From an uncultured Lachnospiraceae bacterium (lineage in GTDB: Bacteria; Bacillota; Clostridia; Lachnospirales; Lachnospiraceae): a stretch of DNA of 55,826 nt. Where the stretch lies: the NCBI GenBank assembly GCA_902774125.1, contig CACYHD010000004.1:1-55826 (forward strand), written 5' to 3'. Positions 1-55,826 of this stretch are shown piece after piece. How positions within the stretch are numbered: position 1 is the stretch's first letter; every line of letters starts with the position of its first letter. The notes under the pieces were generated by a model. The model saw nothing but the letters and a program-made list of their open reading frames with translations. It was not told where the DNA came from and made no database searches. Made by a program: the position numbers and the translations under genes.

Positions 1-97
1 GTTACTTGTTAAGTTGATTGAACCGCCGTATACGGAACCGTACGTACGGTGGTGTGAGAGGTCGGGAAAATTTGTTTAATTTTCCCTCCTACTCGAT
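1..97 (+). mobile_element. 3' end of a group II intron (domains V and VI)
   Basis: Bases 22-30 pair with 45-53 (one G-U), followed by a 4-bp upper stem (31-34 with 39-42), a GAAC loop and a two-base CG bulge at 43-44. This is the domain V layout, with CGC (24-26) in the catalytic triad position. Domain VI follows: 56-61 pairs with 88-94 leaving A91 bulged, and 64-72 pairs with 78-86. A91 is the expected branch-point adenosine, and a 3' splice site just after T97 fits the usual 6-8 nt distance. The reverse transcriptase ORF and 5' domains would lie upstream of the window. Only structure seen by eye supports this; the intron class is not assigned. Confidence 0.8.
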
Positions 98-151
98 TAT
101 AATGTTTTTTTGAAAATGTAATAGTATTTTTGAAAATCTGTACTTTTTGCA

Positions 152-180
152 TTGAATTGTAATTGTTGGTTTGCTATAAT
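152..180 (+). promoter_or_regulatory. Sigma-A type promoter of the 803-aa surface protein
   Basis: TTGAAT (152-157), a 17-bp spacer and a perfect TATAAT (175-180). It lies about 55 bp downstream of the intron 3' end and 63 bp before the start codon at 244, which has an AAAGGAG ribosome binding site. Confidence 0.7.
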
Positions 181-243
181 TGAAACATCGCAAGTTGTGC
201 GGAAACTTGGGAAAATTTAATAGTATGAAAGGAGATTTTCGCA

Positions 244-2655
244 ATGAGACTAAGTAAAATTAGTAAGAAAATCGTAGCGGTTGTAAGTGCAATAGCTTTA
301 GTAATTGCAGGTATTTCATATGCACCAGCTACGGCAAATGCTGCTGATTACTACTCAACAAATAACAATTGGGTAAATATCACAGCAGAGGGTTATGATA
401 ATGACGGAGACAAACATTATCAGGTAGAAGGTATTTCAGGCATCTATGCTGGACATTGGGATGCTGCAATAGCAGATGTTAATTTATACCCTAATTTTGA
501 TGATCCATATTCTATGATGATTGATGTTACTAACAAAAATGCTACTAATGAGTGGATAACACAGGTTGCATTTAATGTTCAGAATTTGGACGCAACAAAG
601 GTGTATACTATTTCGTTATTGTATGATGGAAATGCTATTTATACTGCTTCAGTTGATAATGCTACTGAGTATAAACATATATGTAATACATCATATGATT
701 TTACTGAAGGCGTGCACACTCTAAAAGTTGATGTTGAAGAAATGGTACCACCAACAGGTGATGTTGAAGTAGAAGATATTACTATCACACCTGATGCAAC
801 ACAGATTGCAAATAACGGAGACATTTGGGCTAATTGGACTAACCCAACTGGCACAGCTAAAGCTTATGCTTATCTACAGTCTGTAGATGCTAATAATGGT
901 GTTATTGCAGCTAATGGCTGGAATTTTAATACACAGGCAGGCCAGCCTATGGCAGGTGTTGATCATGTTATTAAAACAGTAGATAATTCAGTTGAAGTAA
1001 AACCAGGTGGAACATATAAGTTTATAGTTGAAGCATTCAATGCTTTTGGTCAGAAAATAGGTTATGGTGAAGTTGAAATCACTATTCCAGGTGGAGAGCC
1101 TACAACAGCAGAAGAAGTTTCTACAGCAGTTGAGCCTACAACAGCAGAAGAAGTTTCTACAGCAGTTGAGCCTACAACAGAAGAAGGACCAACAGTAGCA
1201 CCTTATGATCCAGGTTTTGATCCTGCTGATCTTGACTATGATACAATGACTTCAGGTGATGTATCTATCGGACTTGCTGTAAAAGAATCAGCTCCAGGTC
1301 TTGTGGTTTCATTTGAAGATGCAGGTAAATCATTAAGCATGGCATATGATGCAACAATGGTAGGTATTCCTACAGCGGTTGCAGTAAATGGTGTTCAGGA
1401 TACAGAGGCAGTTGTTGAGGCTGTATATGGTCTAGTTAAGATTGACCCAACACTTTTGGCTGAGAATGCTTACTCAGTAATCGACGTTACATTTGAAAAT
1501 GGTGATGTAATGACATTTGTTGTTGAGACTGGTGTTCCAGCTGAGGAATCAACAACAGAAGCTCCTACAGGAGAAGTTGAATCAACAACAGAAGCTCCTA
1601 CAGGTGATGTTGAAACTACAACAGAAGAAGATGAAGGTGAGTTTGTTCCATTTGGACCAAATGATCTAACTGATATTAATGAAGATAATTTTGAAGTTAC
1701 AGAATCTACATACGATGAACAGAGTGGTGATGTAAACGCTCAGTGGTTCGCAGTTGGTGGATGGGAAGTATTCGTTGCTTACTGGAATAACGTTACAGCT
1801 TCAGCAGCAGTTGAAGATGGTGACGAAGACCATATTGCTGTTCAGCAGCACTCATCAAACTGGTGGGATAAATGGGGCTTCCAGGTTAGAAAGTCTATCT
1901 CTAACCTAACTCCAGGTGAAGAATACACAATGTTAGTAGACCTATTCGCTGTTGGCGATTCAGTTAAGTACTATACTTCATCAGCTCCTGATACAGAAAT
2001 TATTCAGCCAGCTAATGGTGATTATGAAACAATAGAAATCAAAGCAACGGCTAACGAAGACGGTGTAGCAACATTTAACTTTGCATTTGGTTATGTTTCA
2101 CTTAATGCAGTAGCTGATCTATCTGATCCAGTTATTTATGATTCAGAAGACAATGAAGTATATCCAGATGATGAGAGAGAAACAACAGCTCCAGTAGAGT
2201 CAACTACTGAGGCTCCAGTAGAATCAACTACAGTAGCTCCAACAGAGTCAGCTACAGTAGCTCCTACAGAAGCTCCATCAGGCGATGTTACAACTGCAGC
2301 TCCTACACAGGAAGTTAAAACAACAGTTGCACCTAAGAAGGTTGCTAAGCCATCTAAGGTTAAAATTAAGAAGATAGCTAAGAAGAAAAAATCAGCTAAG
2401 AAGCTTAAAGTAACACTTAAGAAGGCTAAGAACGCTAAGGGTTACCAGGTTGCTGTTTATAAGAGCAAGAAGAACGCTAAGAAGAACAAGAAAGCTATTG
2501 TTAAGAAATATAGCAAGAGCGTTAAGGTAAAACTTAAGGGCAAAAAGCTTAAGGGCAAAAAGAAATTATTCGTAAGAGCAAGAGCTTATAACTTAGATGG
2601 AAAGAAGAAAGTATTCGGCGCTTGGTCTAAGATTAAAAAAGTAAAAGTTAAATAA
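244..2655 (+). CDS. Secreted modular surface protein with lysine-rich C-terminal domain (803 aa)
   Basis: Residues 1-33 form a Sec signal peptide with probable cleavage after ANA. Residues about 180-280 form a beta-sandwich-like module (WANWTNP motif) that recurs in the 2,473-aa protein at 19919. A short 12-aa tandem Thr/Glu linker follows (about 283-318), then an Ig/X2-like segment (about 325-435), further TTEAP linkers, a carbohydrate-binding-module-like segment rich in Trp (about 470-640), another TTEAP linker and a C-terminal domain of about 100 residues that is roughly one third Lys. There is no LPxTG sortase motif, so the Lys-rich domain is a plausible wall or polyanion anchor (inference). 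The exact function is unknown; adhesion or polysaccharide binding is likely. An intrinsic terminator follows directly. Own promoter at 152-180. Confidence 0.85.
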   Translation: MRLSKISKKIVAVVSAIALVIAGISYAPATANAADYYSTNNNWVNITAEGYDNDGDKHYQVEGISGIYAGHWDAAIADVNLYPNFDDPYSMMIDVTNKNATNEWITQVAFNVQNLDATKVYTISLLYDGNAIYTASVDNATEYKHICNTSYDFTEGVHTLKVDVEEMVPPTGDVEVEDITITPDATQIANNGDIWANWTNPTGTAKAYAYLQSVDANNGVIAANGWNFNTQAGQPMAGVDHVIKTVDNSVEVKPGGTYKFIVEAFNAFGQKIGYGEVEITIPGGEPTTAEEVSTAVEPTTAEEVSTAVEPTTEEGPTVAPYDPGFDPADLDYDTMTSGDVSIGLAVKESAPGLVVSFEDAGKSLSMAYDATMVGIPTAVAVNGVQDTEAVVEAVYGLVKIDPTLLAENAYSVIDVTFENGDVMTFVVETGVPAEESTTEAPTGEVESTTEAPTGDVETTTEEDEGEFVPFGPNDLTDINEDNFEVTESTYDEQSGDVNAQWFAVGGWEVFVAYWNNVTASAAVEDGDEDHIAVQQHSSNWWDKWGFQVRKSISNLTPGEEYTMLVDLFAVGDSVKYYTSSAPDTEIIQPANGDYETIEIKATANEDGVATFNFAFGYVSLNAVADLSDPVIYDSEDNEVYPDDERETTAPVESTTEAPVESTTVAPTESATVAPTEAPSGDVTTAAPTQEVKTTVAPKKVAKPSKVKIKKIAKKKKSAKKLKVTLKKAKNAKGYQVAVYKSKKNAKKNKKAIVKKYSKSVKVKLKGKKLKGKKKLFVRARAYNLDGKKKVFGAWSKIKKVKVK

Positions 2656-2671
2656 TATTAACTAATAAAGA

Positions 2672-2698
2672 GGGCATCGGTTAATCCGATGCCCTTTT
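2672..2698 (+). terminator. Intrinsic terminator after the 803-aa gene
   Basis: Nine-base-pair perfect stem GGGCATCGG / CCGATGCCC with a TTAAT loop followed by TTTT. Confidence 0.9.
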
Positions 2699-2880
2699 AA
2701 CATGCCTGCAAAAAAAGATAAATATATTTTTGTAAGCCTTGGTACCCATTTTTTGTACGAATAAGGTAATGTGTAAAAATACAAAAAAGTGCATAAACCC
2801 TCAACATCCCATAAAATAAGGGGTTCCGACCAAACAGAAAAATCATACAACAAACATAGGTACAGAATTTTTGAGCGGTA

Positions 2881-2909
2881 TTGAAAATGTTTTGTTATGG
2901 TGTTAGAAT
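2881..2909 (+). promoter_or_regulatory. Extended -10 promoter of the 1,595-aa gene
   Basis: TTGAAA (2881-2886), 17-bp spacer, TAGAAT (2904-2909) preceded by TGT, i.e. an extended -10. The same GGTGTTAGAAT block occurs before the gene at 7952. Confidence 0.7.
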
Positions 2910-2950
2910 TTTTTTAAAAAGTTATAACGGCATATTTTAGGGAGGTTTTT

Positions 2951-5900
2951 ATGAAACAAGTAGTAAGGAGGATAGTAACAGCAGTTTTATCTGTGGCTAT
3001 GATTGCTTCATCAATTAGCTTTACACCAAGCGTTGTTAAGGCTGACACAGTTGATGATCTTGCAACAGCGCGCAATATTGCCCTTGGCAAGGACGTTACA
3101 TGCTATGCATCAAAGCCAGATGGTGACAACACAACTGCAGACAAGGTTACTGACGGTTCGTTGACAACACAGCACTTCGCAATCATTGATAATACTAACA
3201 ATGATTGGGGTAAAGGTGGCGAGAGTTACATCACAATCGACCTGGGCGATTACTATGATGCTTCATCAATCGATGAGATTTGGGTATCATACAAGAACTC
3301 AGACGCTAATGTAACTCCAATTAACAAGTCATACAAGATTGACTATTCTGTTAATGGAACTGCTTTTAACACTGTTGCAGTAGCAGAAAAGAATGTTACA
3401 GAACTAGGTGAATACCACGAGACAATTGATGATGTATCATCAGTTACTGGTACAGTTAGATATGTGAGAGTAACATATCCTAAAACTGGTGGATATGGTA
3501 TCCAGATTAGGGAGATTGCAGTTCTTGCATCTACTCCTGTCAAAGTTCAGGTTGAAGAATGTGATAACGTTGCATCTGTAGCAGCTCAGTCTAATGACGT
3601 TGAGAAACTTACATATTCTTTTGTTGCTGGAGATAACCAGGACGGATACAGCTATGATGCTTATCTAGATGGCGCTAAGCTTGTAGGTGAGAATGTTAAA
3701 CCTGGACAGGAATATACAGTTAATAATGTTTCTATGGGAACACATTATGTTGTTGTTGTAAGTAAGTACAATGGCAACCTTTCTACTGGTGTTAAGAGTA
3801 ATGATGTAGAAGTAATAGACCAGGCTACAGCAGAGAAGCAGCAGTTTATGTCTAACAAAAACATTGCTTATAAGGGCAACAATGCATCTGCAGCACTTAT
3901 TAGTTCTTCATCTTTCTATAATGAAAACTATACATTAGAATCATCACAGCTAATTCTTGACGGTGACATTACTCACGGAGAGGGAGCTGACAGAGCGTTC
4001 AGAACAGCTTCTGGAGAAAAAACAGTAGAATTTGTTATCGACCTAGGTGCTAACTATTCTAAGGCTCAGTTCGACAAAGTGATGATTGAATATCAAAATG
4101 GCAATACATTTGCAGCTAACACTAAGGTTTACGTATCAGAAATTTCTGATGCTGATTCATTTACATTAGTAGCAGACAAGGAAGGTTACGCAGTAAACAA
4201 TGATGATACTTATCATGTCAACACAATCAATCTTGACATGAGTCAGTATGGCCTAGGCGGTGTTAGATATGTCAAGGTAGAACTTAACAACAACGCATGC
4301 GCTTATGGTTACATAATCCACGAAGTTGGCGTTCTACTAAACGTAGCAACAGATGATGCTACTATTGCAACAGCCAAAAATCCTATCGATTCTCCTGTAA
4401 TTGCAAGCAAAGCATATACAGGAAGCAATCTTAAAGCTGATGTTCCAGCAAGTGACGACTACACAGTAGTTAGCAACAATGGTGGAACAGCTGCAGGTAC
4501 ATATGATGTAGTTCTAAAACTAAAGGACTTCAATAACAATTACTGGAAAGCTAACAAAGGTGCTGGAACAGATGAGGTAACAGTACCATTCGAGATTACT
4601 CAGGCAGAAAACGCTTGGACAAGTGATCTTACAATTCAAGAGTGGGGCAGAGGTGAGACACCTAATGAACCACAAGTTAGCGCTAAGTTCGGTAGCGCTA
4701 CATTCACTTACTCAGATACTGAGGATGGTGATTTCACAGAGACAGTACCAACAATGACAGGTGATCATTATGTTAAGGCTACTGTACCTGCTACAGATAA
4801 CTACACAGGCCTAACACAGGTCAAAAAATTCCACATTGGCAAGGGTAACTATCCTGATGCTCCAACACTAACAGTAACAAACCCTGAACCAGGCGTTGCG
4901 TTGATTACTATTAGTGGTCTTGTTGGAACAGACACAGCCAATGTTTACAGAGATGGAAGACTTGTTTTGGCAGGTGTTCGCAATGGAACAGAAAGAATTA
5001 CAGATTTAATTAGAGGCACATATACATTTACAGCTGAGGCTGTAAGAGGCGCTAACATTTCTGATAAGTCTGAGCCGGTTCAGACATACGTTGAAGGTGA
5101 ATATCCACTAGTTAACCAGATGACAGATCCAGCATACAACTTGGCATTAGGTAAGGTTGTATCTGTATCACAGTTCGTTAACGAGGGAAGCGTAACAGCA
5201 ATCAACGATGGTAAGTTCACTAACTTTGCTGCTTTGTCAGGAAGTCCTGAAAAAGAAGGCTGGGGTGTGGATCAGCCATGCTATTTTGTAATCGATCTAG
5301 GCGATACATACGATGTATCAACATTAGAGGATGTAGTAGTTTACTACAGAAATACAGGCGACAAGAGTATTACAGTTGAGGGAAGAAACTTTAGCGTAGG
5401 TTACTCTTCAGACGGAGTTCACTACAACCAGGTTTATATAACTAACTCAGCTAGATACACAGATGCTACAGCACATAACACAGTAACTAGCCTAAGAGAC
5501 TGTGAAGGTGTAGCAAGATATATTAGAGTACATTATACTAAGACACCACCTTACGGAATGCACGTAACAGAAGCAGGTGTTATTGCACCAAACGCTGTTA
5601 AAGTTGATGCTCCTAAGTGTGATGATGCCGCAGGCGTTGTTGTAGAATCAACAGATTACAACGTAATCAGCTACACAATAATGCCAGGTGATAACCAGGA
5701 AGACTTCTTATATAACGTTTACTTGGACGGAGATTTGAGTAAGCCGGTTGCACTAGGTGTTAGCGCTGGCGAGACATTTGAGATCAAAAACGTTGAAGCC
5801 GGAACGCATACACTAACAATTGTTGCAGTTCACGACGGTGCGATTTCTGATGGAATCAACAGTGATGCAGTTACAGTTTTGGATGCCAATACAGAGTACC

Positions 5901-7738
5901 TTAAGGTTCTTGAGGGAACAAGAAACATTGCATCAGTCAAAAACAATGGTACATCAAGAATTATCGACTTAGATTCATTCTATGATGAAGACCACAACAT
6001 TGATCAGGCACAGGTTGCTTTGGACGGTGTAGTAGGAAGTGGCGAAGGTGCTGATGTTGCACTTAGAACACAGTCAGCACAGGATCCTGTAACAATGGTT
6101 ATTGACCTAGGCGCTAACTATGCTACAAATCAGATTGAAAAACTATTAATCGAATATGGTAACCCTAGAACATACGCAGCAGATACTAAAGTTTGGGTAG
6201 CTGAAAGATATTCAGATGACTACTTTGCTTTGGTTGCTGATGAGAAGGGCTACAAAGCTAAGAATGAACACGGTAACGTAAACTTTATCAACTTCGATAA
6301 GAGCGGTTACGGAATGAGTGGTATTAGATTCATTAAGATTCAAATTTCTGGTGGATCTAAAGCGTATGGATATGTTATCCACGAAATCGGTGTAATGCTT
6401 AACGTTGACGCAGCTGATGCAACAATTGCTGCTCCTAAGACAGAAGTTGAAATCCCAACTCTAGATAGCAGAGTATACACAGGCGAGACACTAACTGCAC
6501 AGATTCCTAATAACAGCCTATATACAGCTGTTGTTAACGAAGGCGGAGTAGATGCAGGTGAGTACTCAGTAACACTAAAACTTAAAGATTTTGACCACTA
6601 CTACTGGGCTGGTGATATTAAGGGATTGTCAGATGAGACAGAAGTATCATTTAATATTACTCAGGCAGAAAACGAGTGGTTCGAGACAGTTGATATTAAG
6701 GGATGGAAGTATGGCGAAGAGCCTAACAAGCCATCAGCAAGTGCTAAGTTTGGACAGGTAGTATATCACTATGGTAAGTCATTAGATGGAAGCTTCACAG
6801 CAGCTCCTCCAACAGATGCAGGTGACTACTACGTTAAAGCTTTCGTATCAGAGACACCTAACTTCAAGGGCATTTCATGCACTAAGGCATTCTCTGTAAC
6901 AAAGGGAGAGAAGGCAGCTCCAACAGATATCGAATCACGCGCTTCTACTATTGTAGATAATGCGGACGGTGCTATTTTTGGCGTAAGCACAAGCATGGAA
7001 TTCAGACCTGCAGATGCTGGTTCATACGCACCAATTTACAGTGATACAATTAGCAATATCAAATCAGGTCTTTACTATGTAAGATACAAAGAAACTAACA
7101 ATACATACGCTTCAGCTGACACTCCTGTTATGGTTGAGACAGGTAGAAAGCTTACAGTAACATATGCTGAGGGCGAGCATTATACTATTAGAAAACTTGA
7201 TGATTCTGACAGATATACATACGGAACACCAGCTAGATTCGAAGTAGTAATTCAGGACGGCTATCAGCAAGGCTTCAACTTCAAGGTAACTGCCAACGGC
7301 GAAATGCTTCAGCCGGAAGGAAACATTTATACAATTCCTGCTGTAAGATCTGAGACACTTGTTGAAGTTAGTGGAATCGAAGTTAAGCCACCAGTTACAA
7401 CAGTTGCTCCAACAACAGCACCTAAGGCACCTGGCAAAGCTACAATCAAGAAGATTGCAGCCAAAAAGAAATCAGCCAAGAAGCTTAAGGTAACTGTTAA
7501 GGCGGTAGCTGGCGCAACAGGTTACAGATGGGCAGTGTTCAAAACAAAGAAGAATGCTAAAAAGAACAAAAAGGCATTGTACAAGAAGAACACAGCAAAG
7601 AAGACATTTACTATCAATTCAGCTAAGATTAAGAACAAGAAGTCATTGTTCGTAAGAGTAAGAGCATACAAGGTAGTAAACGGCACTTACTTATATGGCC
7701 CATGGTCAGCAATCAAAAAGGTTAAGATCAAAAAATAA
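2951..7738 (+). CDS. Secreted F5/8C (discoidin-like) repeat protein with lysine-rich C-terminal domain (1,595 aa)
   Basis: Signal peptide at residues 1-32 (cleavage near VKA/DTV); start supported by GGGAGG just upstream. The body consists of two related halves of nearly 700 residues. Each has an F5/8C-like domain (about 35-200 and 725-890; NIALGK and NLALGK starts), an Fn3-like linker (PGDNQ-D/E), a second F5/8C-like domain (about 305-470 and 985-1150), and MBG/Ig-like repeats containing LKDF..YW and ITQAEN. A unique tail (about 1320-1480) precedes a PTTAP linker and the Lys-rich C-terminal domain (about 1490-1595) also found in three other proteins here. F5/8C domains usually bind carbohydrate, so a surface glycan-binding role is likely; no catalytic domain is visible. 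Monocistronic, with its own promoter and terminator. Confidence 0.85.
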   Translation: MKQVVRRIVTAVLSVAMIASSISFTPSVVKADTVDDLATARNIALGKDVTCYASKPDGDNTTADKVTDGSLTTQHFAIIDNTNNDWGKGGESYITIDLGDYYDASSIDEIWVSYKNSDANVTPINKSYKIDYSVNGTAFNTVAVAEKNVTELGEYHETIDDVSSVTGTVRYVRVTYPKTGGYGIQIREIAVLASTPVKVQVEECDNVASVAAQSNDVEKLTYSFVAGDNQDGYSYDAYLDGAKLVGENVKPGQEYTVNNVSMGTHYVVVVSKYNGNLSTGVKSNDVEVIDQATAEKQQFMSNKNIAYKGNNASAALISSSSFYNENYTLESSQLILDGDITHGEGADRAFRTASGEKTVEFVIDLGANYSKAQFDKVMIEYQNGNTFAANTKVYVSEISDADSFTLVADKEGYAVNNDDTYHVNTINLDMSQYGLGGVRYVKVELNNNACAYGYIIHEVGVLLNVATDDATIATAKNPIDSPVIASKAYTGSNLKADVPASDDYTVVSNNGGTAAGTYDVVLKLKDFNNNYWKANKGAGTDEVTVPFEITQAENAWTSDLTIQEWGRGETPNEPQVSAKFGSATFTYSDTEDGDFTETVPTMTGDHYVKATVPATDNYTGLTQVKKFHIGKGNYPDAPTLTVTNPEPGVALITISGLVGTDTANVYRDGRLVLAGVRNGTERITDLIRGTYTFTAEAVRGANISDKSEPVQTYVEGEYPLVNQMTDPAYNLALGKVVSVSQFVNEGSVTAINDGKFTNFAALSGSPEKEGWGVDQPCYFVIDLGDTYDVSTLEDVVVYYRNTGDKSITVEGRNFSVGYSSDGVHYNQVYITNSARYTDATAHNTVTSLRDCEGVARYIRVHYTKTPPYGMHVTEAGVIAPNAVKVDAPKCDDAAGVVVESTDYNVISYTIMPGDNQEDFLYNVYLDGDLSKPVALGVSAGETFEIKNVEAGTHTLTIVAVHDGAISDGINSDAVTVLDANTEYLKVLEGTRNIASVKNNGTSRIIDLDSFYDEDHNIDQAQVALDGVVGSGEGADVALRTQSAQDPVTMVIDLGANYATNQIEKLLIEYGNPRTYAADTKVWVAERYSDDYFALVADEKGYKAKNEHGNVNFINFDKSGYGMSGIRFIKIQISGGSKAYGYVIHEIGVMLNVDAADATIAAPKTEVEIPTLDSRVYTGETLTAQIPNNSLYTAVVNEGGVDAGEYSVTLKLKDFDHYYWAGDIKGLSDETEVSFNITQAENEWFETVDIKGWKYGEEPNKPSASAKFGQVVYHYGKSLDGSFTAAPPTDAGDYYVKAFVSETPNFKGISCTKAFSVTKGEKAAPTDIESRASTIVDNADGAIFGVSTSMEFRPADAGSYAPIYSDTISNIKSGLYYVRYKETNNTYASADTPVMVETGRKLTVTYAEGEHYTIRKLDDSDRYTYGTPARFEVVIQDGYQQGFNFKVTANGEMLQPEGNIYTIPAVRSETLVEVSGIEVKPPVTTVAPTTAPKAPGKATIKKIAAKKKSAKKLKVTVKAVAGATGYRWAVFKTKKNAKKNKKALYKKNTAKKTFTINSAKIKNKKSLFVRVRAYKVVNGTYLYGPWSAIKKVKIKK

Positions 7739-7770
7739 TATAAGTTAATGTGAAGGAATTCCTTCCCCAA

Positions 7771-7816
7771 AAGTCAGATTAGTCCAATTTCGATTTGGAG
7801 TAATCTGGCTTTTTTG
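7771..7816 (+). terminator. Intrinsic terminator after the 1,595-aa gene
   Basis: Long imperfect hairpin (arms AAGTCAGATTA and TAATCTGGCTT plus inner pairs) followed by a run of six T. Confidence 0.8.
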
Positions 7817-7867
7817 GTTTCCGACTAAAATATAGTGATATAAAAATGATTTTAAAAATTTCTTCAC

Positions 7868-7896
7868 TTGTTTATTGATATTGTTGGTGTTAGAAT
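7868..7896 (+). promoter_or_regulatory. Extended -10 promoter of the 7952-8734 operon
   Basis: TTGTTT (7868-7873), 17-bp spacer, TAGAAT (7891-7896) preceded by TGT. Because the -35 box coincides with the upstream TTG codon at 7868, this promoter argues that the longer reading frame is not translated and that translation starts at 7952. Confidence 0.65.
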
Positions 7897-7951
7897 ATTC
7901 TTACAATGTGCAGAACTACAAAGTTATGCCGGAAATTCGAGAGGTAAAAAA

Positions 7952-8542
7952 ATGAAAAGAGCTATTTTGATGTTGACCCTTGTTTTGCTTATGGGTCTTA
8001 CTTTTACAATTTATGCAGATGACGAAGAAAACCCAGGTGATATTGTAACAAATCCATGGGGTGAGTTGTTTACTGAGACACAGACGACTACACCGGACTT
8101 GCCTATTGAATCAGGAACAACACAGCCGGGAACAGAAACTACTCAGGCTTCAGGTGGCGAGACAGAATCAGTTGTTACAACAACAGACGCTAATCAGGTA
8201 GTAGAGGTAACTAATACATCTGACAGTGAATCTTTAGTTAAGCCGGGCAAGGTAAAGATTAAAAAAGCCAAGAAGGTTTCAGCTAAGAAGATTAAGATAA
8301 CACTTAAGAAGGTTAAAAACATTAAAGGCTACCAGGTAGCTGTTTACAAAAACAAGAAACAAGCCAAGAAGAATAAGAAGGCTCTTTACAAAAAATACAT
8401 TAAAAAGAATAAAACTAAGTTTACTATTTCTTCTAAGAAACTAAAAGGTAAGAAGACTTTGTTCGTAAGAGTTAGAGCTTACAAGAAACCTGCAGATAAG
8501 GCTATATATGGACAGTGGTCTAAGATTAAAAAGGTGAAATAA
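7952..8542 (+). CDS. Small secreted protein with PGD/NPW motif and lysine-rich C-terminal domain (196 aa)
   Basis: ATG at 7952 with GAGAGG upstream is chosen over an in-frame TTG at 7868, which lies in the promoter. Residues 1-22 are a Sec signal peptide (cleavage at IYA/DDEE). Immediately after it comes PGDIVTNPWGELF (residues 28-40), a motif shared with the proteins at 8564, 11897 and 19725. A Thr/Ser/Gln-rich linker (about 41-92) leads to the Lys-rich Fn3-like C-terminal domain (about 94-196) found in three larger neighbours. So it is a minimal version of the surface proteins: motif, flexible stalk, basic domain. Function unknown; it may display the motif at the cell surface (inference). 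Co-transcribed with the 56-aa gene 21 bp downstream. Confidence 0.8.
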   Translation: MKRAILMLTLVLLMGLTFTIYADDEENPGDIVTNPWGELFTETQTTTPDLPIESGTTQPGTETTQASGGETESVVTTTDANQVVEVTNTSDSESLVKPGKVKIKKAKKVSAKKIKITLKKVKNIKGYQVAVYKNKKQAKKNKKALYKKYIKKNKTKFTISSKKLKGKKTLFVRVRAYKKPADKAIYGQWSKIKKVK

Positions 8543-8563
8543 TCGCAAGTGCGAGGTGAAATT

Positions 8564-8734
8564 ATGAAAAAGTATGTTGATCCACAGTTAGAAACAATTA
8601 AGTTTGACGTTGAAAATGACGTTATGAACGGGGGCGATGGATATTCCCCAGGAGATGTCGGTTCAGATGAGTTTGGAGATCTTTTCCCATCTGATACAGA
8701 TTCTTCAAGTATGGTAAAACACTTTAATATTTAA
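8564..8734 (+). CDS. Small leader-like acidic peptide with GG and PGD motif (56 aa)
   Basis: ATG at 8564 preceded by GAGGTG; an upstream GTG at 8549 has no good ribosome site. The N-terminus (MKKYVDPQL...F, residues 1-14) and a GG at 23-24 match the layout of the peptide at 19725. After the GG comes PGDVGSDEFGDLF (residues 29-41), which aligns without gaps to PGDIVTNPWGELF of the adjacent gene product. The C-terminal part is rich in Asp and Ser (SDTDSSS), which could be phospho-acceptor sites for a CotH kinase (inference only). It lacks a hydrophobic signal peptide, so if exported it would need a GG-type peptidase exporter or another route; none is in this window. Followed by a strong terminator. 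Confidence 0.75.
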   Translation: MKKYVDPQLETIKFDVENDVMNGGDGYSPGDVGSDEFGDLFPSDTDSSSMVKHFNI

Positions 8735-8758
8735 GGGTAAGATTCGTACTCTATTGAG

Positions 8759-8784
8759 GGACTTTGGTGCGCCAAAGTCCTTTT
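8759..8784 (+). terminator. Intrinsic terminator after the small peptide gene
   Basis: Perfect nine-pair stem GGACTTTGG / CCAAAGTCC, TGCG loop, TTTT tail. Confidence 0.9.
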
Positions 8785-8820
8785 CGTTTGAAAAAATACA
8801 AGGGCAGTCGGTGTGGTTTT

Positions 8821-8850
8821 TTGAACTATAATAAAACAACCACTTACAAT
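8821..8850 (+). promoter_or_regulatory. Probable promoter of the 957-aa CotH gene
   Basis: TTGAAC (8821-8826), 18-bp spacer, TACAAT (8845-8850). An alternative TATAAT at 8827-8832 lacks a convincing -35. Confidence 0.45.
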
Positions 8851-8931
8851 GGAATAGTAATATATTACAATTAAAATTACCAACAGTTGCTGCATAGGCA
8901 ACACGGAATAATTGAATAGGAAGTATAAAAA

Positions 8932-11805
8932 ATGAAAAGGTTATTAAAGAAATTTTTGGCGACTGTTATGGCTACTGCAATAGCTGTAACAGGTTTTGGC
9001 GTTGATATGAAAACAGCGAGAGCTGATATAGAGGCAACGGTTAGTATAGTTGACAATGGCGACAATACTGTAAAAAACCAATTGATTGCAGATAGAGCGT
9101 CAATTAATGGAACAGTACTTGCCAACTATCTTCACTACGACGGCGTAGAAGTAGAAAGTACATCTACCAAGCAGTCTTGTGAAGATCTCAGAGACAAGAA
9201 ACTTGGCACAAGATGGGAAACGGAGTCTGCTGACAACCAGGATCTTGATATTAATCTTCACAACGTTTACAAAATCAAAGCGATCGGAATGTTTTGGGAA
9301 GATGCTTCGGCCAAGTCATACGTCGTTCAGGGATCAGTAGATGGTGTCAACTACACTGACATCAAAACTGTCGCTTCTGACTATCATCAGCGAACTGATG
9401 TGATTGTTTTTGCCGAGGAGCAGGAAATTCGTTATTTGAGATTGCACTGTATGACACGTACTACTCCGTACGGTTTTTCGATATATGAAATGGCAGTTTG
9501 GGGCCTTGATGATCCTAAGGAAATCATCCCGGATCCAAAGGTTTTTGGCAATCTCAAGGTTAGATCATATGCCCAGTACACTGGCAAGTATATGATTTAT
9601 TTTGACGAGGGCGAGAACGCGACTAAGTACAATGTTTATATTGACGGGGCCAAGTCTCCAATCAAGTCAATTAAAAAGCCTGGAGAGTATCTCACGAACA
9701 AAGATCTGGCTATTTTTGACGACGGCAGACACACTATGTCAGTTACATGTGTAACTACAGAAAATGAAACTACAGTGGAGTCAGAGGCACTTACTACAGA
9801 ATTTACCAAGGAACCTACGCGAGGCGATCATTCAGACATGCCTCAGGTTTATATTGAGGGCAAAAACATTAGCCAGGAATACCACACCAAAAACGACTTC
9901 GCAGTATCTGTTGTGGACAGCGATGGCGGAACAGACGGACTGGGCTACACAGGTGACGATGGCACGGTTAAGGATTCGGACGTTATTAAGCGTTTCAAGG
10001 ATTTTGCTGATGGGCTTTGTAACATGAAGGTTCGCGGCAACACAACAGCGGGCCAGCCTAAAAAAGGATACAATATCAAGCTTAGTTCCAAGTCAAGCTT
10101 GCTTGGAATGGACAAGGCCAAAAAGTGGTGCTTGTTAGCTAATGCTATGGATAAGTCTTTGGTTAGGGACTTTTTGTCATATAATTTTGCGCTAGAAAAT
10201 GGAGTTAAGTATGCATCCCAAAGTAGATATGTCGAGCTATACGTTAGCGGCAAGTATTTGGGAAGCTATCAGTTGTGCGAGGCTGTAGAGGCCAAAAAGG
10301 GCCGCGTGGACATCGATGCATACAACGCAGAGTCTAATGACATATTGCTAGAGATTGGAACACGTAATGAAGAAGGCGTGGACCACTTCACAACTGATGT
10401 GCTTAGAACAACATTTGACGTCAATGATCCGGAAAAGGGCGATGACCTAACTGATCAGGAAGTTGATGCCAAGATAGCAAGAGTGAAAAACTTTTTGAAT
10501 GACTTTGAAACTATGCTGCGCAATCACAAGTATGCTGATTTGGAGGCGTATATGGATGTGGATTCGTTCGTTGACTTCTATGTAGTTAATGAACTTTTCA
10601 AGAACCAGGATTTCAACTTTAGTTCCACAAGATTCCGCGTCGAGGGCGGCAAGGTTTATGCTGGGCCTATATGGGATCTGGATCTTTCAAGCGGCAACCT
10701 TAAGTCATCATATTACACAGATTATTATGTGAATGGCGACAGCACAAAAGGTTACAAGTGCAAGTCCATGAATTGGTACAAGGAACTGTTCAAGATACCT
10801 GAATTCGAACAGAAGGTCAAAGAAAAATACGAGGCTCTACAATATCGAATCCAGAGCTTGTATAGACAGGATTCGGTAGAAACATTGAGCATCAATTATG
10901 TAACAAACAGATACGGCAAGTCTTTCAACAGAAACTACGCCAGCCAGGACAACCTAGGTGCCGGATGGCCTATCAAGTATGATGATGGATATAGCTACGC
11001 AGCAGAATCTAATTGGAATAGTTGGACAGACACAATCGATTTCCTAAGAGATTGGCTAGAGCGCCGCAACACATGGCTTTGCACAGAATACGGCATAGAC
11101 ATGGAGGCTGCTTATGTTGCGTCAATGCCGAAGGAAGAAGAGACAACAACAGCCGAGCCAACAACAGAGGCAAAAACAACAGTTGCGCCAACAACGGAGG
11201 TAACAACAACAGTTGCGCTAACAACGGAGGTAACAACAACAGTTGCGCCAACATCAGAAGCAGTAACAGATTCAACATCTGCAGAACTAACATCAGAAGC
11301 AGCAACAGATTCAACATCTGCAGAACTAACATCAGAGGCGTTAACAGATGTAACGAAAGAGGCAGAGTCTGAAGTGCAGTCAACAGAGGCTGGCTCAGAG
11401 GTGCAGCCAACAGAAGCAGAATCCGAGATTCAGTCGACAACAGCAGAGGTGATAACTACAACAGCTAATCAGCCTGCAACTAGCAATGATACAGCAGCAA
11501 CAAAGCCTGCCAAGGTCAAAATTAATAAGATTACAAAGAAAAAATCAGCCAAGTCTATGACTATATCAATTCGCAAAGTTGCAGGAGTCAAAGGATATCA
11601 GGTTGCAGTATTCTCAACAGCCAAGGCAGCTAAGAAACTTAAAAAAGCGTTGTTTAAGAAGTTTGTCAAAAAGAATAGCGCTAAGCTTGTAGTAAAACAT
11701 AAGAAACTCAAAAACAAGAAGAAATTGTACGTGAGAGTGCGAGCTTACATCAAGCCGGGTCAAGTTATTTACGGCGCCTGGTCAGCAACCAAAAAAATTA
11801 AGTAG
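8932..11805 (+). CDS. Secreted CotH-family atypical kinase with F5/8C and lysine-rich domains (957 aa)
   Basis: Signal peptide 1-32. An F5/8C-like domain (about 53-190) is followed by an Fn3-like domain (about 203-293) and a CotH domain (about 300-727). CotH signatures seen: KVRGNTTAG near residue 366, KKWCLLANAMDKSLVRD, YVELYVSGKYLGSY, and GPIWDLDLSSGN near 580, whose W-D-x-D is the presumed metal-binding site. CotH proteins are Fam20C-like protein kinases known from Bacillus spore coats; here the signal peptide and wall-type modules imply an extracellular protein. A Thr/Glu/Ser linker built from 30- and 39-bp tandem repeats (about 733-857) and the Lys-rich domain (857-957) complete it. Lies between two PGD/NPW-motif genes, suggesting a functional link. 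Kinase activity and substrate are unproven. Confidence 0.85.
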   Translation: MKRLLKKFLATVMATAIAVTGFGVDMKTARADIEATVSIVDNGDNTVKNQLIADRASINGTVLANYLHYDGVEVESTSTKQSCEDLRDKKLGTRWETESADNQDLDINLHNVYKIKAIGMFWEDASAKSYVVQGSVDGVNYTDIKTVASDYHQRTDVIVFAEEQEIRYLRLHCMTRTTPYGFSIYEMAVWGLDDPKEIIPDPKVFGNLKVRSYAQYTGKYMIYFDEGENATKYNVYIDGAKSPIKSIKKPGEYLTNKDLAIFDDGRHTMSVTCVTTENETTVESEALTTEFTKEPTRGDHSDMPQVYIEGKNISQEYHTKNDFAVSVVDSDGGTDGLGYTGDDGTVKDSDVIKRFKDFADGLCNMKVRGNTTAGQPKKGYNIKLSSKSSLLGMDKAKKWCLLANAMDKSLVRDFLSYNFALENGVKYASQSRYVELYVSGKYLGSYQLCEAVEAKKGRVDIDAYNAESNDILLEIGTRNEEGVDHFTTDVLRTTFDVNDPEKGDDLTDQEVDAKIARVKNFLNDFETMLRNHKYADLEAYMDVDSFVDFYVVNELFKNQDFNFSSTRFRVEGGKVYAGPIWDLDLSSGNLKSSYYTDYYVNGDSTKGYKCKSMNWYKELFKIPEFEQKVKEKYEALQYRIQSLYRQDSVETLSINYVTNRYGKSFNRNYASQDNLGAGWPIKYDDGYSYAAESNWNSWTDTIDFLRDWLERRNTWLCTEYGIDMEAAYVASMPKEEETTTAEPTTEAKTTVAPTTEVTTTVALTTEVTTTVAPTSEAVTDSTSAELTSEAATDSTSAELTSEALTDVTKEAESEVQSTEAGSEVQPTEAESEIQSTTAEVITTTANQPATSNDTAATKPAKVKINKITKKKSAKSMTISIRKVAGVKGYQVAVFSTAKAAKKLKKALFKKFVKKNSAKLVVKHKKLKNKKKLYVRVRAYIKPGQVIYGAWSATKKIK
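11160..11345 (+). repeat. In-frame tandem repeats encoding the TTE/TSE linker
   Basis: Two to three copies of a 30-bp unit (ACAACAGTTGCGC...) followed by 39-bp units (GATTCAACATCTGCAGAACT...). All are multiples of three and keep the reading frame, so the stalk length of the CotH protein can vary by repeat number. Confidence 0.75.
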
Positions 11806-11826
11806 GCTTCAAAAAATTATAAAAAC

Positions 11827-11855
11827 TTGTTTCTATCAATATATAGTGTTAACAT
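11827..11855 (+). promoter_or_regulatory. Extended -10 promoter of the 285-aa gene
   Basis: TTGTTT (11827-11832), 17-bp spacer, TAACAT (11850-11855) preceded by TGT. Same type as those at 2881 and 7868. No terminator is seen between the CotH gene and this promoter. Confidence 0.55.
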
Positions 11856-11896
11856 ATTTTTATAACAATGAACGGGCTTATGATTAGGAGACAGTT

Positions 11897-12754
11897 ATGA
11901 AAACAAAAGTTTTAATAATAGCACTAACAATAACAGCAATGTTTTCTGTTTTTGTCATGGCTGATGATAATTCCGGGGATAACCCTGGTGATGTTGTTGT
12001 TAATCCATGGGAAAGTGTTTTTCAAACAACAGAGGTTCAGTCCACAACTGAGGAAGTGACAACTCAGGAAGAGACTACAGAGCCACCGGCCACATCTGCC
12101 AGAGTCAAGGTTACAATAGATGACAAGGATTACAGTGTGGCAAGAGATGGCCAATTAGTTTTGTCCAATGATACTAACTACGGATTCATTATGAATGGCA
12201 AGTATTACAAGAAGGGCGAGACGGTCACAGTAAGCGAAAACACAGTTATTTCTACTGTAGATCAGATTGATGTGGATATGTCACAAAACGGTGCGGCAAT
12301 CTGCCTAGACGGACGTGACGGTATCAAGTTCAAGTGCAATATGGTCATCAAAAACAAACTTGGCCAGGACATAACTAAGGAAGCGCTTAAGTGTAGTGGT
12401 TTTTCTTGGGGAATGTTGATTGTTCCTAACAGCAATAGAGTTGATGACAATCTAACAGCCATCAAGACCAAAAAACTAGGCGGAGTGAACTTGCTCAACT
12501 CCAATGTGAGAGATGACGATTCATTCTACTGCGGTATAATAAATGTGAAGCCTAACAATTACAAACGAGAGTACATCGCAAGAGGTTATATCAAGTTGAC
12601 TTACGGCAATGGTTTATCTCAGTATGTTTATGCTTCTAGAACATCTTTACCAAGGTCAATTGTTGAAGTTGCTGACACGATTGCACAGAATGGATACGTT
12701 GGACTCAATCCTAACGAAAAAACAATAGTAGACGATTACAGAACTGCAGAATAA
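11897..12754 (+). CDS. Secreted protein with PGD/NPW motif and the shared surface C-terminal domain (285 aa)
   Basis: Sec signal peptide 1-22 (cleavage at VMA/DDNS), start with AGGAG upstream. PGDVVVNPWESVF at residues 30-42 places the shared motif at the mature N-terminus, as in the gene at 7952. A TTEE-rich linker (about 45-72) is followed by a compact domain (about 75-285) containing GIKFKCNM, YIARGYIKLTYGNGLSQYVYAS and RSIVEVAD. These landmarks recur at the C-termini of the 2,173- and 2,473-aa proteins (FRT...Y.R.Y...G...YS...R.SVAEIAD), so this appears to be the same domain standing almost alone. Function unknown. It has no Lys-rich domain. Flanked by two CotH genes; own promoter and a strong terminator. 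Confidence 0.8.
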   Translation: MKTKVLIIALTITAMFSVFVMADDNSGDNPGDVVVNPWESVFQTTEVQSTTEEVTTQEETTEPPATSARVKVTIDDKDYSVARDGQLVLSNDTNYGFIMNGKYYKKGETVTVSENTVISTVDQIDVDMSQNGAAICLDGRDGIKFKCNMVIKNKLGQDITKEALKCSGFSWGMLIVPNSNRVDDNLTAIKTKKLGGVNLLNSNVRDDDSFYCGIINVKPNNYKREYIARGYIKLTYGNGLSQYVYASRTSLPRSIVEVADTIAQNGYVGLNPNEKTIVDDYRTAE

Positions 12755-12772
12755 CGACTGCAATAAACAATA

Positions 12773-12834
12773 AAAAAGTGGTACAACATGTTATGCTTTC
12801 AATCCGAAAGAATAACAAGATGTGCCACTTTTTT
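12773..12834 (+). terminator. Intrinsic terminator after the 285-aa gene
   Basis: Arms AAAAAGTGG.ACA and TGTGCCACTTTTT with further inner pairing (CTTTC/GAAAG), ending in TTTTTT. The A-run on the 5' side would make it bidirectional. Confidence 0.85.
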
Positions 12835-12835
12835 G

Positions 12836-13162
12836 GTGCACAAAAAAAGAATAAGTGCAAGTAATTATTTATTTTTTAGACAAAATTAGACATATGTAAG
12901 TGGGCATATTTTTTTACGGTATAGATGTGTATACAAAGTGATGATAAAGTGATGAAATTGTTGTAAAAAAAATACCTGAATGTTAAAATTTAAAGTGTAT
13001 AATAGCATCTTAAAGTGCGTCTGAATAAGGTTTTTTACTATATATTACTTATCTAATAGATGCTAATAATTGGTAAGGGAAGACGTGATAAATAGATGAT
13101 CGCGATGACGGATAAATTGAACAGTAACTAGAAAACGTGACACAAATGGAAGGTGAAAAAAG
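12836..13162 (+). other. Intergenic region upstream of the 2,173-aa gene
   Basis: AT-rich spacer of 327 bp with no gene. A TATAAT at 12998-13003 is a likely -10 box without a convincing -35; the implied leader is about 150 nt. The gene's ribosome site is GGAAGG just before 13163. No clear riboswitch was recognised. Confidence 0.4.
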
Positions 13163-16100
13163 ATGAAGAAGAGACTTAAGAAATTAGTGGCTTTTATTAG
13201 TGCGATAGTTATGGTTGTAACTAGTCTTGTTTATGTGCCTAGTACAACGGTTAAGGCTGCGGAATTAACAATTGATGGTGTTACTTACACAGTGGGAACA
13301 ATTTCGGGTGATAATGATTCTTTTGTCAATAATCATGTTGGTGGTGCAACTATTTCCGATGCCTGTTTTGGGTTTGCATGGGCTGATAATGTAATGGGAG
13401 CACATACGGCTGCTGTAACTGTTAAGCAAAACGATGTTCAAGTAAAGGACCTAGGGAATAAGGACAATGGTGGGTTTGTGTATATATCAGAACTTAGTAC
13501 ATTGTCTAATGGTAGCTATACTATTGTTTATTCATTTGCAACAAAGACAGTGAATATTGAATTAACAATAAGTGGTGCTGGAGGAACAACTACTACACAA
13601 GCAGCGAGTCAAACAGAAAGTAAAAGTACAACACAAGCAGCATCTGAAAGTGTATCAGAAGAAGCTGAACTTAATTGGCAGGAAAATGCATACTTAACTG
13701 CTTATTTTGGTGAGGGAACTCAATATGCAATAGTGACTAATTATGAAGGTCAAGATGATAACAAATTCCCGGGTGGTAATTTCACTTTTGCGGCTGATCA
13801 TATTAACTGTACAACAGGAGCTCATGGTAATTCTCAGACTTTAACTTTTAATAATACGGTTATTAATTCTTCAACAGAATCTTATGCTGTTGGCAATAAC
13901 GTTACATATGATAAGTTTGTTTGTGGCGAGAATACTCTGCGTTTTGTGGGACACTACACAGCGGGTGGTTCAGATTTGAATGTTGATGCATCTGTTATTA
14001 TTAAGGTTCCTTCTCAAGCTCTTAATTTTTCTATTAATGATTATTCATCTTATACAGGGAAGTATGTAACTAAGTTTGATAATGCATCAGGCATTTCTAA
14101 CTATGAAGTTTTTGTTGATGGAAATGCAACAGGAATAACTGTAAAAGGCAGTGGTGATTACTTTACAGTATCCGAGTTAAAAACAGCAGGGATTTCTAAT
14201 GGTGACCACACGGTTACACTTAAGTGCGTTCTTTCGGAAGGAAACTACAGTATAGCTTCTAAGCAATCAGCTACAATAAATGTTCCTGCAACAGCAGGCA
14301 ACTTTGGTGATATTGCTCAAATTTACATTCAGACTGATGACACATCTCTTACACCAACGCCTCAAGAAGGTAAGAGGGTTATTGATAAGGATGGCGTTGG
14401 CAAGCAGCAAGCAGTTATTACCGTTGTGGACAAAGATGGCGGATCATATTCAGATATTTTTGAAGACGCTACAAAAACAACAGTAAAGGTTAGAGGTAAT
14501 TCTACTGCAGGAGCTGTAAAAAAAGCATACAACATTACTTTTGCTAAGGGTAAAGATTTGTTTGGGTTAGATGGTTCTTCATCCCCAGCCAAGAAGTGGA
14601 GTTTGTTAGCAAATGCTTTTGATAAATCTCTTATTAGAAATTACTTGGGATTTAACATAGCACATCAAATGTGGTCTGACAATGCCACACCGGATTACAA
14701 TAGTAATTGCAAGTTTATTGACTTGTATTTTAATGGTGTATACTTGGGTAACTATGTGCTGATTGAGTCAGTAGAAACAGGCGAAGGAAGAGTAAATATT
14801 CCAGCACAAGATGTTGCTAATCATGCTTCGCATGTATCTGAAGCACTTCTTGAATTGGAAGAAATACACGCTATTGGCCAAGAGGCTCATTTTACGACAA
14901 CATTATACGGACAGACATTTATTTTTGGATCTCCAGAGACTGTTGGAGATTATGATGATAATACAGAGTTGTTTAATGAAAAGGTCACGGCCGTACAGAA
15001 TTTATTTAATAATTTTGAAACGGATTTGAAGAATAAGAATTGGACCAAAATTCAGGCAGATATTGACATTGAATCATTTGTTAAATTTTATGTAATTAGC
15101 GAAATAATGACTACTAAGGATTTTAATCAAAGTTCTACTAGATTCTATGTTCATAATGACAAAATATATGGCGGCCCGCTTTGGGACATGGACTATTCTA
15201 GTGACAATAACTATGATATGCCATCATATAAGCTTGAATATCAGAGAAGAATGGATTGGTTTGATCATTTGATGGAGATACCTCAGTTCAAGGCATTAGT
15301 GGTATCTGAATACGATGATATAAATGAGTATATCGCTTCTTTGTATGCTGACGATGGTGTGATTGATGGAATTATAGATGAAATATCAAATTCTGCAACA
15401 AGAAACTATTTGCCTAAAGAAAATAATGGCGCCGGATGGTCTATTGATACAATGGATACAGGCGATGGATATGGATATCTAAAATATGTGGCTGACGGAA
15501 AAGCAGCTGCAGGAAAAGTTGCATACACAAGCTATAATGGTGAAAATGATCCTAATAGTGCAATTCAGCAGGTTAAAGATTATTTCAAAAACAGAAAAGA
15601 TGGACTTGATGCTATTTGGTTAAATGATGAGGAACCTGAAACAACAGCAACTAGTAATTGGGTGCCAGTATCTTTTCAGGGTTCTTCTACAATTGATGCA
15701 ACAGGAAGAGAATGGAAGATGGAATTGAATAGTTTTCATGGATTGGGTGGAGGCAACGAATATTATCAGTTGGCAAATAACTTCGATCCTTCAGTTCCAG
15801 CATCTGTTACATATGGAGATAAAGCAAATTCAACTATCTCAGGACCTATTTTATCAATGACAGTTAGAGGACAGACTGGAAAAACACTTACTTCACTGAA
15901 AGTTGGCGATGCAACTCTCACAGCTGATACAGATTATTATTATACAACTACTGATGATGTAATATACATAAAGCAGAGTGCGTTCTCATTAGGAAGAAAT
16001 ACATTAACGTTTGATTTTAATGGTAGTGAGTATAATGTGTTGTTTGAAGTAAGTAATGTTGAAACAACAACAGCAGCACCTACAACAACAGCGGCAGAAA

Positions 16101-19100
16101 AATGGTCTACAATTGGTTCTGGTTACGATGGCCGTTTGTGGAAAATTAATAATACGGCTCACCAAGCTATTAATCAAAATGCTTATCGTCAATTAGTAAA
16201 AGAAGGAAGCCAAGCTACATATGGCGATAAAGGTAATGCTGATATTAACACTAATTTTATTGCAATAGCTTTTACAAGTGAAATTACAGCTAATATTACA
16301 AGTGTAAAAATAGGAGACACAACTCTGGTTAGAGGAACTGACTACTGTACTAATACAGAAAATAATGATGTAATATATATTAAACAAGATTCTTTCCCTG
16401 AAGGAATGACTACATTAACTGTTTCTTCGGGAGGAAATACATATAGTATTGGATTTGATGTGGAAGATGCAATTGACGTGATTGATCCATTAGATGATGA
16501 GGATGTTCCTGATAATCTAGAATGGATTGACTTCGGTGGCGCTGATAGTCATAACTGGCAGTTTTGCTATCCTTCTGCATATGCAGAATTTAAGCAGGTG
16601 GGTGATAATTGTACCAATAATCAATTATATTTGCCACAGAAGAGTGTCGGAGCACCATATAAAACAGTTACTATTAACGGTAATGACTATACTAATTCAG
16701 GAGCTGCATTCGTTTCGATACAACAAAACGTCTTGGTTGAGAACGGCGTTTATAGAGTTGATGTAACGGACGCTAATAATAATAGTTTTGTAATTTATAT
16801 CAAAAAAGATAAAGCTGCAGATTACAAGCCTACTGGATTGGCTGCGTCAGTATCTAATGATATAGCCAATATTAGTTGGGAGCCTTCTAGTGACGCTATT
16901 GCAGCTGCTGCAACATTTACAGTTAAAATTGATGATACTGTAATATTATCTGATAGCACAATGCATTCTGCTACCTATGATATTTCATCAATGTCCAAAG
17001 GAACGCATACTGTAACATTAACAACTTATGTTGACGGACTTGAAGTTGATACACAAACGACAACTCTTAACTACTCTGATTATGTTATTAACTCATTTAA
17101 AGCAACAGGTGATACAAAGCTTGCTTGGGAAAAGTATCGAGCAGATAAGTTAGATTGGAATATAACTTCTGCATCTCCTATAGTTGGATATGCTTACTAT
17201 GTTGATGATAAGTTGTATGAGACTGAGGCAACAACAGAAACAACACATACATACATGCTACCAGCATATGCTATAGCACAAATCTATTCACAGAATGATC
17301 CAACTAACGGAATTGATGCTTTTGGCCAGGCCAAATCATCCGGAAGCCATACTGTAAAGGTTGTTTCATTTACAAGTGATCTTAATAATGCACCAGCAAC
17401 ATATACAAGCGATTTGGATGGTAAAGTTGTTGGAATAGATTCTTTCGAACAAGATGTAAGTTATATTTTTGGTAATCAGTCTCTATGGAACAAAACAAGT
17501 GCTTCCAGTCCATGGAACTTTACTATTACTGATGGATCTAAGATGAAAATCAATTATCGTAGTGATGGTTCAGTAAAAGTATCTGATATGAAAGTTAACA
17601 AAGATGCCGATGAACCACAATGGCAGCTCAAGGCAGCTATATATGATAGACATCTTCCGGTAGCCGAAGACGGCAACAAAGTTAATGTTAAGTTTGATGT
17701 TAGAATCGGTGATGAAGAATTTGTTGGAAAGCAGTTGTATATTAAGATTTGTTCAGATGAAGTAGATGATAACTATAGTTATTATGGTGAAGAGACACCT
17801 GCGACAAGTGATGTTACATATGATCAAGAATATTACACATTTGAGAGTGATGGTAGAGGTGGTTCTGTAATCCATTATTCAATTACATTCGAACCTCATG
17901 TTGATGCTCCGCACGGTGATCAATATGACTTGTTGTTCGGAATCGGCGAGTTAGAGGGTGCAGACCTTGAACTTACTGTTCCGGAGGTAACGGATGTATA
18001 CAAGGTTACTAAAGCTATAGCATCAGCCAACTTGACAGATGCACCAACACTACCTGGAACAATTACAATTAACTGGAATTCTGACGTTCCTGAGGATTTG
18101 AAGGAAGATTATTATTACGTAACTAAGATTGATGGCAAGATAGTTTCCGATGATGCTCAGTTGAGTGAAACACACACAGGATATGAAGCCGATTCGACAC
18201 ATACAGTGACTGTTGAAAGCTGGTACAAAATTACTGGAACTATGACTGGTTCGGCCGAAACAGAGGTAACTATACCTAATGTTCAGCGACCTAATATAGT
18301 TGCTGCTTCAATTAACATTGATAACAGTAGTAGCAGATACGTAGGTGATACTATTCCTATCAAGGTTATTGTAGCTAATGTAGGTGATGCTGCCTGTACA
18401 GATGATTTTGTAGTTAAGCTAGAAGCTCAGCCATATGGCAAGCAAGCAGTGGCTGTAGGCACAGCACAAACAATTACAGTTGATTTGCCAAAACCAGCAG
18501 ATCCTACTAATCCGTTAGCAGATGCTGTTGAACTTACATTTAATTATCCAATAACAGATGCAGGTAATACAACGTTTATAGCAACGGTGGATGTTAATGA
18601 TTCGGTTACTGAGTCAACAGAAACTGATAATGTCACAATGATTAGATATATGTTCTATGACAAACCTGCTAATAATGAATACTGCGATGTAGTAGGATTC
18701 CAGCTTAACGCTTTAACAGCGGAAGAAAGCAATCCTTCATACTATGGACCATCATTTAGAACTATGGCTAGAATTAGTTATGATGACAAGAATAATCATA
18801 CAATTGGTGGCGAGACAGTAACAGAATATGGAATGGTATTCGCACTTACTGACAAGGCGCAATCAGTTGATAAGGATAACATGAGAATCGATTCTGATGA
18901 TGAGTATGTGGCTCATCTAGCTGCTAATACAAAAATCGATTATAGTGGTTGGACAACAAGAGGAGGAAAATTCACTCTAGATAATAGTAGCTTCTATGGA
19001 CTTACTATTAAAAACTTGTTCTACGACGAAAAAGAGTTAACTAAGAATTACTCATTCAGAGCCTACTATAAACTGGGCGAAGAAGTAGTATATTCGAACA

Positions 19101-19684
19101 ATATTTACACAGTCAATATGGAAGAGATTGCCAATGACTTGTATCAGAACCAAAAAATGTACTCTAAGAAGTCACATGAGTTCTTATACAATGCAATTCT
19201 TAACCCTGTTGCTGCTAAGAAAAATTATCTCAATATCGGAAGAACAATGATAAATATGTTCAGAAAGAAAGACAGTTCTATAACACAAAATTCACCAGAA
19301 TATATATATACTAACATGGTATACAAGGATATTCAGGGATATGGATTATGTAAGCAAGGATATTGTTACGGTAATGAAGATGAAGAAAAGGTTCCTAATA
19401 AAGATTTGAGATTTACTCATTTGGGACCACTAAATGCTAATAATGATGGTGATAATACAAACGATATGCACTTGTTTGAAAGCAGACGACTAGTTGAGCA
19501 TAAAGAAGGTGATAAGACAGGAGTTTACTTAGGAATGCTCAATGATTTGACACATACTAATTATTCATCTATATACGATTGGATTTATAACGAAATTCCA
19601 GAAAATGGATTCGCTAGAAGACACGCATATAGTTGGGAAGGACATCAATACAATAGCGACGATGCTATTGAGGACATCGACTAA
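13163..19684 (+). CDS. Giant secreted CotH-family protein with X2-like, Fn3 and CARDB modules (2,173 aa)
   Basis: Signal peptide 1-32 (VKA/AEL). Order of modules: Ig-like (about 35-139), Ser/Thr linker, X2-like (170-290), Fn3-like (290-375), CotH (380-826), three X2-like repeats (about 830-963, 975-1100, 1113-1213; DGxLTxGTDY and VIYIKQ signatures), two Fn3-like domains (1219-1420), a carbohydrate-binding-like segment (1426-1612), Fn3-like (1616-1709), CARDB-like (1709-1829), and the common C-terminal domain (1832-2020) plus a unique tail. CotH signatures are KVRGNSTAG near 440, KKWSLLANAFDKSLIRN, and GGPLWDMDYSS near 673. It lacks the Lys-rich domain of the first CotH protein. First gene of an apparent three-gene operon with the peptide at 19725 (40 bp gap) and the giant protein at 19919. 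Probably extracellular; activity unproven. Confidence 0.85.
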   Translation: MKKRLKKLVAFISAIVMVVTSLVYVPSTTVKAAELTIDGVTYTVGTISGDNDSFVNNHVGGATISDACFGFAWADNVMGAHTAAVTVKQNDVQVKDLGNKDNGGFVYISELSTLSNGSYTIVYSFATKTVNIELTISGAGGTTTTQAASQTESKSTTQAASESVSEEAELNWQENAYLTAYFGEGTQYAIVTNYEGQDDNKFPGGNFTFAADHINCTTGAHGNSQTLTFNNTVINSSTESYAVGNNVTYDKFVCGENTLRFVGHYTAGGSDLNVDASVIIKVPSQALNFSINDYSSYTGKYVTKFDNASGISNYEVFVDGNATGITVKGSGDYFTVSELKTAGISNGDHTVTLKCVLSEGNYSIASKQSATINVPATAGNFGDIAQIYIQTDDTSLTPTPQEGKRVIDKDGVGKQQAVITVVDKDGGSYSDIFEDATKTTVKVRGNSTAGAVKKAYNITFAKGKDLFGLDGSSSPAKKWSLLANAFDKSLIRNYLGFNIAHQMWSDNATPDYNSNCKFIDLYFNGVYLGNYVLIESVETGEGRVNIPAQDVANHASHVSEALLELEEIHAIGQEAHFTTTLYGQTFIFGSPETVGDYDDNTELFNEKVTAVQNLFNNFETDLKNKNWTKIQADIDIESFVKFYVISEIMTTKDFNQSSTRFYVHNDKIYGGPLWDMDYSSDNNYDMPSYKLEYQRRMDWFDHLMEIPQFKALVVSEYDDINEYIASLYADDGVIDGIIDEISNSATRNYLPKENNGAGWSIDTMDTGDGYGYLKYVADGKAAAGKVAYTSYNGENDPNSAIQQVKDYFKNRKDGLDAIWLNDEEPETTATSNWVPVSFQGSSTIDATGREWKMELNSFHGLGGGNEYYQLANNFDPSVPASVTYGDKANSTISGPILSMTVRGQTGKTLTSLKVGDATLTADTDYYYTTTDDVIYIKQSAFSLGRNTLTFDFNGSEYNVLFEVSNVETTTAAPTTTAAEKWSTIGSGYDGRLWKINNTAHQAINQNAYRQLVKEGSQATYGDKGNADINTNFIAIAFTSEITANITSVKIGDTTLVRGTDYCTNTENNDVIYIKQDSFPEGMTTLTVSSGGNTYSIGFDVEDAIDVIDPLDDEDVPDNLEWIDFGGADSHNWQFCYPSAYAEFKQVGDNCTNNQLYLPQKSVGAPYKTVTINGNDYTNSGAAFVSIQQNVLVENGVYRVDVTDANNNSFVIYIKKDKAADYKPTGLAASVSNDIANISWEPSSDAIAAAATFTVKIDDTVILSDSTMHSATYDISSMSKGTHTVTLTTYVDGLEVDTQTTTLNYSDYVINSFKATGDTKLAWEKYRADKLDWNITSASPIVGYAYYVDDKLYETEATTETTHTYMLPAYAIAQIYSQNDPTNGIDAFGQAKSSGSHTVKVVSFTSDLNNAPATYTSDLDGKVVGIDSFEQDVSYIFGNQSLWNKTSASSPWNFTITDGSKMKINYRSDGSVKVSDMKVNKDADEPQWQLKAAIYDRHLPVAEDGNKVNVKFDVRIGDEEFVGKQLYIKICSDEVDDNYSYYGEETPATSDVTYDQEYYTFESDGRGGSVIHYSITFEPHVDAPHGDQYDLLFGIGELEGADLELTVPEVTDVYKVTKAIASANLTDAPTLPGTITINWNSDVPEDLKEDYYYVTKIDGKIVSDDAQLSETHTGYEADSTHTVTVESWYKITGTMTGSAETEVTIPNVQRPNIVAASINIDNSSSRYVGDTIPIKVIVANVGDAACTDDFVVKLEAQPYGKQAVAVGTAQTITVDLPKPADPTNPLADAVELTFNYPITDAGNTTFIATVDVNDSVTESTETDNVTMIRYMFYDKPANNEYCDVVGFQLNALTAEESNPSYYGPSFRTMARISYDDKNNHTIGGETVTEYGMVFALTDKAQSVDKDNMRIDSDDEYVAHLAANTKIDYSGWTTRGGKFTLDNSSFYGLTIKNLFYDEKELTKNYSFRAYYKLGEEVVYSNNIYTVNMEEIANDLYQNQKMYSKKSHEFLYNAILNPVAAKKNYLNIGRTMINMFRKKDSSITQNSPEYIYTNMVYKDIQGYGLCKQGYCYGNEDEEKVPNKDLRFTHLGPLNANNDGDNTNDMHLFESRRLVEHKEGDKTGVYLGMLNDLTHTNYSSIYDWIYNEIPENGFARRHAYSWEGHQYNSDDAIEDID

Positions 19685-19724
19685 AAAGGTGCCTAACAAA
19701 AGACTAAGACTGGAGGAGACTAAA

Positions 19725-19901
19725 ATGAAGAAATTATATAAGACACCTGAATTAGATATTACGAGGTTTGAAATAGACAAGGAACTATTGGGTTCAGGTG
19801 GACATGATCCAGGTAATATTACAGAAAATCCATGGTCAAGTGAATCAACGCCTGAAGTAACAACGGACTTCGCCGATCTTCCATGGGATGATGACTTTTA
19901 G
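19725..19901 (+). CDS. Small leader-like peptide with GG and PGN/NPW motif (58 aa)
   Basis: ATG at 19725, seven bases after GGAGGA. N-terminus MKKLYKTPEL...F parallels the peptide at 8564 (MKK, Y, P, L, F in equivalent positions). GG at 25-26 is followed by HDPGNITENPW (residues 27-37), the motif also found after the signal peptides of the 7952 and 11897 products. The remainder is acidic with S/T (TPEVTTD) and ends FADLPWDDDF, a second W-containing acidic block. No hydrophobic segment. Sits between two giant surface genes with gaps of 40 and 17 bp, so it is certainly co-transcribed with the CotH gene. Possible roles are CotH substrate, signalling peptide or a RiPP-like precursor; none is proven and no modifying enzyme or exporter is in the window. 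Confidence 0.75.
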   Translation: MKKLYKTPELDITRFEIDKELLGSGGHDPGNITENPWSSESTPEVTTDFADLPWDDDF

Positions 19902-19918
19902 GAAAGGAGTTTATTATT

Positions 19919-22900
19919 ATGAAGAAGACTATAAAGAAGATTATATCGATTACACTAGCTATTGCCATGATAGTAAGCTCTTTGACTTATTATCATTCGA
20001 CAGATATCAAAGCAGATGCACCTGATTATTCAGGACTTACATATGCTGCTATAGCAAATAATCAGAATGCTGAATTTGATCAAAAATTATATAACGCTGA
20101 AGTGGCAGTTGCTTCAGGTACTGTTAATTTTAATGTGAAACAGTTCCAGGGAGTTGGTTTTGGAGATTTATATATGGCCTTGGGCGGTAAATACCCACAG
20201 TCAGCCACTCTTAATGGTGTTTCTACTACTGTGCGCTTTGCTGCAGATCAGTTATTTATTGATAATGCTGCAAGTGCTTTGACGAATTATGAATATAATG
20301 TAATAGATGTTACGTTTAATGATTCATCTACAGCAAAAATTATTATTCATTTGCCTTCAAATCAGGGCGCAGGTACTTATGACGGATCTGGTGGTGAAAC
20401 AACTACTGAAACAGAATCGGTTTCTGAATCCGAATCACAATTAACTCCATCATCTGATCCATATGCAACTCAGATTTGGAAGACAGCATCACAAGCTGCC
20501 TATAGAGTTTGCATTGTGGGAAAGAATACTACACAAGAGTTTAACGGTACGTTTGAAGTTCAAGGAGAAAATCTATATATAGCTGGCTCAGCACAAATAA
20601 TTGCTGCAAATTACAAATCAGCGACACTTAATGGAAATGATTTGACTATTTGGGAAGGTGCATTTGTTAGAGTGCCTATCGCACAGTTGACAAATAATTT
20701 TGACAACGAATTAGTTATAGTGGATAGAAATGATAATTCACATACAGTTATCATTAGAGCGGGAAGACCTCCATATGAAGAAGTTGATCCGATTGATCCA
20801 GAGACTATAACTATTACACCTAATAATACACAAATAACTGATAAACATAAAATATGGGCTAATTGGACGAACCCGGAAGGTACATATAGGGCTTATGCTT
20901 ATATAGGCTCAGTCGCAGAAGCTAATGGTGCTTATTATAGTGCAGCAGGTTGGGATTTTAATACTCAGGCTGCTCAGCCTATGACAGGCGTTGACAATGT
21001 TGATAGAACACATGGCGATTCGACGCTTTTCCAACCTCTAGAAACTTATACCTTTATCGTAGTTGCCTATAATGTTTTTGGTGATCTTATAGGACAGGGT
21101 AGTGTTGATATTACTATTCCTGAATATAATGAAGAAGAGGAAAAGGCAGCAGAAGCAAAGAAAAAAATAAATACTGCAGAAAACTTGGCGTTAAGACAAA
21201 CACCTTTTGTATCTGCAGGTGATACAAGAGAGCAGGGAAAAGCTGCAATTGTTGATGGTAATGCGGGAAGTAGATGGCAGGCTTATCCTCTCGGTAGTGG
21301 AGCAAACCAGGATCCAGCGCCTTATTTTGGTGTTGATTTGGGAGAGAGAAAAACACTTGGTAGTGTTCTTGTGTGCTGGGAGGCAAGTAATGCTAGAGCT
21401 TATTATGTTCAACTGTCTGATGATGGTGAAAATTATCATACTGTCGCTACTGTTTCTGGACTTGATAACAATAAGGCTGTTGATAGAGTGTCAGAGTTTG
21501 CTTCAGAGCAGGCAAGATATGTCAAAATCGTTCCTTATGAGTATAGTGATAACGCTCGATCATATGGCGTTTCGACTTATGAATTAGCTGTTTTTGCTGG
21601 AGAAGAATCATATACGCAAGTATCTGATAATACATGGGTGGATGTTGGTATATTCAACATATATAGTTCTTGGACTACTAGAAAGTCAGCTTACCTGGGT
21701 ACTGGAACTGAAGATGATATGCATGTTAAATTTATAGGTGCACATACAGCAGAATGGGATTCACAATTTGGTATTGATGTACCTAATTTAACTTCTGGTG
21801 TTGAATATAGTTATTCGATATCATTTACATCTAATAAAGCAGGAACTATGTATATGCAAGTTCCTGGATCAGCTGGTGTGACTCGTTTAGATGATGTTGC
21901 TGTAGTTGCTGGTGATAATACTATTACAGGAACTTTTACAGCTGGTACAAATCCGGCTCATGGTCAGATTATGTTCTTCCCAGAAGGAATGGCAGATGGA
22001 ACTATTTTTAGTTTTTCAGATGTGACTGTTGAAGTAACACCTCAGAAAGCAGCGCCTTCTGGATTTACAGTAGCGTATACTAATGACCAAGGTGATATAG
22101 TATTTAACTGGACAGCGTCTCAAGATTACACTACAGCAAATCTATATGTAGATGATAATTTATATGCGGGCGGACCTATTACAAATGGTCAAGTGATAAA
22201 TGTTGTAGCATTTGGTCATGCTGAGCATACATATAAGATTGAAGGAATTACTGAAGATTCCTATAGAGTGACAGAACGTACTGCTGGTGTTACATTAGGA
22301 ATGGTTCCTCAAAAAGAAGCACCTGAGTTTACGGCAACATACACTAATAATAACGAAGATGTTCTTATTAATTGGAGTGCAGAAAGCGCAATTACTTCAG
22401 CAAACTTATATGTAGATGGTGTTGCATACGAGGATAATCCTATAGATAGAGGAGATACTATTTCTGTTTCTGATATTGGAGAGGGAATTCATTACTTCTC
22501 AATTGTTGGTAAAACATCTGATATATATGGCATTACTGAACAGAGTGAAAATGTATATTTGTATGATTATGACGCGTCTCTCACATATCAAGGAAATAAA
22601 ACTGGTGGATTGTTCCCAGATAGTAGGGATGGTGTTGGAAATAATTATAGTAGATTTCATGATACTTCTGCTTCGGCGTCAATATCTAATAACACTGCTG
22701 GAAATGCCATCGATACAACAGCTAATTCAATGTGGAGTTCGGGAGGACACCAAGGATTAGATAATCCACAGTTCATATGTGTTGATTTTGGAAAAGTCAG
22801 ACCTGTCAGTGAAATTGATGTTTGGTGGGAAGGTGCTAATGCACGTGTGTATAAAATTCAAACATCAAATGACAATGAAAATTGGGTTGATGTTGCATAC

Positions 22901-25900
22901 TTGTCAACAACAAGCGCGGAACAGGCAAGAATCGATTTAATAAACTTTTATAATGAAAAGAACTGTCGCTATGTAAAGATTTATTGTCAAGTTCAAAGTA
23001 ATGGTTATGGTTACGGTATTTATGATATAGGAATATATGGCAGTGACAGTGATAGTTATATCGACCCGGTTCCTTCAAACCTTACAGTTACTCATACATA
23101 TGGTCTTGAGGCTAAAGATGATTACTTAACTATCGATTTTGATTGTGGTTATGGAAGTGATGCTACATATAATGTATATGTTGAATTTCCTGATGATGGT
23201 CATGATCCTTTTGAAAAGATAGGAACAATAACAGCATCTGGGTCAAGAATTTATGGAACAGATAGTTTCAAAATTGCTAATAGACCAGGTGCTAATCAGA
23301 ATAATCAGATTAAAATAACATCTGTTTATAATGGAGTGGAAAGTGATTTTTCTAATACATATACACTTCATTATGAAAGAGAAACATTATCATCTACTGC
23401 ATTAGGTACTTTTACACCTTCATATAAGGCGGTTGGTGAAATTGCAGCATTCCCATCAACAAAAAATGATGGTGAGTTGAACGATTACACTGATTATGCA
23501 TATTCAAGATCGAGTAGTTCATCAGGAACAGCGGCTAATACTATTGATGACAATGTAGAAACACAACTAGGTTCAAGTGCTAGTGATCCTCAGTGGGTAG
23601 AAGTAGATCTTAGAGAAGAATATCAGATTAAAGAATTCGATTTATTATGGAATGAAGCTAAGGCTAGTGATTATTACATTCAAGTTTCTACCGATGGAGA
23701 AAACTATACTAATGCTTATATTGTAAGAAATGCTTTAGTAAAAGATAGTGAAGACGGTACTAAAAATCAAAGAGTAGATAATATAGTTTTGAATCAGATG
23801 GTTACAGCCAGATATGTTAGATTCTATGGTACAGCTAGAGACATTACTAACCAATACGAATATAATATTCGAGAGTTTGCTATATATGGACCTGAAGCTG
23901 ACAAGTCCGGACCAGATATGACAGACAACCACGAATATACACCTATTCCTACAAGTGATGACCCAGCGGTTATTGATAACTTGGATTGGACTAAGTTAGG
24001 CAATTTGAGTTCTAATGGTGCTACAGCATATATGCGAACATCTGACTACAATACAATTGTGTCCGATTTTGCAAGATATTGCTTAGCAGGTACAGATATT
24101 GATGGGGCAGGAATTAGAACTTACCATCTTGTCAATGGAACAGATCATATGTATGATAACAACTACTTGACAATGGGTATAAAGAATGGCCTTAAATTTG
24201 CTCAAATTGAAGAGATTAGTATTAATGATTTGACATACATTGTTCCTAGAGATAGCGAGAATGAAAAGGTATATATCAAGTCTAACTGTTTATATTTCGA
24301 CGAATCAGTTATAGGTGCAGAACCAGGAGAAATAAACTACTATGTAGTAGATTTGGGCGCGAAAAGTGAAATTGCTCCGTTCTTGATTAAGGTAGTAGGT
24401 GCAGATATATTTACATACACTATCGGTGGTGACGGAGAGACTCCTGTTACATATAGTGATGCTCCAGGTGATAATGTTTATGATTACACAGGTCAAGGCG
24501 GATACGGTTTCTCATTTGCTCAGGTTAACAATGGATTCTATAAAACAAAAACTATAGGAAACAATACATATGCCAACTACTTACGATACAAAAATGTATC
24601 TGTTACGGGTACTTCCAATAAACAGTCAGCAGATGGAGCTATCGACAGTACAGATAATATTTATGGTAATGCAGGAAGTAGATGGGAGTCTGATTGGGTA
24701 TCACCATATTCGGATGGTGAAGGAATTACTATTGATTTGGGTGCGGTTTATGACGTTAGCGCTTTTGACATATTATGGGAGCGTGCTAATGCCAAAAACT
24801 ATAATATTCAAGTTTCCGAAGATGGCGAGACTTGGAAAGAAGTATTCAAAGCAACAAAACTTAACGCAAACTACGTATCTCAAGATACAACTCTATCAGA
24901 TAGAGTAGATAGTATTAAATTACTATCAGATACAAAGGCTAGATATGTTAAGATTACTGGAACAACAAAGAATCTAACAAACGTAGGTGAGTATGGTTAT
25001 AGTATTTGGGATGTTGCAGTATATGGTCCAACGTCACCTAGCTACGTAGACAACGTATATGCAGAATATCTAAGAGACGAGGTTGTATATACAAGATGGG
25101 AAGAAGTATTTGGAGCAGATAATTATGTGACGACACTATACGATAGTAATGGTGATGTAATTGCCGCAACTACAAAGGGTAGTGCAGAACTTGCTTCAGT
25201 TATCGATGCTAAGAATTTGGAAGAAGGAACTTACACAGTCAAGGTTGAATCTTACAAAGGCAACACCAAACTTGGTGAAGGTACTAAGACATTTACAGTA
25301 GATAGACCTCAGTCAACTGACATTATTCATGAAAACGCAGGCGTAGGAACATATCAAGGTGGAACAGATCAGTCTGGAGCTACTTTGAGCTACGAAGTAC
25401 AGATCAAGGAAGTTCATGGAGCACAGATAGCTAGTGACTTGGGATTGAACATTGCATATTTGACAGACGGTTCTACAGATGTTCTTAATGTGGCTTATAA
25501 CTATGATTTGAACAATGTCAAACAAGCAGTAGCATTTGTTAATGGAAAACAGATGACAGCAGAAGACGGAGTTCTTAATTGGGAAGATCAGCTTCTTAAG
25601 ATTAATGAGTCTAAAATTCCTGAAAACACTATTACGAAATACGATATTTATTTGACTATTGCTCATGTTCAAATAGTTGTTAATAAGGGAGAAACTGCTA
25701 AGTCACAAAAGGCAGAAATCTTTGAAAATCCAGTTGACTTGACAGTTCAGACGGGTAATGATTATACCTTTAGCGGATCTGCCGGTGGTTCTAATGTTAC
25801 TTATCAGTGGCAGTACCAGGATCTATTAGGAGAATGGACTGATATCGAAGGTGCTACAACAGCATCGGTAAGTGGTGTAGCCAAGATGGCAATTAATGGA

Positions 25901-27340
25901 CGCAAGTTCAGATTTATTGCACAGGCTCATGATAATAATGGAAAGAATTACGGAAGTCCAGTTACATCACAGGCCGCTACACTTACAGTTACTCCAAGAC
26001 AAGTAACAGGATTAGAACTAAATAATGATGCTGGTGAAGTTATAGCTCAGTGGCCGGCAGTAGATGAGGCTACAGGATATACATTAACGTACAAGTATAA
26101 TAACAATACTATTACTATTGATAATATATCTGCAGAGACAACATCGTACGACTTTACAGTTGCATATGCTGCAGATAACAGCAAGGGTTATCCTGACAAT
26201 GGAACTGTTGTAACAGTTACTCCAATCGTTCAGGGTTCAGTACCAATGACTGCTACAGCTCTAGCAGATATTTATGTAGAATCTGTATCAGTCAATAATG
26301 GAGCAGCGTTAGTTGCAGGTGACACATATGACTCAGTACTTGTTATGAAGAATAGAGGTACAGCTTGGGTTGATATTAGTACTAGCAACTTTACAGCAAC
26401 AGCTTCTACAACAGATTGGAATCCAACAGTTACAGGAACAAATAAGAGTATGTTCTTACCGGATATGGTAGATACATGTTCCATTACTTATACAGGCTTC
26501 GAACCTGCTACAGCTGGTACTTATAATATTAACTATGAAGTAAATACTAAGCTACAAGCAGCACAGGAACAGCAAGTTCATGTTATTACAGAAAGCAACT
26601 ATACTAATAATACTAAGGCGACTGCTGTTACAGTTCTTGCAGAAGAACCGGTAATCAAGGTTGATTCTTCCAAGGCTAGTGTTCAGGGATTCCAAATCAG
26701 AACTAACCAAGGTGAAGACTTTGATGGAAGATTTGATGGCTCTGTAGCGTTTAGAACAGTTTGCAAGGCGCCTTCAATCGGTGCTAAATTTACTGCAAGA
26801 GATGGTAGAGAATATACAGTTGCTTCGATCGGCATCATCTACTCAATTGATGAGAACAAGACAGGTGATAACAGTAAGATGACAATTGGACCAGCCAATA
26901 CTATTCTCAATCCACAAGAAGTAACACCAGAAAAAGAAGCAGAAAAGGGTTATAAGTATGAAGGTAAGAGCGACAATGCATTGATTACTAAGGGTTATGT
27001 TGCTACACCTAGTGCGGTTCTAGGAAGTTCAGGAGGATACACAACATATGCTATAACAATGCAAGGTATGGATACTCAGATGGCTAACTCAATGTTAGTT
27101 AGATCATTTATCGTAGCTACAGATGGAACATTTATCTATAGTACTAAGGTGGCTAGAGTATCAGTTGCTGAGATTGCAGATTATATGTATTACAATAGTT
27201 TGTGTAACAATGATAACGGACATAAGTACTTGTACGATACTATTCTCAATAGTTCGTACACAGCAACAAGCAAGTATCATAGAACACAAGAGTTAGAATA
27301 TGGTTGGAACTCTACAATCTATGATAAGCTTCCAGATTAA
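19919..27340 (+). CDS. Giant secreted multi-F5/8C surface protein (2,473 aa)
   Basis: Signal peptide 1-33 (IKA/DAP); start 8 bases after AAAGGAG. Module order by eye: two X2/Ig-like domains (about 35-145, 155-265), a WANWTNP module (270-370) homologous to one in the 803-aa protein, F5/8C 1 (417-560), CBM-like (560-713), two Fn3-like (713-884), F5/8C 2 (884-1043), Fn3-like (1043-1157), F5/8C 3 (1160-1327), X2-like (1347-1494), F5/8C 4 (1540-1703), Fn3-like (1707-1797), Ig-like with YQWQY (1930-2027), Fn3-like (2027-2117), CARDB-like (2117-2240), and the common C-terminal domain (2244-2473). No CotH or other catalytic domain recognised. Several F5/8C copies share W-E-x-A-N/K-A-R/K. Last gene of the operon; likely a large glycan-binding or scaffold protein. 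Confidence 0.85.
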   Translation: MKKTIKKIISITLAIAMIVSSLTYYHSTDIKADAPDYSGLTYAAIANNQNAEFDQKLYNAEVAVASGTVNFNVKQFQGVGFGDLYMALGGKYPQSATLNGVSTTVRFAADQLFIDNAASALTNYEYNVIDVTFNDSSTAKIIIHLPSNQGAGTYDGSGGETTTETESVSESESQLTPSSDPYATQIWKTASQAAYRVCIVGKNTTQEFNGTFEVQGENLYIAGSAQIIAANYKSATLNGNDLTIWEGAFVRVPIAQLTNNFDNELVIVDRNDNSHTVIIRAGRPPYEEVDPIDPETITITPNNTQITDKHKIWANWTNPEGTYRAYAYIGSVAEANGAYYSAAGWDFNTQAAQPMTGVDNVDRTHGDSTLFQPLETYTFIVVAYNVFGDLIGQGSVDITIPEYNEEEEKAAEAKKKINTAENLALRQTPFVSAGDTREQGKAAIVDGNAGSRWQAYPLGSGANQDPAPYFGVDLGERKTLGSVLVCWEASNARAYYVQLSDDGENYHTVATVSGLDNNKAVDRVSEFASEQARYVKIVPYEYSDNARSYGVSTYELAVFAGEESYTQVSDNTWVDVGIFNIYSSWTTRKSAYLGTGTEDDMHVKFIGAHTAEWDSQFGIDVPNLTSGVEYSYSISFTSNKAGTMYMQVPGSAGVTRLDDVAVVAGDNTITGTFTAGTNPAHGQIMFFPEGMADGTIFSFSDVTVEVTPQKAAPSGFTVAYTNDQGDIVFNWTASQDYTTANLYVDDNLYAGGPITNGQVINVVAFGHAEHTYKIEGITEDSYRVTERTAGVTLGMVPQKEAPEFTATYTNNNEDVLINWSAESAITSANLYVDGVAYEDNPIDRGDTISVSDIGEGIHYFSIVGKTSDIYGITEQSENVYLYDYDASLTYQGNKTGGLFPDSRDGVGNNYSRFHDTSASASISNNTAGNAIDTTANSMWSSGGHQGLDNPQFICVDFGKVRPVSEIDVWWEGANARVYKIQTSNDNENWVDVAYLSTTSAEQARIDLINFYNEKNCRYVKIYCQVQSNGYGYGIYDIGIYGSDSDSYIDPVPSNLTVTHTYGLEAKDDYLTIDFDCGYGSDATYNVYVEFPDDGHDPFEKIGTITASGSRIYGTDSFKIANRPGANQNNQIKITSVYNGVESDFSNTYTLHYERETLSSTALGTFTPSYKAVGEIAAFPSTKNDGELNDYTDYAYSRSSSSSGTAANTIDDNVETQLGSSASDPQWVEVDLREEYQIKEFDLLWNEAKASDYYIQVSTDGENYTNAYIVRNALVKDSEDGTKNQRVDNIVLNQMVTARYVRFYGTARDITNQYEYNIREFAIYGPEADKSGPDMTDNHEYTPIPTSDDPAVIDNLDWTKLGNLSSNGATAYMRTSDYNTIVSDFARYCLAGTDIDGAGIRTYHLVNGTDHMYDNNYLTMGIKNGLKFAQIEEISINDLTYIVPRDSENEKVYIKSNCLYFDESVIGAEPGEINYYVVDLGAKSEIAPFLIKVVGADIFTYTIGGDGETPVTYSDAPGDNVYDYTGQGGYGFSFAQVNNGFYKTKTIGNNTYANYLRYKNVSVTGTSNKQSADGAIDSTDNIYGNAGSRWESDWVSPYSDGEGITIDLGAVYDVSAFDILWERANAKNYNIQVSEDGETWKEVFKATKLNANYVSQDTTLSDRVDSIKLLSDTKARYVKITGTTKNLTNVGEYGYSIWDVAVYGPTSPSYVDNVYAEYLRDEVVYTRWEEVFGADNYVTTLYDSNGDVIAATTKGSAELASVIDAKNLEEGTYTVKVESYKGNTKLGEGTKTFTVDRPQSTDIIHENAGVGTYQGGTDQSGATLSYEVQIKEVHGAQIASDLGLNIAYLTDGSTDVLNVAYNYDLNNVKQAVAFVNGKQMTAEDGVLNWEDQLLKINESKIPENTITKYDIYLTIAHVQIVVNKGETAKSQKAEIFENPVDLTVQTGNDYTFSGSAGGSNVTYQWQYQDLLGEWTDIEGATTASVSGVAKMAINGRKFRFIAQAHDNNGKNYGSPVTSQAATLTVTPRQVTGLELNNDAGEVIAQWPAVDEATGYTLTYKYNNNTITIDNISAETTSYDFTVAYAADNSKGYPDNGTVVTVTPIVQGSVPMTATALADIYVESVSVNNGAALVAGDTYDSVLVMKNRGTAWVDISTSNFTATASTTDWNPTVTGTNKSMFLPDMVDTCSITYTGFEPATAGTYNINYEVNTKLQAAQEQQVHVITESNYTNNTKATAVTVLAEEPVIKVDSSKASVQGFQIRTNQGEDFDGRFDGSVAFRTVCKAPSIGAKFTARDGREYTVASIGIIYSIDENKTGDNSKMTIGPANTILNPQEVTPEKEAEKGYKYEGKSDNALITKGYVATPSAVLGSSGGYTTYAITMQGMDTQMANSMLVRSFIVATDGTFIYSTKVARVSVAEIADYMYYNSLCNNDNGHKYLYDTILNSSYTATSKYHRTQELEYGWNSTIYDKLPD

Positions 27341-27371
27341 AATAAGTTGGGAATAAATACCTAACTCAAAG

Positions 27372-27399
27372 GGCGACAGTTTTGGCTGTCGCCTTTTTT
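27372..27399 (+). terminator. Intrinsic terminator ending the giant surface operon
   Basis: Perfect stem GGCGACAG / CTGTCGCC, TTTTGG loop, six T tail. Confidence 0.9.
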
Positions 27400-27469
27400 G
27401 TGGCCAAAAACATATTGTAATAAGTGGGATTATTCCTAATATTATCTATCTTTTAATTTGTGGCAAGTG

Positions 27470-27478
27470 TGCTATAAT
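27470..27478 (+). promoter_or_regulatory. Extended -10 promoter element before proB
   Basis: TGCTATAAT at 27470-27478 is a perfect extended -10; no good -35 is seen. It lies 36 bp before the start codon. Confidence 0.55.
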
Positions 27479-27514
27479 ATTTAGGAAAAACTACTATTTA
27501 GAAAGATTTATGAT

Positions 27515-28315
27515 ATGAGTGATATTAAGAGAGTTGTAATCAAGGTTGGAACATCTACCTTGACACACGAAACAGGCAAAACAAATATTAGACAGATGGA
27601 ACATCTCGTTAAGGTTATTTCTGACATTGCCAACGCCGGAATTGAGGTGGCATTAGTGTCATCAGGTTCAATCGGAGTAGGCATGGGTAAGATAGGCTTA
27701 GATGAGAGACCTACTGATACAGCTAGCAAGCAGGCCCTATCTACTATTGGTCAGTGCGAACTTATGTTTATGTATGACAAGATTTTTGGCGAGTACGGTC
27801 AAAGTGCCGGACAGCTTCTAGTTACAAAGCGTGACTTGGATAATGACGAAGCTAAGCGCAATCTTATCAATACGTTTGAAAAACTTTTTAGCTACGGTGT
27901 CATTCCGGTAATTAACGAAAACGACGCTGTTGCGGTAGAAGAAATTGTTTTTGGCGACAACGATACATTGTCTGCTATAGTTGCTCGACTAGTTCAAGCG
28001 GACAAACTCATTATTCTAACTGATATAGACGGTCTCTACAATGACGACCCTAAGGAAAATCCGGATGCTAAGGTTATTCCTGTTGTAACACAGATTACTG
28101 AGTCGTTGTTCGAAAAGGCTGGAGGTCGTGGATCTAAGTTCGGTACGGGCGGAATGATAACTAAGCTACAGGCGGCGCAGATTGCTATGGAGGCAGATAT
28201 CGATACAGTTGTATGTTCCGGTTCAGATTCAGAACTTATATACGATGTTATAGAAGGTAAGCCCGTTGGAACATTGTTTACAACTAAGGAAGAGTACAAG
28301 AGAAAACAGAATTAA
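27515..28315 (+). CDS. proB: Glutamate 5-kinase
   Basis: Catalyses ATP-dependent phosphorylation of L-glutamate, the first step of proline synthesis, in the cytoplasm. Amino acid kinase fold signatures: VIKVGTSTL at residues 6-14, SSGSIGVGMG near 50, NENDAVAVEE near 133, TDIDGLYNDDP near 169, GTGGMITKLQAA near 212. At 266 residues it is the short form without the C-terminal PUA domain present in the approximately 370-residue enterobacterial enzyme. proA follows 47 bp downstream, so the two form a proBA operon. The ribosome site is weak (AGAAAG). Confidence 0.95.
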   Translation: MSDIKRVVIKVGTSTLTHETGKTNIRQMEHLVKVISDIANAGIEVALVSSGSIGVGMGKIGLDERPTDTASKQALSTIGQCELMFMYDKIFGEYGQSAGQLLVTKRDLDNDEAKRNLINTFEKLFSYGVIPVINENDAVAVEEIVFGDNDTLSAIVARLVQADKLIILTDIDGLYNDDPKENPDAKVIPVVTQITESLFEKAGGRGSKFGTGGMITKLQAAQIAMEADIDTVVCSGSDSELIYDVIEGKPVGTLFTTKEEYKRKQN

Positions 28316-28362
28316 TAAGAGGCTATGAATGGCCCGAATATATTATTAAATGGAGAAAAAAT

Positions 28363-29607
28363 ATGTTAACACAATTAGGTATTAATGCAAAAGAAGCAGC
28401 TAGAGATTTGATGGTTGCAACAACAGAAGACAAAAACAAGGCACTTGAAGCTATTGCTGAGGCTTTGGTTGCCCATACTGATGAGATTGTCGAGGCTAAC
28501 AAAGTTGATATCCAGAACGGTATCGATAATGGAATGTCCAAGTCTCTACAGGATAGATTGCGACTTGATGCAGACAGAATAAAAGGTATGGCACAGGGAG
28601 TTAAAGATATTGTGGCATTGCCAGACCCTGTTGGAAGAGTTTTGGCTGAGTTCACAGGCGATAAGGATATCAAGATTCAAAAAGTATCAACTCCACTAGG
28701 TGTAATCGGAGTTATTTTTGAAGCTAGACCTAACGTGACAAGTGATGCGGCAGCTCTTTGCCTTAAGTCAGGTAACACTGTAATACTAAGAGGCGGCAAG
28801 GAAGCTATCAACTCTAACAAAAAGATTGTAGAGATCATGAGAGCAGCAGTTGAAGGAGCAGGAATGAATCCTGATGTAATTCAACTTGTTATGGATACAA
28901 CAAGAGACAGCGCTAATGCACTTATGAGAATGAATAAGTATGTGGACATTTTAATTCCAAGAGGTGGCGCAGGACTAATTCAGGCGGTAGTACAGAATTC
29001 TACAGTTCCTGTTATCGAGACAGGTGTAGGTAACTGCCATATTTATATTGACAAAGATGCAGATGTTGAGATGGCTCGTGACATTGTTATGAATGCCAAG
29101 ACAGACAGAGTTTCAGTATGCAACGCTGCAGAAAGCTTAGTTGTTCATAAGGACATTGCACCAGAAGCTCTCAAACTAATTAAGGCTAGTTTTGATGAGG
29201 CTGGAGTTGAGATTATTGCAGACCAGCAGGCCAAGGATATTATGGATGATGTTGATGTTAAGCTTGCAACAGATGAAGACTTCGCTACAGAATATCTAGA
29301 CTACAAGATGAGTGTTAAGATTGTTTCATCACTTGATGAGGCTATCGATCACATATACAAGTACAGCACAGGACACAGTGACTGTATTATAACTAATGAC
29401 ACTGAGGCAGCAGAGAAGTTCCTTAACAGTATTGATTCGGCGGCAGTTTATGTCAATGCCAGCACAAGATTTACTGATGGCGGCGAGTTTGGTTTTGGCG
29501 CAGAAATCGGTATTTCAACTCAGAAACTTCATGCTAGAGGCCCTATCGGATTGCCAGAACTACAGTCTTTTAAGTACAAGATTTACGGTCAGGGCCAGGT
29601 TAGATAG
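28363..29607 (+). CDS. proA: Gamma-glutamyl phosphate reductase
   Basis: NADPH-dependent reduction of glutamyl-5-phosphate to glutamate-5-semialdehyde, the second step of proline synthesis. At 414 residues it has the normal family length. Diagnostic segments: KVSTPLGVIGVIFEARPNVT (about 106-125), SGNTVILRGGKEA, IPRGGAGLIQ, ETGVGNCHIY, the catalytic-cysteine region VCNAAESLVVH (about 252), and HSDCIITN...VNASTRFTDGGEFGFGAEIGIST near the C-terminus. GGAG precedes the start. Downstream partner of proB. No proC in the window. Confidence 0.96.
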   Translation: MLTQLGINAKEAARDLMVATTEDKNKALEAIAEALVAHTDEIVEANKVDIQNGIDNGMSKSLQDRLRLDADRIKGMAQGVKDIVALPDPVGRVLAEFTGDKDIKIQKVSTPLGVIGVIFEARPNVTSDAAALCLKSGNTVILRGGKEAINSNKKIVEIMRAAVEGAGMNPDVIQLVMDTTRDSANALMRMNKYVDILIPRGGAGLIQAVVQNSTVPVIETGVGNCHIYIDKDADVEMARDIVMNAKTDRVSVCNAAESLVVHKDIAPEALKLIKASFDEAGVEIIADQQAKDIMDDVDVKLATDEDFATEYLDYKMSVKIVSSLDEAIDHIYKYSTGHSDCIITNDTEAAEKFLNSIDSAAVYVNASTRFTDGGEFGFGAEIGISTQKLHARGPIGLPELQSFKYKIYGQGQVR

Positions 29608-29613
29608 GCTGAT

Positions 29614-29642
29614 TTGAAAAAATCATCAAAAAATGATAAAAT
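29614..29642 (+). promoter_or_regulatory. Promoter of the lipid kinase-citrate synthase operon
   Basis: TTGAAA (29614-29619), 17-bp spacer, TAAAAT (29637-29642) preceded by TGA (extended -10). The expected transcription start is about 29649. Confidence 0.65.
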
Positions 29643-29654
29643 ATTGTGAGACCT

Positions 29655-29682
29655 AAAGACAATACTTGAGGGTATTGTCTTT
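29655..29682 (+). terminator. Strong hairpin at the 5' end of the next transcript, possibly also terminating proBA
   Basis: Eleven-pair perfect stem AAAGACAATAC / GTATTGTCTTT with a TTGAGG loop. Only a weak T tail (ATAATTAT) follows. It begins a few bases after the predicted start of the 29614 promoter, so it may protect the 5' end of that mRNA instead of, or as well as, ending proBA transcripts. Confidence 0.55.
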
Positions 29683-29712
29683 ATAATTATACATAACAAA
29701 AGGGTAAGAGCT

Positions 29713-30591
29713 ATGAAAAAGTTATTATTTGTTATTAATCCCAAAGCAGGACTTAAGAAACATCGTGACTATATCGATGAAGCAGTAAAGGCTTTTGAGG
29801 ATGCAGGTTACAAGGTTGGCATCAAGTATACAAAAAAGAGATATGATGCCACAGAGATAGTAAAGGAATTAGGATCTAAGGTTGACCTTGTTGTGTGCAT
29901 GGGTGGTGACGGAACACTAAACGAAGTTATCGCCGGTATGATGCAGGGCAAGGTGCAGACACCGCTAGGTTACATTCCAGCTGGTTCTACTAACGACTTT
30001 GCAACAAGTCTTGGACTTAAGACTAAGCCGCTAGAAGCAGCAGATTTTATTATTCACCACAAACCTAAAAAACTGGATTTGGGTTGTTTCAATGGAAGAT
30101 ACTTCTCATATACAGCATCAGCTGGTATCTTCACAAGAACAAGCTATGCAACTTCACAGAAGTTAAAAAATAGATTGGGCCACTTGGCTTATGTTTTGGC
30201 AGCATCTAAGGAATTGTTCAAAATCAAAAAAATTAGAGCTACTATCACAACAGACGAAGGCGAGTACAGAGGCAACTACATCTTTATGGCAATTAACAAT
30301 GCCACAAAGGTTGGCGGCATTATGAAGCTCAACGAAGAATTAGTAGAGTTCAACGATGGTGTTTTTGAACTAATGCTAATCGAATATCCTAAGAATCCGC
30401 TTGAGTTAATTAAGCTAGCCGGCAAGGTTTTCAAACAAAGATTTTATGGAAAAATAACATTGACACAGATCAAGCAAGCTAAGATTACTATTCATCCTTC
30501 AGTTGACTGGTCACTGGACGGCGAGAAAGAAGATGGCAAGAACACTGTGGAATTTAATGTAATAAAGGATGCCATTAATTTCCACTATTAA
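29713..30591 (+). CDS. Diacylglycerol kinase family lipid kinase (DgkB/YegS type)
   Basis: Cytoplasmic lipid kinase of the DAGK catalytic-domain superfamily, which phosphorylates diacylglycerol or related lipids with ATP. Residues 1-12 (LLFVINPKAG) and the glycine-rich CMGGDGTLNEVIAGMM (about 62-77) followed by LGYIPAGSTNDFATSLGL (about 85-102) are the family hallmarks. VDWSLDGEKE near the C-terminus is the second conserved block. 292 residues is normal length. The exact substrate cannot be told from sequence. Ribosome site AGGGTAAG. Citrate synthase starts 17 bp downstream, so they are co-transcribed. Confidence 0.9.
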   Translation: MKKLLFVINPKAGLKKHRDYIDEAVKAFEDAGYKVGIKYTKKRYDATEIVKELGSKVDLVVCMGGDGTLNEVIAGMMQGKVQTPLGYIPAGSTNDFATSLGLKTKPLEAADFIIHHKPKKLDLGCFNGRYFSYTASAGIFTRTSYATSQKLKNRLGHLAYVLAASKELFKIKKIRATITTDEGEYRGNYIFMAINNATKVGGIMKLNEELVEFNDGVFELMLIEYPKNPLELIKLAGKVFKQRFYGKITLTQIKQAKITIHPSVDWSLDGEKEDGKNTVEFNVIKDAINFHY

Positions 30592-30608
30592 ATAGCAGGG
30601 AGGATTAA

Positions 30609-31970
30609 ATGACATTAACTAAAGAAGAATATATTGCAATTGAACAAAAATACGCTGATTATTGTAAAGAAAGCGATCAGATCGACAAGGAACTTTTTGC
30701 ACAGCACAATGTACAAAAAGGACTTAGAGACGTTAACGGTCGTGGCGTTGTTACAGGTATCACTAACATTTCACGTGTTGAGTCTACAGAGGTAGTTAAC
30801 GGTGAGTTGGTACCATGTCCGGGTAAGTTGTACTTTAGAGGTTACAATGTTAAGGACTTAGTTAAAGGTATTCTTGATGACAACAGATATGGTTTTGAAG
30901 AGACAGCGTACCTACTATTGTTCGGCAGTCTTCCTAGCGAAAGCGACTTGCAGGAGTTTAGAAGTGTTTTGTCCAAGTCAAGACATCTTCCAACTAACTT
31001 CGTAAGAGACGTTATTATGAAGGCTCCTAGCGAGGACATCATGAACTCTATGACACGAAGTGTTCTTACACTTGCATCATACGATAGAGATGTTAGTAAC
31101 ATTTCAGTAGAAAATGTTGTGAGACAATGTATTGATCTTATTTCTATTTTCCCAATGTTGGCAGTTTATGGATATCATTCATACAACCACTATAAGAGAG
31201 GAAAAAGTTTTTACATTCACAGACCTAGTGCTAAGCTTTCTACAAGTGAGAACTTCCTAAGAATGCTTAGACCTAACATGCAGTATACTCAGCTTGAAGC
31301 TAAGGTACTGGACTTATTGCTATTGCTTCATATGGAGCACGGCGGTGGTAACAACTCAACATTTACTACAAGAGTCGTTACATCATCCGGTTCTGACACA
31401 TACTCAACTATTGCAGCAGCCCTATCATCCCTTAAGGGACCTAAGCACGGTGGCGCTAACATCAAGGTTGTTAGAATGTTCAAGGACATCAAGAAGAACT
31501 GTGAGGATGTTAAGGATCCAGAAAAAATCAAAGAATACTTGCGCAAAATACTTAGAAAAGAAGTTTTTGATCAGCAAGGACTTATATATGGAATGGGTCA
31601 TGCGGTATATTCAATATCTGACCCAAGAGCAGAAATCTTCAAGGAATCTCTAGAAAAGCTTGCCATCGAAAAAGGCAAGGAAGATGATTTTGAACTATAT
31701 AGCATGGTTGAGAAGATTGCTCCACAGGTTATTGCCGAGGAGCGCAAGATGTACAAGGGCGTAAGTGCCAACGTAGACTTCTTCAGCGGTTTGCTATACG
31801 GCATGCTAGACATTCCAGAAGAACTATACACTCCAATGTTTGCTATTGCAAGAATCGTTGGATGGAGTGCTCATAGAATCGAAGAACTTATTACAGCTAC
31901 TAAGATTATGAGACCAGCTTATGTAAGTAACTGCGATTACAATGACTATGTTAAGATTGAAGAAAGATAA
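30609..31970 (+). CDS. gltA: Citrate synthase
   Basis: Condenses acetyl-CoA and oxaloacetate to citrate; in Clostridia usually part of a partial TCA route to 2-oxoglutarate and glutamate. The enzyme is 453 residues, the longer clostridial form with an N-terminal extension (about 1-60). Active-site segments: LLHMEHGGGNNSTF (about 242; catalytic His), KGPKHGGANIK (about 276), YGMGHAVYSISDPRA (about 325; second catalytic His) and VSANVDFFSGLLYG (about 392; catalytic Asp). Preceded by GGGAGG. Glutamate supply ties it loosely to the proBA genes upstream (inference). Confidence 0.95.
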   Translation: MTLTKEEYIAIEQKYADYCKESDQIDKELFAQHNVQKGLRDVNGRGVVTGITNISRVESTEVVNGELVPCPGKLYFRGYNVKDLVKGILDDNRYGFEETAYLLLFGSLPSESDLQEFRSVLSKSRHLPTNFVRDVIMKAPSEDIMNSMTRSVLTLASYDRDVSNISVENVVRQCIDLISIFPMLAVYGYHSYNHYKRGKSFYIHRPSAKLSTSENFLRMLRPNMQYTQLEAKVLDLLLLLHMEHGGGNNSTFTTRVVTSSGSDTYSTIAAALSSLKGPKHGGANIKVVRMFKDIKKNCEDVKDPEKIKEYLRKILRKEVFDQQGLIYGMGHAVYSISDPRAEIFKESLEKLAIEKGKEDDFELYSMVEKIAPQVIAEERKMYKGVSANVDFFSGLLYGMLDIPEELYTPMFAIARIVGWSAHRIEELITATKIMRPAYVSNCDYNDYVKIEER

Positions 31971-31979
31971 CAGTCAGAT

Positions 31980-32121
31980 TGAAGTCAGATTGAAGAAAGA
32001 TTGAAGAACGATAAAAGTCAGTAACAAGAAAGTGACACAAGAAAGATAAAAGTCACTAACAAGAAAGTGACACAAGAAAGTGACACAAGAATTGAATTAA
32101 GTGACACAAGAATTGAATTTT
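31980..32121 (+). repeat. Degenerate short repeats after gltA
   Basis: The motif AGTGACACAAGAA begins at 32031, 32066, 32079 and 32100, mixed with AGTCAGATTGAAG and AGATAAAAGTCA repeats. No gene is visible. Ends at the terminator. Confidence 0.7.
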
Positions 32122-32170
32122 AAGAGATGTTCAATTGAATGATAAATCATTCTAGGGACATCTCTTTTTT
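32122..32170 (+). terminator. Intrinsic terminator after gltA
   Basis: Arms AAGAGATGT and ACATCTCTT enclosing an inner AATGA/TCATT pairing, followed by TTTT. Confidence 0.8.
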
Positions 32171-32226
32171 ATATGAGTTTGTGGAATGAAGTCCGTAAAT
32201 TGACATCCTAAGATCAGTTGCAGAAA

Positions 32227-32793
32227 AATGCCTACGAAACGGCCAACCAGCCCAAATGTATGCAAATTTCACAAGCTCGAAAATTTGAAAATGCATACGA
32301 AACGGCCAACCAGCCCAGATGTATGCAATTTTCACAAGCTCGGAAATTTGAAAATACATACGAAATGGCCAACCGGCCCAGATGTATGCAAATTGAAAAA
32401 TTTGAAATCAAGCCAAATGCATACGAGACGGCCAACCTGCCCAGATGTATGCAAATTGAAAAATTTGAAATCAAGCCAAATGCATACGAAACGGGCAACC
32501 TGCCCAGATGTATGCAAATTGAAAAATTTGAAATCAAGCCAAATGCATACGAAACGGTCAACCAGCCCAGATGTATGCAAATTTCACAAGCTCGAAAAAT
32601 TGAAAATGCATACGAAATTGCCAACCGGCTCAGATGTATGCAAATTGAAAAATATGAAATCAAGCCAAATGCATACGAGACGGCCAACCGTCCCAAATGT
32701 ATGCAAACCCACAGAAACAGAAAATTTGAAAATACCTACGAAATGGCCAACCAGCCCAGACGTATGCAAAATTCACAAAAATTGGCAAGCAGA
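32227..32793. repeat. Palindromic repeat array 1: nine units of exactly 63 bp
   Basis: Unit starts fall every 63 bp from 32227 to 32731. Each unit has a 34-bp interrupted palindrome: arms GCATAC and GTATGC, an inner GGC and GCC pair, and the conserved centre GGCCAAC. The 29-bp remainder comes in two types, one TTTCACAAGCTCG-like (units 1, 2, 6) and one TTGAAAAATTTGAAATCAAG-like (units 3, 4, 5, 7), giving a mosaic order. Because 63 is divisible by three, long open frames run through the array on both strands with a 21-residue period, but they lack ribosome sites and I judge them non-coding. The spacers are themselves repeated, so this is not CRISPR. Lies between the gltA terminator and the WYL-regulator promoter. 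Confidence 0.9.
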
Positions 32794-32804
32794 GCGAAGT
32801 AACA

Positions 32805-32833
32805 TTGCTTAAATAAAGAGAATTTATTAGAAT
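32805..32833 (+). promoter_or_regulatory. Promoter of the WYL regulator operon
   Basis: TTGCTT (32805-32810), 17-bp spacer, TAGAAT (32828-32833). It begins just after the last unit of array 1. Confidence 0.55.
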
Positions 32834-32845
32834 AATATCAAGAGA

Positions 32846-32893
32846 CTAGGTGCATCAAAAAATCACCGCGGTCCAATACTAGTGAGGTGAATT
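32846..32893 (+). promoter_or_regulatory. Possible ribosome-site-sequestering hairpin before the WYL gene
   Basis: TCACC at 32864-32868 can pair with GGTGA in the ribosome binding site GAGGTGA (32882-32888); flanking ACTAG and CTAGT can pair too. AATCACCGCG and GAGGTGAA...ATGGCAAA also occur in the duplicated block before rplJ. Confidence 0.4.
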
Positions 32894-33889
32894 ATGGCAA
32901 AGTCAACTAACCAAAAATTGAAATTATGGTATGTCTTAAAAATTCTTCAGGAGTATACTGACGAAAAACACGGTATAACAATGGCTGAGATAATATCCAA
33001 GCTAGCAGAAAATGAAATTTATGCCGAGCGCAAATCTATCGGCAATGATATTAAGGCGCTAAAAAACGCTGGAGTAGATATAAGTGATTGGAGAGAAGGC
33101 AATCATCACAAGTACTTTTTGCTGAGCAGAGAGTTCGAGTTGGCCGAAATCAAGCTGTTAGTTGACGCGGTTTTGGTCTCCAAGTTTATTAGTAAGGAAA
33201 AAACTAAGGAGCTGGTAAAAAAGCTTGAGACACTTGTGTCCAAAAACCAAGCAAAGGAGCTCAACCGCCAGGTTTATATTGCCAATCGACCTAAGACAGA
33301 CTTAGAAACAGTTATCAACAACATTGATTACATATATAGTGCTATGACGGACAACAAAATGATTAGTTTCCAGTACATGGACTGGGACCCTACAACATTA
33401 ACACTTGTCCAAAGAAAGAATGGCGAAAAAAAGGACATCAGCCCATGGATGCTTATATGGGATGACGAGTATTATTATATGGTGGCCTATGACAAGGCGA
33501 GCGACATGATCAAGCACTACCGCGTTGACAAGATGAAGCGTGTGAACATGCAAGAGGAAGAAAGATTAGGTTCCGAACTTCTAGACAGCACTGATATAGC
33601 TGAGTATTCTAACGGAATGTTCAATATGTTTTCCGGAGAGAGCAACAGCGTCAAGCTTGAGGTGGCTCCTCGCGTTATGAACGTTGTCGTGGATCGTTTT
33701 GGCAAGGACAACATTACTATAGTTGGCAGAAACGGCGACAACATTTTGATTAGACTTAACATAGCGGTCAGCGTTGTATTTTTTGGCTGGCTTGTTGTTC
33801 TGGGCAAGGACATCAAAATAGTAGAACCGGCTGACGTAGCCAAGCAATTCAACGATTACTTAAAAGAGATAATGAATAAGTATGACTAA
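32894..33889 (+). CDS. WYL-domain transcriptional regulator
   Basis: N-terminal winged helix-turn-helix (about 8-75; MAEIISKLAENEIYAERKSI then DIKALKNAG), typical of the DeoR/YafY-like family, followed by a WYL domain (about 145-245; SPWMLIWDDEYYYMVAYD with the aromatic pocket, then IKHYRVDKM). C-terminal WCX-like segment (about 255-320). 331 residues is normal length. WYL domains usually sense nucleic acid or nucleotide ligands; the target here is unknown. First gene of an operon with the KdpD-like and aminopeptidase genes. Its last 48 bp are duplicated immediately downstream. Confidence 0.88.
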   Translation: MAKSTNQKLKLWYVLKILQEYTDEKHGITMAEIISKLAENEIYAERKSIGNDIKALKNAGVDISDWREGNHHKYFLLSREFELAEIKLLVDAVLVSKFISKEKTKELVKKLETLVSKNQAKELNRQVYIANRPKTDLETVINNIDYIYSAMTDNKMISFQYMDWDPTTLTLVQRKNGEKKDISPWMLIWDDEYYYMVAYDKASDMIKHYRVDKMKRVNMQEEERLGSELLDSTDIAEYSNGMFNMFSGESNSVKLEVAPRVMNVVVDRFGKDNITIVGRNGDNILIRLNIAVSVVFFGWLVVLGKDIKIVEPADVAKQFNDYLKEIMNKYD

Positions 33890-33937
33890 AAGCAATTCAA
33901 CGATTACTTGAAAGAGATAATGAATAATTATGACTAA
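33842..33937 (+). repeat. 48-bp tandem duplication at the junction of the WYL and KdpD-like genes
   Basis: Copy 1 (33842-33889) is the 3' end of the WYL gene; copy 2 (33890-33937) follows directly with a few substitutions and carries the start codon (33930) of the next gene. The equivalent ATG in copy 1 (33882) now opens a nine-codon frame ending at a TGA. Before the duplication the downstream gene would have overlapped the WYL stop by 8 bp. Confidence 0.9.
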
Positions 33938-34628
33938 AAACAAAAAAGGAAAACTTAATATATTCACTAGCTACACTCCTGGAGCTGGCAAGACTTACAA
34001 GATGCTTGTAGAGGCGGCTAAGCACAGTGGTGTAGTTTATGTTGCTTTCGTTTATGAGAAGCATCGCAAAAACACTGAGCTTCTCGATAGACTCGGTCTC
34101 AAGCACCGAATCACAACTAAGTATTCCGCAAGAAAAATAATTGAGGCGGGAGTTGACGCGGTTGTGCTAGACGAGATTGGAATGTACAGTCGCAACATAG
34201 ACCGCATTAAGAAAACTAGTCATGGCAAGAGAAATCTTTCGAGAAAAAATTTTGCTATGGGCAAGGAGTGGTTCATTTATGATGACATTGATTTGTTTTT
34301 GGAGGCAGGGATTGATGTGTACTGTTCTGTCAATCTCAAAAGGTTCCAAAGTGCTAACGATGTTTTTTCTGAGCTCAGTGGAATTAGAGTTAAGAAGAAG
34401 GTGCCTGACCGATTTCTTGATGAGGCGGACAGCATTTGTTTTATCGATAGAGAACCGGCCAAGCTGATTGAGGACTTTAATAACAACAATCTTTTTGGCG
34501 AAAAATATATGTCCAGTCGCATTATGAAAAAGAATTTTATGCCGGAGACACTAGAGCAGTATCGCAAGGTGGCTGTGGAGTATATCGAAAAGTATGGCGA
34601 CAAGGTAACGATAGAAATAAGAGATTAG
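33930..34628 (+). CDS. Stand-alone KdpD-type N-terminal sensor domain protein (232 aa)
   Basis: Resembles the N-terminal domain of the K+ sensor kinase KdpD: Walker A PGAGKT near residue 16 followed by YKMLVEAAK, VVLDEIGM near 75 (cf. LMDELAH), DIDLFLEAGIDVYCSVNLKRFQSANDVFSELSGI (about 117-150; cf. AGIDVFTTVNVQHLES), and KVPDRFLDEADSICFIDREP. There is no USP domain, membrane region, histidine kinase domain or kdpFABC gene nearby. The domain binds ATP in KdpD; here it probably acts as a soluble regulatory ATPase (inference). The 15-bp gap to the next gene indicates co-transcription with the aminopeptidase. Confidence 0.75.
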   Translation: MTKNKKGKLNIFTSYTPGAGKTYKMLVEAAKHSGVVYVAFVYEKHRKNTELLDRLGLKHRITTKYSARKIIEAGVDAVVLDEIGMYSRNIDRIKKTSHGKRNLSRKNFAMGKEWFIYDDIDLFLEAGIDVYCSVNLKRFQSANDVFSELSGIRVKKKVPDRFLDEADSICFIDREPAKLIEDFNNNNLFGEKYMSSRIMKKNFMPETLEQYRKVAVEYIEKYGDKVTIEIRD

Positions 34629-34643
34629 AAAGATAGGTGGAAG

Positions 34644-35969
34644 ATGTTTGTTTGGGATGAAAAATATGCAGGAGTGAAAGCTTGTGACAAGCTGGCTAGA
34701 CTTAGGAAATACATGCAGGACAAAAATATAGAGAAGATGGTTTTGACCGTGCCTGAGGAAGTGGCGTGGCTTCTCAATATAAGAGAGGAAAAACTGGATT
34801 TGAAAAGGGAGGATGATGCGATAATTTATTCTCCTGTTTTTGCGTGCAGACTTGAGGTCGAAAGGGATGGTGCTTGCCTCAACGTGGAGTGCCATATGGA
34901 TGGTGCTTGCCTCAGCGATGAGTGCCATGTGGATGGTGCTTGCCTCAGCGTGGAGTGCCATTTGGATGATGCTATTGTCACATATCTCGATGGGCTGGGA
35001 GTTGATGTGAGAACTGTCGAGGCTGTTGACGATAACAAAGAAATGACAATTGTATCTGAGTGGAAAAAAATCAAAAACGATGTAGAGATTAGCAATATGC
35101 ACAAGGCGCATTTGATTGACGGCGTTGTCATGACTAAGTTTATCAAGTGGCTCAAGGAATCTGACCAAACTGCTCTGACAGAAATGGATGTTGTCGAACA
35201 CCTGGAGCAAATGCGCCAGAACGTTGAGTCTTATATCATGCCTAGTTTTGGAACAATTGCGGGTTACAATGCCAACGGTGCGGTTATTCACTACGAAGTG
35301 ACAGAGGAGAGCAATACTCAGTTGGCCGACAGTGGCGTCATTGTGGTAGATGCAGGCGGACAGTATTTGGAAGGAACAACCGACACTACTAGAACGATAT
35401 CTCTCGGCCAGGTAACACCGCTGATGAAGCAGATGTACACAGCTGTGCTCAAAGGCCATATCGACGTGGCGTTATCTGTTTTTGACGAGGGGACAACTGG
35501 TGACGTGCTAGATGCGTACGCAAGAAAGCCGCTCCAAAGTCTGGGCTATGATTATGCACACGGCACAGGTCACGGCGTTGGTTGCCTGCTCAATGTGCAC
35601 GAGCATCCGAGAAGAGTTTTTCACGAGAGTACAACTCTTGAGGCGGGCATGATTACAAGCAATGAGCCGGGAGTTTACATTGAGGGTGAGTTTGGCATTA
35701 GAATTGAGAACGTAGTTTGCTGCAAGAAGGTTGATAGAAGTGATTTGGATGACCATATAAATAACATTGCAAAAGGCTCCGGCCAATTGCTAGGTTTTGA
35801 GAATCTCACAGTGTGTCCATATGACTACGAACTGATTGACATGGCGATGCTTGATAGCAAGGAAGTCGCCTACTTAGAGCGATATCAAAAAACAATAGAA
35901 AGTAAGCTTGAACCGTATTTGACAGACGAGGAAATGGCGTGGCTCAAAAAGCAGCCATTGCTGGCATAA
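34644..35969 (+). CDS. M24-family Xaa-Pro aminopeptidase lacking domain I, with a Cys-rich 3 x 11-aa insertion
   Basis: Metallopeptidase removing an N-terminal residue before proline, cytoplasmic. The catalytic domain (about 150-375) has the expected metal ligands: VVDAGGQYLEGTTDTTRT (two Asp), HGTGHGVGCLLNVHEHP (His), SNEPGVYIEGEFGIRIEN (two Glu). A C-terminal M24_C segment follows (GFENLTVCPYDYELID, about 385-441). Full-length relatives are near 590-600 residues; this one begins at the linker before domain II (EKYAGVKACDKL), so the whole first domain is absent, although the start has a good ribosome site (AGGTGGAAG). Residues about 75-107 are three near-identical 11-residue repeats (DGACL..ECH) from a 33-bp tandem repeat, adding six cysteines inside domain II. 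Probably active; oligomerisation may be altered. Confidence 0.85.
   Translation: MFVWDEKYAGVKACDKLARLRKYMQDKNIEKMVLTVPEEVAWLLNIREEKLDLKREDDAIIYSPVFACRLEVERDGACLNVECHMDGACLSDECHVDGACLSVECHLDDAIVTYLDGLGVDVRTVEAVDDNKEMTIVSEWKKIKNDVEISNMHKAHLIDGVVMTKFIKWLKESDQTALTEMDVVEHLEQMRQNVESYIMPSFGTIAGYNANGAVIHYEVTEESNTQLADSGVIVVDAGGQYLEGTTDTTRTISLGQVTPLMKQMYTAVLKGHIDVALSVFDEGTTGDVLDAYARKPLQSLGYDYAHGTGHGVGCLLNVHEHPRRVFHESTTLEAGMITSNEPGVYIEGEFGIRIENVVCCKKVDRSDLDDHINNIAKGSGQLLGFENLTVCPYDYELIDMAMLDSKEVAYLERYQKTIESKLEPYLTDEEMAWLKKQPLLA
34866..34973 (+). repeat. 33-bp in-frame tandem repeat inside the aminopeptidase gene
   Basis: Units at 34866, 34899 and 34932, each starting GATGGTGCTTGCCTCA and ending in GTGCCAT plus three bases, then a partial fourth. 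Encodes DGACL.-.ECH three times. Confidence 0.9.
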
Positions 35970-36042
35970 CCAGCCATTGAAAAAAACGCTGGCATAAGCA
36001 TCTATTGCAAAAAAAGCAATGGCATAATCGGCCATTGCTTAA
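35953..36042 (+). repeat. Degenerate repeats derived from the aminopeptidase 3' end
   Basis: The terminal coding block CAGCCATTGCTGGCATAA is echoed downstream as CAGCCATTG...GCTGGCATAA, then CTATTGC...CAATGGCATAA, then GCCATTGC. The last two form a GCAATGGC / GCCATTGC hairpin. Confidence 0.6.
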
Positions 36043-36052
36043 ATAATGCAAT

Positions 36053-36098
36053 CAAAAAACAGCCATTTGACAAGTTCTTGCCAAACAACTGTTTTTTG
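36053..36098 (+). terminator. Intrinsic terminator after the aminopeptidase gene
   Basis: Outer arms CAAAAAACAG and CTGTTTTTTG, inner TTG.CAAG / CTTG.CAA. Symmetric A and T runs suggest it could work in both directions. Confidence 0.75.
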
Positions 36099-36140
36099 AA
36101 AGTGAAACTATGAAACTATATACAAACTATTAAAGTTATT

Positions 36141-36240
36141 TGCGGGGACCTAGAGGTAAACCTCTAGGCTGAGTATGAAAATCACATACATCACTATAGG
36201 GAATGAAGTATGTAAGAAAGTGTACCGTTGTCACGATACA
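36141..36240 (+). other. Candidate structured RNA element of unknown type
   Basis: Three consecutive inverted repeats: CCTAGAGG / CCTCTAGG with TAAA loop (36149-36168), ACATAC / GTATGT (36184-36213), and TGTACCGT / ACGATACA (36221-36240, one mismatch). Unpaired purine-rich blocks GCGGGGA, CTGAG and TAGGGAATGAA lie between. This looks like an ordered RNA fold but matches no riboswitch I can name; it lies 270 bp before mreB with a promoter in between. Confidence 0.4.
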
Positions 36241-36331
36241 ACATTATTATACAAAACGTATTTATAAAAACAAGTTAACAGATTTTTAAAAAATGATAAC
36301 TGCGCTAAAAACTGTACCACAAAATAATGGG

Positions 36332-36360
36332 TTTAAAAAAAGCGCGAAAACAAGTATAAT
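36332..36360 (+). promoter_or_regulatory. Probable promoter of the mreB/mbl gene
   Basis: TTTAAA (36332-36337), 17-bp spacer, TATAAT (36355-36360). A second TATAAT at 36387-36392 falls within the 21-bp repeats. Confidence 0.5.
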
Positions 36361-36372
36361 TATTAGAGTGCA

Positions 36373-36435
36373 CACAAGCGTAATTGTATAATGCACAAGC
36401 GTAATAGTAAAATACACAAGCATAATTGTGAAGCG
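36373..36435 (+). repeat. Three 21-bp tandem repeats upstream of mreB/mbl
   Basis: Units start CACAAGCGTAAT or CACAAGCATAAT at 36373, 36394 and 36415. The 21-bp period is two DNA helical turns and the block lies in the region expected to be the 5' leader or promoter-proximal DNA. Confidence 0.75.
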
Positions 36436-36511
36436 CACATGCACATAAAACGGAAATCACAACGGCGTCTATGGCGATGCTGTTTGGCTTATTGATATAC
36501 AGGAGGAATAA

Positions 36512-37513
36512 ATGTTTGATACAGATATAGGTATCGATCTAGGTACCGATAGTGTTTTGGTTTATATAAAAGGCAAAGGCGTGGTTCTCAAGGAGCCATG
36601 TGTTGTGGCAATAGATAGAGATACTGACAAGATCAAGGCTGTGGGCGAGGAAGCTAGACTTATGATTGGAAGAACTCCAAGCAACATCGTTGCAGTAAGA
36701 CCGCTCAAGCACGGCGTTATTTCTGACTATGCTATAACAGAGCAGATGATTAGATACTTCATCCAGAAGGCAGTTGGCAAGCGTTCATACAAGAAGCCTA
36801 GAGTTAGCGTATGTATCCCTAGTGGATCTACAGAAGTTGAGACTAAGGCTGTAATCGACGCAACATTCCAGGCTGGAGCTAGAGAAGTGTTTACAGTAGA
36901 AGGACCACTAGCAGCAGCAATTGGCGCCGGCATCGACATCAAGCAGCCATGCGGTAATATGATTGTTGACATGGGTGGCGGTACAACTGACATTGCAGTG
37001 ATTTCACTAAGCGGAATTGTTGTAAGTTCATCTCTCAAGATAGCCGGCAAGGACTTCGATGAGGCTATCGTTAAGTACATGAGAAAAAAACACAATCTTT
37101 TGATTGGAGATAGAACAGCTGAGGAAATTAAGGTGGGAATCGGTTCTTGCTTTAACGAAGCTGAAAAAACTAAGATGGAGGTTAGTGGACGTAACCTTGT
37201 AACAGGTCTTCCTAAGGTGTTAGAAGTTTCTTCTATCGAGACAGAGGAAGCGCTTCGAGATGTTACTGACAGCATTGTAGAAGAAATACACAAGGTGCTT
37301 ACGGAAACACCACCGGAGCTTGCTGCAGATATTGCTGCAAGAGGAATTGTTCTTACAGGTGGCGGATGTTTGTTACACGGTATGGACGAGCTTATCGAAT
37401 CTAAGACAGGCATTAACACAATGACAGCTGAGGACCCTATGACAGCTGTTGCCATCGGTACAGGCGAGTACCTAGATTTCTTAGATGAGTTAGCTAAGCA
37501 AAAATTAAACTAG
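36512..37513 (+). CDS. MreB/Mbl actin-like cell-shape protein
   Basis: Bacterial actin homologue that polymerises under the membrane and guides lateral wall synthesis. Phosphate-1 loop DIGIDLGTDSVLVY (residues 5-18), RPLKHGVISDY (about 63), VCIPSGSTEVE, EGPLAAAIGAG, phosphate-2 NMIVDMGGGTTDIAVIS (about 149-165), and adenosine motif GIVLTGGGCLLHGMDEL (about 284-300). 333 residues is normal. No mreC, mreD or pbp gene is adjacent, so this resembles the solitary Mbl/MreB copies of Firmicutes; mbl versus mreB cannot be decided. GGAGG ribosome site; own promoter and terminator. Confidence 0.93.
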   Translation: MFDTDIGIDLGTDSVLVYIKGKGVVLKEPCVVAIDRDTDKIKAVGEEARLMIGRTPSNIVAVRPLKHGVISDYAITEQMIRYFIQKAVGKRSYKKPRVSVCIPSGSTEVETKAVIDATFQAGAREVFTVEGPLAAAIGAGIDIKQPCGNMIVDMGGGTTDIAVISLSGIVVSSSLKIAGKDFDEAIVKYMRKKHNLLIGDRTAEEIKVGIGSCFNEAEKTKMEVSGRNLVTGLPKVLEVSSIETEEALRDVTDSIVEEIHKVLTETPPELAADIAARGIVLTGGGCLLHGMDELIESKTGINTMTAEDPMTAVAIGTGEYLDFLDELAKQKLN

Positions 37514-37532
37514 TAAGGGGACAATGATATAA

Positions 37533-37564
37533 AAATGAAGTGTCTATCGTGACACTTCATTTTC
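37533..37564 (+). terminator. Intrinsic terminator after mreB/mbl
   Basis: Arms AAATGAAGTGTC and GACACTTCATTT with a TATCGT loop and T-rich tail. Confidence 0.85.
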
Positions 37565-37607
37565 TATTAGATAGTACAAATTAGATAGTATTAAACGCGA
37601 GGTATTA

Positions 37608-39866
37608 ATGATAACTTTAACAGGCTATGTGGATAATATAACATTCCGCAACGAAACCAACGGATATACAATACTCAGTCTATTAGTAGACCAAAAGCTC
37701 CACACATGTGTGGGGATTTTTGGGTACATAAGTGTTGGCGAGTTTGTTGAGGTTGTAGGCGAAAAAACAATACATCCTATGTACGGCGACCAAATCAAAG
37801 TTTCTTCTTATAATATTAAAGTCGCAACGGATGAACAATCTGCTAGAAAGTTTTTGGGCTCTGGAGCGGTGAAGGGAATTGGACCTGCTCTGGCTCTCAG
37901 AATTGTTGACCAGTTTGGCGAGGATACTTTCCGCATTATCGAGGAGGAGCCTGAGCGCTTGGCAGAAGTTAGAGGCATATCAATGCGCAAGGCTATGGAC
38001 ATATGCAATCAGATGGAAGAGCTTCACAACATACGCGATGTCATGATTTTTTTGCAGGGCTATGGAATCAGTCCGTCAATGGCTACGAAGATTTATGACA
38101 TATACGGAATGGCAGTTTATGATGTGTTGAAGACCAACCCGTACCGTCTGGCTGACGATGTGCCGGGAATTGGCTTTAATATAGTTGATGATATTGCTCG
38201 AAAAGCAGGGGTGTCCGTTAACGCATCGATTAGAATCAAAAGCGGAATGTGCTATGCCCTAACACTTGCGGCGGGAAATGGTCATACGTTTTTGCCTAAG
38301 AAGGATATGGTGGCGAGCACTGTCAACTTGCTGGGCCTGCGCGATCAGTACGTGGATGCAAGTGGCGAGTACGATATGGATGCGCTGGATGATTGCTACC
38401 GCGAGCTTATTGACGACAAAAAAATAGTCGTATGTTCTATCGATGGGATTGAAGCTGTTTTTGGCAATATGTACTACAATACGGAGGTTATGATTGCAGA
38501 GAAGTTGCAAGCGCTCAATATACATTCTGACGAGGATGAGTACATGCTCCAGATTAAGCTTGAGACTATCGAGCATATGTCAGACATCGAACTCAATGAT
38601 TTGCAAAAACAAGCGATTATGGCAACACAGACTAACGGCGTTTCGGTTATTACCGGCGGACCGGGTACAGGAAAAACAACTACAATCAACGCTATTATTC
38701 AAATGTTTGAGAGCGACGGACTTAAGGTGGCCCTTGCTGCACCGACTGGAAGAGCAGCTAAGCGAATGAGCGAAGCCACAAGTCGCGATGCAATGACTAT
38801 ACATAGATTGTTAGAAGTTGTAGGCAATGAAACTGAGACAGAATATCAGAGCACCTTTGCCCACAATGAAGAAAACCCAATTGACGCAGACGTTATTATA
38901 GTAGACGAAATGTCTATGGTAGATACATTTCTTATTTGTGCATTGCTTAGAGCGATAAGCATTGGTACGCGAATTGTTTTGGTGGGCGATGTCAACCAGC
39001 TTGCCAGTGTTGGTCCGGGCAATGTACTCAAGGACATCATTGGGTCCGACCGGTTCAAGGTGACTTATCTAACCAAGGTGTACAGACAGGAGGGCAAAAG
39101 TGGAATTGTTTCTAACGCCCACAAGATTAACAAGGGGGAGCATTTCCCTCTCGACAACAGCGACAATGACTTTTTGTACATCAAGCGAGATACTACCAAC
39201 GAAGTTAGAAGCGCAACAGTTGGCTTGATTCTCAACAAGCTTCCTAACTATGTTGGGGCAGATATTTTGGACATTCAAGTTCTCACTCCGATGCGCAAAG
39301 GTTTGCTTGGAGTTGAAGGCCTCAACGTGGATTTGCAAAAATATATTAATCCACCTAAACCTTCCAAAAAAGAACTGACATACAACGGCATAACTTTTAG
39401 AGAAGGTGACAAGGTTATGCAGATCAAAAACAATTACGACCAGACGTGGGAGATACGAAGTGAGAGCGGCGTTGTGCTGGAGTTTGGCACCGGTGTTTTT
39501 AACGGCGATATCGGCATCGTTCAAGAAATCAATCCGGACGGTCGAAGCATGGAAGTTTTGTTCGACGATGAGCGTTATGTTTTTTACGAGGATGAGGATC
39601 TTCTAGAACTAGAGCTAGCGTATGCTATAACGATTCACAAGTCCCAAGGTAGCGAGTACCCGGCTATCGTGATTCCGCTGCTCAACGGCTACCCTCAGCT
39701 TATGACGAGAAATCTAATTTATACTGGAATAACCCGTGCCATGAAATGTGTGTGCATCGTTGGCAAGGAAGAGGTTTTCCAGCAGATGATAGACAATGTG
39801 GATCAAAAGAAACGATACTCAGGTCTCAAATGGCAGTTAGAACAAGGAGAGAGTGACACTGAATAA
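37608..39866 (+). CDS. recD2: RecD2-type ATP-dependent 5'-3' DNA helicase
   Basis: SF1B helicase of the RecD/TraA family found in bacteria as a stand-alone (non-RecBCD) enzyme for DNA repair and replication fork processing. 752 residues fits the family (about 700-750). N-terminal OB-like segment (about 1-70), helix-hairpin-helix region (GSGAVKGIGPALA, NPYRLADDVPGIGF; about 85-200), Walker A GGPGTGKTTT (about 348-357), GRAAKRM (motif Ia), DEMSMVD (Walker B, about 433), GDVNQLASVGPG (motif III), and C-terminal TIHKSQGSEYPAIVIP...YTGITRA (about 675-710). Short spacing to comF indicates a shared transcript. Confidence 0.93.
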   Translation: MITLTGYVDNITFRNETNGYTILSLLVDQKLHTCVGIFGYISVGEFVEVVGEKTIHPMYGDQIKVSSYNIKVATDEQSARKFLGSGAVKGIGPALALRIVDQFGEDTFRIIEEEPERLAEVRGISMRKAMDICNQMEELHNIRDVMIFLQGYGISPSMATKIYDIYGMAVYDVLKTNPYRLADDVPGIGFNIVDDIARKAGVSVNASIRIKSGMCYALTLAAGNGHTFLPKKDMVASTVNLLGLRDQYVDASGEYDMDALDDCYRELIDDKKIVVCSIDGIEAVFGNMYYNTEVMIAEKLQALNIHSDEDEYMLQIKLETIEHMSDIELNDLQKQAIMATQTNGVSVITGGPGTGKTTTINAIIQMFESDGLKVALAAPTGRAAKRMSEATSRDAMTIHRLLEVVGNETETEYQSTFAHNEENPIDADVIIVDEMSMVDTFLICALLRAISIGTRIVLVGDVNQLASVGPGNVLKDIIGSDRFKVTYLTKVYRQEGKSGIVSNAHKINKGEHFPLDNSDNDFLYIKRDTTNEVRSATVGLILNKLPNYVGADILDIQVLTPMRKGLLGVEGLNVDLQKYINPPKPSKKELTYNGITFREGDKVMQIKNNYDQTWEIRSESGVVLEFGTGVFNGDIGIVQEINPDGRSMEVLFDDERYVFYEDEDLLELELAYAITIHKSQGSEYPAIVIPLLNGYPQLMTRNLIYTGITRAMKCVCIVGKEEVFQQMIDNVDQKKRYSGLKWQLEQGESDTE

Positions 39867-39872
39867 TTGTTC

Positions 39873-40589
39873 ATGAACCATATAAATAATGTAATAAGAA
39901 AAGTGCTCAATTCTGTCTACCCTAGTGTGTGCCCTGTTTGCCAGCAGACAGTTGCAAGACCAGGGGTTTGTCAGGAATGTATAGGCACTATTAAATTGAT
40001 AGGAGATAGAGGCTGCGCTGTATGTGGCAAGCCGCTTGCAAGAGGAGAGGCTGGGCGTTGTCAGGCTTGTCGGTCTATGCCCAAGCAGTTCGACTGCAAC
40101 TATGTCCTTGTGGAGTACAAGGGTCAAGCCCAACTAAGTATTTACAATTTCAAATACAGCAACGCAAGGAGCTTCGCAGAAGGCTACGCTCGAATGTTTT
40201 TTGATGCCTATGGCCATCAGCTTGATCGCTACAATATCGATGCGGTGATTCCTGTTCCCATGTCACGTTCCAAACTAAAAAAACGCGGCTACAATCAGGC
40301 TGAGGTTTGGGCAGCTTCGTTGGCAAGAGAACTCAACAAGCCGCTCGATGCCAAGGCGCTTATTCGCAACAGAGACACGCTTCCTATGAAAGAACTAAGC
40401 AGCCGAATGCGCATCGAAAACTTGCGCGGAGCTTTTTCCATCAACAAAAACATTATCGGAAAGTATAGAACTGTTTTGCTTGTGGATGACATTTTTACAA
40501 CTGGCGCCACCTTGGACGAGTGCGCCCTTATGCTAAAAAAAGCGGGAGTGCAAAAGGTGTACGGGGCGTGCATCGCAGCAGGGGATTGA
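39873..40589 (+). CDS. comF: ComF-family phosphoribosyltransferase-like protein
   Basis: Related to ComF of the competence machinery; the family combines a zinc-ribbon with a PRT fold and is needed for DNA uptake in naturally competent Firmicutes. Cysteine pairs CPVC, CQEC, CAVC and CQAC (about 16-62) form the zinc-finger part. The PRT domain has VIPVPMSRSKLKKRGYNQAE (about 124-143) and the signature VLLVDDIFTTGATLDEC (about 203-219). About 238 residues is normal length. Start is ATG 39873 or TTG 39867; the AAGGAGAG at 39844 is somewhat far from both. Directly follows recD2, a frequent Firmicutes pairing. Confidence 0.88.
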   Translation: MNHINNVIRKVLNSVYPSVCPVCQQTVARPGVCQECIGTIKLIGDRGCAVCGKPLARGEAGRCQACRSMPKQFDCNYVLVEYKGQAQLSIYNFKYSNARSFAEGYARMFFDAYGHQLDRYNIDAVIPVPMSRSKLKKRGYNQAEVWAASLARELNKPLDAKALIRNRDTLPMKELSSRMRIENLRGAFSINKNIIGKYRTVLLVDDIFTTGATLDECALMLKKAGVQKVYGACIAAGD

Positions 40590-40720
40590 TATATATATAT
40601 TTTTTTTTTATACTTTAGGTGAATATATGTGCGGTTGGTTTTTGTGCCACAAATATATGTAAGTGAAAATCATAAATTATAATGTTTGATGTTGTTCTTA
40701 TTTATAGAAGGGAGCAAAAA

Positions 40721-42049
40721 ATGAGATTGAGGAATATTGCAAGAAGGATAACTGTCTTAGTGTTGGCCCTTGTAATGGTAACGCTGATGGTTGGTTTTAA
40801 TCTCGAGGTTGCAAGCGGAAAGGGTAAGTTTGAAGCAACTAATGCTAAGAAATTCAAACTTAAAGCCAATAGTTCATTTTCCGGCAATCTTATTGAGTGG
40901 ACTAAGGTTAGCGGTGCTTCAAAATATATCATTTATAGAAAAGTAGGAAATAAAAAAAATAAAAAGTTTAGTAAAAAATGGAAGGCTGTTTACTCATATT
41001 CAGATGGCTGGTTTCATAGTAACGGCAATTCTGATAATATGAAAAAGAAGAGATGGTTTGTTGATGTTATAGAAGGCTATAAATATGGCAAAAAGAAGGT
41101 AAAGGGAAGTAATATTGATAAACATTCTTACAAATATTATGTAAAAGCTGTAAATAAAAAGAATAAAAAAGTTGCAGTTAGTAAAACGAAAACGCTTAAA
41201 AGAAAAAGTTACAAAGCAAATAAAAATAAAGTTCTTCCTAATTTCGGCTTGCTTTATTATATAAATAAAGAAAGAAAGAAAGAGGGCTTACGTCCACTTT
41301 GGTGGGATAGATACTTTAATTCAGGAAGTAAAATAAGAGCAAAAGACTTGGATAAGAAGTTTGAACACGAAAGGCCAAATGATATCAATGAAGAATTAAA
41401 AGCAAATTACGGCTTAGATATCAAGACAGCGTATTTTGAATATAGATTTTTCGATGGTGCTAAATTTTACGACTTATATAACTTTGGAGAAAATATTGCT
41501 GAAAATTACGACCTCGTAGAGCCTAAAGATTTATATAGCGGTTATAAAGGTAGTGAAGGACATCACGAGCAGTATATGGGAGTTACTCATGGTGCTATGT
41601 CATCATTCTTTTACAAAAATCACGAAGTTTCATCCTTTTTTAAAGAATCTTTCCCTAATACACTTGTTAGCACAGATTACGGTGGTTTATACAGTAAAGA
41701 AAAAAGAAAAGCAAAAGACAAAACTTTAAAATTAAAAAACAACTCTTCGCAAATAAAAAACACAAATCTTACAGGTGAAACACAATACGACGCACAGTTA
41801 AAAAAAGCTGAAGCGGCTGAGTTGTTTGCGCCTATGCTCTTGCCTGATTTTGCAAGTCAGTACAAAGATAGAGATGCGGATGAGTTGTTTAATGAGTTTA
41901 AAAATAATGGTTGGTTGAACGAGGCGATTTCAACACTTGGTGAAACTAAAGTGCGTGAACTCTTTAAGGAGTTCGTTAATAACGACCTAGCGAACAAAAC
42001 AAAAGAACGTAGCGAATGGCTACACAAGATTGAAGCACTACTTGGCTAG
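40721..42049 (+). CDS. Secreted CAP (SCP-like) domain protein with lysine-rich Fn3-like region (442 aa)
   Basis: ATG at 40721 with GAAGGGAG upstream; an in-frame ATG at 40682 lacks a ribosome site. Residues 1-33 are a signal peptide or membrane anchor. An Fn3-like, very lysine-rich segment (about 40-165; LIEWTKVSGASKYIIYR) precedes a degenerate CAP domain (about 175-310): YYINKERKKEGLRPLWWD, FGENIAEN, SEGHHEQYMG. In CAP proteins these blocks surround a His/Glu cavity. The C-terminal 80 residues (FAPMLLPDFASQYKDRDADELF...) are helical-looking and unfamiliar. Function unknown. The Lys-rich Fn3 region is reminiscent of the C-terminal domains of the surface island but not the same domain. Confidence 0.75.
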   Translation: MRLRNIARRITVLVLALVMVTLMVGFNLEVASGKGKFEATNAKKFKLKANSSFSGNLIEWTKVSGASKYIIYRKVGNKKNKKFSKKWKAVYSYSDGWFHSNGNSDNMKKKRWFVDVIEGYKYGKKKVKGSNIDKHSYKYYVKAVNKKNKKVAVSKTKTLKRKSYKANKNKVLPNFGLLYYINKERKKEGLRPLWWDRYFNSGSKIRAKDLDKKFEHERPNDINEELKANYGLDIKTAYFEYRFFDGAKFYDLYNFGENIAENYDLVEPKDLYSGYKGSEGHHEQYMGVTHGAMSSFFYKNHEVSSFFKESFPNTLVSTDYGGLYSKEKRKAKDKTLKLKNNSSQIKNTNLTGETQYDAQLKKAEAAELFAPMLLPDFASQYKDRDADELFNEFKNNGWLNEAISTLGETKVRELFKEFVNNDLANKTKERSEWLHKIEALLG

Positions 42050-42080
42050 CAAGCCTTTCGGCTTGATTATAAAAAACTTT

Positions 42081-42113
42081 GAACCCTGGTTATTACTGGG
42101 GTTCTTTTTTTTT
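42081..42113 (+). terminator. Intrinsic terminator after the CAP gene
   Basis: GAACCC / GGGTTC stem with extra TGG pairing, followed by a run of nine T. From here to 42349 no gene or structure was recognised. Confidence 0.85.
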
Positions 42114-42349
42114 GTTATTAAACATATCCAAATTACCCACTCTCTTCATTTGTGCTTATATACCTATCCTTGCTTGCGTTATAGTAAAGTTTATTTCTAT
42201 AAACTCTCACAAGTTGCTTGTCGTATTTTGTCATATCACGATTTGGCATAACTATAAATTCTGTAAATACGACTATTTTAAATTCTAATATACTTCACAT
42301 AGATTTTTGGCATGTTCTAGGCCAACTAGATAAAAAATATATTTTTTTA

Positions 42350-42378
42350 TTGACTAAACAAAGACCTTCTGTTATATT
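42350..42378 (+). promoter_or_regulatory. Promoter of the rpmG-secE-nusG operon
   Basis: TTGACT (42350-42355), 17-bp spacer, TATATT (42373-42378). About 89 bp before the rpmG start. Confidence 0.7.
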
Positions 42379-42408
42379 AATAAGGCAGACACAAGAGGTC
42401 TTTTTTTT
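42360..42408 (+). terminator. Inverted repeat with T tail overlapping the rpmG promoter
   Basis: AAAGACCT (42360-42367) and AGGTCTTT (42396-42403) followed by T-run. The -10 box lies in the loop, so it could stop readthrough from upstream while leaving the promoter intact. Confidence 0.5.
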
Positions 42409-42466
42409 ATGCTACAATTTATCGTGGTGTAAACAAGGAACTTTTAGAATAAATGGAGGTAAACCC

Positions 42467-42616
42467 ATGAGAACAAAGATTACACTAGAGTGCACAGAGT
42501 GCAAGCAGAGAAACTACAACACAACAAAGAATAAGCAGACTCAGCCAGATAGAGTTGAGACAAAGAAATACTGCAAATTCTGCAAGAAGCATACTATTCA
42601 CAAAGAAACTAAATAA
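42467..42616 (+). CDS. rpmG: Ribosomal protein L33
   Basis: 49-residue protein of the 50S subunit. [17 protein letters not shown] and [14 protein letters not shown] carry the two CxxC pairs, so this is the zinc-binding (C+) form. Start ATG 42467 with GGAGGT upstream; longer in-frame reading has no support. Followed 22 bp later by secE, the standard Firmicutes order. Confidence 0.97.
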
Positions 42617-42638
42617 TTAGTTTTACGGAGGTTTTATT

Positions 42639-42842
42639 ATGGAAACAGCAAAGAAAGAAGGCCGTTTAAGCCGTTGGTGGAATGCTCTTAAAGCGGAATT
42701 CAACAAGATTATTTGGCTTAACAAAAAAACAGTTATTAAACAGACAGTTATCGTCTTGGTTGTAACTCTTATTGTTGCAATACTTATAACTATTATTGAC
42801 CGTATAGTTCAGGGTGGATTAGGTATAATTTTGACTAAATAA
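42639..42842 (+). CDS. secE: Preprotein translocase subunit SecE
   Basis: 67-residue single-span subunit of the SecYEG channel. A basic N-terminal amphipathic stretch (WWNALKAEFNKIIW, about 14-27) is followed by one membrane helix (about 35-55; TVIVLVVTLIVAILITII). Length and position between rpmG and nusG are typical. GGAGG ribosome site. Confidence 0.96.
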   Translation: METAKKEGRLSRWWNALKAEFNKIIWLNKKTVIKQTVIVLVVTLIVAILITIIDRIVQGGLGIILTK

Positions 42843-42873
42843 TAGTTGTTAATATTGTAAAAGGAGTGATATT

Positions 42874-43404
42874 ATGGCAGAGGCGAAATGGTATGTTGTT
42901 CATACTTATTCAGGGTATGAAGATAAAGTAAAAAACGATATTGAACGAACTGCAAAAAACAGAGAGATTCAAGACGAAATACTAGAAGTATCAGTTCCTA
43001 CACAGACAGTTATTGAAATCAAGAATGGAAAAAGAAAAGAAATCAACAAAAAACTTCTTCCAGGATATGTTCTTATTAATATGATCATGAACAAGGACAA
43101 TTGGTATATCGTTCGTAACACTCGCGGTGTTACAGGTTTCGTAGGTCCTGACCCAACAAACCCTGTTCCATTGACAGATGAGGAAATGGCTAACATGGGC
43201 GTAATGATGGGCGAAGGTCAGCCTAGAATTTCTGCAGAGTACGATGAGGGCGATATGGTTTCAGTTATCGCTGGCGTATGGCAGGGAACTTCAGGTGTCG
43301 TAAAACGTATCGACGACAGCAGACAGACTGTTACAATCAACGTAGATATGTTTGGTAGAGAGACTCCTGTAGAATTGAGTTTTGCAGAAGTCAAAAAGAT
43401 GTAA
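42874..43404 (+). CDS. nusG: Transcription termination/antitermination protein NusG
   Basis: 176 residues with an N-terminal NGN domain (KWYVVHTYSGYEDKVKNDIER; LLPGYVLINM; VRNTRGVTGFVG) and a C-terminal KOW domain (about 123-176; EGDMVSVIAGVWQGTSGVVKRIDDSRQTV). Binds RNA polymerase and links transcription to Rho or the ribosome. Follows secE by 31 bp. A 189-bp leader separates it from rplK. Confidence 0.97.
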   Translation: MAEAKWYVVHTYSGYEDKVKNDIERTAKNREIQDEILEVSVPTQTVIEIKNGKRKEINKKLLPGYVLINMIMNKDNWYIVRNTRGVTGFVGPDPTNPVPLTDEEMANMGVMMGEGQPRISAEYDEGDMVSVIAGVWQGTSGVVKRIDDSRQTVTINVDMFGRETPVELSFAEVKKM

Positions 43405-43545
43405 TTAAACATATAGTAACATTATTAATAACATAGACTGCTTTTTGCTCCGCGCAAAGGCAACTGTCATTGACAGCTATGTTAAAAGCATTTTTGCTTA
43501 TAGAAGAATGTCATACATGCTTATAGCAATGTTAATAGTATGGCA

Positions 43546-43571
43546 GTGGGAGGGGTCCCCGTTAATACCAC
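43546..43571 (+). promoter_or_regulatory. Probable L1-binding mRNA motif before rplK
   Basis: GTGGGAGG...CCGTTAATACCAC forms a GTGG/CCAC stem with a conserved internal loop. A closely matching motif precedes rplA. In bacteria, L1 represses the L11-L1 operon by binding such a leader; the site here sits just before the rplK ribosome binding site. Confidence 0.65.
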
Positions 43572-43593
43572 ATTTATTAGGAGGTGCCGAATC

Positions 43594-44019
43594 ATGGCAA
43601 AGAAAGTAGAAGGTTATATTAAATTACAGATCGAAGCTGGTAAGGCAACACCAGCACCACCTGTAGGTCCAGCATTGGGACAGTACGGTCTTAACATCGC
43701 ACAGTTCACTAAGGACTTCAATGCTAGAACACAGGATCAGCCAGGAATGATCATTCCTGTAGTTATCACTGTATACCAGGATAAGAGTTTTAGTTTTGTT
43801 ACAAAGACTCCACCTGCAGCAGTATTACTAAAGAAGGCTGCTAACATTCAGAAGGGTGCAGGTAACTCTTTAACAGAGACAGTTGCAACAGTAAAGAGAG
43901 CTGATTTACAGCAGATAGCAGAAACAAAGATGAAAGATCTTAACGCTGCTAACATCGATACAGCCATTAGTATGATTGCTGGTACAGCAAGATCAATGGG
44001 TATCAAAGTAGAAGACTAA
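43594..44019 (+). CDS. rplK: Ribosomal protein L11
   Basis: 141 residues, normal length; start ATG 43594 after AGGAGGTG, not the longer in-frame GTG/ATG readings. [35 protein letters not shown] is the diagnostic N-terminus. Forms the GTPase-associated centre of the 50S subunit with 23S rRNA and L10-L7/L12. Pairs with rplA downstream. Confidence 0.98.
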
Positions 44020-44034
44020 TAAAAAATAAAAAAA

Positions 44035-44060
44035 GTGGGAGGCAGAACCGTTATTACCAC
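44035..44060 (+). promoter_or_regulatory. Second L1-binding-like motif before rplA
   Basis: GTGGGAGG, CAGAA spacer, CCGTTATTACCAC, directly before the rplA ribosome binding site. Only the spacer and one loop base differ from the rplK copy. Confidence 0.65.
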
Positions 44061-44072
44061 TAGGAGGTTTTT

Positions 44073-44774
44073 ATGAAGAGAGGAAAAAAATATACAGATG
44101 CAGCTAAGACAATTGATAGAGCTGTACAGTATGATGTAGAAGAAGCTGTAAAATTAGTTAAAGATTCAGCTAAGGCTAAATTTGATGAAACAATAGAGTG
44201 TCACATTAGAACTGGTTGTGACGGACGTCACGCAGAGCAGCAGATCCGTGGTGCTGTAGTACTACCTAACGGTACTGGTAAGGACGTTAAGGTTTTAGTA
44301 TTCGCTAAGGGTCCTAAGGCTGACGAAGCTACAGCAGCTGGCGCAGATTTCGTTGGTGCTGAAGAGCTTGTTACTAAGATTACAAACGAAAACTGGTTCG
44401 ATTATGACGTAGTTATCGCTACACCTGATATGATGGGTGTTGTTGGTAGATTAGGTAGAGTATTCGGTCCTAAGGGATTGATGCCAAACCCTAAGGCTGG
44501 TACAGTTACTATGGACGTAACACAGGCCGTTAACGATGTAAAGGCTGGTAAGATTGAGTACAGACTAGATAAGTCTAACATCATTCACGTTCCAGTTGGT
44601 AAGGCTTCATTTGATGCAGACAAGCTTGTAGAAAACTACAACACACTTATGGATGCAATCATCAAGGCTAAGCCAGCATCACTTAAGGGTGCTTACCTTA
44701 AGTCAATCACATTGACATCAACTATGGGTCCTGGTGTAAAGGTTAACCCAGCTAAGGCTGGCGACGCTGAATAA
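44073..44774 (+). CDS. rplA: Ribosomal protein L1
   Basis: 233 residues, usual length. [43 protein letters not shown] (about 45-71), [26 protein letters not shown] (about 124-149) and [19 protein letters not shown] are typical. Binds 23S rRNA in the L1 stalk and can act as a translational repressor of its own operon. Last gene of the rplK-rplA pair; a repeat-containing spacer separates it from rplJ. Confidence 0.98.
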
Positions 44775-44794
44775 TATCAGCCAACCTAATATTC

Positions 44795-44874
44795 AATTAT
44801 TAAATACGACTGTTATTTCAGAAAGTTGATATTTGATTATTAAACACGACTGTTATTTCAGAAAGTTGATATTT
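44795..44874 (+). repeat. Tandem duplication of 40 bp after rplA
   Basis: TTATTAAATACGACTGTTAT and the following 20 bases occur twice with period 40 and one main substitution; a decayed third half-copy follows before the rplJ promoter. Confidence 0.85.
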
Positions 44875-44903
44875 GATTTTTGAATATTAATACCGACTAT
44901 TAG

Positions 44904-44932
44904 TTGACAATAAATCAATACTGTGCTATTAT
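44904..44932 (+). promoter_or_regulatory. Promoter of rplJ-rplL
   Basis: Perfect -35 TTGACA (44904-44909), 17-bp spacer, TATTAT (44927-44932) preceded by TGC (extended -10). Confidence 0.8.
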
Positions 44933-44949
44933 GCACAAAGTGGTTTTTA

Positions 44950-45060
44950 CCAATGCCGAAGACAGTAGGTGCCGCAAGGCGTAAACATAGTGCCTACCGA
45001 GGAATTAGTTAAACATAAGATTTTACTACCTCTCTGTCTTTGGATAGAGAGGTTTTTTAC
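44950..45060 (+). promoter_or_regulatory. L10 leader with attenuator (ribosomal protein leader)
   Basis: CCGAAGACAG (44956-44965) can pair with CTGTCTTTGG (45034-45043), closing a leader that contains GTAGGTG...CCTAC and CGAGGA, as in the known L10-leader family of Firmicutes. The 3' partner overlaps a terminator stem (CCTCTCT 45029-45035 / AGAGAGG 45046-45052, then TTTTTT), so the two folds are mutually exclusive. When L10 or L10-L12 is in excess it would bind and favour termination (established for the family). Confidence 0.8.
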
Positions 45061-45094
45061 TTATATAGTTTAATGCCTCACGCATAGGTTAAAC

Positions 45095-45162
45095 CAATCA
45101 CCGCGAGGTGAACGCCAGTATGGCAAAACAATCACCGCGAGGTGGACGCCAGTATGGCAAAA
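45095..45162 (+). repeat. Duplicated 34-bp block with ribosome site and start codon before rplJ
   Basis: Two tandem copies (45095-45128, 45129-45162) of CAATCACCGCGAGGTG... ending in ATGGCAAAA. Each carries GAGGTG plus an ATG 10 to 15 bases later. The ATG of copy 1 (45120) opens a 17-codon frame ending at 45173; the ATG of copy 2 (45154) is in frame with rplJ 33 bases upstream of its own start. Confidence 0.85.
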
Positions 45163-45186
45163 CAAATTTATAAAGGAGGCAAAAAT

Positions 45187-45831
45187 ATGGCAAAAGTAGA
45201 GTTAAAGCAACCTGTTATCGACGAGATCAAAGAATTAATCACAGATGCTGCTACAGTTGTACTTGCTGACTACCGTGGTCTTACTGTTGCCGAAGATACA
45301 GATCTTCGTCGTCAGTTAAGAGAAGCTGGTGTTGTTTACAGAGTATACAAAAACAGCATGATTAACTTTGCTATCAAAGATACTGAGTTTGAAGATTTAG
45401 CTCAACATCTAGCAGGTCCTACAGCTATCGCAGTTTGCAAAGACGATGCAACAGCAGCAGCTAGAATTCTTTCTAAGTTCGCTAAGAAAGCTGAAGCATT
45501 AGAAATCAAAGCTGGTGTAGTTGAAGGTACATACTATGATGCAGCAGGAATTGGTACTATTGCAAGCATTCCATCAAGAGAAGAACTTCTATCAAAGTTA
45601 CTTGGATCATTGCAGTCACCAATGGCAAACTTTGCTCGTGTTATTAAGCAGATTGCTGAAAACGGCGGCGAAGTAGCAGAAAAAGAAGAAACAGAAGAAG
45701 CTCCAGCGGAGGAAGCTAAAGCTGAGGAGGCTCCAGTAGAGGAAGCTAAGACAGAAGAGGCAGCTGCAGAGGAAGCTACTACAGAAGAAGCTCCAGCTGA
45801 AGAGGCTGAGGCACCAGCAGAAGAAGCATAA
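45187..45831 (+). CDS. rplJ: Ribosomal protein L10 with acidic Glu/Ala C-terminal extension
   Basis: Anchors L7/L12 dimers on the 50S stalk. Start ATG 45187 after AAAGGAGG; upstream in-frame ATG 45154 has a weaker site. L10 body: MAKVELKQPVIDEIKELI, ADYRGLTVAEDTDLRRQLREAGV, YKNSMINFAI, GPTAIAVCKDD. 214 residues versus about 165-175 normally: residues about 165-214 are an added low-complexity tail of EEAPAEEAKAEEAP-type repeats. The tail is downstream of the L12-binding helix region. It may be a product of repeat expansion, as several spacers here are. Confidence 0.95.
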   Translation: MAKVELKQPVIDEIKELITDAATVVLADYRGLTVAEDTDLRRQLREAGVVYRVYKNSMINFAIKDTEFEDLAQHLAGPTAIAVCKDDATAAARILSKFAKKAEALEIKAGVVEGTYYDAAGIGTIASIPSREELLSKLLGSLQSPMANFARVIKQIAENGGEVAEKEETEEAPAEEAKAEEAPVEEAKTEEAAAEEATTEEAPAEEAEAPAEEA

Positions 45832-45946
45832 GCTTTAATGCTGACACACAGCAAAATAAGCACAAGCTTTGATGCTGACATACAGCAAAATGAGCACAAG
45901 CTTTGATGCTGACACACAGCAAAATAAGCACTAGCTTTAATGCTGA
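45831..45946 (+). repeat. 34-bp tandem repeats between rplJ and rplL
   Basis: Units beginning AGCTTTRATGCTGA start at 45831, 45865, 45899 and 45933 (last partial), each exactly 34 bp apart; unit 1 includes the rplJ stop codon region. Confidence 0.9.
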
Positions 45947-45983
45947 ATTAACAAAAAAACAAATTTTAATGGAGGAATTAAAA

Positions 45984-46349
45984 ATGACTATTGAAGAAAT
46001 CATTGAGGTAATAAAAGGTTTATCAGTAATGGAACTTAATGACCTTGTAAAAGCATGTGAAGAAGAGTTTGGCGTATCTGCAGCAGCAGGCGTTGTTATG
46101 GCTGGACCAGCAGGTGGTGCTGACGCAGCAGAAGAAAAAGACGAGTGGGATGTAGAGCTAACAGAAATCGGTGACCAGAAGGTTAAGGTTATCAAGGCTG
46201 TTAAGGATGCTACAGGTCTTGGTCTTAAGGAAGCTAAAGAAAAAGTTGATGGCGCTCCAGCAATCATCAAAGAGGGTGCTTCTAAGGAAGAGGCTGAAGC
46301 TCTTAAGAAGCAGATCGAAGAAGTTGGTGCTACAGTTACTCTTAAATAA
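45984..46349 (+). CDS. rplL: Ribosomal protein L7/L12
   Basis: 121 residues, normal. N-terminal dimerisation domain ([31 protein letters not shown]), an Ala/Gly hinge ([22 protein letters not shown], about 34-55) and the C-terminal factor-binding domain ([37 protein letters not shown]). Start ATG 45984 after GGAGGA. Ends the rplJL unit; terminator follows. Confidence 0.98.
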
Positions 46350-46369
46350 TTGTACTTCACTTTTTTACA

Positions 46370-46401
46370 AAAAAGATGCGGTTTATGCCGCATCTTTTTT
46401 T
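46370..46401 (+). terminator. Intrinsic terminator after rplL
   Basis: AAAAGATGCGG / CCGCATCTTTT stem, TTTATG loop, T-run. It uncouples rplJL from rpoBC. Confidence 0.9.
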
Positions 46402-46474
46402 GTGCAATAATGCACTGGATTGAATTGAATCGCTATGGTTTGAATTACAACTTTATACGCGGTGCATGCATGAG

Positions 46475-47040
46475 CCTACGTATCAAAAACAAGAAGTCAA
46501 GAATACATACGTAGAAGAAACGAAACTATTACGTATGTAAAACAAAAAATCAAGAATACATACGTAGAAGATATGAAACCATTACGTATGTAAAACAAAA
46601 AAACAAGAATACATACGTAGAAGAAACGAAATCATTACGTATGTAAAACCAAAAAGCAAGAATACATACGTAGAAGACATGAAATCACTACGTATGTAAA
46701 ACCAAAAATCAAGAATACATACGTAGAAGACATGAAATCACTACGTATGTAAAACCAAAAATCAAGAATGCATACGTAGAAGACATGAAATCACTACGTA
46801 TCTAAAAAAAGCATGAATGCATACGTAGGGGCCAAGATGCCATTACGTATGCAAAGCCAAAAAGCATGAATGCATACGTAGAGGCCAAGAAGCCATTACG
46901 TATGCAAAGCCAAAAAACTTGAATGCATACGTAGAGGCCAAGACGCCAATACGTATGCAAAGCCATAAAGCATGAATGCATACGTAAAGGCCAAGTCGCC
47001 ATTACGTATGCAAAACAACAATACAAGAATACATACGCAA
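46475..47040. repeat. Palindromic repeat array 2: about 10.5 units of 53 bp
   Basis: Unit starts at 46501, 46554, 46607, 46660, 46713, 46766, 46815, 46868, 46921, 46974 and 47027 (partial); the only irregular step (49 bp) is at 46766-46815. Each unit holds a 34-bp interrupted palindrome with long arms (CATACGTAG / CTACGTATG) and a 19-bp AC-rich spacer. The first five have ACATAC...GTATGT ends and a GAAGA-type core; units 7-10 have GCATAC...GTATGC ends and a GGCCAA centre like array 1; unit 6 is mixed. The paired change at both ends argues that the dyad itself is maintained. No gene is present; rpoB's promoter follows 30 bp later. Confidence 0.9.
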
Positions 47041-47068
47041 CGTAACAGCACCCCGCCCAAAAAAACAA

Positions 47069-47098
47069 TTGACAGCAAACCGGCAAATGTGGTAGACT
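47069..47098 (+). promoter_or_regulatory. Promoter of rpoB-rpoC
   Basis: TTGACA (47069-47074), 18-bp spacer, TAGACT (47093-47098). The leader to the start codon is about 128 nt. Confidence 0.65.
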
Positions 47099-47232
47099 AA
47101 ATACTGCATTTTTGCGCTATGTTTTTTGTGCGCCAAAATAGGCGATTTTCCTCAAAAAACAGCCGAAATGTTAAGAAAATTAAGTTTTTAACTCAAAAAC
47201 TTTGTTTTATTAATGTAAGGAGAGAGATGTCA

Positions 47233-50200
47233 ATGGAGAAAAACAGAATTCATCCTGTGAAAGCAGGAAAAGGCACAAGAATGAGCTATTCCAGACAGAA
47301 GGATGTGCTCGACATTCCTAATCTTATTGCAGTTCAGACGGATTCATATGAATGGTTCCGTACAAAGGGCTTGCAGGAAGTTTTGGAATCAGTATCCCCT
47401 ATCGAGAATCACGATGGAACACTAAGTCTTGAATTCGTAAGCTTCGAGATTTGCGAAGATGAGAAGAAGTACAGCATTGAAGAATGCCGTAACAGAGACG
47501 AGACTTATTCTGCACCTTTGAAGGTAAAGGTAAGATTGTTCAACAGAGAGACAGGCGAGATTACTGAGCAGGAAATCTTTATGGGTGACCTACCACTTAT
47601 GACTAAGAACGGTACTTTCGTTGTTAACGGTGCCGAGCGTGTAATCGTAAGTCAGTTAGTACGTTCACCTGGTATCTACTTTAGCGTTGATAAGGATAAG
47701 ATGGGTAAGGAATTATTCTCATCACAGATTATCCCTACTCGTGGTGCATGGTTGGAGTTTGATACAGATTCTAACGATGTATTTAAGGTACGTGTAGATA
47801 GAGCTAGACAGGTGCCTATTACAACATTTATTAGAACATTAGGTCTTCATACTAACGATGACATTATTGAAATGTTTGGTGAAGAACCTAAGATTATGGC
47901 AACACTTGAGAAGGATGACTCTGATGATTACGAGAGCGGTCTAAAAGCATTGTATAACAAGATTCGTCCAGGCGAGCCTTTCCAGATTGAGAGCGCTCAG
48001 ACTCAGGTTAGAAACATGTTCTTTGATGCTAACCGTTATGACCTTGCAAGAGTTGGACGTTACAAGTTCAACAAGAAGCTATCATTCAAGTACCTATTAG
48101 ATGGTAGAACTCTTGCAGAGGATGTAGTTGATGTTAACACAGGCGAGATTCTTGCAACAGCAGGAACAGTACTTGATAGAGAGTCAGCTAAGGCATTACA
48201 GGATGCAGCTGTTGATCACGTATTCGTAGAAGTATCTATGAAGGATAAGGTTGATCCAACTAAGGAAATCAAGAGCGTAGCAAAAGTATTGTCTAACTTG
48301 ACAGTAGATATCTCTAAATACGTTAAGTTCGATTGCGAAGAGCTAGGTATCAACGAGGACGTTTATTACCCAGTACTAAAAGAACTTCTTGATGAATTCA
48401 CTAAGAAGGAAGATCTTAAAGAAGCAATCAAAAAGAATGTTGCTAGACTTATTCCTAAGCACATTACTGAGAGAGATATTTATGCATCAATCAACTATTG
48501 CTTGAATTTAGAAAAGGGACTAGGTGCTACTGATGATATCGACCACTTAGGAAACAGACGTATCCGTTCAGTAGGTGAGTTGCTACAGAATCAGTACCGC
48601 ATTGGTTTTACAAGAATGGACAAGGTTGTTAGAGACAGAATGAACAACCAGGATTTAGATTCCATTTCTCCACAGACATTAGTAAATATTAAACCTATAA
48701 CTGCGGCAGTTAAGGAGTTCTTCGGAAGTTCACAGTTGTCACAGTTCATGGATCAGAACAACCCACTAGGCGAGTTGACACATATCAGACGTCTATCAGC
48801 CCTAGGTCCAGGTGGTCTATCAAGAGATAGAGCCGGATTCGAGGTTCGAGACGTTCACTATACTCACTATGGAAGAATGTGTCCTATTGAGACACCTGAA
48901 GGACCTAACATCGGTCTTATTAACTCATTTGCTTCTTATGCAAGACTTAATGAGTATGGTTTTATCGAGGCTCCATATAGAGTAGTAGACAAAAAAGATC
49001 CTGAAAATCCAAGAGTAACAGACGAAGTTGTTTATTACACAGCTGACGAGGAAGATGATTTCATCGTAGCACAGGCTAACGAGCCTTTGGATGAAAAGGG
49101 ATATTTCGTAAATAACAAGGTATCAGGACGTTTCAGAGATGAAATTTCTAGATACTCAAAGAGAAAGATTGATCTTATGGACGTATCTCCTAAGATGGTA
49201 TTCTCAGTAGCTACAGCTATGATTCCATTCTTACAGAACGACGATGCTAACCGTGCGCTAATGGGATCTAACATGCAGCGTCAGGCAGTTCCTTTGATGA
49301 CAACTGAAGCGCCAGTTATCGGTACAGGTATGGAAGCTCAGGCAGCTGTTGACTCAGGTGTATGTGTAGTTGCAGAACATCCGGGAACAGTACTAAGATG
49401 CTCTTCAGAAGAAATCGTAATCAAAAACGATGACAACAAAGAAGAACAGAAGTACAAAGTTCATAAGTTCGTAAGAAGTAACCAGTCTAACTGCTATAAC
49501 CAGAGACCAATCGTATTCAAGGGTGACCACGTTGAAGCTGGTGATGTAATCGCTGACGGTTCATCAACATCAAACGGCGAAATCGCTCTTGGTAAGAACC
49601 CACTTATCGGTTTCATGACTTGGGAAGGTTATAACTACGAGGATGCGGTTCTTCTAAGTGAAAGACTATTAAGAGATGATGTATATACATCAATCCATAT
49701 TGAAAAATTTGATTCTGAAGCAAGAGATACTAAGCTTGGACCAGAAGAAATCACTAACGATGTAGCTGGTGTAAGTGATGACGCTCGTAAGAACTTAGAC
49801 GAGGATGGTATCATCAGAATCGGTGCTGAAGTTAGAGCCGGAGATATTCTAGTAGGTAAGGTTACACCTAAGGGTGAAACAGAACTTACTCCAGAAGAAA
49901 GACTGGTAAGAGCTATCTTTGGTGAGAAGGCTAGAGAAGTAAGAGATACTTCACTAAAACTTCCTCACGGTCAGTCAGGTATTGTTGTTAACACAAGAGT
50001 ACTTAAGAGAGAAAACGGCGATGAACTTCCAGCAGGTGTTAATGAAGCAGTTCGTGTTTTTGTCGCTCAGAAGAGAAAAATCTCTGTAGGTGATAAGATG
50101 GCCGGTCGTCACGGTAACAAGGGTGTAGTTTCAAGAGTACTTCCTGTTGAAGATATGCCATTCCTACCTAACGGACGTCCACTTGATATCGTACTTAACC

Positions 50201-51051
50201 CTCTAGGCGTACCTTCACGTATGAACATTGGACAGGTATTGGAGATTCACTTAAGTCTTGCTGCTAAGGTATTAGGCTTTAACATTTCTACTCCTGTTTT
50301 TGACGGCGCTGATGAGAAAGATATCATGGACACATTAGAGCTAGCTAATGATTACGCTAACATGGACTTCAAGGAGTTCAAGGCCAAATATAAGAAAGAC
50401 CTTCTACCAGAGGTTATGGAACATCTAGAAAACAATCTTGATAACAGAGATAATTGGAAGGGTGTTGAAATCAGAAGAGACGGTAAGGTAAGACTTCGTG
50501 ATGGTAGAACTGGTGAGTACTTTGACAATCCAGTTACAATCGGATTCATGCATTACCTCAAACTTCACCACTTGGTTGAAGACAAGATCCACGCTCGTTC
50601 AACTGGTCCTTACTCAGTTGTTACACAGCAGCCACTTGGTGGTAAGGCACAGTTCGGTGGACAGAGATTTGGTGAGATGGAGGTATGGGCACTAGAAGCT
50701 TACGGTGCATCATATACTCTTCAGGAAATCCTAACAGTTAAGTCTGACGACGTTGTAGGACGTGTAAAAACATACGAAGCTATTATTAGAGGTGAGAACC
50801 TACCTACTCCTGGTATCCCTGAATCATTCAAGGTACTTATCAAGGAGCTACAGGCTCTTGCGCTAGACTTCAAGGTTTTGGATGCTGATAACAACGAAAT
50901 CAAGCTTAAAGAAAACCAGGATTACGAAAAAACAAGTTACAACGCAGTTTACAATAACTCAAGCAACTACGGTAAGAAAGAGGACGCTCAGGAGTTTGAA
51001 AACGCTGGCTACTCAATCGAAGACGCAGAAGCTAAGTTGAATGAACAGTAA
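47233..51051 (+). CDS. rpoB: RNA polymerase beta subunit
   Basis: About 1,272 residues, typical for Clostridia. Landmarks: [19 protein letters not shown], the rifampicin-region [44 protein letters not shown] (around residues 500-545), [32 protein letters not shown] near 960, and C-terminal [27 protein letters not shown]. The rif region looks wild-type (D, H, S at the usual positions). Start ATG 47233 (MEKNRIHPV) is preferred; ATG 47227 lies two codons upstream and only 4 bases after GGAG. rpoC follows by 15 bp. Confidence 0.98.
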
Positions 51052-51066
51052 GAAAGGAGAAGAACA

Positions 51067-54000
51067 ATGGCAGATATTAAGAATAATGAAGAAATAACAT
51101 TTGATAAAGTACAAATCAGTCTTGCTTCTCCTGAAACAATTAGAAGCTGGTCAAAAGGCGAAGTAACAAAGGCTGAAACAATTAACTACAGAACTCTTAA
51201 GCCTGAGAAGGACGGTCTTTTCTGCGAAAAGATTTTTGGACCTTCTAAGGACTGGGAGTGCCACTGTGGTAAATACAAAAAAGTAAGATATAAGGGTACT
51301 ATTTGTGACCGTTGTGGAGTTGAAGTAACAAAAGCTATCGTTCGTAGAGAACGTATGGGTAGCATTGAACTTGCTTCACCTGTATCACATATTTGGTACT
51401 TCAAGGGAACACCTTGCAGAATCGGTTTTATACTAGATATCGGACAGAAGGACTTAGACAGAGTACTTTACTATGCTAAGTACATTGTCCTAGAGCCAGG
51501 CGATACTCCACTAGAGTACAAGCAGGTTCTATCTGCAAGAGAGTACCAGGATGCTAGAGAAGAGTTTGGCGATGCATTCGTTGCTGAGATGGGTGCAGAG
51601 GCAATCAAAAAGCTTCTTGAAGAAGTTGATGTTGACTACGAGGCTAACAAGATTAGAGAAGAAGTTGAGACAGCAACAGGACAGAAGAAAGCTAAGCTTC
51701 TCAAGAGACTAGAAGTATTTGAGGCATTCAGACATTCAGGAAACAAGCCAGAGTGGATGATTCTTGATGTTATTCCAGTAATTCCTCCAGATCTAAGACC
51801 TATGGTTCAGTTGGACGGTGGTAGATTTGCTACATCTGACTTGAACGATCTATATAGAAGAGTTATTAACAGAAATAACCGTCTTAAGAAATTACTAGAG
51901 CAGAGAGCTCCAGGTATGATCCTAAGATCAGAGAAGAGAATGCTTCAGGAAGCTGTTGATTCACTATTCGACAATGGTAGAAGAAACAGAGCTGTTACTG
52001 GTGCAGGTAACAGACAGCTTAAGTCATTATCTGAACTACTAAAAGGTAAGCAGGGACGTTTCCGTCAGAACCTTCTTGGTAAGCGTGTTGACTACTCAGG
52101 ACGTTCAGTTATCGTAGTAGGACCAGAATTAAAGATTTATCAGTGTGGTCTTCCTAAGGAGATGGCTATCGAGCTATTCAAGCCTTTCGTTGAGAGAGAA
52201 CTTGTAGAGCTAGGTGAAGCTCCTAACGAGAAGAACGCTAGAAAGACAGTTGAGAGAAGAAGTAACGAAAAAATCTGGGATATTCTTGAGGATGTTATCA
52301 AAGAACACCCAGTTATGCTAAACCGTGCGCCTACTCTTCATAGACTAGGTATTCAGGCATTCGAGCCAATTCTAGTAGAAGGTAAAGCTATCAAGCTTCA
52401 CCCACTAGTATGTGCGGCCTTCAACGCCGATTTCGACGGTGACCAGATGGCTGTTCACGTTCCTTTGACTGAAGAAGCACAGGCAGAATGTAGATTCTTA
52501 CTACTTTCTCCTAACAACTTGCTCAAACCATCAGATGGTAACCCAGTAGCTGTTCCTTCACAGGATATGGTTCTTGGTATTTACTATCTAACAATGTCCA
52601 AGCCAGTTGACTATACTGGTACAGACAAAGAAGCTAACGTAGCTCCAGACGCTAAGGTTTACTCTAGTGCAGATGAGGTTAGAGCAGACTTAGATAAGGG
52701 TGTTCTTAAGACCGATGATTACATCAAGTTCAACCATACTCACCTTCGTGATGGCGTTGAAGTTGAGCAGATAATTATTTGTCAGCCAATCAATGTTTTT
52801 GGACGCTCATTCTCAAGTCCTAACCAGGCTATCTTGGCTTACAACAACAAAAAAATCACATTACATGAACATATCAACGTTAAGAGAACTGTTACTACTC
52901 CAGAAGGCAAGGAAGTTTCAGGTGTTGTTAACACTACAGTTGGTAGAATTATTTTCAACGAGGCTATTCCTCAGGATCTAGGTCTTATTGAAAGAAATAC
53001 TGACGAAGATTATCTACAGTACGAGATCAACACTCGTCTAGAGAAGAAACCACTTGCTCCAATGATCAAAAAAATCATCGAGAAGTATGGTGCTACAAAG
53101 GCAGCAGAAGTACTTGATGCTATTAAATCTCTTGGATACAAGTATTCTACAATCGCTGCTCTTACTGTATCAGTAGCTGATATGACTATCCCTGCTAGCA
53201 AGAAGGAAATGATTGCTCATGCAGATGCGCTAGTTAACAAGGCTCAGGAACAGTATGAACGTGGTTTCATGACAGATGAGGAAAGATATAAGGCTGTTAT
53301 CGATATTTGGAACAGCACTGATGATAACCTAAAGAAAGCATTGCTTGAAGGTTTGGATAGATTTAATAATATCCGAATCATGTGGAAGTCTGGTGCCCGT
53401 GGTTCTGACGATCAGATCAAGCAGCTAGCTGGTATGCGTGGTCTTATGGCCGATACAACTGGTCAGTCTATCGAGCTCCCAGTCAAGTCAAGTTTCCGTG
53501 AAGGTCTAGACGTACTAGAGTACTTCATTTCTTCTCACGGTGCTAGAAAGGGTCTTTCTGATACAGCCCTAAGAACAGCCGATTCAGGTTACTTGACAAG
53601 AAGACTTGTAGACGTAGCTCAGAGTCTAATTGTTAGAGAGACAGATTGTTCAGTAGGTAAAGAAATTCCATTCATCGAAGTTACAGAACTTAAGAACGAT
53701 GAAGGAAAGGTTATCGAAAACCTAGAGAGCAGAATTACTGGTAGAACTTCAGTTGAGTCACTTTATGACAAAGATGGCAATATGATTGTTAAGGCTAACC
53801 ACGTAATTTATCCAGAGAGAGCCAAAAAGATTGTTAACGCTGGTTTCACATCAGTTAAGATTAGAACAGTACTAACATGTAAGTCTAAGACAGGTATCTG
53901 TGCTAAGTGTTACGGTACTAACCTTGCTACAGGTAAGACAGTTCAGGTTGGTGAGGCTGTTGGTATTATCGCAGCTCAGTCAATCGGTGAGCCTGGTACA

Positions 54001-54957
54001 CAGCTTACAATGAGAACTTTCCATACTGGTGGTGTGGCCGGTGATGATATCACTCAGGGTCTTCCTAGAGTACAGGAGCTTTTCGAAGCAAGAAAGCCTA
54101 AGGGTGTTTCTATCGTTACTGAGATTTCAGGAACAGCCAAGGTTAGAGAAATTGCCGAAAAGACTTACGAAGTTACAGTTAGAAACGAAGAGGAAGATGA
54201 TGTAAGAGTTTACCAGATTCCTTACGGAAGTACATTAGTATCTAAGCTACAGGCTCAGTCAGACAACATTCAGGTTGAGGCTGGTGAGAAGCTAACAAAC
54301 GGTAACGTTAACCCTCACGATATTCTTGATATCCTAGGTGTTGATGCCGTTCAAGATTATGTACTATCAGAAGTAATCCGTGTATATAAGGCACAGGACG
54401 TAGGTATCAATGATAAGCATCTAGAAATCATCATTCGTCAGATGTTAAGAAAGATTACAGTAGACACTCCAGGTGATTCTGATCTAGTACCAGGAACAAC
54501 AATGGAAGTTATCGAGTTCAACGAGATCAACGAAAAGCTTGAAGCAGAGGGCAAAACACCTGCTACAGGTACAAGATTGCTTCTTGGTATTACAAAGGCA
54601 TCTATCGCTACTGATTCATTCTTGTCAGCTGCATCATTCCAGGAGACAACACGTAACCTAACAGATGCTGCTGTTAAGGGTAAGGTTGATAACCTAACAG
54701 GTATCAAAGAAAACGTTCTTCTTGGTAAGCTAATTCCTGCTGGTACAGGTATGAAGGTTTACAACAAGGTAAAACTTGACAGCGACTACATCGTTGAAGA
54801 TGAGACAGCTGAGAACACAGAAAACGTTGAAGCAGCAGTAGAAGCTGTAGATACTGAACTAGCTGAAGTATCAGAAGAAGTTACAATTGAGGAAGCTGTC
54901 GAAGAAGAAATCGAAGTAATTGAAGCAATTGACGCAGATACTACTGAGACAGAATAA
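51067..54957 (+). CDS. rpoC: RNA polymerase beta' subunit
   Basis: 1,296 residues. N-terminal zinc ribbon (CHCGKYK...CDRCGVE, about 60-80), catalytic [12 protein letters not shown] (about 455-466, three Asp chelating Mg2+), second zinc site with [13 protein letters not shown] (about 935-950), trigger-loop region [22 protein letters not shown] (about 968-989). The last 55 residues are an acidic Glu/Ala/Val tail. AAAGGAGA ribosome site. Terminator follows. Confidence 0.98.
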
Positions 54958-54981
54958 TCATTATATACTTATAATCAAAAG

Positions 54982-55007
54982 CACAGTGGTTAATCCACTG
55001 TGTTTTT
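54982..55007 (+). terminator. Intrinsic terminator after rpoC
   Basis: CACAGTGG / CCACTGTG stem, TTAAT loop, TTTTT. Confidence 0.9.
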
Positions 55008-55037
55008 GTGTGGACAAAAACATATCTAATATTGGCA

Positions 55038-55102
55038 TGTTGTTTTTGCATGCTGTTTTTGTCTGTTGTTTTTGCCTGCTGTTTTTGCATGCTGTTTTTG
55101 CT
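55038..55102 (+). repeat. Five 13-bp tandem repeats before rpsL
   Basis: Unit TGYTGTTTTTGYM repeated at 55038, 55051, 55064, 55077 and 55090 with one or two substitutions. Confidence 0.9.
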
Positions 55103-55113
55103 CATTTTATGGG

Positions 55114-55142
55114 TTGACAATTATTTTTGGATTAACTATAAT
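55114..55142 (+). promoter_or_regulatory. Consensus promoter of rpsL
   Basis: TTGACA (55114-55119), 17-bp spacer, TATAAT (55137-55142); perfect match to the sigma-A consensus, as expected for the str operon. Confidence 0.88.
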
Positions 55143-55230
55143 AATATGGCGTGTTTATTGGGATTAGTGCGCCTTTATGAAACACTAATTAATAAGCTTT
55201 AAACATAGTTCTAATGAAAGGAGAAATGAT

Positions 55231-55641
55231 ATGCCTACATTTAACCAATTAGTAAGAAAAGGACGTAAGTCATCTGTAAAGAAGTCTACTGCTCCAGCTC
55301 TTCTAAAGAGTTACAACTCTCTAAACAAGAGAATGACAGATACAGCTTCACCTCAGAAGCGTGGTGTTTGTACAGCAGTTAAGACAGCGACACCTAAGAA
55401 GCCTAACTCAGCTCTTAGAAAAATCGCCAGAGTTCGTCTATCTAATGGTATCGAAGTAACAAGCTACATTCCAGGTGAGGGACACAACCTACAGGAGCAC
55501 AGCGTTGTTATGATCAGAGGTGGTAGAGTAAAGGACCTTCCAGGTACAAGATATCACATCATTAGAGGTACACTAGATACAGCTGGTGTTGCAGACAGAC
55601 GTCAGGCACGTTCAAAGTATGGTGCTAAGAAGCCTAAATAA
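55231..55641 (+). CDS. rpsL: Ribosomal protein S12
   Basis: 136 residues. [40 protein letters not shown] (about 50-75), [29 protein letters not shown] (about 90-118). Decoding-centre protein of the 30S subunit; Lys residues at the streptomycin positions (TPKKPNS; GRVKDLP) are wild-type. First gene of the str operon (rpsG, fusA and tuf would follow outside the window). AAAGGAG ribosome site. Confidence 0.98.
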
Positions 55642-55826
55642 GTTTAGGAAAGACTACTAAACATCACAGGTTGAATGATTTGTTTCGGTATAAACATTAG
55701 AACTATTATTAATAGAGAGAATGTCTGATACCGTGAGCAAGGACACAACTAAGTGAGTACCGTAGATCTAATCGCACGTAAGTGCAACTGATTTTCTTCT
55801 ATATAGTAGAAATGAATTGATTCTAT
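55642..55826 (+). other. Spacer after rpsL reaching the window end
   Basis: No start codon with a ribosome site or terminator is convincing. ACCGTGAGC and GTGAGTACCG-like segments suggest some structure, and rpsG is expected just beyond the window. Confidence 0.3.

Follow-up and report, generated by a model that had tools for sequence, protein, structure and literature searches.

The closest described counterparts of the small peptides considered here are the linear polyphosphorylated RRE-dependent RiPPs (LPPs) of Bacillota (Popov et al. 2026, PMC13381572), a family published in May 2026 whose role is stated as unknown in the sections of that paper drawn on here. The same sections describe a system in which a kinase, an RRE and a leader peptidase work on the precursor, with an exporter next. 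A second comparison is offered by the lasso peptides of Bacillota, which are similar in that the leader is recognised by a discrete RRE and, for the paeninodin-like members, in the presence of HprK-like kinase and nucleotidyltransferase genes. The leader motif is given as WxxP in paeninodin-like peptides and as mostly YxxP in other Bacillota lasso peptides (same sections of PMC13381572), and lasso precursors of rumen Lachnospiraceae are catalogued in the portion of PMC7533575 used here. Neither a macrolactam cyclase nor a B2 peptidase was apparent by eye around the cassettes read or in the window, i.e. the whole 55,826 nt stretch analysed, from an uncultured Lachnospiraceae bacterium. With regard to large exoproteins, the nearest analogy is the cellulosome, in which one C-terminal module is common to many exoproteins, and few surface proteins carry the partner element, sometimes in repeated form.

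Tagged products of the window

All features of the window given here lie on the forward strand. An exported F5/8C protein with a basic fn3 domain at its end (2951..7738) is part of an island of exoprotein genes, and is followed within it by protein A (196 aa, 7952..8542), which comprises a signal peptide, the tag PGDIVTNPWGELF from residue 28 (8033..8071; iE 1.3e-11 with a profile that includes this very copy), a T/E-rich linker and a basic fn3-like C-terminal domain (8246..8539) common to many exoproteins of the genus and presumably wall-binding. An AlphaFold2 model displays pLDDT values mostly >90 for the C-terminal half, for which Foldseek returns fn3 matches at a probability of 1.00, and low pLDDT for the tag and linker. 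No relative of protein A was found in the viral contigs searched. Peptide B (56 aa, 8564..8734), preceded by the ribosome-binding-like site GAGGTGA (8553-8559), combines a YxxP leader with a degenerate copy of the tag, PGDVGSDEFGDLF, from residue 29 (8648..8686). This copy has no NPW, and is counted as secure because orthologues of B in seven genomes (G002, G003, G005, G009, G013, G014 and G018) possess it.

Beyond an exported CotH protein that also contains an F5/8C domain and ends in a basic fn3 (8932..11805) lies protein C (285 aa, 11897..12754), with a signal peptide, the tag PGDVVVNPWESVF from residue 30 (11984..12022), a T/E linker and a C-terminal beta domain (12257..12751) of a type named IRF_C in this analysis. 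At E 0.05 or better, this domain has no Pfam match. The AlphaFold2 model of protein C, which is of low confidence and derives from a two-sequence alignment, leaves the tag undocked from the beta domain and gives no Foldseek match at E 0.001 or better. An exported CotH/CARDB protein (13163..19684), with an IRF_eva domain at approximately 18683-19228, precedes peptide D (58 aa, 19725..19901), which has the ribosome-binding-like site GGAGGA (19712-19717), a YxxP leader, the tag PGNITENPW from residue 29 (19809..19835) and a second box, DLPW, near its C-terminus. The D gene is placed 41 nt downstream of one IRF gene and 18 nt upstream of the next, which encodes an exported F5/8C protein (19919..27340) whose C-terminus (26675-27310) is again an IRF_eva domain.

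The first-pass annotation had aligned these four segments without gaps, starting at residues 28-30, and all four were recovered in place, the pattern G-[DN]-[IV]-x-x-N-P-W being present in A, C and D. When further copies are aligned, a 12-residue box emerges with the consensus G-[DNQE]-[IV]-x-x-N-P-[WF]-x-x-[LYM]-F, in which G, N and P are invariant and no Ser or Thr is conserved. An EF-hand or dockerin-like reading of D-x-D-G-D, made by eye, was dropped because the acidic positions vary among copies, and a profile search of the PDB with the tag yielded a single match (E 2.2), which was disregarded.

Leaders and distribution of the tag

In the 1.9 Mb draft genome as a whole, the DNA pattern for PG[DN]xxx[ND]PW has three occurrences, each of them in the window, with none for the reversed control; it is found in 6 of 41 genomes (that of the window included), all of one genus, again with a control of 0. 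Outside the genus, GD[IV]xxNPW is near chance: among 388 genomes of the order, 9 contain it and 4 the reversed control. Of ten such places inspected, four lack an ORF of at least 30 aa; in the other six the motif falls in one, and by eye none of these ORFs looks exported. A chance or low-complexity origin of the tag was rejected on the genome pattern counts against reversed controls. Within the genus, the box is carried by 56 ORFs in 22 of 24 genomes, a census with a score cut-off above that of B, and these comprise 44 Sec-type products (as called by a hydrophobicity window), 10 small YxxP peptides and 2 ORFs at contig edges. In the regions read, the tag is confined to Sec-type or YxxP products. 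The bodies of the tag-bearing proteins are otherwise unrelated (fn3, beta domain or Ig arrays), and one protein, at locus L059, holds six scored copies. The extent first given for the motif, four neighbouring products, was too narrow: it is genus-wide, also occurs on Ig-array proteins, and can be in tandem. Homologues of the four products lacking the 13 residues, the finding that was to count against a shared motif, were not encountered. Literature searches for an "NPW motif" returned nothing but unrelated work on CD8beta; those on CotH with dockerin or kinase, on CotH with Lachnospiraceae or laminarin, on membrane-anchored RiPP leaders and on chitinase docking in Lachnospiraceae contained nothing on a tag system among the matches listed.

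The proposal of the first-pass annotation that one epitope is delivered by two kinds of leader is borne out by the above census, although its identification of the second kind as double glycine is not. A GG does lie just before the motif in B and D, as in C39-processed peptides, but is missing from 8 of 10 B and D orthologues, and a double-glycine leader was consequently rejected. The C39 peptidase is strongly matched in only 1 of 24 genomes and more weakly in nine others (any match in 10 of 24), the genome of the window (G000) being one of the nine; there, a 338-aa frame above cut-off (E 9.7e-8) is short for a peptidase/ABC fusion; one match of 731 aa is present in the 24 genomes, in G023. 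A leader model trained solely on peptides beside PqqD cassettes gives E=0.0028 for B and E=0.097 for D in a set of 6111 segments, with the first unrelated segment at E=0.46, a value bettered by 9 of 12 tag-bearing peptides and not by the remaining three. Judged by this search, the leaders of B and D are homologous to those of the PqqD-adjacent peptides.

YxxP peptides comparable to the B and D leaders adjoin PqqD, HprK-like and signal-peptidase genes, and PqqD is present in 24 of 24 genomes of the genus. The contig of the window (C4) carries no PqqD gene; in this draft genome the PqqD places are on contigs C6 and C42, which harbour an RRE, a ScmC/HprK-like kinase, an archaeal-type (SipW-type) signal peptidase, an NTP transferase and an MsbA-like ABC exporter, the kinase, peptidase and ABC scores being under the NCBIfam curated cut-offs. 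This complement resembles that of the LPP systems as set out in the sections of PMC13381572 drawn on here, as do B and D themselves, which are small precursors with a conserved start, a variable end and a YxxPx[hydrophobic] leader followed by a conserved Phe. Set against those sections, there are also differences: the Tyr-Phe spacing (by eye) is 10 rather than the 13 of the published consensus, the B and D genes are away from any PqqD gene, unlike the clustered LPP precursors, and no clear Ser occupies the reported position. In B and D, the residue after the Phe is D or E (the LPP leader ends F-E-T), and a Ser shortly upstream of the tag is visible by eye in the four D-type peptides and in few B-type ones. 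Furthermore, the ends of B and D repeat the tag of Sec-exported proteins, a sharing that does not feature in those sections.

Tag pairs and IRF exoproteins

The NPW box, taken initially for a single epitope, is one of several tag pairs between peptides and surface proteins. In 8 of 9 other loci with a peptide and a linker protein, two of them in another genus, the end of the peptide is repeated in a neighbouring membrane protein; at L124 the tag is not shared between the two. Covariation of the C-terminal tag across 9 loci is matched by 4 of 362,880 permutations, the true pairing counted among them, and that of the internal tag across 6 loci by 10 of 720. When peptides of the GWTGLY class and other IRF_eva-linked ones were tested, no adjoining exported protein was found to repeat the peptide end.

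The label IRF was coined here for a beta domain without a name, of which three types (IRF_eva, IRF_pqq and IRF_C) are distinguished; IRF_C is only weakly placed in the group, with an hhalign probability of 34% against IRF_eva and 0.3% against IRF_pqq. IRF_eva itself has no Pfam, NCBIfam or PDB sequence match. Proteins with IRF domains include GH18, GH5, GH81 and GH16 enzymes as well as CBM5/12. Genes for YxxP peptides and IRF exoproteins are linked, with an IRF protein within 1.5 kb of 43 of 47 distinct YxxP peptides above the score cut, and their classes mostly match: where a peptide has an IRF neighbour and its core belongs to a named class, core and IRF class correspond in 28 of 30 cases. 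Thirteen further IRF-adjoining peptides have other cores, and B, together with the G002 and G013 peptides, has fn3-type neighbours only. IRF and basic fn3 domains never occur in one protein, either in the linkage set (0/89), whose loci were taken largely because of YxxP or tag matches, or in the tag stretches (0/93). Presence and absence also agree, in a pattern based on two tag-negative genomes: the tag is missing solely from G016 and G020 of the 24, and IRF_eva, found in 21, is missing from these and from G018 (59% complete). An IRF gene is absent from 21 of 34 stretches with a tag ORF (4 to 20 kb, or the window). G004, G007, G008 and G010 have 35-41 IRF matches each and few YxxP peptides, and ten stretches of the first three, holding 20 IRF proteins, contained no YxxP peptide. 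In two display proteins (L051:9472 and L065:9653), the NPW tag is combined with a domain of the IRF_pqq type.

A putative surface docking system and its alternatives

On this evidence, a reading of the box as a surface docking tag, which the IRF domains of exoproteins would recognise and bind, is tentatively favoured, at rather less than even confidence. In Sec-exported display proteins (A, C and relatives), a disordered stalk rich in T, E and P would have the tag at its outward tip and, at its opposite end, a basic fn3, another beta domain or an Ig array. B and D would combine this tag with a YxxP leader, a kind of leader bound by PqqD-type RRE proteins, and would probably be phosphorylated, cleaved and exported by LPP-type machinery elsewhere in the same genome. 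The tag would then be recognised by the C-terminal IRF_eva domain of large exoproteins without a basic fn3 (CotH, F5/8C, GH16, GH18, GH81), such that wall-attached display proteins would keep these on the cell surface. The processed peptide, as a free tag, may cap this recognition site, compete for it or mature it. There are hints here that the tag helps to keep sugar-degrading proteins together outside the cell. A complete tag/catcher assembly, in which C-terminal IRF domains recognise short tags on stalk proteins anchored in the wall or membrane and on free, RRE-processed LPP-type peptides alike, is a speculative extension, and rather unlikely as it stands.

Such an arrangement would resemble the cellulosome in its common C-terminal module (the 35-41 IRF matches in four genomes) and in its few, sometimes repeated, partner elements. 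It would differ in that the anchoring side would contribute a short linear tag where the cellulosome has a folded cohesin, and in that IRF_eva is unmatched in Pfam, NCBIfam and PDB sequences; no Pfam match to dockerin or cohesin was seen among the exoproteins scanned. The case for cellulosome-like docking consists here of genetic linkage and class matching. An LPP-type leader is found on peptides that repeat surface-protein tags and adjoin exoproteins, several predicted to degrade glucan or chitin, which offers such peptides a concrete, testable role and points to docking of a kind unlike dockerin/cohesin. If the tag/catcher reading is correct, LPP RiPPs would gain a biological role, namely to mature, cap or release enzyme complexes at the surface, the NPW box would be a member of a locus-specific tag family in Lachnospiraceae, and a C-terminal domain unrecognised by the libraries used would receive a name.

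Other explanations fit parts of the same data. The box could be the recognition site of a shared modifying or processing enzyme (a kinase, protease or transferase), with peptides and surface proteins as two substrate classes, as the kinase, NTP-transferase and peptidase genes beside related YxxP peptides, the repetition of peptide ends in linker proteins and the position of the box soon after the signal peptide (16-28 residues past the most hydrophobic stretch in 37 of 44 Sec-type ORFs) would all allow. This is nonetheless unlikely, as the LPP enzymes act on the precursor before the exporter, according to the sections of PMC13381572 drawn on here, and Sec proteins would already be outside; moreover, the invariant residues are G, N and P rather than Ser or Thr, and tandem and Ig-tip copies resemble binding sites. 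A further reading, with the box as substrate or regulator of the CotH kinase, is scarcely credible. The link to CotH loci anticipated by the first-pass annotation is real, 12 of 31 epitope clusters having a CotH domain no more than 12 kb away (1.33 expected), but the box has no conserved Ser, G016 is CotH-positive and tag-negative, and three tag clusters (G012:C4, G015:C8 and G017:C77) have no CotH match on the same contig. CotH was accordingly rejected as the tag partner, its presence/absence fit being poorer than that of IRF_eva.

Alternatively, the tag may be a secreted signal or competitor, with free B and D or shed peptides sensed by the cell or its neighbours, and the anchored copy serving as a store or decoy. 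Small peptides with a leader-type start and hydrophobic-acidic ends, in core classes that vary by locus, would suit this. Such a role is quite improbable: tandem and Ig-array display would not suit a pheromone, and in the gene maps of 13 tag loci, viewed by eye, the neighbours of the tags are mainly exoproteins and carbohydrate enzymes. That the segment is short, restricted to one genus and degenerate in B might also mark it as a relic, without present function, of short-segment recombination between signal-peptide proteins and peptides. This is very improbable: the box is kept while bodies differ (in copies collected by means of the box), independent tag pairs with other sequences covary, and the peptides are under purifying selection, with dN/dS of 0.08-0.30 for the D-type, mostly at high dS, and of 0.24-0.30 for D itself against three orthologues at dS >1. 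The host of the window is a relative of common gut species.

The NPW box and the proteins that carry it

The first-pass annotation had described a PGD-x3-NPW segment in four neighbouring products: A (7952) and C (11897), which are predicted Sec-exported display proteins, and B (8564) and D (19725), which are small peptides. The frames, positions and residue numbers of all four are confirmed. The DNA of G000, the source genome (a 1.9 Mb draft in 86 contigs, 92.7 % complete, of which the window is one entire contig, C4), encodes the pattern PG[DN]xxx[ND]PW at three places, all within the window, and the reversed pattern yields none. PG[DN]xxx[ND]PW was found in six of 41 genomes searched, G000 counted, all from the same genus, with 0 for the control. 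Across 392 genomes of the order, GD[IV]xxNPW is present in three of four genus members and in 9 of 388 genomes outside the genus, and the reversed control in 4 of those 388. The ten places outside the genus include six within an ORF of at least 30 aa, none of which looks exported by eye, and four without such an ORF. When the species-genome collection was scanned with [ED][NHD]PG[DN][IV][VI]xNP, 22 stretches were returned, three of them coding for relatives. The box is real and, at the sensitivity used, confined to one genus.

Alignment of 28 copies, themselves gathered by the box, gives the consensus DxxGDIxxNPWxxLFT, in which G, N and P never vary; one copy in G000 (L070) reads HPW. At E 1 or better, the profile matches 23 of the 24 genus genomes, with in-frame stops in the G020 match and no match in G016. 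At E < 0.01 there are 57 places, forming 31 clusters in 22 genomes, and stretches covering all of these were fetched and their ORFs scored at iE < 0.05. The resulting 56 box ORFs comprise 44 whose N-terminus is hydrophobic and of Sec type, 10 peptides with a YxxP leader motif and two that are open at a contig end; addition of B, whose copy is degenerate, and a G018 peptide, both below the iE cut, raises the number of tag-bearing YxxP peptides to 12, spread over 10 genomes. The box lies 16–28 residues past the most hydrophobic stretch in 37 of the 44 Sec-type ORFs. Among the seven exceptions, the scored box is a second one in L067, L115, L116 and L117 (with Ig arrays in the two that were scanned, L067 and L116), L059 is multi-copy and L114 has an internal copy, the seventh being L121. 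In A, D, several display proteins and D-type peptides, the NPW box is followed by another short box, T-x-x-D-L-P-[WFI].

The bodies downstream of the box vary: besides a basic fn3 domain, they include Ig arrays, a beta domain of the IRF type (in C, for instance) and the multi-copy protein. The last of these (L059:3328-4974, G017:C77) is an exported protein of 548 aa with six scored tag copies, and more by eye, between TTxQ-rich linkers, and among these proteins it is the strongest candidate for a scaffold. In the AlphaFold2 model of A, confidence is high for the C-terminal fn3 domain (Foldseek fn3 matches at probability 1.00) and low for the tag and stalk. The model of C, built from a two-sequence alignment, is poor (mean pLDDT 56) and gave no significant match to PDB structures.

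A YxxP leader on the tag peptides

At first pass, B and D, in which a GG precedes the box, had been read as having a second kind of leader. A double-glycine leader was rejected: the GG is missing in eight of ten orthologues, and C39 peptidase matches, present in 10 of 24 genus genomes, include just one clear frame (731 aa). The tag peptides begin approximately MKK-x-Y-x-x-P-x-x-x-x-x-x-F. YxxP is already known as a recognition motif of RRE, the PqqD-type leader-binding protein (PMC12710340), and PqqD genes occur in 24/24 genus genomes versus 3/14 controls. Several adjoin an HprK/ScmC-like kinase, an archaeal-type signal peptidase and further YxxP peptides, sometimes also an NTP_transf_5 protein or MsbA-like ABC exporter. 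The same genes make up the machinery of the linear polyphosphorylated RiPPs (LPPs), for which, according to PMC13381572, RRE binding requires YxxP, the leader is cut by a SipW-like peptidase, the core is phosphorylated by a kinase, and the biological role is given as unknown. In contrast to LPPs, the B and D genes are distant from any PqqD gene, and would thus be at most orphan members.

A leader model was trained solely on PqqD-adjacent peptides and run on 6111 small segments; B scored E 0.0028, D E 0.097 and the best unrelated segment E 0.46. Nine of the 12 tag-bearing YxxP peptides score better than that segment, those of G014, G018 and G005 scoring worse (2.1, 3.6 and 28, respectively). 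Values of dN/dS are 0.08–0.30 for D-type peptides and 0.09–0.75 for computable B-type pairs, the three highest of which all involve the degenerate B of the window; dS is mostly > 1. At E 0.5 or better, YxxP peptides appear in nine of 70 family genomes, G000 counted, several matches being weak. In another genus of the family, L127 holds, by eye, a 93-aa YxxP peptide beside HprK-like, signal-peptidase-like and radical SAM/SPASM-like genes.

Neighbouring exoproteins and the IRF domain

The mapped tag loci are mostly exoprotein islands (CotH, F5/8C, GH16 and GH81), some of which also have GH94 and GH17 genes alongside. The link to CotH raised at first pass holds, with CotH within 12 kb of 12 of the 31 tag clusters versus 1.33 expected. 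Amongst 89 classified large exoproteins of the fetched loci, 40 end in a basic fn3 domain and 49 in the beta domain termed IRF here, and none of the 89 has both; this exclusive use points to two alternative modes of surface retention. Of the three IRF sub-types, IRF_eva is related to IRF_pqq (hhalign 98 %), and IRF_C shows only a weak relation to either (34 % to IRF_eva, 0.3 % to IRF_pqq). No match to IRF_eva was found in Pfam, NCBIfam or PDB sequences.

Of the 49 IRF proteins, 36 have a YxxP peptide within 1 kb, versus six of the 40 basic-fn3 proteins (Fisher 3.8e-8), a comparison of classes inside loci mostly fetched for YxxP or tag hits rather than a genome-wide rate, and one in which window gene 13163 was entered as peptide-less although D begins 41 nt behind it. 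Counted from the peptides, 43 of the 47 distinct YxxP peptides that passed the score cut have a same-strand IRF protein no more than 1.5 kb away; those without are B, one peptide each from G002 and G013, and one at a contig start. Where a peptide of one of the three named core classes has an IRF neighbour, the classes agree in 28 of 30 cases (NPW with IRF_eva, GWTGLY with IRF_C, GFGPLIG or DDIxDL with IRF_pqq), matches that are not independent since peptides of one class are related. A further 13 peptides with other cores lie beside IRF_eva (eight) or IRF_pqq (five). Peptides ending GWTGLY/F adjoin IRF_C proteins in L078, L079, L080 and L081, and in L078, L079 and L081 are upstream of a proB-like gene, as is the island of the window.

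Genome-wide, IRF_eva is present in 21 of 24 genomes and missing from G016, G020 and G018 (59 % complete). The tag is missing from G016 and G020 only, an agreement with a chance of 3/276 (hand calculation). The G018 contig ends within the exoprotein that lies behind the peptide, and the portion of this protein that can be read is 43 % identical to a G003 IRF_eva protein. Four genomes hold 35–41 IRF_eva matches each, and no YxxP peptide was seen near 20 IRF proteins in ten stretches (L182–L191) from three of these. There the IRF domain is C-terminal, and five of seven scanned proteins are glycoside hydrolases (GH18, GH5 and GH81; chitinase and beta-1,3-glucanase families).

Paired tags and their possible role

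The PqqD-cassette loci encode two small peptides with different ends, and both ends recur in one neighbouring protein, a small TM protein or lipoprotein with a low-complexity stalk, one tag being internal and the other C-terminal (e.g. peptide GFGPLIG, protein GFGPLIDG). Paired ends covary between peptide and protein: WGPLE/WGPLE in L109, FGPII/FGPII in L108, YGDLIG/YGELFG in L106 (where the peptide has YxxA in place of YxxP) and GEDNTEPDWNDW/GEDNTDEGYIDW in L162. In G417, from another genus, DEDGWTxIIVKP and EYELPFIP are likewise common to peptides and neighbouring protein. Covariation was assessed in nine loci, omitting L107, L151 and L158, which are closely related to L105 and show its pattern. 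For C-terminal tags (nine loci), 4 of 362,880 pairings, the true one among them, reach the true score; for internal tags (six loci), the figure is 10 of 720. When the linker's end was shuffled 500 times, the real end outscored 496 or more of the shuffles in eight loci, and the same test found no tag common to peptide and linker in L124, from another genus. End sharing was also sought, and not found, for GWTGLY peptides and the other IRF_eva-linked peptides tested.

Docking would be the simplest account using all of these observations. The IRF domain of an exoprotein would recognise the short tag, with anchored proteins displaying it and LPP-type peptides supplying it in free form. The main rival to docking is that the box is recognised as a substrate by a modifying enzyme. 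An IRF gene is present in 13 of 34 tag-ORF stretches and absent in 21, so that for many tag loci docking partners would come from elsewhere in the genome. In two display proteins (L051:9472-10179 and L065:9653-10273) the NPW tag is joined to a C-terminal IRF_pqq-type domain, and tag class and IRF class are thus mismatched in both.

The leader type and enzymes are already known from LPPs. No RiPP-type precursor ending in a tag common to surface proteins was found described in the open-access literature searched, and it is the sharing of the tag, not the peptides alone, that would be new.

Elsewhere in the window, 32147-32812 and 46802-47086 contain imperfect short repeats that are open in several frames on both strands; their units look alike by eye, and both look like intergenic repeat arrays and not genes.
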